Shown here: piece after piece, positions 1-37,998 of the stretch | Position numbering within the stretch: position 1 is the stretch's first letter | How the letters are laid out: each line of letters starts with the position of its first letter | Position numbers and translations under genes: made by a program | The notes under the pieces: generated by a model | Seen by the model: the letters and a program-made list of their open reading frames with translations, nothing else | What the model was told of the DNA's origin: nothing | Database searches by the model: none | Assembly (NCBI GenBank): GCA_025965975.1 | Contig: JAOPVX010000444.1 | Location: 1 to 37,998 of the forward strand | DNA length: 37,998 nt | Source of the DNA: Mycobacterium sp. | GTDB lineage: Bacteria; Actinomycetota; Actinomycetes; Mycobacteriales; Mycobacteriaceae | Reading direction: 5' to 3'

Positions 1-312
1 AGCGGCGAAGAGGCTTCCCCTCGTCAAGCCCGACATACACACGCCTCCAACCACACAGTGGAAAAACAGTCTCGCACAGCGCCCAGGCCGGCTATTTCTT
101 CCGTCGCCCGGCGCCGACAACGCGTTAGCGTTGAGCGGCACTGTCGCGACGCATCGGCCAGCTGACGGTCTTGCCACCACCGCCATGGCGATTGATGGCG
201 GGGCTACTCGAGTGGCACATGGCGCGCGAACGTCGATGACCTCAGTTACATCCGGCGCAGCGGCACCCGCTGGCGCACTTGCGCCGGTCGAACGCGCGGC
301 TCGACTCCATCC

Positions 313-439
313 GGCCAATATCCGGCCAAACCGTCAGGACAGGTGGTCTGAGGGATCCAATTTGGCCCGTCCGCAGCGGTCTGACCAGTGCAAACAGTTC
401 TTGATGGACAGCTGAACCGCCTCACACGCGGAAGGTCGC
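313..439 (+). repeat. tRNA-Val(CAC)-like integration scar, copy V1
   Basis: This ~127-bp stretch matches 28901-29028 almost without gaps. Both copies start with two direct GGCCAA motifs, which look like integrase arm sites, and both end in a tRNA-like anticodon arm. Here the arm is CCGC-CTCACAC-GCGG (417-431), whose loop would read as anticodon CAC (Val), followed by AAGGTCGC. The T-arm beyond 439 is degenerate, so this is not a working tRNA. The best reading is the decayed distal attachment site of a tRNA-Val-targeting element. The repeat is seen directly; the tRNA identity comes from the anticodon loop only. Confidence 0.6.
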
Positions 440-843
440 GGTGCACGTGCGAGTCACCGTCCATCGACCACGAATGACAGGGAACGGGCCGGAATCGCTC
501 GGCTGTCACCTGCTTGCCGGCGGTTGCGATCCTATTGCAACGCAAGAGCTTTAGGGCATTAGCCGGCGCTGTCCAGAAGAGCCCATCGGTAATCCGTTCT
601 TGGGAATCGCTGATCGCACTTCGCTAATGCGTCTTCTAAATTGTTGCAACGGCAGTAGTTGACTTCACGCCAGACCGATCGTGGTGGTGAAGCGAACGTC
701 CACGAGAGGCGTCAATGGGTCAGGCGGCTGAGACTTCGCTGTACTGATCGCCGAGACTACGGCGCACAGGCGTGACGCGGCGCATGCTGGATGAGGTCAA
801 CTGCAGGCAGTCGACCTGGAGTCGACCCACCCGAGGAGCCGCT
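440..843. other. Non-coding stretch, nothing recognised
   Basis: No open frame here resembles a known protein, and the possible frames have poor mycobacterial codon character. The first 312 bases of the window are equally featureless. A GAGGAG ribosome-binding site just before 844 belongs to the next gene. Confidence 0.5.
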
Positions 844-1119
844 GTGATTCTGCACATCATCTGGATGATCATCATTGGGCTGGTCGTCGGCGCGCTCGCG
901 CGACTCCTGGTGCCCGGCCGACAGCCCATGGGCTGGATAGCGACTGCACTTCTGGGCATTGTCGGGGCCTACGTCGGCGGTACGCTCGGCAGCCTCATTT
1001 TTGAACATCACTTCACGATCACCCCGCCGATAAAGCACTCATTCCTCGGTGCGTTGGTCGGTGCCGTCATCCTGCTGCTCATTTACCGAGCCGTCGCCGG
1101 ACGCTCGTCGCGAATGTAA
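844..1119 (+). CDS. GlsB/YeaQ/YmgE-family small membrane protein
   Basis: This 91-residue protein is almost entirely hydrophobic, with three membrane segments (about residues 4-20, 30-50 and 65-83). It carries the family-typical GLVVGALARLLVPG segment, then GWIATALLGIVGAYVGG. The family (transglycosylase-associated / GlsB) is linked to general stress in bacteria, but its molecular role is unsettled. GTG at 844 is chosen because GAGGAG lies 5 bases upstream and family members begin immediately before the first membrane segment; an in-frame GTG at 772 would add a non-homologous extension. It stands alone, just upstream of a tRNA-Ala-type repeat, so it is probably cargo of an older element. Confidence 0.85.
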   Translation: MILHIIWMIIIGLVVGALARLLVPGRQPMGWIATALLGIVGAYVGGTLGSLIFEHHFTITPPIKHSFLGALVGAVILLLIYRAVAGRSSRM

Positions 1120-1230
1120 CGGAAGCCTCACTTCCCCGAGCCTGCCGTGGCCACCGGTTATCTGACGTGGCAACCGAAGGGCGGCGGATGGCGCGGCGAG
1201 CCCTCATAGCCGGCGACCGCGAGCGTGGCC

Positions 1231-1374
1231 CCAGCACTGTTACGTCGCGTAACACGCCGAAGCATATTGCCAGCACACGGAGATACCACGTAACTCCGCG
1301 GATGAACAATCATCGCAGTTCAAGCAGCATTTCTGCAGGAGTTAGCAGGGGTTCGAGTCCCCTTAGCTCCACCA
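1231..1374 (+). repeat. tRNA-Ala 3'-end att-like repeat, copy R1
   Basis: One of three ~140-bp repeats (with 5821-5961 and 32047-32188). It begins with the perfect palindrome TGTTACGTCGCGTAACA (1238-1254), then short conserved blocks (GCATAT, CGTAAC, GAACA, CGCAGTTCA, TTTCTGCAGG). It ends in an intact tRNA T-arm and acceptor 3' strand: AGGGG-TTCGAGT-CCCCT (1347-1363), TAGCTCC, ACCA (1371-1374). The 3' part matches mycobacterial-type tRNA-Ala. The 5' half of a tRNA is absent, so it is an attachment-site scar, not a gene. An integrase remnant lies directly to the right with its C-terminus facing the site, as in tRNA-targeting elements. Confidence 0.85.
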
Positions 1375-1415
1375 GGCAATATACGGTCTTCTAACCCCAC
1401 GATCTGGACCGTTGA

Positions 1416-1436
1416 CGACAATTGACGACAGTTCGC
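1416..1436. promoter_or_regulatory. Probable integrase arm-type direct repeats
   Basis: TGACGACAATTGACGACAG lies between the tRNA-Ala core and the integrase stop codon. The same TGACGACA word occurs repeatedly at 12597-12617 and 27125-27158 beside other tRNA-Ala-derived sequence. Short direct repeats between int and the core are typical arm-binding sites of tyrosine recombinases; that role is inferred. Confidence 0.5.
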
Positions 1437-1873
1437 TACTTGGATGCGCTGGCGTCGGACTCCCCAAACAATCTGCCCATGGAATCCAGAGCGTCGCGTT
1501 GGATGGCCTCGATCACCTCGACATAAGTGCCGGTGGTCACGGTGATGGAGCTGTGGCGCAGAATCCGCTGCACAGTCGCGGGCTGCACGCCCATCGTGAA
1601 GAGCAGCGTGGCGCACGAATGGCGAAGATCGTGCACGCGCAGCTGGGGCACCTCCGCCTTTGTGCATACATCATGGAACATGCGGTTTGCGTTGCGCGGT
1701 TCGATGAACCCGCCATGTGACGTCGTGAAGACCAGGCCCGTCTCGCGCCATCGCGAGCCGGCGGCAAACCGTTCTTCGAGCTGTCGTTTGCGGTGCTTCT
1801 CAAGAGCGAACTCGGCGAGTTGGCGGAGGACGACTTGAGACGGTTTCCACAGGTCAGGCTGGTTCGAGAGTCA
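1436..1873 (-). pseudogene. Tyrosine recombinase/integrase, C-terminal fragment
   Basis: The open frame encodes about 145 residues of the C-terminal catalytic domain of a phage-type integrase. Visible are the box with HDLRHS (catalytic Arg and His), ATLLFTMG, the helix VQRILRHSSI (second conserved His) and the tyrosine in TTGTYVEV. Typical integrases are about 350-400 residues; the arm-binding, core-binding and first catalytic-Arg regions are missing. The frame hits an upstream TGA inside a 58-bp repeat (1861-1918), so truncation and repeat coincide. No good start codon serves the full fragment; an internal ATG at 1681 would leave 81 residues. It probably once drove integration at the adjacent tRNA-Ala core and is now inactive. 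Confidence 0.85.
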
Positions 1874-1918
1874 TTGCGAGACAACTGATTTCGGCTCCTG
1901 TCCGACTGGGGGTCAAGT
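1861..1918 (+). repeat. 58-bp breakpoint repeat, copy C1
   Basis: It starts GGTTCGAGAGTCATTGCGA and ends GGGGGTCAAGT. It aligns without gaps to 4627-4684 and, more distantly, to 34044-34101. It coincides with the 5' truncation of the integrase. Together with the second copy it flanks the Anbu gene cassette in direct orientation. Its nature (recombination site, element end or remnant) is unknown. Confidence 0.75.
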
Positions 1919-2190
1919 GAACCGTGGGTCGGGCTCCACCGACACGTGGCCGGCCCGACGGACATGAGCATGGCACTACTCGCGCAGCTGCCTCGGGTGC
2001 GCCCGCCCGCTGGCCGGGGGCAGCCGGGAGTAACGCAGGTTTGTCATTTGCTGCTGCCGCATGCCGAGCGGCGTAGGCTGAGTGTTCGCGAAGGCATCGG
2101 GCCACGATCACATCCGAAGTGGGAATCGCTCACCTGCGCGTCTACCGCCGGCCTGACGCTGGTGGCAGTGTGAACGGGAATCGATTGCAC

Positions 2191-2196
2191 AGAAGG
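2191..2196 (+). promoter_or_regulatory. Ribosome-binding site deciding the Anbu start
   Basis: AGAAGG lies 8 bases before GTG at 2205. It is too close to serve the in-frame GTG at 2196, which it overlaps, so it supports the start that exposes Thr as residue 2. Confidence 0.6.
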
Positions 2197-2204
2197 TGCA
2201 TCGC

Positions 2205-2933
2205 GTGACTTATTGCGTTGGCGTAATGCTCGACAAGGGCATGATTTTCGCCTCGGACTCCAGGACGCATGCCGGGGTGGACAACTTCGCCAAGTTCTGC
2301 AAGATGACGGTGTTCGAGCGTCGCGGCAACCGCGTTATCGTTCTGCTGAGTTCGGGAAACCTGGCCGGAACTCAGGCCGTCATCAGCGTATTGACGCAGC
2401 GCTGCGCCGACGGCGACGCGGCCACCAATCTCATGGGCGCCCGGACGATGTTCGACGTCGTGAGGCTGGTCTCCGACGCGATGCGCGATATCGAGAACCG
2501 CGACGCCGGGTACCTGGAAGACAACAACATCCGCTTCAACGCCTCGTTCATCGTCGGTGGGCAGATCAGCGGTGAGCCGATACGGCTGTTCCGGACCTAC
2601 GCCGAGGGCAACTTTATCGAAGCCGGGACCGACACGCCCTTCTTCCAGACCGGCGAAACCAAATACGGAAAGCCGATCCTCGACCGCGTACTTACGCAAC
2701 ATACGCCCCTTGCAGACGCCACAAAGTGTGTCCTGGTGTCCTTCGATTCGACCATGCGCAGCAACTTGTCGGTAGGCATGCCCATCGATCTGATTTGCTA
2801 CGAACGGGACAGCCTCGAAGTGCAGTGGCGGCGGCGGTTCGATGTAGGGGACCCCTATTTCACCGCGCTCAGCGATGAATGGGGCGAAGGTACGCGAAAG
2901 GTGTTTCGCCACTTGCCCGAGCTGCGGTGGTGA
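2205..2933 (+). CDS. Anbu-type proteasome homologue (Ntn-hydrolase peptidase)
   Basis: This 242-residue protein matches the Anbu/BPH family, ancestral-looking relatives of proteasome beta subunits that form self-compartmentalised assemblies. Starting at GTG 2205 the protein begins M-TYCVGVMLDKGMIFASD. Removal of Met leaves Thr1 as nucleophile, with Asp17 in FASDSRT and a Lys at about position 32 (FCKM), the expected catalytic positions. SRTHAGVDNF is a family signature. Downstream lie genes for an N-formylglutamate-amidohydrolase-like and a transglutaminase-like protein. In other bacteria Anbu usually sits with transglutaminase-like, alpha-E and circularly permuted ATP-grasp genes; the last two are absent here. 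The substrate is unknown. The trio is enclosed by 58-bp direct repeats and was probably acquired horizontally. Confidence 0.9.
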   Translation: MTYCVGVMLDKGMIFASDSRTHAGVDNFAKFCKMTVFERRGNRVIVLLSSGNLAGTQAVISVLTQRCADGDAATNLMGARTMFDVVRLVSDAMRDIENRDAGYLEDNNIRFNASFIVGGQISGEPIRLFRTYAEGNFIEAGTDTPFFQTGETKYGKPILDRVLTQHTPLADATKCVLVSFDSTMRSNLSVGMPIDLICYERDSLEVQWRRRFDVGDPYFTALSDEWGEGTRKVFRHLPELRW

Positions 2934-2946
2934 CGTGGTCGGCAGG

Positions 2947-3645
2947 ATGGATAACTTCATCATCACCTGTGAGCACGGCGGTAACCAGATACCCGCGCCC
3001 TATCGTCGGCTGTTTCGGGAACAACGGGCGCTGCTGGATTCCCACCGCGGCTGGGACCCCGGGTCGCTGGTCATGGCGAAGGCACTCGCCAGTGCCTGTC
3101 GGGCGCCGCTGGTGACTTCGACCGTCAGCCGCCTGCTTATCGATCTCAATCGCTCGATCGGCCACCCGCAACTTTTTTCGGCAATGACACGCGCCGCGCC
3201 GGCCGAGATCCGGGCGCACATCGTCGAACAGTATTACCGGCCCCATCGCTCCCAGGTCGAGTGCCTTGTCGGGCAAGCGGTGTCGCGCGGCCAACGCGTG
3301 ATCCATATTTCGTCGCACAGCTTTACCGCGAAACTGGACGGTGCGGTGCGCGGCGCCGACGTGGGTTTGCTCTACGACCCTGGTCGGCGCGGGGAGGCCG
3401 AGTTGTGTGCCCGCTGGAAGGAAGTGCTCGCCGGGTTCGCGCCGGAACTTCGCGTACGCCGCAACTACCCCTATGCCGGCAAAGGAGACGGGTTGACTGC
3501 ACACCTGCGCCTGCGCTTTACGCCGTGCGACTACGTCGGAATCGAACTGGAAGTCAACCAGGGCATCGTTATCGCCGCGGGCCGACGCTGGACGGCGTTG
3601 CGGCGCTTGCTGATTGATTCGTTACGCACCGCGTGTGCAGCCTGA
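2947..3645 (+). CDS. N-formylglutamate amidohydrolase-like protein
   Basis: About 232 residues of the N-formylglutamate amidohydrolase fold (zinc-dependent amidase/deformylase). Motifs in order: ITCEHGGNQIP near the N-terminus, DSHRGWDPGS, LLIDLNRSIGHP, HISSHSF, DVGLLYDPGR and NYPYAGKGDGLT. The E/H and H/S-rich motifs fit the metal site. ATG 2947 follows the Anbu stop by 13 bases; an in-frame GTG at 2935 is an alternative start. It is co-directional and tightly spaced with Anbu, so probably co-transcribed. The family name does not fix the substrate: in this setting removal of an N-acyl group from peptides cleaved by the neighbours is as likely as histidine catabolism, since no hut genes are near. 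Confidence 0.85.
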   Translation: MDNFIITCEHGGNQIPAPYRRLFREQRALLDSHRGWDPGSLVMAKALASACRAPLVTSTVSRLLIDLNRSIGHPQLFSAMTRAAPAEIRAHIVEQYYRPHRSQVECLVGQAVSRGQRVIHISSHSFTAKLDGAVRGADVGLLYDPGRRGEAELCARWKEVLAGFAPELRVRRNYPYAGKGDGLTAHLRLRFTPCDYVGIELEVNQGIVIAAGRRWTALRRLLIDSLRTACAA

Positions 3646-3750
3646 CGGCGCGATGATTCACGCCCTGCGCCCCGTAACACAGGTGAGAACCCGTTCCACC
3701 AGCTACGCCGCCGGCCATGCGCGACCTCACCTGCCGGATACGGGAGACAA

Positions 3751-4569
3751 ATGATGCACATTCACGTCGGCTTCGAAATGATCTACGACTGCCCGCAGCC
3801 AACCCCGATGATATTCAACCTCAATGTCCACTACACCCGCGTGTCGGATCTCCTCGGCCGTGATGACCTGGTAGTCGACCCGCCGGTCCCGATGGCAGCC
3901 TATCGTGACGGCTTCGGCAACTGGTGCACCCGCATTGTTGCGCCCAAGGGCCGCACGCGAATCTCGGCTGACGCGCTCGTCCGCGATACCGGCCTCCCCG
4001 ACCTCATCGTTCCCGAGGCGCAACAGATTCCGGTGCCGGACCTGCCCGTGGACACGCTTGTCTTCCTGCTTGGGAGCCGGTATTGCGAAACCGATCGGCT
4101 ATCCGGGACGGCGTGGAATCTCTTTGGACAGGCACCAACGGGATGGGGCCGGGTTCAGGCAATCTGCGACTACGTTCACCGACACGTCACGTTTGGCTAC
4201 GAGCACGCGCGCATGACCCGCACGGCGCTGGAAGCCTTTCACGACCAGACGGGCGTCTGCCGTGATTTCACGCATCTTGCCGTCGCCTTCTGTCGCTGCA
4301 TGAACATCCCTGCGCGCTACTGCACCGGGTACCTCGGCGATATCGGTGTGCCGCCGGACGACGAGCCGATGGATTTTTCTGCCTGGTTCGAGGTGTTCCT
4401 TGGCGGGCAATGGCACACCTTCGACGCGCGCCACAACACGCCGCGCATCGGCAGGGTGTTGATCGCGCGCGGCCGCGACGCAGCCGACGTCGCCCTGAGC
4501 AACACCTTCGGTCCCGCCGCATTGACGAGCTTCAGGGTGTGGACCGATGAGGTACCGTCGGACAACTAG
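3751..4569 (+). CDS. Transglutaminase-like cysteine peptidase
   Basis: A 272-residue protein with a C-terminal transglutaminase-like core. The Cys is in TGVCRDFTHLAVAFCR (about residue 170), the His in GGQWHTFDAR and the Asp in the same FDARHN segment, forming the Cys-His-Asp triad. The N-terminal ~100 residues resemble the beta-rich N-domain of the bacterial family. ATG 3751 follows GGGAGA at 5 bases. Bacterial members mostly act as proteases rather than cross-linkers. It closes the Anbu trio after a 105-base gap and is a standard partner in Anbu operons, consistent with a shared peptide-processing task. No signal peptide is seen, so it should be cytoplasmic. Confidence 0.88.
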   Translation: MMHIHVGFEMIYDCPQPTPMIFNLNVHYTRVSDLLGRDDLVVDPPVPMAAYRDGFGNWCTRIVAPKGRTRISADALVRDTGLPDLIVPEAQQIPVPDLPVDTLVFLLGSRYCETDRLSGTAWNLFGQAPTGWGRVQAICDYVHRHVTFGYEHARMTRTALEAFHDQTGVCRDFTHLAVAFCRCMNIPARYCTGYLGDIGVPPDDEPMDFSAWFEVFLGGQWHTFDARHNTPRIGRVLIARGRDAADVALSNTFGPAALTSFRVWTDEVPSDN

Positions 4570-4626
4570 GCGCGGAACCGGAGAGCTGACACGGGACGGC
4601 TTGACACGATCTTTACCGGTCACGCC

Positions 4627-4684
4627 GGTTCGAGAGTCATTGCGACACAGTCGAATTCAGCCTTCGCCCGACTCGGGGTCAAGT
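4627..4684 (+). repeat. 58-bp breakpoint repeat, copy C2
   Basis: It begins GGTTCGAGAGTCATTGCGA, identical to copy C1 over that stretch, and ends CGGGGTCAAGT. It lies 57 bases after the transglutaminase stop and right where the minus-strand GNAT fragment loses its C-terminus. Confidence 0.75.
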
Positions 4685-4937
4685 TGGTCGCAGATTCGTG
4701 CTACGAGTCGCCTCGGACGTGAGCTGGACCAGCGCAGCCCTGCGACCGTGCGGCCTCGATGGCGCACTCGAACAGTGCCGACCCCAGACCGGTGCGACGG
4801 AACCGCTCGTGGACGCGGACGGCCTCGATCTGCGCGCGTTGCGCACCCCGGCGGCGCCAGGCGGCACGGATGTGTCCTTTGAGGTCAGGGTTGATGTTGA
4901 ACTGATGGTCTGCGCCGTCACGCAGGTCGAGTACCAA
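4685..4937 (-). pseudogene. GNAT acetyltransferase, truncated and frameshifted
   Basis: The minus strand encodes the acetyl-CoA-binding core of a GNAT enzyme: AQIEAVRVHERFRRTGLGSA (motif A with R-x-x-G-x-G/S) and FECAIEAARSQGCA. After that the frame must change to continue as LVQLTSEATR, the expected next strand. The TSDK/AHRFYE region that normally follows is lost at the 58-bp repeat ending at 4684. Family members are about 150 residues; this piece has about 80. No function is expected. What survives is the C-terminal two thirds of the fold, and no start codon with a good ribosome-binding site is apparent. Confidence 0.7.
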
Positions 4938-4993
4938 TCACCGGTCGCCCATACTGGCCCAGTGATGACATCCGTTGCGGCCGCGAACGAACG

Positions 4994-5809
4994 TTGAACC
5001 CAGCCATAATCTGGGTGCTTGCCGGCGTCGAATTCGCCGGGCTCATCGCGCTGGCCCTCCTGCTGATCGCGGCGCGGCAGAAGCTGAAGGGGACGCGACG
5101 CGAGCTCGAGCACCGCCGCCAGAACAAGCCTCGTCGTCGCCGGCCGCGCGGGCTTGCGCCCGTGGCGATCAGGACCGTGTGGCAGACGGCCGACTCGCTG
5201 ATCAAGAAGGGCGTCGGCGCCACCGTGCGCAACTCGATCGAGGACCTCGCAGGCTGGGCCCGGGTGGAACGTCCCGATCTCGCCAGGCTGACCGCCGACG
5301 GCACAGTCGTCATTATGTTCTCCGACATCGAAGGTTCGACCGAACTCAACGACGCCCTGGGCGACCGCGAATGGGTGAAACTTCTTGAGCAGCACAACAA
5401 ACTCTTCTATAAGCACGTCGACGAGCACGGTGGACACGTGGTCAAGAGTCAGGGGGACGGGTTCATGATCGCCTTCGCGGATTCCGGGCAGGCCGTGCGC
5501 TGCAGCGTCGGGGTGCAGCAGGCGCTTCGCGACGACCCAGAGCGGTGGGATGAGATCAGGGTGCGAATGGGCGTGCACGTGGGAACGTCGGTCCGACGCG
5601 GCGACGATCTGTTCGGGCGCAACGTCGCCATGGCGGCGAGGGTGGCTGGGCTTGCTGGCGGCGGGGAGATCCTGGTCAGCGAGCCGGTTCACGATGCCGT
5701 CGACGGCCTGGCCGGTATCCGGTTCGGGCCCCCGCGCGAGGTCGAACTCAAGGGCCTTCAGGGCACCCACACGGTATATGCGGTGGCACGGCGTGAGCCA
5801 GATGATTGA
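4994..5809 (+). CDS. Membrane-anchored class III adenylate/guanylate cyclase
   Basis: A 271-residue protein with one N-terminal membrane segment (about residues 5-26), a basic linker and a class III cyclase homology domain (about 100-265). Metal-binding aspartates are in FSDIEGST (about 109-116) and SQGDGFM (about 154), with a substrate-contacting Lys just before the latter. The transition-state Asn and Arg are in [10 protein letters not shown]. All key residues look present, so it should make a cyclic nucleotide, most likely cAMP. The start is uncertain: TTG 4994 gives the full membrane anchor, GTG at 5015 is an alternative, and neither has a strong ribosome-binding site. Mycobacteria have many such cyclases. 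This one is mobile cargo, ending just before a tRNA-Ala-type repeat. Confidence 0.88.
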
Positions 5810-5820
5810 GCGTGGGCAGG

Positions 5821-5961
5821 CCAGCGCTGTTACGTCGCGTAACACGGCCACGCATATCTGCAGGTCGTGGAAGTGACGCGTAACATCACTATCGAACATT
5901 CACCGCAGCTCAGAAGCTATTTCTGCAGGTTAGATCCGGGGCCGATTCCCCTTAGCTCCAC
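5821..5961 (+). repeat. tRNA-Ala 3'-end att-like repeat, copy R2
   Basis: Second copy of the ~140-bp repeat. The palindrome TGTTACGTCGCGTAACA (5828-5844) is identical to copy R1, and the TATTTCTGCAGG block is conserved. The T-arm is degenerate (GGGGCCGATTCCCC in place of GGGGTTCGAGTCCCC), but the acceptor strand TTAGCTCCAC is kept. With R1 it bounds a 4.6-kb segment whose left end holds the integrase fragment, as expected for an integrated element. Confidence 0.85.
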
Positions 5962-5967
5962 GGCCGA

Positions 5968-5981
5968 CCGTCGTGCGACGG
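5968..5981 (-). terminator. Possible hairpin after phosphoketolase
   Basis: CCGTCG-TG-CGACGG is a perfect inverted repeat 12 bases past the phosphoketolase stop on the minus strand. There is no U tract and the loop is very short, so a terminator role is only a guess. Confidence 0.3.
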
Positions 5982-5992
5982 GTATCTGCGCG

Positions 5993-8377
5993 CTAGTGGG
6001 GGTGGCCGGGCCAGGTCCAGTTGCTGATGGCTGGATCGTCTTGTCCATGTTGACGTGTGTAAGTGCGGGCGGAGAGTCGGGTGTCGGCCATCTGCTGTCG
6101 CAGTGTGGCTTCGCGGCTGCCGAGTGAGGGGACGCGGTCGATGACGTCCATGACGAGGTGGAAGCGGTCGAGCTCGTTGAGCATCACCATGTCGAACGGT
6201 GTGGTGGTGGTGCCTTCTTCTTGGTATCCGCGCACATGGATGTTGTGGTGGTTCGTTCGTGTGTAGGTGAGCCGGTGGATGACCGAGGGGTAGCCGTGGA
6301 ACGCGAAGATGACTGGTTTGTCGGAGGTGAACAGCGCGTCGAAGTCGCGGTCCGACACCCCGTGCGGGTGCGCGGTATCAGGTTGCAGGCGCATCAGGTC
6401 GACGACGTTGATGACGCGGACCTTCAATTCGGGTAGGTGAGTCGCGAGCAGGTCTGCGGCTGCCAATATTTCCAGGGTGGGGATGTCGCCGGCGCAGCCC
6501 AGTACCACGTCGGGCTCACCGTCGGTGTTGCTGGCCCAGGGCCAGATCCCCATGCCGCGGGTGCAGTGGGCGATGGCCTCGTTCATTGTGAGATAGGTGA
6601 GTGCGGGTTGCTTGCCGGCGATGATGAGGTTGACATAGTTGCGGCTGCGTAGGCAGTGGTCGGCGACAGACAGAAGTGTGTTGCTGTCAGGGGGCAAGTA
6701 GACGCGGACGATTTCGGCTTTTTTGTTGATGACGTGGTCGATGAAGCCGGGGTCTTGGTGAGAGAAGCCGTTGTTGTCCTGGCGCCAAACATGTGAGGAC
6801 AGTAGGTAGTTCAGCGATGCGATCGGTGCGCGCCAGGGGATTTCCCGTGTTGTTTTGAGCCATTTGGCGTGTTGGTTGAACATCGAATCGATGATGTGGA
6901 TGAACGCTTCATAACAGTTGAATAGGCCGTGGCGTCCGGTGAGCAGGTAGCCCTCCAGCCAGCCTTGGCAGAGGTGCTCGGAGAGAACCTCCATGACGCG
7001 CCCGTCGGGGGCAAGGTGGTCGTCGCCCGCTAGCGTGGCTGCATTCCAGGCGCGGTCGGTGTGTTCGAACACCGCGGAGAGTCGGTTGGACACGGTTTCG
7101 TCGGGACCCATCAACCGGAATCGGTCGGGGTTGGCGGTGATGATGTCGCGAAGGAACTGCCCGAGCACTCTGGTTGCTTCGCTGAACGCGGCCGCGGGAT
7201 GGTCCACCGCCACGGCGTATTCGCGGAAGTCGGGCATGGCCAGGTCTCGGAGTAGTCGGCCGCCGTTGGCGTGCGGGTTGGCGCTCATGCGCCGCGCCCC
7301 GTCCGGTGCGAGGGCCTGCAGCTCGGGAACGAGCCGCCCCGTGGGGTCGAACAGTTCCTCGGCGCGATAGCTGCGCATCCATTGTTCGAGCAGTGCGCGG
7401 TGTTCGGTGTTGGTGCGTGTCTCGGCTAGTGGCACTTGGTGGGCGCGCCAGGTGCCTTCGACTGCGACGCCATCGACCTTCTTCGGGCCGGTCCAGCCTT
7501 TGGGCGTGCGCAGCACGATCATCGGCCATGCCGGCCGCCCGGTGGTTGTTGCCCCGTGGCGCACGGTGTGCTGGATGTGTGCGATGTCATCGAGCACCGC
7601 GTCGAGGGTGGTCGCGAGTTGTTCGTGCACTGTGGCCGGGTCATCACCGACGACGACGTGCGGGTTGTAACCGTAGCCGCGCATCAGAGCTATGAGTTCC
7701 TCGTCGGGAATGCGGGCCAACACAGTGGGGTTGGCGATCTTGTACCCGTTGAGGTGCAGTACCGGCAGCACCGCGCCGTCGGTGACCGGGTTAAGGAACT
7801 TGTTCGAGTGCCAGCTCGCAGCGAGTGGCCCGGTCTCGGCTTCGCCGTCACCGATCACACACAGCGCCAGCAGGTCCGGATTGTCGAAGACCGCACCATA
7901 GGCGTGCACGAGAGCGTAACCGAGTTCTCCGCCCTCGTGGATGGAGCCGGGCGTCTCGGGTGCAACGTGGCTGGGTATACCGCCGGGGAACGAAAACTGT
8001 CGAAAGAGTGCCCGCATGCCGTCTTCGTCTTGGGTGATCGCGGAATACACCTCACTGTAGGTGCCGTCGAGGTAGGCGTTGGCCACCAGACCCGGGCCGC
8101 CGTGACCGGGGCCGGTGACGTACAACACGTCGAGGTCGCGCTTCTTGATGGCCCAGTTCATGTGCGCGTAGAGCAGGTTCAGGCCGGGCGTGGTGCCCCA
8201 GTGCCCGAGCAGTCGCGGTTTGACGTGTTCGGCGCGCAGCGGTTCTCGCAGCAGCGGATTGTCGAGCAGGTAGATCTGGCCCACCGACAGGTAGTTCGCC
8301 GCCCGCCAATAGGCATCGATCAGGCGCAGGTCGTCGGTAGTGAGGGTCGGGCTATGGGTCACATCGACGGGTTCCAT
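5993..8377 (-). CDS. xfp: Xylulose-5-phosphate/fructose-6-phosphate phosphoketolase
   Basis: This 794-residue, full-length thiamine-diphosphate enzyme splits xylulose-5-P or fructose-6-P with phosphate into acetyl phosphate and a shorter sugar phosphate. Seen are the N-terminal [18 protein letters not shown] and [18 protein letters not shown] segments, the [26 protein letters not shown] signature (partial), the ThDP motif [17 protein letters not shown], and the C-terminal [11 protein letters not shown] and [20 protein letters not shown] at 8377 has AGGAG 8 bases upstream, which also overlaps the end of the MgtA gene 9 bases away, so the two are probably one transcript. No acetate kinase lies nearby to use acetyl phosphate. 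The pair suggests a metabolic bypass under stress or low oxygen. Confidence 0.97.
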
Positions 8378-8386
8378 AACGAGCTC

Positions 8387-11131
8387 CTAACAATGCGGAT
8401 GCCGGTTTGCGTTGCTTCGAGTGGAGGTCTGCTGGCGCGGTTTCTCGCGACCGGGTCGCCCAACGTTGGGCTGTGTCCGTACTGGAGGTCGCAACCCGGT
8501 CGATCGGCGAGAGACGGCGGCACTGAAACGGGCGGCGCGGCGACGCACCGAACGCATGTGGCTGTATCGGCGCCGGGAAGGCGGAGTGTGTGCGGTGCGG
8601 CGGTAGAAGATGCGTTTCCCAAATTCAATGAGGACGAGATAGCCGGCCGCCATGGCGGCCAGCGCGACGAAGAACGTGACCGGAAGCGGGCTGAATCCGA
8701 GAGTGTGTGCGAGCGGTGTGGCGGGCAGTGCGGCGCCGACGGCAACCACGCCCAGCGCGGCAATGACGAGCGGCGCGCTGGGATGGCTGCGCAAGAACGG
8801 GATTCGTCGGGTGCGGATCGCGAAGATCACCAGGGTCTGGGTGGCCAGTGACTCAACGAACCAGCCGGAGCGGAATTCCGCGGCCCCGGCATGGAAGACC
8901 CATAACATAACGCCGAATGTGATGAAGTCGAACACCGAGCTCAGCGGGCCGAAGAAGATCATGAACCGGCGAATGAACCCGATGTCCCAGTGGGAGGGGC
9001 GGCGCAGTTGCTCCTCGTCGACGTGGTCAGTCGGAATGGCGAGCTGGCTGGAGTCGTAGAGCAGGTTGTTGAGCAGGATCTGCGACGGCAACATCGGCAA
9101 GAACGGGAGGAACAGCGATGCGCCGGCGGCAGAGAACATGTTGCCGAAGTTGCTGGAAGTGCCCATCAACACGTACTTGATGGTGTTGGCGAAGATCCGA
9201 CGTCCTTCACCGACACCGTCGGCGAGAACGTTCAGGTCTTTTTCCAGCAGGATCACATCGGCGGCGTCCTTGGCGACATCGGTGGCGGAGTCAACGGAGA
9301 TCCCGACGTCGGCGCCGTGCAGCGCGAGGGCGTCGTTGACGCCGTCGCCGAGGAATGCCACAGCGCCGCCGCTGCGGCGTTGGACACGCACGATCCGGGC
9401 CTTATCTTCTGGGCTAACCCGAGCGAACACCGTGGTGGATGTGATCGCGGCCGCTAGTGCGGTGTCGTCGAGTCCGGCGACCTCGATGCCCGTCATCGCT
9501 CCCACGCCGAGTCCAAGCTCGCCGCAGACCTTGGCGGCGACGGCCGCGTTGTCGCCCGTGACGACTTTCACCGAAATTCCCAGGACCGCCAACCGGGCCA
9601 AGGCTGCCGCAGCGTCGTGTTTGGGTGGGTCCAGGAACACCAGCAGGCCCGCCAGCCGTAGACCGCGCTCGTCACCCGCCGCCAGGGGCTGCGCGTTGGT
9701 GGCGGGGCGGGTCGCGACAGCGACGACCCGGTTACCGGCAGCGAACTCCGCGGCCAACGCCTCGCGTGCTGCGCGCGGCACATCGATGCACCGGTCGAGC
9801 ACCGTTTCCGGCGCCCCCTTGGTGATCAGGCTGACCTGGTGTGCCTGGTCGCGGACGAGGACGGAAACCATGTTCCGTTCGTGGTCGAAGGGCAACACGC
9901 CGAGCCTGGTGAAACCGGCGAGGGCCGGGCGCTGTGCGGTCGCCAGCGAGGTGGTCCACAGTGCCTGATCGAGTGGGTTCCCGCCGACAGCATGCCCCTG
10001 TTCGCCGCCGCTCTCAGTGCATAACAGTCCCCACCGCAGCACCGTATCCGGATCGGTGTCATCGGCGGGGACCGCGCGGTCGAATTCGATGCGGCCCGCG
10101 GTCAGGGTGCCGGTCTTGTCGGTGAACAGCACATCGACGTTGCCGAGATCCTCGATGCAGACCAGCCGTTTGACCAGCACCTTGCGGCGGCTCATCCGTC
10201 GGGATCCGGCAGCGAGGCTGCTAGACACGACCGCGGGCAACAGCTGCGGAGTGATCCCCACCGCGATAGCCAATGAGAACAGCAGCGCATCCATGATCGG
10301 TTTGTGCAGGACGACATTCATCACGAAGATCGACGTAGTCAGCGCGCCCGCCACATACACCAGCAGCATTGAGAACTTGCGCAAGCCAACCTGGAACTCG
10401 GTATCGAGTTGATGGGTGCTCAGTCCCGCGGCGATCTTGCCGAACTCAGTGCGCGCTCCGGTGGCCACCACGACACCACGACCGCTGCCAGCGTTAACCA
10501 CTGTGCCCATCAGCGCGCACCCGGACAGTTCGGCCAGCGGGGTCCCGACAGGAGCAGGGCCGGTGGTCTTGTCTACCGGCAACGATTCCCCGGTCAACAC
10601 CGATTCATCGCAACCCAGACCGATGGCGTCAAGCAACCGGATGTCGGCCGGGACGACCTCACCAAGCCGCAACTCAACCAGGTCACCGGGCACCAGCTCG
10701 GTGACATCGACGGTGGTGGCCTGCCCGTCACGGATGACGACTGTCTCGTGGTGGATCTGATCGTGCATGGCCTCAGCGGCCTTCTCGGCCCGGTACTCGT
10801 TGACGAACCCCAACCCGACCGACAAGGCGACGATCACACCGATGATCACAGCGTCGCTACGCTCCCCGACGAAGTAGGACGCAATCGCCGCTACCAACAG
10901 CAACGCAAGCAACGGGGACCGCAACTGATGCCAGAGCACCGGTCCCAATCGGGCGCGATGTGAGGACACCGCATTCGAACCCCACCGCGCCTGCCGCCGA
11001 ACGACTTCCTCGCGCGCCAAACCCGTCTCGGCGCTGCTGACCACCTGTTGCAGGACCTCAGCCGCCGACATTGTCGCCGACGACACCACCCCCACCGCGA
11101 CAGCGTCCGCCCGCAGCGCGGCGGTGACCAT
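8387..11131 (-). CDS. mgtA: MgtA-type P-type ATPase (type IIIB, Mg2+ transport)
   Basis: About 914 residues. The phosphorylation site DKTGTLT, the GDGVNDALALHGADVGISV hinge and the MgtA-like sequence QILLNNLLYDSSQ in the membrane region identify a P-type ATPase of the magnesium-importing branch. GDLVELRLGEVVPAD and TGES mark the actuator domain. ATG 11131 is preferred: GAGG lies 6 bases upstream, and the stop of an upstream 123-residue frame overlaps it by one base. An in-frame ATG at 11182 would add 17 unlikely residues. After the last membrane helix (ending near FGKRIFYRR) there is an unusual ~70-residue Arg/Ser/Thr-rich tail. Regulation is not evident; no leader or M-box riboswitch was recognised. 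Confidence 0.93.
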   Translation of the reverse strand: MVTAALRADAVAVGVVSSATMSAAEVLQQVVSSAETGLAREEVVRRQARWGSNAVSSHRARLGPVLWHQLRSPLLALLLVAAIASYFVGERSDAVIIGVIVALSVGLGFVNEYRAEKAAEAMHDQIHHETVVIRDGQATTVDVTELVPGDLVELRLGEVVPADIRLLDAIGLGCDESVLTGESLPVDKTTGPAPVGTPLAELSGCALMGTVVNAGSGRGVVVATGARTEFGKIAAGLSTHQLDTEFQVGLRKFSMLLVYVAGALTTSIFVMNVVLHKPIMDALLFSLAIAVGITPQLLPAVVSSSLAAGSRRMSRRKVLVKRLVCIEDLGNVDVLFTDKTGTLTAGRIEFDRAVPADDTDPDTVLRWGLLCTESGGEQGHAVGGNPLDQALWTTSLATAQRPALAGFTRLGVLPFDHERNMVSVLVRDQAHQVSLITKGAPETVLDRCIDVPRAAREALAAEFAAGNRVVAVATRPATNAQPLAAGDERGLRLAGLLVFLDPPKHDAAAALARLAVLGISVKVVTGDNAAVAAKVCGELGLGVGAMTGIEVAGLDDTALAAAITSTTVFARVSPEDKARIVRVQRRSGGAVAFLGDGVNDALALHGADVGISVDSATDVAKDAADVILLEKDLNVLADGVGEGRRIFANTIKYVLMGTSSNFGNMFSAAGASLFLPFLPMLPSQILLNNLLYDSSQLAIPTDHVDEEQLRRPSHWDIGFIRRFMIFFGPLSSVFDFITFGVMLWVFHAGAAEFRSGWFVESLATQTLVIFAIRTRRIPFLRSHPSAPLVIAALGVVAVGAALPATPLAHTLGFSPLPVTFFVALAAMAAGYLVLIEFGKRIFYRRTAHTPPSRRRYSHMRSVRRRAARFSAAVSRRSTGLRPPVRTQPNVGRPGREKPRQQTSTRSNANRHPHC

Positions 11132-11502
11132 CACCGACCTCGCCCGGGCACCGCGCAGATGAACATGCCAGCCCCGCAACACCGGACAACACCGTTGCCC
11201 CTGCGAGCACCGTCAACCGAGTCGATCAGCCCCCAGCGAACGGCCTCGTAGTCACCGACGGAAAAAACGCTGACCATGCGGGCACTTCCCGTCGCCAATG
11301 TGTTGTGCTCCCAGGCTAGACAGAATACGGGGCGCAGGTCGGCACCGTCGCGCGCGACCACTAGGCTGCTCGAACCGAGCGCACAGTGAACGGTGTTGAA
11401 GCGCTCCAAGACCGAACTTGCGACGCTCGGCATGAGTAGAGGCAGTGCCCTGGGTCGTGAGTGCGTCGAACAGCAGGGCTTGTCCCGTTTCGCCTCGGAC
11501 AT
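11131..11502 (-). CDS. Hypothetical 123-residue protein coupled to MgtA
   Basis: I do not recognise this frame. It has mixed codon character, several Cys and no clear membrane segment or signal peptide. In its favour, its TGA shares one base with the chosen MgtA ATG (TGATG), a typical translational-coupling arrangement. Against it, there is no good ribosome-binding site before ATG 11502 and no family resemblance. It could be a decayed gene whose end merely overlaps. Confidence 0.3.
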   Translation of the reverse strand: MSEAKRDKPCCSTHSRPRALPLLMPSVASSVLERFNTVHCALGSSSLVVARDGADLRPVFCLAWEHNTLATGSARMVSVFSVGDYEAVRWGLIDSVDGARRGNGVVRCCGAGMFICAVPGRGR

Positions 11503-11639
11503 CGAGAATCCCCTTCTGGTGGTCCCCGGCGCGACGGTTACACGCTATCCCTCCTCTTTCATTGACCGGCAGGCCAAGGCGTGCTGCAGATTTCGTGGCA
11601 AGATCACATGCACGCAGAGGTGGCCGATCGCGGCGGAAG

Positions 11640-12386
11640 TTATAGGACGACGAACCACACGGCGACGTAGTGACTTACCGCCGCTGCTGCGGTGAAGGCG
11701 TGAAAAAACTCGTGATAGCCGAATGTGTGCGGCCACGGGTTCGGCCAGCGAAGGCCGTAGAGGATGGCGCCGACGTTGTAGAGGACCCCGCCCAGGACGA
11801 GCAGGCCGACGACGATCGGACCCCCGCCGTCGAGCAGGCTGCCGGCGAAGCAGATCGCCACCCAGCCGAGTAAGAGGTACAGCGGTACGCCGACCCATCG
11901 CGGGGCGGACGGCCACCACATCTTGAGTGCCACGCCGGCTACTGCGCCGGTCCACACGATGGTCAGCACTTCGGCTCCGGTGCGCGGCGGCATCGCCAAG
12001 AGCGCGAAGGGAGTGTAACTGCCGGCGATGAACACGAAGATCGCCGAGTGGTCGAGCCGCTTCATCCACTTCAAGGCCACCGGATTGCGCCAGTGCTTGC
12101 GGTGATAGATGGCGCTGACGGTGAACATCGCGACAATGGCGATGGTGTAGATCAGGGTCGCAAGGATAGCTTTGTGCGACGACGCGATCCCCGCAACCGA
12201 CACCAGTGCCAATCCGCCCATGGTGGCGGTGACCGCCGAGCAGAGGTGGATCCAGCCGCGGGCGCGTGGCTTCCCAATGAGCTCGGCGACGGTGTCGGCG
12301 AGACCTTGGGGCAGGTCGTCGACGACTGGGGCCACCGGATCGCGCACCGAAGAAGCTGCCTTCGGGTCTGTCCGGCGGGATGTCAT
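11640..12386 (-). CDS. Haemolysin III / PAQR-family membrane protein
   Basis: About 248 residues with seven predicted membrane helices. The family's conserved metal-site motifs are present: [25 protein letters not shown] and, near the C-terminus, [19 protein letters not shown]. These place it in the TrhA/HlyIII branch of the PAQR superfamily. Bacterial members affect membrane-lipid homeostasis; the 'haemolysin' name is historical. ATG 12386 (MTSRRTD) is chosen because the ~60 residues upstream in the same frame have no membrane or family character. The preceding AGCGACGAG gives a weak ribosome-binding site. It lies on the same strand as MgtA and phosphoketolase but is separated by the unknown frame. 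Confidence 0.9.
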
Positions 12387-12584
12387 GTTGTACTCGTCGC
12401 TAATGAGCGCGTTCAGCGCGTCTCCCTGTTCGGGCGAGCCGATGACGGCGAGCCATCGCGGATCGCGACAACGCGGGACTGAGCCTACCTCCAGCGGCGG
12501 CCGTACCCTGGCAGCTCCCCAACCGACGACACCAAGGGGGCAACCCGCGCTTTCGGCATGAACCACGACCGACACCTATGACCG

Positions 12585-12708
12585 CTGACTACAAATCTGA
12601 CGACAACCATGACGACAGCCGCACGCCCAACAACGCCCACACCTGCCCTTCGTGGGTCGTGTTCTGTCTGGTCACACGCTTCGCCTGGTCCTGGCAGTGT
12701 GGAGGTTG
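12585..12708 (+). repeat. Island-boundary direct repeat D1 (int arms + tRNA-Ala piece)
   Basis: About 124 bp matching 27124-27253 with few gaps. It opens with three TGACGACA-like words spaced about 11-12 bases apart, then a shared ACGCC..AC.ACGCCCAC block, and ends in GCCTGGTCCTGGCAGTGTGGAGGT. CTGGCAG followed by YGTGG and a GGGGGTC-like variable region resembles the anticodon loop onward of tRNA-Ala(GGC). Here the tRNA portion soon degenerates. It is interpreted as an attachment-site scar at the left edge of the polysaccharide island. Confidence 0.75.
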
Positions 12709-12868
12709 CCAGCGAGCTCCCGATCTCGTCGAGCGCCCCCCGTCAACGTTGTCACCGTTCGTCACAACTCGGTATGTACACGCCGATACGGACGGGGACG
12801 TCCCGGGAACATCGTTGCAGTTCAGCGGCTTTGAGGGGACCCACCGAGACTCTGCGAACCGCCGCTAT

Positions 12869-12924
12869 GCGGACTGTAAATCCGTCGGCTTACGCCTACA
12901 GTGGTTCGAATCCACTACCTGCCA
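12869..12924 (+). pseudogene. tRNA-Tyr(GTA) 3' half, no 5' half
   Basis: Clear 3' portion of a tRNA-Tyr. The anticodon arm is GCGGA-CTGTAAA-TCCGT (12869-12885; anticodon GTA), the long variable arm CGGCTTACGCCTAC is typical of bacterial tRNA-Tyr, and the T-arm is AGTGG-TTCGAAT-CCACT followed by acceptor ACCTGCC and A. The matching 5' acceptor GGCAGGT and a D-arm are not found upstream, so it cannot fold as a full tRNA. This is the expected footprint of an element that integrated by recombination at the anticodon loop of a tRNA-Tyr gene. Confidence 0.8.
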
Positions 12925-12925
12925 G

Positions 12926-13533
12926 TGCAGTTCAAGCATGGTATTAGCCCGACTAGATCTTGCGACGGCAGCGGCAATCAACGTCACCCCGACGACCAGG
13001 CGGTCGCCCGGGTCATCAAGTATGGCGGGGATTCACCGGAATTGGTGTTCAACTACCGCTCGGTTCGCAATGAGATTTGGGGACCCGCGGCGCTGAAGGC
13101 CGCACACAACTATCGGGCACGCTATCCCGTGGCCAACACCTGCCGGAATCACGGTGGACCTGACGGGTCCGAAAGTCTGAAACTCCCGGGACGCGCGCTC
13201 GTCGAGGAATTAGCAGCGGCGCCGGCATCAGCAACGGTCACGCGGCGCGCAAGCCGAGCGGGCCGATCTTCAGCCAGGCCATCATCTGCGCGGCTGTTGG
13301 CCAGCCCGTCAGCGACCGTGACGTCTGCTCGTACCCGTCGCAGAGTGGCCAGCAGACAAGCGTTTCGATCAGGTCGCTGATGCCTGCGATGACCGGCCGA
13401 CCCGGTCGTAGCCGGGCGGGTCGTCGATCACCAGGCCACCAAAACCCGCAACACGCGTAGTCCGCTACGCGGTTCGCGCGAGGACATCCGCGCTACCTTT
13501 TGACTGGCTGCATCGATCCGAGAAGGAGTTGCC
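12926..13533. other. Decayed DNA between tRNA-Tyr scar and lipoprotein gene
   Basis: No intact gene. On the minus strand a frame ending at 13238 (residues ISDLIETLVCWPLCDGYEQT, then LTGWPTAAQMMAW) has coding character for about 50 residues but no start and no recognised family; it may be the tail of a lost gene. The plus frame around 13000-13200 is likewise unrecognised. A strong AAGGAG site at 13522-13527 belongs to the next gene. Confidence 0.4.
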
Positions 13534-14259
13534 ATGCGCGGTGGGCTGCGACGGGTTCCCGACGTACGTGATCATGGCGCGCTTTACTTCGTCGGCGTTG
13601 TCGTCCTGATCAGCGCGAGCCTCGCGGTTAGCGGGTGTGGTGGCAGGACACAAACGTCGTCAGGTGGCAGCGGCACTTCCAGCAGCATTGGCACGCAGGC
13701 CAGCACATCCACTGCGTCCGGGTCCACCCAGTCCAGCAGTCGCTCTACCGAGCCAGACGATGAATTGGCCTGGGTGCCATTTGGACCCGACGATCCGGCC
13801 TATCCCACGCCCGGTTGGGATGCGTACTACTACTTCCTGGCACACGACTGTGACAAATTGTCGAACGACGTGCAAAGCAAATCCGGCCACCTCTACGAAT
13901 CGGCGGTTGCCGTTTGTTACGCGGCGGTGGACGGTCAGCAGAGTCAGTGGGACGTCGCGGCCAAGGCATTCAAGGCCCGCACCGCAGCCGACGCCATCGG
14001 CCCCGCGCCATGCGTCGACGACACCATCGCCAACATGGTGTCAGCTCTGTTGACGTGGCACGATTCCCACCCCGGCCGCCAGCCGCACCTGACGTTCCCG
14101 CAGACGGCGAATCGAAGAACGGCCTGCTCGCACGATCACAACAGCGTCCAGCCGGAACCAAGCACGACCGAGTCCGCGACGACAACAACTACGCGGTCCA
14201 CGACGACCGCGACCACGACGAGTCCCACGACACCAACGACAACCACTGGCTCTCGCTGA
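13534..14259 (+). CDS. Putative lipoprotein with Thr-rich C-terminal tail
   Basis: This 241-residue protein has a signal peptide ending in the lipobox AVSGC (Cys about 35), a Ser/Thr-rich linker (about 38-75), a ~120-residue globular part with paired Cys (HDCDKL, AVCYAAVD, APCVDD) and a C-terminal tail of about 30 Thr/Ser residues. ATG 13534 follows AAGGAG at 6 bases, the best ribosome-binding site in this block. I do not recognise the globular domain; the motif YPTPGWDAYYYFLAHDCDKL may help searches. Ser/Thr-rich flanks are typical of mannosylated mycobacterial lipoproteins. It should be surface-anchored and is the first gene inside the polysaccharide island, convergent with the next gene. 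Confidence 0.75.
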   Translation: MRGGLRRVPDVRDHGALYFVGVVVLISASLAVSGCGGRTQTSSGGSGTSSSIGTQASTSTASGSTQSSSRSTEPDDELAWVPFGPDDPAYPTPGWDAYYYFLAHDCDKLSNDVQSKSGHLYESAVAVCYAAVDGQQSQWDVAAKAFKARTAADAIGPAPCVDDTIANMVSALLTWHDSHPGRQPHLTFPQTANRRTACSHDHNSVQPEPSTTESATTTTTRSTTTATTTSPTTPTTTTGSR

Positions 14260-14266
14260 GGGGCGG

Positions 14267-15268
14267 TCAGCGAGAAAATTGCCAGAGAACCGACTTGTCG
14301 GCATCGAAAACCATCACGCGGCCGCCGCTTGGGCTCCACCCGTCGTTCAGGAGGAACAGACGGCCGCCGGACTCACCCAGCAGCCGCAGACCGGTCGTGC
14401 GATACAGCGTTTTGGGACCGACCATGAACGGGGTCGTTGCCACGTTCGGCGCATCAAAACCGAGCGGGTTTTCGCTGATCGCCATCGCCCGCGGAAGAGT
14501 AGACGGTTTCCTTTCGAATTGCTCGGCGATGCCCCGTCCGACGATTCCCGCGTATGCGCCGACCGCCCAGAACACGGCTACGGCGACGACGACACCGACG
14601 AGAAGGTTCTGCAGCACGCCCTGCCAGCGGGCGGGACCCTGCGCCGCACCGGGTTTGGTGCCGGCGCGGACGACGTGGTGGCCGTATGCGGCCAGCGCCG
14701 TGCCGGCGGCGAGCAGCAGCGGGAACACCACTGCGCTGGGCGGCCATGGCAGCTTCATGGCAGCGAGAACCACACCGACGATCGCGGCACCAAGACCGAC
14801 GTACATCGTCGTCGCACCCGCCACGCGAACTGCCCGGGAGCCGGTTGTTGGATCGATCGAGGCCGTGATTCGCCGGTGCAATTCGAGCCAGGCGATCCCC
14901 ACAACCGCGGCAACGAGCAATGGCACGAAAAGCGTGCTGATGCTGCGGAGCACATAGTCCTGAGCCGACAGGTGAAAAAGGCTCACGTCGATGCCCATCC
15001 ACTTGGACTGTGCGTTGCTGCGCGCCCAGCCGAAGTACAACATCAGCGCCGTGATCATCGTCAACGGCGTTCCCACGGCGGTGATCACCGACAACGCGGA
15101 CCGCAGAGTTGATGCCGTCGATGAGCCTTCGTCTGCGGATGTCGTTGCCGAAGTCGCGCCTTCCGGACCAGGATGCGACCGGCTCGTGACCGCGCGTGGT
15201 TTGATACCGACTCGCGGTCCCACGCCCGGCCCGCGCACCGGTCCGCCCGACGCCCTCCCAGACGGCAT
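14267..15268 (-). CDS. Multi-pass membrane protein, unknown family
   Basis: This 333-residue protein has a Ser/Pro-rich N-terminal ~55 residues, then five or so membrane segments (about 60-85, 110-128, 148-170, 178-198, 222-245), and a ~85-residue C-terminal soluble region. That region ends in a beta-rich segment (KTLYRTTGLRLLGESGGRLF, then LLNDGWSPSGGRVMVFDADK) that may lie outside the membrane. I do not recognise the family. No strong ribosome-binding site precedes ATG 15268, so the true start may be further in. Its stop is 7 bases from that of the convergent lipoprotein gene. A role in polymer secretion is possible only by location. Confidence 0.6.
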   Translation of the reverse strand: MPSGRASGGPVRGPGVGPRVGIKPRAVTSRSHPGPEGATSATTSADEGSSTASTLRSALSVITAVGTPLTMITALMLYFGWARSNAQSKWMGIDVSLFHLSAQDYVLRSISTLFVPLLVAAVVGIAWLELHRRITASIDPTTGSRAVRVAGATTMYVGLGAAIVGVVLAAMKLPWPPSAVVFPLLLAAGTALAAYGHHVVRAGTKPGAAQGPARWQGVLQNLLVGVVVAVAVFWAVGAYAGIVGRGIAEQFERKPSTLPRAMAISENPLGFDAPNVATTPFMVGPKTLYRTTGLRLLGESGGRLFLLNDGWSPSGGRVMVFDADKSVLWQFSR

Positions 15269-15386
15269 GGCTGGATGTTACTGGGCTGTCGTGGTCCACG
15301 GACCTCAATGACACGGCCCCGACAAGACGTTTGACCGACCATCCCGACTACTCGATTCTGGAGTCGAATCATCGGTCAGCAGCGAC

Positions 15387-15602
15387 GTGAGTACCGCGTC
15401 ATGGGGGATCACGTCTGCGCCGCCGTCAACGCCGGCAGCTGTCCGCACCCAGGGCGCGCTGGTGCAACCGTTGTCGGCGCCGGCGGGGGCGGGCAAGACC
15501 ACCTCCATGCGCGCCCTGCACGCTGCGGTGCACAATGGCGCCTACCACCACGTGCTGCTAGCGAACACCCGTCCGGGGATCTCCGCAGCCGCAGAGGGCT
15601 GA
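15387..15602 (+). pseudogene. MobF/TrwC-type relaxase, helicase-domain fragment
   Basis: About 60 residues in one frame match the Walker A region of the conjugative relaxase-helicase family: ALVQPLSAPAGAGKTTSMRA, followed by LHAAVHNG. In actinobacterial relaxases this sequence begins the RecD-like helicase domain. Upstream relaxase and downstream helicase motifs are missing, and the frame ends at a TGA soon after. It is a conjugative-element remnant between the membrane-protein gene and the regulator. The N-terminus of the same protein family occurs at 28529-28900. Confidence 0.7.
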
Positions 15603-15848
15603 TGCGCGCGGGCAGCGCCGGCGCGTTGTGGCCCGTTCGGACTACACGTCGATTCGACGCGTAGTCCGTGGGGCGACGGCGTAGTCGCGATGTGGCGCTT
15701 GCGAACAAGAACACGTTCTCGTCGCTGCGCGGCCCTGCGCGCGGTGGGCGATGATAGCAATGTTAGCCGCACCGGCCGCGGCTCTGACAGCCGCGCAGAC
15801 AGCGCGGCTGACCGGTCGGCAAAAAAGTTAACGGAGGGTGCTCGGGGG

Positions 15849-16538
15849 ATGTCGGCATTGGCCCAATGGGCCAAAGGGGATGGGGAGGATTCCGTCGCGG
15901 TCATCGCGAGCCGCGACGCGATTCACGCCGCGGTCGAATTGTGGTGCGCCCAAACCGAACCCCCAATCCTGCTTGCTGGCGCCTACTTCACCGCGGAACA
16001 CTTCCTGAGCGAGCAGCCGTCGGTCACCAAGCCCGGGATCGATGTGGTGATCTTCGACCCGGCGGGCGAGAGCACCGGTGTCGACTTCGTGGCCCTCGAC
16101 CGCATCCTCGAGACCGGTCATCGCGTCATCGTGTATTCACACCTGGAGACCGACGAAGTGATCCTCACCTGCCTCGAACTCGGTGCAGTCACCTACTTGA
16201 CGCAGTCCGAGCGAAAACATCACTTGATCAACGCGATCCGTGCCGCATCCACCCCTGACCCCTACGTGGGCCCGCGCATGGCGCGCGCAATGCTGATCGA
16301 CCGCAGTGTTGGCCGGCCTAATCTCGCTCCGCGAGAAAGAGAAGTACTCATCGCATGGTGTAGGACCCACAGCAAGGAACACGTGGCAGCCCAGCTGATG
16401 ATCGCGCCCGCGACAGTCCGTAGCCACCTGCAACGGATACGGGCCAAATACGCCGCTGTGGGACGACCCGCGCCGACGAAGTCCGCCCTGGTCGCGCGCG
16501 CACTGCAAGACGGCATCATCAGCGTGCACGAGGTGTAG
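15849..16538 (+). CDS. LuxR-type regulator with receiver-like N-domain
   Basis: About 229 residues. The N-terminal ~130 residues resemble a response-regulator receiver fold (VDVVIFDPAG, HRVIVYSH, GAVTYLTQSE), but the acidic pocket is reduced, so it may be phosphorylation-independent. The C-terminal LuxR/GerE helix-turn-helix is clear: LAPREREVLIAWCRTHSKEH, then VAAQLMIAPATVRSHLQRIR and AKYAAVGRPAPTKSALVARA. ATG 15849 (MSALAQ) is preferred over an upstream start at 15690, which would add a low-complexity Arg/Ser-rich stretch; GGAGG lies 13 bases upstream and GGGGG directly before. No histidine kinase is adjacent. By position it is the candidate regulator of the polysaccharide genes. Confidence 0.85.
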   Translation: MSALAQWAKGDGEDSVAVIASRDAIHAAVELWCAQTEPPILLAGAYFTAEHFLSEQPSVTKPGIDVVIFDPAGESTGVDFVALDRILETGHRVIVYSHLETDEVILTCLELGAVTYLTQSERKHHLINAIRAASTPDPYVGPRMARAMLIDRSVGRPNLAPREREVLIAWCRTHSKEHVAAQLMIAPATVRSHLQRIRAKYAAVGRPAPTKSALVARALQDGIISVHEV

Positions 16539-16677
16539 CCACCGCCACATTGGTCGTGCGCCCGGCGAATCCGCGGGCAGCGCCCGGCGTGTGGCCCTCA
16601 GGGACCACGCGATCGCGCACCCGACGGTCTCCACCAAGCCGTTGGAGTGCCGTCGCCGGTGCCGTGGACGTGCCCGT

Positions 16678-17976
16678 CTAGGAGCAGGCATGCACCGAGT
16701 CGGCGTAGCGTAGCCAGTCGGGAAGGTCCGAGACGAAAGCGTCCCTGATCGGCTGAGAGCCAGCTGCGCGCCAGTCCACCCAGTCGTTGATTTCGATCTC
16801 GAACTTCTTCCACTCAAACCAGTTGATCATCTTCAGCTGCGGGAAACGCCGGTGAGTTTCCTCGGAGAACACCTGCCGCCACCACGCCCGCTTGATCGCA
16901 AGCTCGGTCTCCCCGATGCGTGACGGGGTGAAGATCGCGGCCGTCTCCACGATCGCGACCGGCTTGTGATGCTCAACTCCGTAGCTCTGGTAGAAGTTCG
17001 GCACTCCGGCGTCATCGCCGGCGGTCCCGTTGTAGCTGCCGGTCAGCATGTCGATGAACTTGTGTAGCTCCGTGATGTCGTTGGTTCCCCACGGATAGTG
17101 ATTGCCCCAGTGGTAGAGCGATACCCCGACCCAGTCCACGTATTCGTCGCCGGGATAGTACGGTGCGTAGGAGTCGTCGTGCATCGTCAGTTGGCCGTCT
17201 CCGTTGGTGTCGAGCTCCCGAAAGCTCTCGCTGTCCGGTGGTGCCGCGAACTTCCCTCCAGCATAAGGATATCCGCCGCCGTAGTTCGGCGCCCACATCA
17301 TTGCCGACCCCGGCGCAATTTGGTGGACCGCGGTGGCCACCGCGCGGAAGACAGCCTTGTAATGATCCGGCTGCTGCCCCCAGGCATACCAGGAGCCGTT
17401 CATCTCGTGCGCGAACCTGACAACGACCGGGACGCCAAAGTTGTTGAGATCAAGCAGATCATAGGCCAAGGTCTTGATGACGTCGGGGCTCACCGCGTCC
17501 AGCCCGGCATGCGGCTCGAGCGTCAGCAACAGCACGCCGCCGTCTTCCTTGACCTGGCGCGCAGCGCTTTCGGTGTGCTGCCAGGTCGGCCGGTCATACG
17601 GGATGTCCTGGAACTCGACGGCCACCGCCGGTGACTGCCCCAAGTTCGTATGATGTTGGGCCAGAGTTTCCGATTTCCAATCCAAGTTGACGCCGAAGAG
17701 CACCCCGTCTTTCGGCACGATCGCGGCCGCCGAGGTGACTTTGCATCGACCGAGCAGTAGCTGCAGCGGTTTGATTCGAGGTTCGACGACGAGCACCAGA
17801 ACGACGGCGAGCGTCATCGCGATGATGGGGAAGATCACGTTCTGGCCCCGGTGGTGCCGTCGGGGCGGATGAGCAGCGAACGGCTGATCGCCGACGGCGT
17901 CGCGCAGATCTGTCTCGGTGCCGGGCGGATCCGCGAGAGATGTGGCGGCGCCGGAGTCGTGCATATCATGTGCCAT
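16678..17976 (-). CDS. GH26-like glycoside hydrolase, membrane-anchored
   Basis: A 432-residue protein with a cytoplasmic N-terminus, one membrane segment (about 47-64) and an extracytoplasmic TIM-barrel of the GH26 (mannanase/lichenase-type) family. The predicted acid/base Glu is E191 in RFAHEMNGSWYAWG and the nucleophile is E344 in AIVETAA; both are present. DTNGDGQLTMHD (256-267) has EF-hand spacing and probably binds calcium. ATG 17976 has AAGAGG 8 bases upstream. It is divergent from, and its start codon overlaps that of, a second GH26-like gene. It probably cuts or remodels the polymer made by the nearby GT2. Substrate is unknown: GH26 covers beta-mannan and mixed-linkage glucan. Confidence 0.88.
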   Translation of the reverse strand: MAHDMHDSGAATSLADPPGTETDLRDAVGDQPFAAHPPRRHHRGQNVIFPIIAMTLAVVLVLVVEPRIKPLQLLLGRCKVTSAAAIVPKDGVLFGVNLDWKSETLAQHHTNLGQSPAVAVEFQDIPYDRPTWQHTESAARQVKEDGGVLLLTLEPHAGLDAVSPDVIKTLAYDLLDLNNFGVPVVVRFAHEMNGSWYAWGQQPDHYKAVFRAVATAVHQIAPGSAMMWAPNYGGGYPYAGGKFAAPPDSESFRELDTNGDGQLTMHDDSYAPYYPGDEYVDWVGVSLYHWGNHYPWGTNDITELHKFIDMLTGSYNGTAGDDAGVPNFYQSYGVEHHKPVAIVETAAIFTPSRIGETELAIKRAWWRQVFSEETHRRFPQLKMINWFEWKKFEIEINDWVDWRAAGSQPIRDAFVSDLPDWLRYADSVHACS

Positions 17977-19006
17977 GGGTTGGGCCTCTTGTCGAGTCGT
18001 TGCCCCTGGGGGATCCCAGGCACGCGCTCAGACGCTCCGAGCGCGGGCGGTACATCGCGTGGTGCTCGTCGCGGCGCTCGTAGCAGCGAGTTTCACCGGC
18101 TGCGCTCCGGGACGCCCGGAATCGTCGAAAGCTGCTGCGCCGCACCACATCGATTGGGGCGTGTTCCTGCCCGACGACGGTGCCGCCTCGAGCAATCTGT
18201 GGCAGGTCCAGACAATGGCTGGGTCCCCACCGCATTACGTGATGCGCTTCGCCGGCATCGACGAGCGCACCCCAATCCCCGAGCTCAATGAAATCGCCGC
18301 TGCCGGTGCGCATCCCATCCTGACGCTGGAGCCGTGGCAGCCGGGAGCGGGGGTGGAGCAACCCGACTATGCGTTGTCGCACGTCACCGCGGGCAACTTC
18401 GACGAACAACTGGACACCTGGGCACGCAATCTCGCAACGTGGGGCCAGCCCGTGCTGCTGCGCTTCGGGCATGAAATGAACAGTAAGCATTACCCCTGGT
18501 CCGTCGGGGTGAACGGCAACTCCGCCGAGGACTACATCGCGGCGTGGAAACACGCGCGTAGCAGGTTCGACTTGGCCGGCGCCCACAACGTATCGTTCAT
18601 GTGGTGCCCGGACGCGCCCTACGAAGGCTCGGCGGACGTGTCGGAGGCATTCCCGGGGCCAGACAGTGTCGACGTCCTTTGTCTCGACGGTTACAACTGG
18701 GGCGATGGTGACGGCCATTCGTGGAAGAGCCCGTCGGACATCTTCACCCGAGGACTGAACCAACTGCGCGCGCTGGACAGCACACACCCGATCGTCATCG
18801 CCGAGACGGCGAGCGCGGAAGGGCCGCGTTCCGGCCAAGACAAGGCCGCCTGGATCACACAGCTGTTCGACTTCCTGGCCCGTCAGGACCGCGTATCGGC
18901 CGTGGTCTGGTTTCAGATGGACAAGGAGCGCGACTGGCGATTCAACTCGACGAACCAGTCGCAGAACGCGTTCAAGGACGCGATCGCCTCGCGGCCTGCA
19001 CCGTGA
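17975..19006 (+). CDS. GH26-like glycoside hydrolase, probable lipoprotein
   Basis: About 343 residues. The N-terminal signal ends in FTGC (Cys43), a passable lipobox. The barrel carries LLRFGHEMNSKHYPW (acid/base E167) and IVIAETAS (nucleophile E277), so the active site looks complete. It is only moderately similar to the neighbouring GH26-like protein and lacks the EF-hand insert. The start is uncertain: ATG 17975 lies inside a CCATGG shared with the divergent gene's start and has no good ribosome-binding site; a start nearer RAVHRVVLVAAL (about 18050) would give a normal short signal peptide. Convergent with the GT2 gene 57 bases away. Confidence 0.85.
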   Translation: MGWASCRVVAPGGSQARAQTLRARAVHRVVLVAALVAASFTGCAPGRPESSKAAAPHHIDWGVFLPDDGAASSNLWQVQTMAGSPPHYVMRFAGIDERTPIPELNEIAAAGAHPILTLEPWQPGAGVEQPDYALSHVTAGNFDEQLDTWARNLATWGQPVLLRFGHEMNSKHYPWSVGVNGNSAEDYIAAWKHARSRFDLAGAHNVSFMWCPDAPYEGSADVSEAFPGPDSVDVLCLDGYNWGDGDGHSWKSPSDIFTRGLNQLRALDSTHPIVIAETASAEGPRSGQDKAAWITQLFDFLARQDRVSAVVWFQMDKERDWRFNSTNQSQNAFKDAIASRPAP

Positions 19007-19063
19007 TCCTCGGATTCCCATGAGGTCGTTCACGTCTCGCGGCACGGGTCTGGTCCGGGCCGG

Positions 19064-21370
19064 TCACCCCGCCCGCTGGGCAGGGTAGGCGGCTTCGGCG
19101 TGGTCGACGTGTAACCGGGTTATGTTGGACAGCGCCATCATCTCGTGAGCCATCGCGAAGCAACCGCGGGACGCGCTAAAGATGCGCAGATCACCACCGT
19201 GGGAGCGGACCACCCGCAGCAGGTCCACCAGCACCGCCACCCCTGATGGAGTCAGCGTCCGCACGCCCGAGACATCGATCAGCACGATCGGCGAGGGGCC
19301 GGTCAACGCAACGGCAACCTGCGAGCGCAGGTCTAGGGCCGCGGCGGCGTCGAAACGGGCTGCAGCGCGCAGCTGCATCCCCGCCAGCGCCTGGAACGGC
19401 CCCGGCCGGCCGGCCGCGACTAGCTCGGGAGCCGTGCTGGGGCCGCGCTGCTGGGCCACCGCAGACGCCCCCACCGATGAATCCGCGGACTGGATGTCAG
19501 CGACGACCTGATGAACTTCCTCGACAACGGTGGTGGGAAAAGGACTTTGGATGCGATCACCCGGGCCGCGATAGCGGGCGGCACGCACCATCGCGGTCAG
19601 CAGTGCCAAGTCGGCGAGGACCCACAGCAGCGTGACGATGGTGGCGAACTCCGGTCGCCGACCGGCAAGGGTCTGCACGGCTCCGTAGCTGCCCGCCACC
19701 GTGAGCACACAGATGGCAACGAGCTGCGGAACCACGTGTCTCATCCCGGATCCCGTCGCCTGCTTGGTCTTCTGGGTGACCGCGAAGGACAGCGTCTTGC
19801 CCAGGAAGGCCGCGGATGCACCGGCTACGGTGGCCTTGATCCAAGTGGGGAACAGCGCGAAGGACATCTGCTGACCGCGCCACAGCCCCTTGGCGCCATC
19901 GCCGGCGACCAAGTAGAGCCCCTGGCAGCACACGAAGAACGGCATGAAGTACACGAAGAAGGCGATCGAATCACAGCGTATCGGGAACCGGCCCGTGACC
20001 AGGAAGACGGTCGGCGCGATCACATAGATGACGGCGGCGAAGCCGTTCAAATAACTGGTCATCGTCGACACGTACATCAGGCGTTGACCGAACGTTAACC
20101 CTCGCAACAGCATTGGGTTGTCGGAGAAGAACACCTGCATCGTGCCGGTCGCCCACCGCTGTCGTTGCGAGAGCATGGTGCGCACATCCTCCGGCGCCAG
20201 GCCGTGGACGAGCACCTCGTGGTGGTAGACGCTGGTCCAGCCCAGCGCGTGCAGATGCATCGCGGTGGCCATGTCCTCGGTGACCGACGCGGTGTTGATC
20301 GGGTCGATCGCCAAGGCCTGGTTGGTGCGCGCGACATCGGCGCGCTCGACGATGTGGCCGAGTGCCTCGGCGAGATCGGTGGGGACGGCCTCCGTGCGGT
20401 TCAGGCTGCTCACGAAGGTTCGCAGGTCGAAGGTGGCGTCGGCCAGCACGTCGCCGCGGCGCACCCTGGCCTCGGCGTCGGTCAATGCCAGGACGGCACG
20501 GTGGCCGATCACCTTGGCGTTCGCATCTACCACCGCCGAGGTGTCGACGATCGCCTGAACGCGTCGTCTACCGTCCCGCAGCGCCTTGCGGACTCGTTCG
20601 GCAGCGGTCCGGGTGAACATCGTCAGTCCGAGCGCCATCAGCGCTTCGCGGCGCAGGACCGCGTTCGATCCGCAGAAGAACGCGCCGCCCCAGCCGTCCT
20701 TACCTTGCTGGATGGGGCCATAGAACAGCTCGGCCTGGCTGCCGAGTGGATCCGAGCGCGGCACGTTCCAGAACTGCTGCGGCGTTTGGACGAACGCGAC
20801 CTCGGGATCGTCGAAGTAACCGAGCACGCGGTCCAGGAAGTGCGGGTCGGGAACCTGATCGGCATCGAGGACTGCGATGAACTCCCCGGACGTGTGGAAG
20901 AGGGCGTTGTTGACGTTTCCCGCTTTCGCGAATCGTGGACGCCCGTCCCAGTCCGGCCCCCGCACGATGTAGCCGACTCCGATCCGCCGCGCGGCTTCGG
21001 CGAATTCCGCCCGATCGCCGTCATCGAGAATCCACGTCTGGTGGGGGTATCTGATGTCACGGGCCGCCACGGCGGTCGTCAGTACGATGTCCAGTGGTTC
21101 GTTGTAGGTCGCGATGAATACGTCAACAGAGCGCCCTTTGGGCGCCGGCGGCGGATCGCCACGGCGCCGGGCATTCCACATGGTGATCCCGTACACGACC
21201 GATTCGCTCAGGCTGTAGGTCTCCGCGAGCACCAACGGCACCGCAATCCACCACGCATCCCAGGCGATCGTTGAGGTCCATCGCCACTGCATATAGGTGA
21301 CGCCGAAGGCCACCACAAATAACGTCAACAAACGCACGACGAACAGCCGGGCATTGCTCACCGTCGCCAC
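19064..21370 (-). CDS. Cellulose-synthase-like GT2 with C-terminal STAS domain
   Basis: A 768-residue membrane glycosyltransferase of the processive BcsA type. Two N-terminal membrane segments are followed by the catalytic motifs DDG (116-118), DAD (169-171), TED (364-366) and QRQRW (402-406), then about five more membrane segments (435-600). A ~100-residue insertion sits between DAD and TED (about 250-350). The usual c-di-GMP-binding PilZ domain (RxxxR..DxSxxG) is absent. Residues ~670-765 instead form a STAS (anti-sigma-factor-antagonist) domain: IVLIDVSGVRTLTPSGVAVL, then LVDLLRVVRSHGGDLRIF, with Ser709 at the site phosphorylated in SpoIIAA-like proteins. It should polymerise and export a beta-glucan-like chain from UDP-sugar. 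Divergent from galU. Confidence 0.92.
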   Translation of the reverse strand: MATVSNARLFVVRLLTLFVVAFGVTYMQWRWTSTIAWDAWWIAVPLVLAETYSLSESVVYGITMWNARRRGDPPPAPKGRSVDVFIATYNEPLDIVLTTAVAARDIRYPHQTWILDDGDRAEFAEAARRIGVGYIVRGPDWDGRPRFAKAGNVNNALFHTSGEFIAVLDADQVPDPHFLDRVLGYFDDPEVAFVQTPQQFWNVPRSDPLGSQAELFYGPIQQGKDGWGGAFFCGSNAVLRREALMALGLTMFTRTAAERVRKALRDGRRRVQAIVDTSAVVDANAKVIGHRAVLALTDAEARVRRGDVLADATFDLRTFVSSLNRTEAVPTDLAEALGHIVERADVARTNQALAIDPINTASVTEDMATAMHLHALGWTSVYHHEVLVHGLAPEDVRTMLSQRQRWATGTMQVFFSDNPMLLRGLTFGQRLMYVSTMTSYLNGFAAVIYVIAPTVFLVTGRFPIRCDSIAFFVYFMPFFVCCQGLYLVAGDGAKGLWRGQQMSFALFPTWIKATVAGASAAFLGKTLSFAVTQKTKQATGSGMRHVVPQLVAICVLTVAGSYGAVQTLAGRRPEFATIVTLLWVLADLALLTAMVRAARYRGPGDRIQSPFPTTVVEEVHQVVADIQSADSSVGASAVAQQRGPSTAPELVAAGRPGPFQALAGMQLRAAARFDAAAALDLRSQVAVALTGPSPIVLIDVSGVRTLTPSGVAVLVDLLRVVRSHGGDLRIFSASRGCFAMAHEMMALSNITRLHVDHAEAAYPAQRAG

Positions 21371-22007
21371 CCCCTATATCGCCACTGGTATATTTCGGCA
21401 CCTGGTGAACTTGCGCGCGGCTGAATAAGCGTTGTGGATGTCAATCGGTGCCTAACCCTGTTCATGACTGGAATTGTCTGCCGGGCTATTCGTTGTCGCG
21501 TCCATGTCTGCATTTCGCGTGCTCCAATAAACGATCCAGACAACCAAACAACCGAACCGTCCGACCATTTGGTGTCCGAGCCGGAATTTCCCGCGCGAAC
21601 ACGCGGGTTCCCACCACAGCTGCCCAGCGGGACGCTTACAGCGAACGCTCAGTGACGGGCGCTACGCTCAGCGACGGGCGCTAGGCCGTGCTTGGCTTGA
21701 TTTTTGCGCGGACGAAACGTTCTAGCAATATTTGGCAACTCCCCGTTACGTATTGCAAAACGCGTGAAACAAAGGACCCAGCGGCCCCGATGCCGTCCGA
21801 CACAGTTATACAACGCCGCTGTTCTCTTGGCAGCGCCGCCAGTCGGTTGTGATTGGTGACGTTGATCACGCCAGATATCCTGTAGGACGAACGTCCGACA
21901 GGCCCGTGCAATACGTTCAGCGTAGTGCCCACGCAAACAACACTCGCAGCAGAAACATTTAACTTCGCATTCGAGCAATGACGATATTCGTGCGCTAAAG
22001 TGCCGCC
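21371..22007. promoter_or_regulatory. Divergent control region between GT2 and galU
   Basis: A 637-base gene-free region. It holds an inverted repeat CCCGCG-N6-CGCGGG (21590-21607) and a tandem 19-bp repeat, CGCTCAGTGACGGGCGCTA, immediately repeated with one change (21646-21683). The part nearer galU is relatively AT-rich. Promoters for both genes should lie here; repeats of this type are candidate operator sites. No riboswitch or sRNA was recognised. Confidence 0.5.
21646..21683 (+). repeat. Tandem 19-bp repeat in GT2/galU control region
   Basis: Two adjacent copies of CGCTCAGYGACGGGCGCTA differing at one base. It is located about 280 bases from the GT2 start and 325 from galU. Possible regulator-binding sites or a local duplication. 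Confidence 0.75.
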
Positions 22008-22955
22008 ATGACCAAGCCGCAAATGCTCATGCCCCGGACAGCGATCGTGCCCGCCGCTGGTCTAGGCACACGGTTCCTGCCGGCGACCAAGACGGTGCCC
22101 AAAGAGCTCCTGCCGGTTGTGGACACTCCTGGGATCGAACTCGTCGCCGCCGAGGCGGCCGACGCAGGCGCCGAGCGCCTGGTGATCGTGACCTCACCGG
22201 GCAAGGACGGCGTCGTGGCCCACTTCGTGGAGGACCTGGTGCTCGAGGGCGTGCTGGAGGCCCGTGGCAAGCACTCGATGCTGCAGAAAGTCAGGCGGGC
22301 ACCGGCTCTCATCAAAGTCGAATCGGTGGTGCAGGACCGACCACTCGGGCTCGGCCACGCCGTGTCGTGCGTCGAGCGGGTGCTTTCCGCAGACGAGGAC
22401 GCGGTCGCGGTGCTCCTGCCCGACGACCTGGTGCTCCCAACGGGGGTGCTAGAGATCATGTCCCGGGTGCGGGCCGAACGCGGCGGCACCGTGCTGTGCG
22501 CCATCGAGGTACCGCCTGAAGAGATCAGCGCTTACGGCGTCTTCGATGTCGACCCAGCGCCCGACGTCGTCGATCGCAACGTGTTGCGGGTCAAGGGCAT
22601 GGTGGAGAAACCCACAGCGGCCGACGCCCCGTCGCGGTACGCCGCCGCTGGCCGCTACCTGCTGGACCGCGCCGTCTTCGACGCCCTGCGGCGCACGGCC
22701 CGCGGCGCGGGCGGCGAGATCCAGCTCACCGACGCGATTGCGCTTCTCATCGAGGAGGGTCACCCGGTGCACGTCGTGGTGCACCGTGGGTCCCGGCACG
22801 ACCTGGGAAACCCGGGCGGGTACCTCAAGGCGGCAGTCGACTTCGCCCTCGATCGCGAGGACTACGGACCGGACTTACGCCGCTGGCTGCTCAGCCGTTT
22901 GGGCGTGACCGACCACGATTCCGCTGCCTGCGCCGTGAGCACGCTGTCCGACTGA
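22008..22955 (+). CDS. galU: UTP-glucose-1-phosphate uridylyltransferase
   Basis: A 315-residue GalU-type nucleotidyltransferase making UDP-glucose from glucose-1-P and UTP. The nucleotide-binding loop AAGLGTRFLPATKTVPKELL lies at residues ~16-35; PLGLGHAV, LLPDDLVL, VEKP and GGEIQLTDAI follow in the usual order and the length is normal. ATG 22008 has only a weak upstream AAAGTG. It is divergent from the GT2 gene and followed at 59 bases by a lipoprotein gene. Mycobacteria normally have a housekeeping galU elsewhere, so this is probably a dedicated second copy feeding polymer synthesis. Confidence 0.95.
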   Translation: MTKPQMLMPRTAIVPAAGLGTRFLPATKTVPKELLPVVDTPGIELVAAEAADAGAERLVIVTSPGKDGVVAHFVEDLVLEGVLEARGKHSMLQKVRRAPALIKVESVVQDRPLGLGHAVSCVERVLSADEDAVAVLLPDDLVLPTGVLEIMSRVRAERGGTVLCAIEVPPEEISAYGVFDVDPAPDVVDRNVLRVKGMVEKPTAADAPSRYAAAGRYLLDRAVFDALRRTARGAGGEIQLTDAIALLIEEGHPVHVVVHRGSRHDLGNPGGYLKAAVDFALDREDYGPDLRRWLLSRLGVTDHDSAACAVSTLSD

Positions 22956-23014
22956 TCCGCCTGCACACGGACAATCATCGAATTCGGCCACCGAACGCGA
23001 CCGGGATCAGCGCG

Positions 23015-24316
23015 ATGCACGCCACACCAGCCCCCGCACAACGAGTTTGGCGCCCGCGACGGGCCGAGCCCAACCGGAAAACGACACTCGTGACCGTCGC
23101 CGTCCTGTTCTTCGTCAGTGCATGGCTGCTGGTTGCGCTCGGCGGATGCGCCACCTCTCAGACGCGGCCGATGCACGCCACCATGCTGAACGCCGATCTC
23201 AGCGGGTCCGGTCCCGGCAAGCTCGACGACGCCGTCACTCTGCCCGACGTCGATCCGGCTCTGCGTTCGGCGTCGTCATTGGCGGCGCGGATCACCTACA
23301 GATCGAGCTCCGGAATCGACGACAGCCCAACCCAAGTCACTGCCGCGGTGTTCGTTCCACTCGGGGCACCGCCACCACAGGGGTGGCCGATCGTGGCCCT
23401 CGGGCACCCCGCCACCGGCATCCAGCACGACTGTGCACCATCACAATCCCCGACATTGCTAGGTTCGGAAGGTGCGGTTCTGTCGCTGCTGCAGGCCGGT
23501 TACGTAGTAACCATCAGCGACTACCAGGGCCTGGGACTGGGCACCACCTACCACCCCTTCCTGGACTCCAGCACCGTCGGCGTCAACCTCATCGATTCGG
23601 TCTTCGCCGCCCGCCGACTCGTGACGACGACCTCCATCCATTGGATCGCCCTGGGTCTGGGCCAGGGCGGCGAAGCCGCCTGGGCGGCCAATGAATTGAG
23701 CGACAACGCCGGACGCGGACTCGATCTGCTCGGCGCGGTCAGTCTGTCACCGGCCGCCGACCTCACCGGGCTCGGCGACGCCGCGGTCACCGGCACGCTG
23801 ACCACCGAGCAGAAGCTGGCGTTGCAGTGGTACCTCGCCGCTCTGAAGAACGAGTACCCGAACGTCAACCTCGACGACTACAGGCGCGGCGTCGTCGGCG
23901 ACAAATGGGACGTGCTCTCCGCTTGCCAGCGGTCCGCGGATCCGGAACGCGCCAGCGTCGCCGAGCAGATCCCCGCCGACGATCTGCGACCGAGTAGTCT
24001 CCCAGCAGCGCACCGTCTGCGCGGATTCCTGCAGAAGACCAACCTGCCGCAAGGCCCCACCGCCGCCCCCATGCTGGTGATCTACGGCGACGACGATCCG
24101 CTGATCCCCGCGGCGTGGACAGAACGAGCGCTGAACCGAGCCTGCAAGATGGGCGACACCATCGCTATCGAGACGGCGCCGGACACCGGGTACGCCGACC
24201 CCGACATGCCCGCGGCCCTTGGCTGGATGAAGGATCTTGCGGCCGGCAACGCGGCCCGCGACGACTGCCCAACCTTCGGTGGTCAACGAAATGAGTCTTC
24301 GACGGCGTCGCCATGA
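23015..24316 (+). CDS. Secretory-lipase-fold lipoprotein lacking catalytic Ser/His
   Basis: A 433-residue alpha/beta-hydrolase of the secretory-lipase type. The N-terminal signal (about 23-45) ends in the lipobox ALGGC. The fold landmarks are present (WPIVALGHPATG, GYVVTISDYQGLG, MLVIYGDDDPLIP with the acid Asp). The nucleophile elbow, however, reads GLGQG (214-218) where family members have G-x-S-x-G, so Ser is replaced by Gly216. The usual GH motif near the C-terminus reads DTGYADP (about 394), so the catalytic His also appears missing. It is probably a binding or structural pseudo-enzyme on the cell surface, perhaps a polymer-binding partner of the downstream esterase. ATG 23015 has GGGATCAG upstream, a weak site. 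Confidence 0.85.
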   Translation: MHATPAPAQRVWRPRRAEPNRKTTLVTVAVLFFVSAWLLVALGGCATSQTRPMHATMLNADLSGSGPGKLDDAVTLPDVDPALRSASSLAARITYRSSSGIDDSPTQVTAAVFVPLGAPPPQGWPIVALGHPATGIQHDCAPSQSPTLLGSEGAVLSLLQAGYVVTISDYQGLGLGTTYHPFLDSSTVGVNLIDSVFAARRLVTTTSIHWIALGLGQGGEAAWAANELSDNAGRGLDLLGAVSLSPAADLTGLGDAAVTGTLTTEQKLALQWYLAALKNEYPNVNLDDYRRGVVGDKWDVLSACQRSADPERASVAEQIPADDLRPSSLPAAHRLRGFLQKTNLPQGPTAAPMLVIYGDDDPLIPAAWTERALNRACKMGDTIAIETAPDTGYADPDMPAALGWMKDLAAGNAARDDCPTFGGQRNESSTASP

Positions 24317-24338
24317 AACTACGAGTGCGGGTACCGCG

Positions 24339-25697
24339 ATGCCCATAACCCACGGCTGGATACCGCTGTCGGCACAGGTGCTCGCGACGGCGGCGGTGTT
24401 GCTCGCAATCGGCCGGCGCTCACGGCGCTGGGTGCTGGTGTCAATACCAGCGGCACTGCTAACCGGAGCCGCCCTAGCCGAAGCCGTCCACTGGTACGTC
24501 GCCGATCAGGGACTGGCCGACGATCCGGCGCCGGGCGCCCTGTGGCTGTGGATCGCGGCGACCGGCCTGGCCGCCGCGACGGTGGCACTCGGTTGGCGCG
24601 GAACTGCCTGGTGGCGCCGCGTCGTGTCCGTCCTCGCCGTGCCACTGTGCCTGCTGTGTGCTGCATTGACGCTCAACGCGTGGGTCGGCTATCTGCCGAC
24701 CGTGAGCGCGGCGTGGGATCGCGTGACCGGCGCGTCGCTGCCGGGGCAAACCGATCGCGCCGCCGCCATGGGGGAGCAGCACCATGGCGCGGCGCCGAAC
24801 TGGAACTCCATCGTGAAAGTGTCCATCCCCGCTGAGTCGTCGGGATTCGATCACCGCGACGAGCTGCTCCTACTGCCACCCGCGTGGTATGCGAGCACAC
24901 CCCCGCCCCGGCTGCCGGTCGTGATGATGATTGGCGGCGAATTCGGCCAACCCTCCGACTGGCTCTACGCCGGCGGTGCTCAGCTGACGATCGACGAATT
25001 CGCCGCGACGCACGGCGGAAACGCGCCGGTGCTGATCTTCCCGGACTCCAGCGGAGAGTTCAGCAACGACACCGAGTGCGTCAACGGCACCCGCGGCAAC
25101 GCAGCGGACCATCTCACCAAAGATGTTGTGCCCTACGTGATTGCAAACTTCGGTGTCAGCGCGGACCCGGCCAACTGGGGGGTCGTCGGCTGGTCCTCGG
25201 GAGGCACCTGTGCGCTGACGCTGGCCGTGACCCATCCCGAGCTGTTCGGGTCCTTCGTCGACATCGATGGCCAGCTCGGCCCCAACGCCGGCAACAAGGC
25301 GCAGACGATCGCACGTCTCTTCGGCGGCGATGCCGTCGCCTGGGCCGCGTTCGATCCCCGGACCGTCGTCGCCGGACACGGCCCTTACCGCGGCATGGCG
25401 GCGTGGTTCTCCGTCTCCACCGAAACCCCCACGGTGTATCGCCCGCCGACCGGCACCGAACCGGCGCCACCACGGGGTCTCGCAGGAACCATACCGTCGG
25501 AGGACCACGCCGCCATCGCCAACCAGCTGTGTCAGATACTCAGTGGGTACGGCATCGAGTGTGCAGTGGTAGCCAATCCGAGCGGACACGACTTCGCCTC
25601 AGCGGCCTCGGCATTCGCCGCCTCGCTGCCGTGGCTGGCCGGAAGACTGGGAACAACCGGAGTGCCGAAGATTGCGTTGCCTGGTGCCAAGAACTAG
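24339..25697 (+). CDS. Four-TM esterase of the antigen-85/esterase-D fold
   Basis: About 452 residues. Four membrane helices occupy residues ~8-130, followed by an extracytoplasmic alpha/beta-hydrolase domain related to esterase D and mycolyltransferases. The nucleophile is in VVGWSSGGTCA (Ser about 285), an Asp-rich segment follows (FVDIDGQLG), and the His is in NPSGHDFAS (about 415), so the triad appears complete. ATG 24339 is 22 bases after the lipoprotein stop. An in-frame ATG at 24291, preceded by GGTGG, would overlap that gene by 26 bases and add a basic N-terminus; either is plausible. It is likely co-transcribed with the pseudo-lipase. It may acylate or deacylate the polymer or a lipid carrier; the substrate is not evident. 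Confidence 0.85.
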   Translation: MPITHGWIPLSAQVLATAAVLLAIGRRSRRWVLVSIPAALLTGAALAEAVHWYVADQGLADDPAPGALWLWIAATGLAAATVALGWRGTAWWRRVVSVLAVPLCLLCAALTLNAWVGYLPTVSAAWDRVTGASLPGQTDRAAAMGEQHHGAAPNWNSIVKVSIPAESSGFDHRDELLLLPPAWYASTPPPRLPVVMMIGGEFGQPSDWLYAGGAQLTIDEFAATHGGNAPVLIFPDSSGEFSNDTECVNGTRGNAADHLTKDVVPYVIANFGVSADPANWGVVGWSSGGTCALTLAVTHPELFGSFVDIDGQLGPNAGNKAQTIARLFGGDAVAWAAFDPRTVVAGHGPYRGMAAWFSVSTETPTVYRPPTGTEPAPPRGLAGTIPSEDHAAIANQLCQILSGYGIECAVVANPSGHDFASAASAFAASLPWLAGRLGTTGVPKIALPGAKN

Positions 25698-25745
25698 CCC
25701 TCATCTCCCGGTTAGCCGCGGAGACAACGACATCCGGGAGAGCCA

Positions 25746-26954
25746 ATGACGAGGACCCGAACCTGGCTCGCCGTCGCCGGCGCGGTGATTACCGTTGCGG
25801 TCGTCGTGGGTTGCTGGCAAAGGGCGCTGAACGCCAGCACCGCGCCCAGCCATGGCGGATGGTCTGAAAGTGCTTGGCAAAGCACAGATCTCACCGCCGC
25901 GGCGGCTGCACCCGCAGCCGTCCTCAGCGGTCTGACCGGGTTTGTGTTCGAAACGCAACGCACCCAGCATGTGATCTATTACAGCGCACCCGACAATCAT
26001 GTTCGTGAGCTGTGGTGGGACGCCAACGGCCGACACGCCAGCGATCTCACGGCGGCCACGGGTGCACCCGCGGCCAGCGGAGGCACGCTTGCGGGATTCG
26101 TGTTCGACGCGCAACGCAGCGAGCATGTCCTTTCGGTCGGCGCCGACCGCCATGTCTATGAAATGTACTGGGACAAAGGCTGGCACCTCACCGACCTCAC
26201 TGCCGCCACCAGAGCCCCCTTCGCGGCGGGGGTCGCGCTCATTGCATATGTGTCGCAGACGCAGGGCACCGAGCACGTCTTCTACCTTGGCTACGATCAC
26301 CACGTCTACGAGATGTGGTGGGACAACACCTGGCACCTCAATGATCTCACCGCCGCCACCGGCGCCCCGTCCGCGGGCGCCGACGCGCTCGCTGGGTACA
26401 TATTTGAGTCCGAGGGGACCGAGCACGTGATCTACGTCGGGCCCGGGGGACACATCTTCGAGCTGTGGTGGACCCGCCAAGGGTGGCATTTCAGCGATCT
26501 GACCGCCGCCACAGGCTCGGCGGCCTTCGGCGGCGGCACCCTGGATGGCTACATGTTCTCCTCCCAGGGGACACAACACGTGATCTACAAGGGCGTCGCG
26601 GGCCACGTCCACGAGTTGTGGTCGGACGGCTACGGTTGGCATGCCAACGATCTCACTGCCGCCACCGGTGCCCCCAACGCAGCCGGTGGCACCATCGCCG
26701 CTTACGCGTTCGAGTCGCAAGCCACAGAACACGTGATCTACGCCGGCGTCGACCGGCACCTGTACGAGTTGTGGTGGGACAACCGGTGGCACGTCGGCGA
26801 CCTGACCGCTGCGACTGGAGCCCCGGCCGCCGCGGGCGCTACCCTCGCCGGATACGTCTCCGAGGCGGAGGGCACCGAGCACGTGGTCTACGGCAGTAGC
26901 ATCGACGCGCACATCCACGAGCTGTGGTGGGGACCCCGAGTTGGGCACAACTAA
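25746..26954 (+). CDS. Seven-repeat beta-propeller lectin-like lipoprotein
   Basis: A 402-residue protein. The signal peptide ends in VVVGC (Cys about 23), so probably a lipoprotein. The rest is seven repeats of ~50 residues built on the pattern HvYELWWD..WH..DLTAATGAP, then a GTEHVIY-type strand; DLTAA occurs seven times and E[LM][WY][WS] seven times. The first repeat supplies the DLTAA strand and the last ends at ELWWGP, so a closed seven-bladed propeller is expected. The pattern matches PLL/fucose-lectin-type propellers, where the W/H-rich blade interfaces bind sugars. ATG 25746 follows GGGAGAG. As the last gene of the island it may tether the exported polysaccharide to the envelope. Confidence 0.9.
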   Translation: MTRTRTWLAVAGAVITVAVVVGCWQRALNASTAPSHGGWSESAWQSTDLTAAAAAPAAVLSGLTGFVFETQRTQHVIYYSAPDNHVRELWWDANGRHASDLTAATGAPAASGGTLAGFVFDAQRSEHVLSVGADRHVYEMYWDKGWHLTDLTAATRAPFAAGVALIAYVSQTQGTEHVFYLGYDHHVYEMWWDNTWHLNDLTAATGAPSAGADALAGYIFESEGTEHVIYVGPGGHIFELWWTRQGWHFSDLTAATGSAAFGGGTLDGYMFSSQGTQHVIYKGVAGHVHELWSDGYGWHANDLTAATGAPNAAGGTIAAYAFESQATEHVIYAGVDRHLYELWWDNRWHVGDLTAATGAPAAAGATLAGYVSEAEGTEHVVYGSSIDAHIHELWWGPRVGHN

Positions 26955-27123
26955 GGTTTGAAGTCTCCTTAGGTGCGAGTAGACGCCAGCCTCCTCGTAG
27001 TCCAGGCCAATTAGCCGCCACAGGTGATCTGATCGACTGCAGGCGCCGCGACGCCCAGTCGCCACTCAAGGTTGGCGAAGATGCGCGGATCCACTGGGCG
27101 GGTATGGGGGTTTATGGCGCTGG

Positions 27124-27253
27124 ATTGACGACAAATCTGACGACAACGCTGACGACAGTTGCACGCCGAACTACGCCCACCACAGCGCTCCGCGCTTGGT
27201 GAACCGCCCGTTCAGACGCTCTGCCTGGTCCTGGCAGCGTGGGGGTCAGGGGT
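27124..27253 (+). repeat. Island-boundary direct repeat D2 (int arms + tRNA-Ala piece)
   Basis: Partner of 12585-12708 in the same orientation. The three arm words TTGACGACA, CTGACGACA and CTGACGACA are better preserved here. The tRNA-like end reads CTGGCAG-CGTGG-GGGTC-AGGGGT (27231-27253), i.e. anticodon loop (GGC), stem, variable loop and start of the T-arm of tRNA-Ala, breaking off where TTCGAGT should follow. It marks the right edge of the 14.7-kb polysaccharide island. Confidence 0.75.
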
Positions 27254-27850
27254 ACTCATTATTCAAATTCCGCCACGTCTGCGAATCGACTGGCCGACAC
27301 GATCCCAGCCGCGCACTCGATAGCTGTTGTTGGAAGCCGGGAGGCGTCTCTTGGCGCGCTCGACGATGCTTACCAGCTCGGCCATGAGCTAGCGGCTAGA
27401 GGTGTGGCTGTCATCTCTGGACTGGCCGCCGGTGTTGATACGCATGCACATCGAGGTGCGCTGGACGCCGGCGGGATGACTGTAGCCGTTCTTGGCACGG
27501 GCATCCGGCGGGTATTCCCAGCCGAGAACCAGTCGCTGACAGAGTCCATTCGCCGCGACGGCGTTCTCGTCTCCCAGTTCGCCCCAGACGCGCCGCGAAC
27601 CGGTACGACCTTCTTGCTTCGCAATCACGTCATTGCCGGAATGTCTCAAGCAAGTCTTGTCATGGATGGCCGTTCCCGGAGCGGAAGCCGCTATGAGGTT
27701 GAGCAGGCAATCGGATACGGTCGGCTTGCCCTCCTCTGGGAGCCGTCGCTTGGATCCGAACAATGGACTCAGCAGCTAGTTGAAAGTGGTCAAGCATCAT
27801 TCGTCAGCTCGACGGCATCCGTGCTCTCTATGCTTGGAGCGCCAGTCTGA
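27239..27850 (+). pseudogene. dprA: DprA/Smf-like protein, 5'-truncated
   Basis: The frame encodes the Rossmann core of DprA (ssDNA-binding recombination mediator family): SIAVVGSREAS, VISGLAAGVDTHAHRGALDA, VAVLGTGI, FPAENQSL, FLLRNHVIAGMSQASLV and SGSRYEVEQAI. Normal members have another 80-100 residues before this core. Here the frame starts at a GTG (27239) lying inside the tRNA-Ala-derived sequence of the D2 repeat, and the first ~25 residues are unrelated. The gene therefore appears cut by the recombination that made the repeat. It precedes a phosphoribosyltransferase-like fragment in the same direction. DprA-PRTase pairs occur in genomic islands, possibly in conflict systems. It probably no longer works. 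Confidence 0.85.
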
Positions 27851-27873
27851 CTGCGGCAGAGGACTTTGAGGGA

Positions 27874-28272
27874 TTGACCCAGCTATCAGATTCTCTTGTT
27901 GTCGAGCTTGTCCCCGCGCCGAGACCGGCTTCGGGAATTTGCCCAACCTGCCGAACTTGGAATGATCGACCAGGCGAGGCAATCTGCGGGAACTGTAGTG
28001 AAGTAGAGGAGGCTCTCGGCGAACCAGCCGTGGCTCTCGACGTTATCTCGCTGTACCGCAAGCCCTCTCAGCTTCGGGACTGGCTCACCTCATACAAGGG
28101 GCGCATCGACGACAGTGAGCCCTACATACGCGAGTATGAAAAGATCGTCGGTGCCTTGATATTTCGGTTCCTGCGCGAGTACGCGCAAAACCTCCTAGCA
28201 CGTGCCGGCGGGCTCGACGGGCTAGTCGTTGTCCCGTCGACGGCCCGCCGCGTCGGCTTTCGGCACCGCTAA
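27874..28272 (+). pseudogene. ComF-like phosphoribosyltransferase, C-terminally truncated
   Basis: About 132 residues with a zinc-ribbon ICPTCRTWNDRPGEAICGNC (two CxxC pairs) followed by sequence typical of amidophosphoribosyltransferase/ComF-type proteins (VISLYRKPSQLRDWL, then GALIFRFL and VVVPST). The PRPP-binding loop that should follow is missing: the frame ends at TAA after RRVGFRHR and the DNA beyond is unrelated and more AT-rich. TTG 27874 is a weak start; the frame is open further upstream across the end of the DprA frame, so the original start probably overlapped it. Paired with DprA, it is likely a dead module. Confidence 0.7.
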
Positions 28273-28528
28273 TCCAACCGACCTTCAACACCGCACCCCA
28301 CCCTCCGCTGCCCCACCTTCAGTCAAATCTCCTAACCGCCTCATCCACAACTAAATCCCTTGCCGCCGTTACCCTTACGGATATCCGTCCTCATCCCCAC
28401 CCATTTAAGAAATGTGTTCGGCACATTTGCACAGGGTGCGAGAATGGTTGTGGCGCAGCACGCGCCGCATGGCCGCCTTGGGGCTAGGGGTGGGTGGCCT
28501 ACCGACTTCGTGGTGAGTAGGTTGGCTG
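28273..28528. other. AT-richer gap, nothing recognised
   Basis: The sequence between the phosphoribosyltransferase fragment and the relaxase start is less GC-rich than its surroundings and holds no convincing frame. It probably includes the former relaxase leader. Confidence 0.4.
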
Positions 28529-28900
28529 GTGTTGACGATCTCGAAGCTCAAGCGGTGGTCGATCAACTACTACATCGACACCGCCTCCACTGCCGAGCGG
28601 GCCGCCACGAACCTGGCGCGCGACGGCGGCGGGTTGGGTGAGTACTACTCCGAGTGCGAGACCCGCACCCCCGTGTGGCTGTTGGCCGGGGACACTCACA
28701 CCGCCGCCCGGTTGGTCGGGCTCTCCGACGTGCAGCGCACCGGCGGTACCGCGGATGCGAGCGTGGTGGCGCGCTGGCTCGACGACGGGGTCGCGCCGGA
28801 TGGTGCGCGGGGGCGCGCATTCGGCGCGCGCGATGTGCACGGGTTCGTCTGACATTCTGCGCACCCAAGAGCGTGTCCCTGGTGCGCGCGCTGAAAGCCG
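28529..28900 (+). pseudogene. MobF/TrwC relaxase N-terminal fragment, frameshifted
   Basis: It starts GTG-TTG and reads MLTISKLKRWSINYYIDTAS, the standard start of actinobacterial TrwC-type relaxases, including the catalytic tyrosine pair. It continues with GGGLGEYYSE, TRTPVWLLAGDTHTAARLVG and GRAFGARDVHGF. A frameshift near 28850 gives a stop, while the next frame continues with LTFCAPKSVSLVRALKAG. The match ends at about 28900, exactly where the tRNA-Val-like repeat V2 begins. The His triad and helicase are gone. Remnant of a conjugative element. Confidence 0.88.
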
Positions 28901-29052
28901 GGCCAAAATGGGGCCAAACTGTTCAGAACAGGTACTCCAACGGGTCCAGTCCGGCCCGTCAGCAGGCACCTGACCCGCTGAAACCGAAATCCTTTGAGCG
29001 CTAAACCGTCTCACACGCGGAAGGTCGCTGGTTGGAAACCAGTCCGGGACCA
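28901..29052 (+). repeat. tRNA-Val(CAC)-like integration scar, copy V2
   Basis: It matches 313-439. It begins GGCCAAAATGGGGCCAAAC (direct repeats) and ends in a better-preserved tRNA-like 3' half: CCGT-CTCACAC-GCGG (29007-29020), AAGGTC, T-arm GCTGG-TTGGAAA-CCAGT and CCGGGACCA. The anticodon would be CAC (Val). The T-loop is altered (TTGG for TTCG) and there is no 5' half, so it is a scar, not a gene. Confidence 0.65.
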
Positions 29053-29191
29053 CGACGAATCTCTGCTGCTCAAGCGCTTATTTAACGCCGTTGTCAGAGC
29101 CGCTGGACGTTCTTGTCATTCACCATCCAGGAGCCTTGGTCGGCAACACGCCGGGCGGGTGATCGGGCTGAGGGCAGGGCGCGCGGCATGA

Positions 29192-31078
<1,887 letters not shown>

Positions 31079-31145
31079 CGGTCAGCTCAGGGTTAGGCGC
31101 CGTGGTGATCGGTTGATGGCTACGGCGGGGAGCGGGGATGTATAC

Positions 31146-31838
31146 GTGCGCCAACTAACAGCCGCACTCGCCGTTGCTAGCATCTGCATTCTCACCGCCG
31201 GGTGCAGCAGCGACAGCAACCAAGGCATCGAAACATCGACAACCAGATCGACGACCACAACGACAACTGCGCCCCCTGTTGCCGACACCGCGCTGCACGG
31301 GTTGCTGCTCAGCCCCGAGCAGGTCAACACCGCCATGGGGGCAACCGAAATGACGGTCACCAAAACCCACTTCGCGATGTCTGACGACAGCGCCACGATG
31401 GAGCCCAAGGAGTGCCTAGCCATCGACGGCTCGGCGCAGGCCCAGGTCTATGCCGGCAGCGGTTACACCGCCGAGCGCGATCAGACACTGCAGGAGGGCG
31501 ACAACTTCACTCATTATGTCCAGCAGGCATTGGTACTCTTCCCCTCCATCAAGCAAGCCGGCGCCTTCTTCACCGCCTCCGCTCAACAGTGGCCGGCCTG
31601 TCGCCAGTACACCCACATCCAGTCCGAGTCGCTGTGGGCGGTGGGGCCGATATCCAACACGAACGGCACACTGAGTACCACCGCAACTCAGCAGAATGCC
31701 AACGCCCCCGGCTGGGGCTGTGGGCGGGCGCTGGCGGCAAGAAACAACGTCATTATCGACGTCAACACATGCAGCGCCAACCCCGCGGACTCGGCTGTCA
31801 ACATCGCCAACCAGATCGCCGCCAAAGTGCCCACCTAA
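31146..31838 (+). CDS. PknH-sensor-domain-like lipoprotein
   Basis: About 230 residues. A short signal peptide (RQLTAALAVASICILTAGC) with an excellent lipobox is followed by a Thr-rich linker (STTRSTTTTTTAPP) and an extracytoplasmic domain of the PknH-like sensor family. The domain contains LLSPEQVNTAMGATEMTV, then KECLAID, WPACRQY, WGCGRAL and VNTCSAN, giving the four Cys that form two disulfides. GTG 31146 gives a canonical signal peptide; an in-frame ATG at 31116 is an alternative. No kinase domain is attached. Many mycobacterial lipoproteins (LppH/LpqQ types) have this domain; the ligand is unknown. Confidence 0.85.
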   Translation: MRQLTAALAVASICILTAGCSSDSNQGIETSTTRSTTTTTTAPPVADTALHGLLLSPEQVNTAMGATEMTVTKTHFAMSDDSATMEPKECLAIDGSAQAQVYAGSGYTAERDQTLQEGDNFTHYVQQALVLFPSIKQAGAFFTASAQQWPACRQYTHIQSESLWAVGPISNTNGTLSTTATQQNANAPGWGCGRALAARNNVIIDVNTCSANPADSAVNIANQIAAKVPT

Positions 31839-32046
31839 ATGTGCCGCGGTTGAGCGCCGGCTGATCGGGCCTCGGTGCACATTCGACGGCAGGCACCGCC
31901 GAAGCTCGGCGCCCAATCGTGGCGTCGCGGCCGCCTCGTCGGCTGTCGCTGCTCAGACAGGCGAACCACGGTGAGCCCAATCGGAGCTCTGCCGTCCAAC
32001 ACGGAATTCGCGTCGAGTACGTAATAGCGCTGTCTGACACATTGCG

Positions 32047-32188
32047 GCCAGCGACGTTACGTCGCGAAACACAGCGACGCATATCCGCAGGACATCGGGA
32101 ACTGGCGTACAACGTGACCGAACGTCTAACGCAGCTCACAGCCTGTTTCCGCAGGTAACACCAGGGGTTCGAGTCCCCTTAGCTCCAC
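32047..32188 (+). repeat. tRNA-Ala 3'-end att-like repeat, copy R3
   Basis: Third copy of the ~140-bp repeat. The palindrome is slightly decayed (CGTTACGTCGCGAAACA, 32055-32071), and the blocks GCATATCCGCAGGA, CGTACAACG, CGCAGCTCA and TGTTTCCGCAGGTAACACC are conserved. The 3' end is a perfect T-arm and acceptor: AGGGGTTCGAGTCCCCTTAGCTCCAC (32163-32188, identical to R1). No integrase lies next to it. Confidence 0.85.
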
Positions 32189-32373
32189 TTCAGAGTGCTC
32201 TTGGCGCGCCTGCCGACCTTGGTCCTGCCTTTGGCGCGCGCCTGGCGGACAGCTCAGAAAACCGGAACTGATCCGAAAGTCTTGGAGCACCAGTAGGGAC
32301 AAACCCCGAAGAGCATGGCGGCGGTTTTCGCGTGAGGCGGGTTGGAATCTACCGCGGGGGAGCAGAGCGGCCC

Positions 32374-33099
32374 TCAAGTAGAGCTGATGTGGTGAGCGGT
32401 CGCATCGAACAACAGAGTCACCACGTCGACCACACGGTCGCGAGTCAGTCCTTCTGCGCTGTCCATCCACGTCAGCAGAAGCTCGTCTGCAGCAGCCACG
32501 ATACTGAGGCCAAGCAGGAGTACATCGCTTCGGTTCAGCGCCGTACTCGCAGGTAGGAGGTCGGCGACCAGCTGGGCGAGTCGGCGAAGCCCCGCCCGTC
32601 GTTGCTCGCGGGCAACGGGTCCCCCGCTGAGGACCTCCCGCGACTTGATGCGGGCCTTACCGGGATTTTTCTCGAATGAACGCGTGATCGTGTCGATCAT
32701 CGCGCGGGTACTCTCCGATCCGCCGCTCGTCTTGTCGATCACGGCGGCGCAGCCGGAAATCTCTTCGTCGATCAGCCGTGAGTAGACGGCGGCGAGCAGC
32801 GAGTCGAGATCGGCGAAGCTCTCGCCGAAGTAGCGATCCCGTAGTCCCGACTGCTGGAGGACGGACCGGATTGACGCGGCCGCGTATCCGCGTTCGTCGA
32901 AGAGTTCGACGCCGGCGTCGATGAGTCGTTCTCGGCGTTCGGCGACGCGTTCGGCGGCCGTCTTGCCAAGGTAAGACGGTGCGCACCAATGCCTTCGGTC
33001 CCGAATGGCCGGACCAGCCCTACCGGCTTCTCGCCACCCCCGAAGTGCGCAGCGCTGCGGAAAGCCTTCGCAGTGCCGAACAGCTAGAGCACGGCACAA
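32374..33099 (-). CDS. TetR-family transcriptional regulator
   Basis: The TetR DNA-binding domain is seen from about residue 48: AAERVAERRERLIDAGVELF, then DERGYAAASIRSVLQQSGLR and DRYFGESFADLDSLLAAVYS. A helical ligand domain follows to the C-terminus. The start is unresolved: ATG 33099 is the only in-frame start before the domain, but its first ~40 residues look non-coding and lack a ribosome-binding site, so the gene may be 5'-altered or use a rare start near 32970. It is divergent from the VOC gene, which it may control. Its ligand is unknown. Confidence 0.8.
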   Translation of the reverse strand: MCRALAVRHCEGFPQRCALRGWREAGRAGPAIRDRRHWCAPSYLGKTAAERVAERRERLIDAGVELFDERGYAAASIRSVLQQSGLRDRYFGESFADLDSLLAAVYSRLIDEEISGCAAVIDKTSGGSESTRAMIDTITRSFEKNPGKARIKSREVLSGGPVAREQRRAGLRRLAQLVADLLPASTALNRSDVLLLGLSIVAAADELLLTWMDSAEGLTRDRVVDVVTLLFDATAHHISST

Positions 33100-33350
33100 T
33101 CGGTCGAACGCGACTGTTTCCGCATTCGGTAAACATGCCTCATGACATACCGATCAGATCAACGCTGCCGCCCACGCCCGAAACAACCGGTGATTGGGGG
33201 TCGATGGCCTATCCAGCCGGCGAAGGGGTGAGGGCGATCGACGCACTGCCCCTGCCGCCGAGATCGTCCCGCAGATGATGAGTCAGGCATACGACATACT
33301 CACGACCCAACTCTGACGCCGCGTCCAAATGTGAATCCAAAGGAATTTCC

Positions 33351-33752
33351 ATGCCAACTTTCAGCAGGGTGTCGCGTATTTCGTTTTCCGTCCGTGACGC
33401 CGAGGCAAGTGCCCGATGGTGGGCTGCGCTGCTCGAGCTGACCGAAATCGACAGGGTCGACGGCGATGGGTGGCGCGCCGTTTTGCTGCTGCACCCGCCG
33501 TCGCGGACCGTCATCGAGTGCCAGCAGCACGACGGGAATCAGGGCGAAACCTTCGATCCCCTGCGTACCGGGTTCGATCACATGGGGTTCAAAGTCGACA
33601 CGCGGGCCGGCCTCGACGAGTGGCTGGCACGGTTCGAGCAGCTCGGCGTGCGCCACTCTCCGATTGCCGAGCGCGAATACGGTGCGGTACTAACGTTCAA
33701 GGACCCCGACGGCATTCAGTTCGAAATGTTCTTCAAAGCCGACCACCCATAG
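33351..33752 (+). CDS. VOC (glyoxalase/dioxygenase-fold) protein
   Basis: A 133-residue single VOC unit: RISFSVRDAEASARWWAALL, FDHMGFKVDTRAGLDEWLAR, YGAVLTFKDPDGIQFEMFF. The His in FDHMGF and Glu in FEMFF fit metal ligands, whereas the first-strand His usual in metal-binding members is replaced (ISFSV), so it may lack one ligand. ATG 33351 follows AGGAA at 6 bases. Members include isomerases, fosfomycin-type resistance enzymes and dioxygenases; nothing here separates these. Confidence 0.88.
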   Translation: MPTFSRVSRISFSVRDAEASARWWAALLELTEIDRVDGDGWRAVLLLHPPSRTVIECQQHDGNQGETFDPLRTGFDHMGFKVDTRAGLDEWLARFEQLGVRHSPIAEREYGAVLTFKDPDGIQFEMFFKADHP

Positions 33753-33809
33753 AACAGGCGAAATCGCGGGACACTATGCCTGACAATTGCCACGGGAAGG
33801 TCTGCGACG

Positions 33810-33956
33810 GTGCTGTGGTTCTATCGTCGTTGGCGTCGCGAACCATCGCCACTCATTTCGGCGTCTGACTGGATCACCGCCTCCCGGCTCGAACGTGGGC
33901 ACCAACGCCACGACACCCTGGCCAACAACTACCGCCAATGGCTCACCGCCGCTTGA
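33810..33956 (+). CDS. Possible 48-residue small protein
   Basis: GTG 33810 is preceded by GGGAAGG at 9 bases and opens a frame starting VLWFYRRWRREPSPLISASD, then WITASRLERGHQRHDTLANN, ending in TGA at 33954. Composition (aromatic/basic N-terminus, helical middle) looks like protein rather than noise, but no family is recognised and the piece may be the tail of a larger lost gene. Confidence 0.35.
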   Translation: MLWFYRRWRREPSPLISASDWITASRLERGHQRHDTLANNYRQWLTAA

Positions 33957-34043
33957 CTTGTTAACAGGAATAGGAGCATCAACTAGCTGCGAATTCGGAG
34001 CGTTGAGGAGGGACGGCTAGAGACGATTTCCACTGGTCGGCGT

Positions 34044-34101
34044 GATTTGAGAGTGGTTGGGAGACAACTGAATTCAGGCCGCCCCCGACCGGTGATCAAG
34101 T
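34044..34101 (+). repeat. 58-bp breakpoint repeat, copy C3
   Basis: It aligns without gaps to 1861-1918 and 4627-4684, sharing GAGAGT, GAGACAACTGA, GAATTCAGGC, CCGAC and ATCAAGTG-type blocks. More diverged than the other two. It lies in the gap between the small frame at 33810 and the agmatinase gene. Confidence 0.6.
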
Positions 34102-34191
34102 GCGATGTACCGTGGCCCAATGCAGTGAGAGAAGTCATGGCGATGCGAACAGAGGGCATTGACATCTTCGGTATTCGCTGTACGAATGCAA

Positions 34192-35202
34192 TCACGTTCG
34201 CGGTGGAGGGCCAGCGGTCTGGTCTGGCCGCACATCGGAGGGTGAGTCATTTGCAACGATGAGACTCAAGAGGTCGAATACCACGGTGGCGGCTGCCACG
34301 CAGGTGATTTCGGCGTGGTCGTAGGCCGGTGCCACTTCGACGACATCGGCGCCGACGATGTTGATACCCATGAGTTGCCGAAGCATTCGCAGCAACTCCC
34401 GTGAGGTCAGGCCGCCAGCCTCGGGCGTCCCGGTGCCCGGAGCGAACGCGGGATCGAGGACATCGATGTCGACCGAAAGGTACACGGGAAGATCTGCGAC
34501 TCGACGCCGGACCATGTCTACCGCGGTATCGATTCCCATGACATCGAGGTCGCCTGCCCGGATGATCCGGAACCCCATCCGGGCATCATCAGTCAGGTCC
34601 ATCCGGTCGTAGATTGGGCCGCGGATGCCGATGTGGATGGAGTGATCTTCGACCAGCAGGCCCTCTTCAAACGCTCTTCGGAATATGGTGCCATGCGTCA
34701 CGGGCGCGTTGAAATACGTATCCCAGGTATCGAGATGGGCGTCGAAATGAACGAGCGAGATGGGCCCGTGCTTTGAGTGCAGCGCACGAAGATTCGGCAG
34801 CGCAATGGTGTGGTCGCCGCCGATCGACACAACCTTGCGCGGTCGGTCTCCGATGACCTCCCGCACGCGATTCTCGATCTGCGCGCATGCTTCGGAGATG
34901 TCATACGGTGTCACCGTCACGTCGCCGGCATCAACGATCTGGACCGCCTCGAGTGGCCTAACCCCGAGCTCGACGTGGTATCCGGGTCGCAGGGTGCGCG
35001 CCGCCTGACGGACGCTCATCGGGCCGAACCTCGCCCCCGGCCGATAGGACGTACCACCGTCGAAAGGCACCCCCAAAACCGCGATTTCGTAATCGCCTAC
35101 CTCATGGATGTCTGCGATCCGCGCGAATGTGCCCTTCCCGGCGTATCGGGGTACCTCTGTGGACGGTGTTGCGCCGATCGGTGCGTTGTCATTGCGAAAC
35201 AT
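34192..35202 (-). CDS. Agmatinase/ureohydrolase-family enzyme
   Basis: About 336 residues of the manganese ureohydrolase family, which hydrolyses guanidino compounds to urea plus amine. The metal-binding motifs are complete: VSIGGDHT, HFDAHLDTW and SVDIDVLDPAFAPGTGTPEA, then GGLTSRELL. ATG 35202 is preferred because AAAGG lies 6 bases upstream; an in-frame start at 35277 would add 25 unrelated residues. The substrate may be agmatine, guanidinobutyrate or another guanidino acid. It lies downstream of the Rieske gene (99-base gap) on the same strand, so may be the last gene of that operon. Confidence 0.92.
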   Translation of the reverse strand: MFRNDNAPIGATPSTEVPRYAGKGTFARIADIHEVGDYEIAVLGVPFDGGTSYRPGARFGPMSVRQAARTLRPGYHVELGVRPLEAVQIVDAGDVTVTPYDISEACAQIENRVREVIGDRPRKVVSIGGDHTIALPNLRALHSKHGPISLVHFDAHLDTWDTYFNAPVTHGTIFRRAFEEGLLVEDHSIHIGIRGPIYDRMDLTDDARMGFRIIRAGDLDVMGIDTAVDMVRRRVADLPVYLSVDIDVLDPAFAPGTGTPEAGGLTSRELLRMLRQLMGINIVGADVVEVAPAYDHAEITCVAAATVVFDLLSLIVANDSPSDVRPDQTAGPPPRT

Positions 35203-35301
35203 TGTTACCTTTCGCGCCGGAATTGCCGGAATTGGTTGCCCAACAGACTCTCTCGACTGGGATCGACCTGCGGCCACAGGACGTTGTCCAACTGGAAGTG
35301 T

Positions 35302-36360
35302 CTAATGCGACACGGCTGGAGCATTCTTCTTTGGGCTCTCACGCCCAGACGCCGGGTCAGCGGCCCCATCGACGGCCGCGCCCGCGTCGCGCATGAACTC
35401 GACGAAGGCGCGTCGTGTCGCGAGCGTGTAGCGGTCGGCCTCGACCGACAGTTCGTACTGCTCGCGCTCGAAGGGCACCTCCGGCGGATCCAGGGTGTTC
35501 AAGGTCGGCAGGTCCTCGTGTAGCACTTGCATCTCGGTGGCAAGCGTTGCGGCCGGGTCGTACGCGGTGTAGTCCGCCGCAGTCCCAGAGACGAGGAAGA
35601 TCCGGCACCCTGTCGGACCGGCAGGCGTGAATGCCTCCATGACGACCCGCTTGCCGTCGGTGCCGTGATCGAGCAGCACAGTGGCAATGCTCGGCGCCAC
35701 CGCGTGGTAGTCGAACGTCAGGTCCTCGACGTCGCGGAACAGTTCGGACTCGCCTTTGGCGGCGGAGTAGCTGCGGGTCATCCTCGTCTCGTAGCCCTCG
35801 CGGCGCACCTCGAACTTCGCCACCCGGTTCGGCACGTCGCCCATCGTCCCGCGGTGGACGAACGGGAAGTGGGCGACATCGCGGAAGTTCTCCATCGCGG
35901 CGAGGATCCCGGCCTCGACGTCGACCGGCTCGCCGGCGGCGTAGGTCATGCCGAGCGGTTCGAGTTCCGGGAGGTCGGGCGGGCCGGTCAGCGGATCACC
36001 GACGGACGTCCAGACCAGGCCATAACGCTCGACGGCGGGGAAGGCGCCGATGGCGGCGGTTTTCGGAATCGGCGCGGATGGTCCATTGGACGGGATATAC
36101 ACGCATTGCCCGTCCGCGCCACGCCACTGCCACCCGTGGTACGGGCATTCGATGGAGTCACCGATGACCGCGCCGAGGTGCAGTGCCCCGCCCCGGTGCA
36201 GGCATCGGTCGGGCAGGACCCGCGGTCGTCCGTCGGCGGTGCGGAACGTGACCAACCGCCGGCCGAGCAACGTCGCCTGCTGCGGGCGGTCGAGGTCGAC
36301 TGCGCGCGCGACCGGGTACCAGCCGCGCCGCAGTGCGGCCGTGCGCGTCTCGGGAGTCAT
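35302..36360 (-). CDS. Rieske non-haem iron oxygenase, alpha-type subunit
   Basis: A 352-residue protein. The N-terminal Rieske [2Fe-2S] domain has CLHRGGALHLGAVIGDSIEC followed by PYHGW (Cys-x-His...Cys-x-x-His). The C-terminal catalytic domain has the mononuclear iron site in ENFRDVAHFPFVH. Length and layout fit vanillate-demethylase/3-ketosteroid-hydroxylase-like monooxygenases. No ferredoxin or reductase gene is in the window. Its ATG overlaps the TetR stop (ATGA), so the two are translationally coupled. With the SDR genes it suggests oxidation of a cyclic or aromatic substrate. Confidence 0.93.
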   Translation of the reverse strand: MTPETRTAALRRGWYPVARAVDLDRPQQATLLGRRLVTFRTADGRPRVLPDRCLHRGGALHLGAVIGDSIECPYHGWQWRGADGQCVYIPSNGPSAPIPKTAAIGAFPAVERYGLVWTSVGDPLTGPPDLPELEPLGMTYAAGEPVDVEAGILAAMENFRDVAHFPFVHRGTMGDVPNRVAKFEVRREGYETRMTRSYSAAKGESELFRDVEDLTFDYHAVAPSIATVLLDHGTDGKRVVMEAFTPAGPTGCRIFLVSGTAADYTAYDPAATLATEMQVLHEDLPTLNTLDPPEVPFEREQYELSVEADRYTLATRRAFVEFMRDAGAAVDGAADPASGRESPKKNAPAVSH

Positions 36361-37079
36361 CCGTCGGTCGGGGTGGGCGAGGCGGTGAGGTTGTCGAAGG
36401 CGGCCGCGGTCAGCCCGCGCAACGCCGCGGGATCGCGGAGCAGTCCTCGCACGACGATGGTCGCGAGTTCGGTGGCGACGTGCTCACGCGAGTAGTCCTG
36501 GTGCCGGAACGGACTGGTGCCGCCCGGGGCGTGTGCGGCCGAGTTGCGGTACCGGCGCTGCACGCCTTCTTCGGCGGCGCAGATGTTCAGTGCTGCGAAT
36601 TCGGGATCGCACTCGATGAACTCGCCGCACGCAATGCCGTCACTGATCAGAGCGCCGATGTGTCCATGCAGCGCGGCGGTATCGGCCCAGAACTCGACGA
36701 ACACGTCGGGCTGCTGCTCGGCCAGCACCTCGACTTCGCAGATGTCGACCGGCGCCGAGCACAGCTCAATCATGTCGAGGCGTAGCAGGCGTAGCAGCCT
36801 GACGGCGGGTGAACCGGCCTCGGCCACAACCTGTTCCGCGAAGTCGAGCGACACGCGGTTCAATGCGAGCAGGCCGAGCAGAATGTCCTCCTTCTGGCGG
36901 AACCAGTAGTACAGCGACGACTGGCCCAGCCCGCACTCCCGCGCGATCTCGGTCATCGTCGTATTCAGGTACCCGCGCTCGCGGAAGAGTCGGGCGGCGA
37001 CGACGAGGATGTGGCCCTGGCGACCGGAGTCGCCGTCGGCGTCGATCGTGACCTGGCCCTGATCAGGGTGCTGAGCCAT
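36357..37079 (-). CDS. TetR-family regulator of the Rieske/SDR cluster
   Basis: About 240 residues. The helix-turn-helix is HILVVAARLFRERGYLNTTM, then TEIARECGLGQSSLYYWFRQ and KEDILLGLL. The long ligand domain fits the acyl/aromatic-sensing type. ATG 37079 (MAQHP) has GGAG 5 bases upstream; a GTG two codons earlier is possible. It overlaps the Rieske start by four bases and follows the SDR gene by 57 bases, so it is an in-operon regulator, probably autoregulated. Confidence 0.9.
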   Translation of the reverse strand: MAQHPDQGQVTIDADGDSGRQGHILVVAARLFRERGYLNTTMTEIARECGLGQSSLYYWFRQKEDILLGLLALNRVSLDFAEQVVAEAGSPAVRLLRLLRLDMIELCSAPVDICEVEVLAEQQPDVFVEFWADTAALHGHIGALISDGIACGEFIECDPEFAALNICAAEEGVQRRYRNSAAHAPGGTSPFRHQDYSREHVATELATIVVRGLLRDPAALRGLTAAAFDNLTASPTPTDG

Positions 37080-37136
37080 CGACACTCCGTCCCCCTCGCG
37101 GCCGCCACTGTCGGCCGTTCGCGTGCCGTGATCGTC

Positions 37137-37856
37137 TCACGACATCAACATCCCGCCGTTGATCTGCACGCACTCCCCGGTGAAAGATTTAGCCCCCGCG
37201 AGGAATACGACGAGGTCGGCCACCTCGGCGGGTTGCACCAGCCGGCCGGTCGGCATGCCCGCCGTGTACAGCCGATGCAACTCGTCCAACCCCACGCCCT
37301 GGAACTCGGCATCGCGATTGAGCTGCTCGGTCTCGGTCGGGCCGGGCGCGATCGCATTCACCCGGATCGCGGGGGCCAGCTCCCGGGCCAACGACCGCGT
37401 CATACCGAGCAGCCCGGCCTTACTCGCCGCGTAGGCACTAAAGCCGGGCTCCCCCCGCAGCGCGGAGATGCTGCTGACGTTAATGACCTGTCCGGCGCTG
37501 TCCCGCAGCGGCGCGGCCGCGGCCTGCGTTAGCCACAAGGGACCGGTCAGGTTGACGTCGATGTCACGCCACCACAGGCCCATCGTCTCGACGGTCGGCT
37601 CGACAACCGTCATCGTCGCGGCGTTGTTGACCAGTAGGTCCAGCCGCCCGAGCTGCACCAGCACCGCGTCGATGACCGCTGTGCAGGCATCGCGCCCGCG
37701 TAGGTCGGCCGGGATCGTCACCTGTGCTCCGGTGACGCTGCCCGCCTCGGCCAGATCGGTGGCCGCGACAGTCCAGCCGGCCTTGGCGAGCGCAGCGACG
37801 ATCGCGCGTCCGATGCCGCCTGCGGCGCCGGTCACCAACGCCACTGGGGCGCTCAC
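37137..37856 (-). CDS. Short-chain dehydrogenase/reductase
   Basis: A 239-residue classical SDR: cofactor motif ALVTGAAGGIGRAI at the N-terminus, Asp after the second strand (TDLAEAG; NAD preference likely), NNAATM, catalytic Ser in INVSSISAL and YAASK (Tyr-x-x-x-Lys), and the C-terminal GGMLMS. GTG 37856 is chosen: it overlaps the TGA of the upstream gene (GTGA) and places the protein start directly before the Rossmann fold. Confidence 0.93.
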   Translation of the reverse strand: MSAPVALVTGAAGGIGRAIVAALAKAGWTVAATDLAEAGSVTGAQVTIPADLRGRDACTAVIDAVLVQLGRLDLLVNNAATMTVVEPTVETMGLWWRDIDVNLTGPLWLTQAAAAPLRDSAGQVINVSSISALRGEPGFSAYAASKAGLLGMTRSLARELAPAIRVNAIAPGPTETEQLNRDAEFQGVGLDELHRLYTAGMPTGRLVQPAEVADLVVFLAGAKSFTGECVQINGGMLMS

Positions 37857-37998
37857 TGGATCACCACCCCGCCGTTGGGCGAAATCACCTGGCCGGTAAG
37901 CCTTGTCCACTCGGCGACGTCGACGATGGCGCGGGCCAGTTCCTCCGGGGTGCCGAACCGGTCGAGTGGGATGCTGTGCCGGTAGTCCTCGCCGCGCC
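37853..37998 (-). CDS. Short-chain dehydrogenase/reductase, C-terminus (partial)
   Basis: The minus-strand frame entering from the window edge reads RGEDYRHSIPLDRFGTPEEL, then ARAIVDVAEWTRLTGQVISP and NGGVVIQ before TGA. R-F-G-x-P-E-E and the TG(Q/x)V....GG ending are the C-terminal signature of classical SDRs. The stop overlaps the next SDR's GTG, so the pair is translationally coupled. The cofactor and catalytic regions lie outside the window. Confidence 0.85.
   Translation of the reverse strand, partial: RGEDYRHSIPLDRFGTPEELARAIVDVAEWTRLTGQVISPNGGVVIQ

Follow-up and report, generated by a model that had tools for sequence, protein, structure and literature searches.

A candidate synthase-dependent polysaccharide locus within a row of attachment-site-like, tRNA-derived units on a Mycobacterium contig

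Overview

Eleven short units, each joining its own kind of arm sequence to the 3' part of a tRNA gene, are lined up in the same orientation along a contig of Mycobacterium sp. (JAOPVX010000444.1, assembly GCA_025965975.1), and one of the intervals between them holds a set of genes that would produce and trim a surface polysaccharide. Our preferred reading, which we regard as reasonably probable, is that segments without integrases, parted by attR-type sites, form an array built by accretion and decay, and that this interval is one of its cargo segments. The whole stretch of 37,998 nucleotides, hereafter the window, resembles an assemblage of captured gene blocks and not one simple island. It belongs to a draft genome of 449 contigs (93.4% complete, 4.6% contamination).

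The repeat pair bounding the polysaccharide interval

A sequence-only reading of this DNA had described the interval as an island bounded by tRNA-derived direct repeats. Same-orientation repeats do occur at both ends: D4a (12586-12706) and D4b (27126-27246), both on the forward strand, align without gaps over 121 bp with 77.7% identity. The next-best place for this repeat in the window reaches 44.6%, which, together with a tRNA scan controlled by shuffles (see below), rules out chance or misreading. The tRNA origin was likewise confirmed, as both repeats end in tRNA-Ala(GGC) pieces and can be read as attachment-site remnants. In D4a, the arms (12586-12687) are followed by a weak, 16-nt piece of the anticodon arm, scoring 27 against a median of 20, a 95% point of 24 and a maximum of 54 for 300 random window places, a draw that included the units. 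The D4b unit (27126..27253, forward strand) has its arms at 27126-27227 and a 23-nt piece at 27231-27253, with the same end point as proposed earlier; about 170 bp separate it from the last gene of the block. A plasmid search with the left repeat returned one 56-base match, located at the tRNA-Tyr part, in a Tsukamurella plasmid.

The repeats are nevertheless not the private pair of one island, an interpretation ruled out by the recurrence of the same families in the window and on other contigs. Nor could the supposed location at tRNA genes be upheld, since neither Rfam, which gave no matches at all, nor ARAGORN detected an intact tRNA gene there when run on the window.

An array of arm-tRNA units

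The 11 units fall into five families (D3, D4, D5, D6 and T), all on the forward strand, each with its own arm sequence joined to the 3' part of a tRNA: Ala for two families, Pro, Val and Tyr for the others. The row opens with a D6 unit (323..439; arms 323-419, tRNA-Val(CAC) piece 417-439), followed by D5a (1231..1374; arms 1231-1347, T arm and acceptor end of tRNA-Ala(GGC) at 1346-1374) and a D3 unit (1800..1919; tRNA-Pro(GGG) piece 1904-1919). Forward-strand genes at 2196..4569, encoding an Anbu-type proteasome-like protein, a member of the N-formylglutamate amidohydrolase family and a transglutaminase-like protein, form the cargo ahead of a second D3 unit (4563..4697), whose tRNA-Pro piece (4670-4697) is degenerate, as is the tRNA-Ala 3' end (5931-5961) of the D5 unit that comes next (5821..5961). 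Just inside the left edge of the polysaccharide interval, of which it is the third unit, lies the T unit (12721..12922; arms 12721-12868, tRNA-Tyr 3' part 12868-12922). Beyond D4b, the row continues with a D6 unit (28911..29053; tRNA-Val(CAC) 3' part 29006-29053), a D5 unit (32048..32188; tRNA-Ala(GGC) 3' end 32162-32188) and D3c (33980..34098), whose tRNA-Pro core is unrecognisable (score 17).

The tRNA part begins at a nearly fixed offset, at tRNA position 26-32 in D6, D3, D4 and T and at 43-52 in D5. This fixed joint between a tRNA 3' part and a non-tRNA arm, as expected of attachment sites, was seen in 33 of 37 aligned units, the misses being window D3c, the D3 units on C60 and C430, and the T unit on C267. 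Within the window, the core is clear in 9/11 units, weak in D4a and unrecognisable in D3c. Scanning the window with the genome's own tRNAs gave nine matches with a score of at least 30, all on the forward strand and all at units; the reverse strand gave none at that score, and two shuffles yielded 0 and 1. D5a contains the 26-nt core given for the Ms6-derived vector pBU (tRNA-AlaU), the natural Ms6 core differing by one base (PMC1762012). By likeness of sequence alone, tRNA-Tyr 3' parts resembling that of the T unit occur in the records of mycobacteriophages Dori and Sbash, and a tRNA-Ala end resembling those of the units in Soul22 and Gordonia phage records.

Integrases and remnants of mobile genes

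The units look like attR-type sites of tyrosine integrases because, in two families, an integrase gene follows the tRNA core. On C431, the D5 arm motif and then an integrase gene come after an intact tRNA-Ala(GGC); on G032:C239, a D4 unit leads into a tRNA-Ala 3' part with CCA, and an integrase reading frame begins 66 bp downstream. Both genes are split between frames, and the other D4/D5 linkages (G305, G035:C43) are likewise limited to fragmented or split integrases. Probably each arm family served a different kind of tyrosine integrase. Directly after units of the D3, D6 and T families, no integrase was found in the stretches examined, and integrase use by these families is presumed; an integrase fragment does lie beside an intact tRNA-Val(CAC) on C107.

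As to integrases, the window yielded a single sequence, the C-terminal fragment of a tyrosine integrase (PF00589; 1472..1774, reverse strand), and transfer functions are represented by a MobF relaxase fragment (28529..28852, forward strand) with 71.7% identity to mycobacterial plasmid relaxases and no Pfam match. With fragments alone, neither a complete ICE or AICE nor a prophage with its own full integrase and transfer or virion genes was recognised. The interval resembles a CIME in that no recombination or transfer module was found at 12.9-27.1 kb and its cargo is flanked by one site type, the co-oriented D4a and D4b, each of which carries a tRNA-Ala(GGC) piece (weak in D4a). The analysis revealed neither an empty site nor a circular form.

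Such remnants would also be expected if many separate prophages, satellites and plasmids had decayed where they stood and left the units behind; the intervening genes would then be ordinary chromosomal or plasmid DNA that never formed cassettes. The integrase and relaxase fragments, the integrase genes split between frames at C431 and G032, the degenerate cores and the low identity between copies, often only 65-80%, all suit this explanation, as does the ordinary single-element order at G305 (tRNA-Ala, integrase fragment, D5). We consider it rather unlikely. Against it, orientation agreed in 14 of 15 family choices (tallied by hand), and none of 20 proteins scanned in or beside rows of units elsewhere matched phage or conjugation families.

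Units and rows elsewhere in the genus

These 20 proteins, chosen from 50 called genes in G394, G121, C339 and C60, included two transposases and one protein without a match. The searches covered 396 genomes of the genus for unit models R1 and R3 and 61 for R2, D6 and T being covered by 33 fetched records and BLAST searches; few candidates per genome were scored in the large searches, and the counts are therefore lower bounds. The same families were found, at lower density than in the window, on at least 16 other contigs. Mixed rows, mostly co-oriented, occur in G394, G287, G208 and G121 and on two further contigs of the source genome (C339 and C60). D5 and D3 were found together in 10 of the 396 genomes against 1.6 expected, a statistic that ignores the kinship of genomes. 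Among relatives of G394, no genome was listed in which the flanking segments adjoin, with only four candidates per genome scored, which makes it somewhat less likely that the units are solitary insertions into conserved synteny.

A more active process can also be envisaged: some mycobacteria may keep a multi-specific, integron-like array in which integrases of several specificities, supplied in trans, gather and rearrange metabolic and surface-polymer segments at tRNA-like cores. Each segment would end in an arm-tRNA site, and the real tRNA genes would be spared. The source genome carries up to 10 copies of D5 (9 by one count and 10 by another, two of these 10 being weak and partial), 8 of D3 and 7 of D4, against mostly single copies in other genomes, and PF00589 matches occur at 38 places in it. 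Units lying back to back without cargo (D4a-T in the window, D6-D5-D3 in G287, D4-D3 in G208) fit as well, and neither a D3 unit nor an integrase match is among those listed for C115, the contig with the intact tRNA-Pro(GGG). Yet the window retains an integrase fragment alone and several broken cores, no reshuffled copy was seen, and stacking and decay account for much of the pattern. We judge such reshuffling quite improbable.

Genes of the polysaccharide block

The gene content proposed by the sequence-only reading proved largely right (regulator, GT2, GalU-like enzyme, two GH26 proteins, esterase and propeller). Lipobox-like cysteines, read by eye in the translations, are visible in four proteins (those starting at 13534, 23015 and 25746, and GH26b). 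The block opens with a lipoprotein-like gene (forward) and a multi-pass membrane protein gene (reverse) at 13534..15268, which have no Pfam family and no match near the block in the stretches fetched from relatives. A LuxR/GerE-type regulator (15690..16538, forward; 35-39% identity to copies in three relatives) precedes two GH26 hydrolases, GH26a (16678..17976, reverse), with an N-terminal hydrophobic anchor recognised by eye, and the lipoprotein-like GH26b (17918..19006, forward).

The cellulose-synthase-like GT2 (19064..21370, reverse) carries a C-terminal STAS domain where a PilZ domain was looked for and gave no match. Its closest solved structures are BcsA proteins, and its alignment, read without rows L060 and L079 (wrong frame), retains the residues of what we take to be the D, DxD, TED and QxxRW motifs. 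The GT2 falls below the TIGR03030 cellulose-synthase cut-off (339.8 vs 699.1 bits), and the GH26 matches are mixed, including mannanases and endoglucanase H; a beta-glucan, perhaps of mixed linkage, is our best guess for the polymer.

Downstream lie, all on the forward strand, a GalU-like nucleotidyltransferase (22008..22955; 79-81% identity to copies adjoining the GT2 in three relatives), a secretory-lipase-type protein (23015..24316), a membrane-anchored 'Putative esterase' protein (24237..25697) and a propeller protein with a PLL/PHL/CV39L lectin-like fold (25746..26954). The predicted model of the latter matches Photorhabdus PLL/PHL lectins in Foldseek (probability 1.00, TM by query 0.59-0.66, 13-18% identity). 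A sequence search of the PDB found no match for it, and its score against the CV39L family NF052350 is 43.8 bits, far below the cut-off of 350.

Distribution of the block

The full-length synthase was found in 5 of the 396 genus genomes, in five different contexts, and in 10 pairwise comparisons of its surroundings similarity was confined to the block, with two exceptions, a stretch of 201 bp and another gene pair in common. This rarity and the differing contexts rule out a fixed core locus. Occurrence as a unit is also what was observed, and scattered genes were not seen save in ACS4331, where no galU lies close to the GT2 and GH26 genes. CBMA 226 is the sole fetched relative with both the secretory-lipase-type and 'Putative esterase' genes by the block. 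No arm-tRNA units were found within the 15-40 kb fetched around the block in the four other carriers.

More broadly, the GT2+STAS+GH26 set is widespread in Actinobacteria: among 33 GT2 loci, STAS accompanies the GT2 in 30 and a GH26 gene is present at 29, and plasmids searched with the GT2 yielded relatives below 60% identity only. With this core so common, the statement that no such mycobacterial system had been described was too strong. The earlier view that the block behaves as a unit is supported. One specific mobile island delimited by the D4 pair is unsupported, because the families recur elsewhere, the relatives' blocks lack units in the stretches fetched, the window has an integrase fragment alone and an empty site did not turn up. 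The genes may act jointly in biofilm or exopolysaccharide formation.

Discussion

According to the cargo-segment reading, elements of several integrase types would have inserted site-specifically beside existing tRNA-like cores and later lost their integrases and transfer genes, the fragments noted above being what remains. The outcome would be CIME-like segments, movable only with an integrase supplied from elsewhere. Plain tandem accretion does not account for the row of differing tRNA specificities, as it needs a matching core. In the polysaccharide segment (12.9-27.1 kb), the GalU-like enzyme would supply a nucleotide-sugar, from which the BcsA-like GT2 would build a polymer and export it across the membrane. 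Both anchored GH26 enzymes may trim this polymer, the esterase-type proteins may edit its acyl groups and the propeller lipoprotein may bind it at the surface. Gating of the synthase could fall to the STAS domain together with a protein partner, in place of c-di-GMP.

A close precedent is offered by the Dehalococcoides ssrA islands, whose direct repeats stand in rows and each combine a tRNA-like 3' end with an adjacent conserved motif (PMC3146451). Accretion is proposed there as well, the cargo is metabolic, and 15 islands, possibly CIMEs, have no integration module. Those islands have one target, ssrA, with repeats within 100 kb downstream of it, and serine recombinases, whereas in the window four tRNA types (Ala, Pro, Val and Tyr) are interleaved across five arm families. 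AICEs are likewise actinobacterial and insert at the 3' ends of tRNA genes; tandem integration is described for them, as is the use of tRNA-gene remnants for insertion (PMC3218068). They carry int, rep and tra genes, no complete copy of which turned up in the window. Ms6-type phages integrate into tRNA-Ala T-loops (PMC1762012), and D5 cores, compared by core alone, likewise start in the T arm, but no phage structural genes were noticed in the window. Mixed tRNA arrays and a STAS-linked synthase were both without a description among the open-access literature matches listed.

The block's GT2 has the synthase core of BcsA, RiGT2 and BgsA, the last two being treated, among cellulose and mixed-linkage glucan synthases, in PMC10374906. 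It differs from BcsA by its STAS domain in place of PilZ and by its two GH26 partners, and no bcsB-like gene was noticed among the scanned genes. The propeller has the fold of the PLL/PHL/BP39L/CV39L lectins, with a weak CV39L match, and differs in being lipoprotein-like and encoded within a polysaccharide locus; its sugar binding is putative.

If the favoured reading is true, accretion at tRNA sites, known for single targets, can build arrays of mixed specificity with useful integrase-less blocks, and would provide a route for the spread of modules like the polysaccharide locus among mycobacteria. The GT2+STAS+GH26 set itself points to an actinobacterial polymer system in which control may lie with a STAS partner and not with c-di-GMP.

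tRNA-derived units in the window

The two tRNA-derived repeats proposed by the sequence-only reading to bound an island are real, with 77.7% identity between 12586-12706 and 27126-27246 (these 121 bases reach 44.6% at their second-best match in the window), but they are not private to this interval. The pair belongs to a larger set: a profile search of the window recovered 11 units, every one on the + strand. Each family combines its own arm sequence with the 3' part of a tRNA. Five families were distinguished: D6 (starting at 323 and 28911), D5 (1231, 5821 and 32048), D3 (1800, 4563 and 33980), D4 (12586 and 27126, the repeat pair itself) and T (12721), with 0 to 10 genes between neighbouring units. 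When the joined units were compared by BLAST with the genome that contains the window (449 contigs, 7.4 Mb), matches appeared on 21 further contigs; since intact tRNA genes account for those on C107, C317, C431 and C43, and a partial tRNA-Ala end for that on C261, 16 other contigs carry arm units.

Based on alignment with the tRNA genes of the same genome, the arm plus tRNA pattern was present in 33 of 37 units, a clear tRNA core not being found in the D3 units at 33980 in the window and on contigs C60 and C430, or in the T unit on C267. tRNA homology begins at position 26-32 in D6, D3, D4 and T units and at position 43-52 in D5 units, and the arm-to-tRNA offset is nearly fixed. The tRNA type follows the family: Val-CAC (elsewhere Phe-GAA) for D6, Pro-GGG for D3, Ala-GGC (elsewhere Arg-ACG) for D4, Tyr for T and Ala for D5. 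In a position-blind tRNA scan of the window, 9 of the 11 units passed a score of 30, the left D4 unit and the D3 unit at 33980 scoring 27 and 17, respectively; the other strand gave zero matches, and two shuffle controls gave 0 and 1.

By eye, a motif resembling GCAGNTCAGAGG..TTTT comes after many intact tRNA genes (loci L227-L276), and a similar stretch also occurs inside the D5 and T arms, ahead of the tRNA core. Visual inspection likewise placed a TGACGACA motif, as in D4 arms, downstream of a tRNA-Arg(ACG) gene (C185:52925-52997), which may be the opposite end of a D4 element. In the sole tRNA-Tyr found in this genome (C317:21-103), the anticodon loop and the 3' end are unusual.

Links to tyrosine integrases

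On contig C431, GTTACGTCG and CGTAACA motifs like those of D5 arms come after an intact tRNA-Ala(GGC) gene, and beyond them lies an integrase gene that is spread over two frames. In genus genome G032 (contig C239), a D4 unit is continuous with a CCA-bearing 3' part of tRNA-Ala, and a likewise split integrase reading frame starts 66 bp beyond it. G305 harbours a D5 unit, a tRNA-Ala gene and an integrase fragment inside ~6.3 kb. Similar Tyr and Ala 3' parts occur in phage records, as either attP sites or tRNA genes. One report describes Ms6 as integrating in tRNA-Ala T-loops through a 26-base core; the D5 unit at 1231 contains the core given there for the Ms6-derived vector pBU, which is a single base away from that of natural Ms6 (PMC1762012). 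We conclude that tyrosine integrases probably use the units as attR-type sites, the evidence for the D3, D6 and T families being their anatomy.

Two small genes, which we take to resemble a BrnT/BrnA toxin-antitoxin pair, directly precede the D4 arms in G032. In the window's genome, contigs C119 and C51 have five and three clustered tyrosine recombinase matches, and two near-identical tRNA-Leu(TAA) genes (C138:101-175 and C16:5830-5904) each have an integrase match within ~2 kb on the same contig.

Distribution and predicted function of the polysaccharide block

GT2 matches (E <= 1e-100) were detected in 35 of 396 genus genomes. A full-length orthologue occurs in the window's genome and four others (66-72% identity), including Mycolicibacterium sp. 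CBMA 226 and Mycobacterium sp. ACS4331; 30 genomes have a shorter match alone (50-62% identity), also present in one full-length carrier. The LuxR, GH26a, GH26b, GT2, galU and propeller genes are adjacent in three of these four relatives, with lipase and esterase genes beside them in CBMA 226 only. ACS4331 has GT2, GH26b and GH26a, a propeller-like piece where the contig ends, a galU match of only 29%, and a tRNA-Gly gene ~7.6 kb from GT2. Across the five contexts (10 pairwise comparisons), similarity is confined to the block, except for 201 bp at 70% between G397 and G173 and an Anbu-transglutaminase pair common to G397 and the window. Neither units nor integrase were found in the relatives' contexts (15-40 kb each); G257 and G397 gave weak tRNA-like scores of 30-32, which do not exceed the lone shuffle match of 33. 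The block thus appears to travel as a unit, with no vehicle seen in the relatives, and the earlier proposal of a mobile module is partly supported. In the window, it would be cargo between att sites.

Among 33 GT2 loci from titled genome records, actinobacterial except one, 29 have a GH26 gene and 30 a STAS sequence at GT2, fused to it in mycobacterial and Pseudoclavibacter proteins and forming a separate reading frame after it in other loci (e.g. Oerskovia). STAS antagonists are phosphorylated at a serine, which is retained in 28 of the 30 sequences. The best solved-structure match of GT2 is BcsA, and GH26a weakly matches mannanases and endoglucanase H, the latter a lichenase. The propeller model (mean pLDDT 77, pTM 0.76, 4 sequences) matches PLL/PHL lectins. 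For the polymer, our best guess is a beta-glucan that GH26 trims and that may be of mixed linkage.

A proposed array of accreted elements

An integrase search of the window detected nothing but one C-terminal fragment (1472-1774); a 107-aa MobF relaxase fragment at 28529 has 71.7% identity to mycobacterial plasmid relaxases. Side observations concern other genes. Between two D3 units (2196-4569) lie Anbu-type proteasome-like, formylglutamate amidohydrolase and transglutaminase genes; in G397, Anbu adjoins the transglutaminase gene ~12 kb from the block. At 27239-28272, where Pfam matches are weak, a DprA-domain gene begins at the tRNA piece of the right D4 unit, and a zinc-ribbon gene resembles, by eye, a truncated ComF. 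At 29195-31078, a truncated DUF772 transposase continues without a frame change into an RpfB-like protein (DUF348, G5, transglycosylase), as either a fused gene or an internal start in frame.

The D5 and D3 models were found in 26 and 25 of the 396 genomes, mostly in one copy vs 9-10 and 8 in the window's genome, and D4 in 9 of 61 genomes, with 7 copies in the window's genome. Ignoring kinship, D5 and D3 co-occur in 10 genomes vs 1.64 expected (Fisher 4e-7; 2.5e-6 without the window's genome). Mixed rows occur in G394:C3 (D3, D3, D6, D3, D4), G287:C73 (D6, D5, D3 inside 600 bp), G208 (D4, D3) and G121 (D3, D5, T), and on the window genome's C339 and C60. Of the 15 family choices, 14 agree in orientation (p 5e-4), the exception being C142 of the same genome. 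The G394, G121, C339 and C60 rows and their flanks gave 50 called genes, of which 20 were scanned: none belonged to a phage or conjugation family, two were transposases, one had no match, and the others fell into metabolic, regulatory or repeat-protein families.

The closest published case is the Dehalococcoides row of ssrA islands, where 15 islands without integration modules are termed possible cis-mobilizable elements, or CIMEs (PMC3146451). Plain tandem accretion leaves the mixture of tRNA types unexplained, and the array probably belongs with accreted CIME rows, a known kind, as a variant form.
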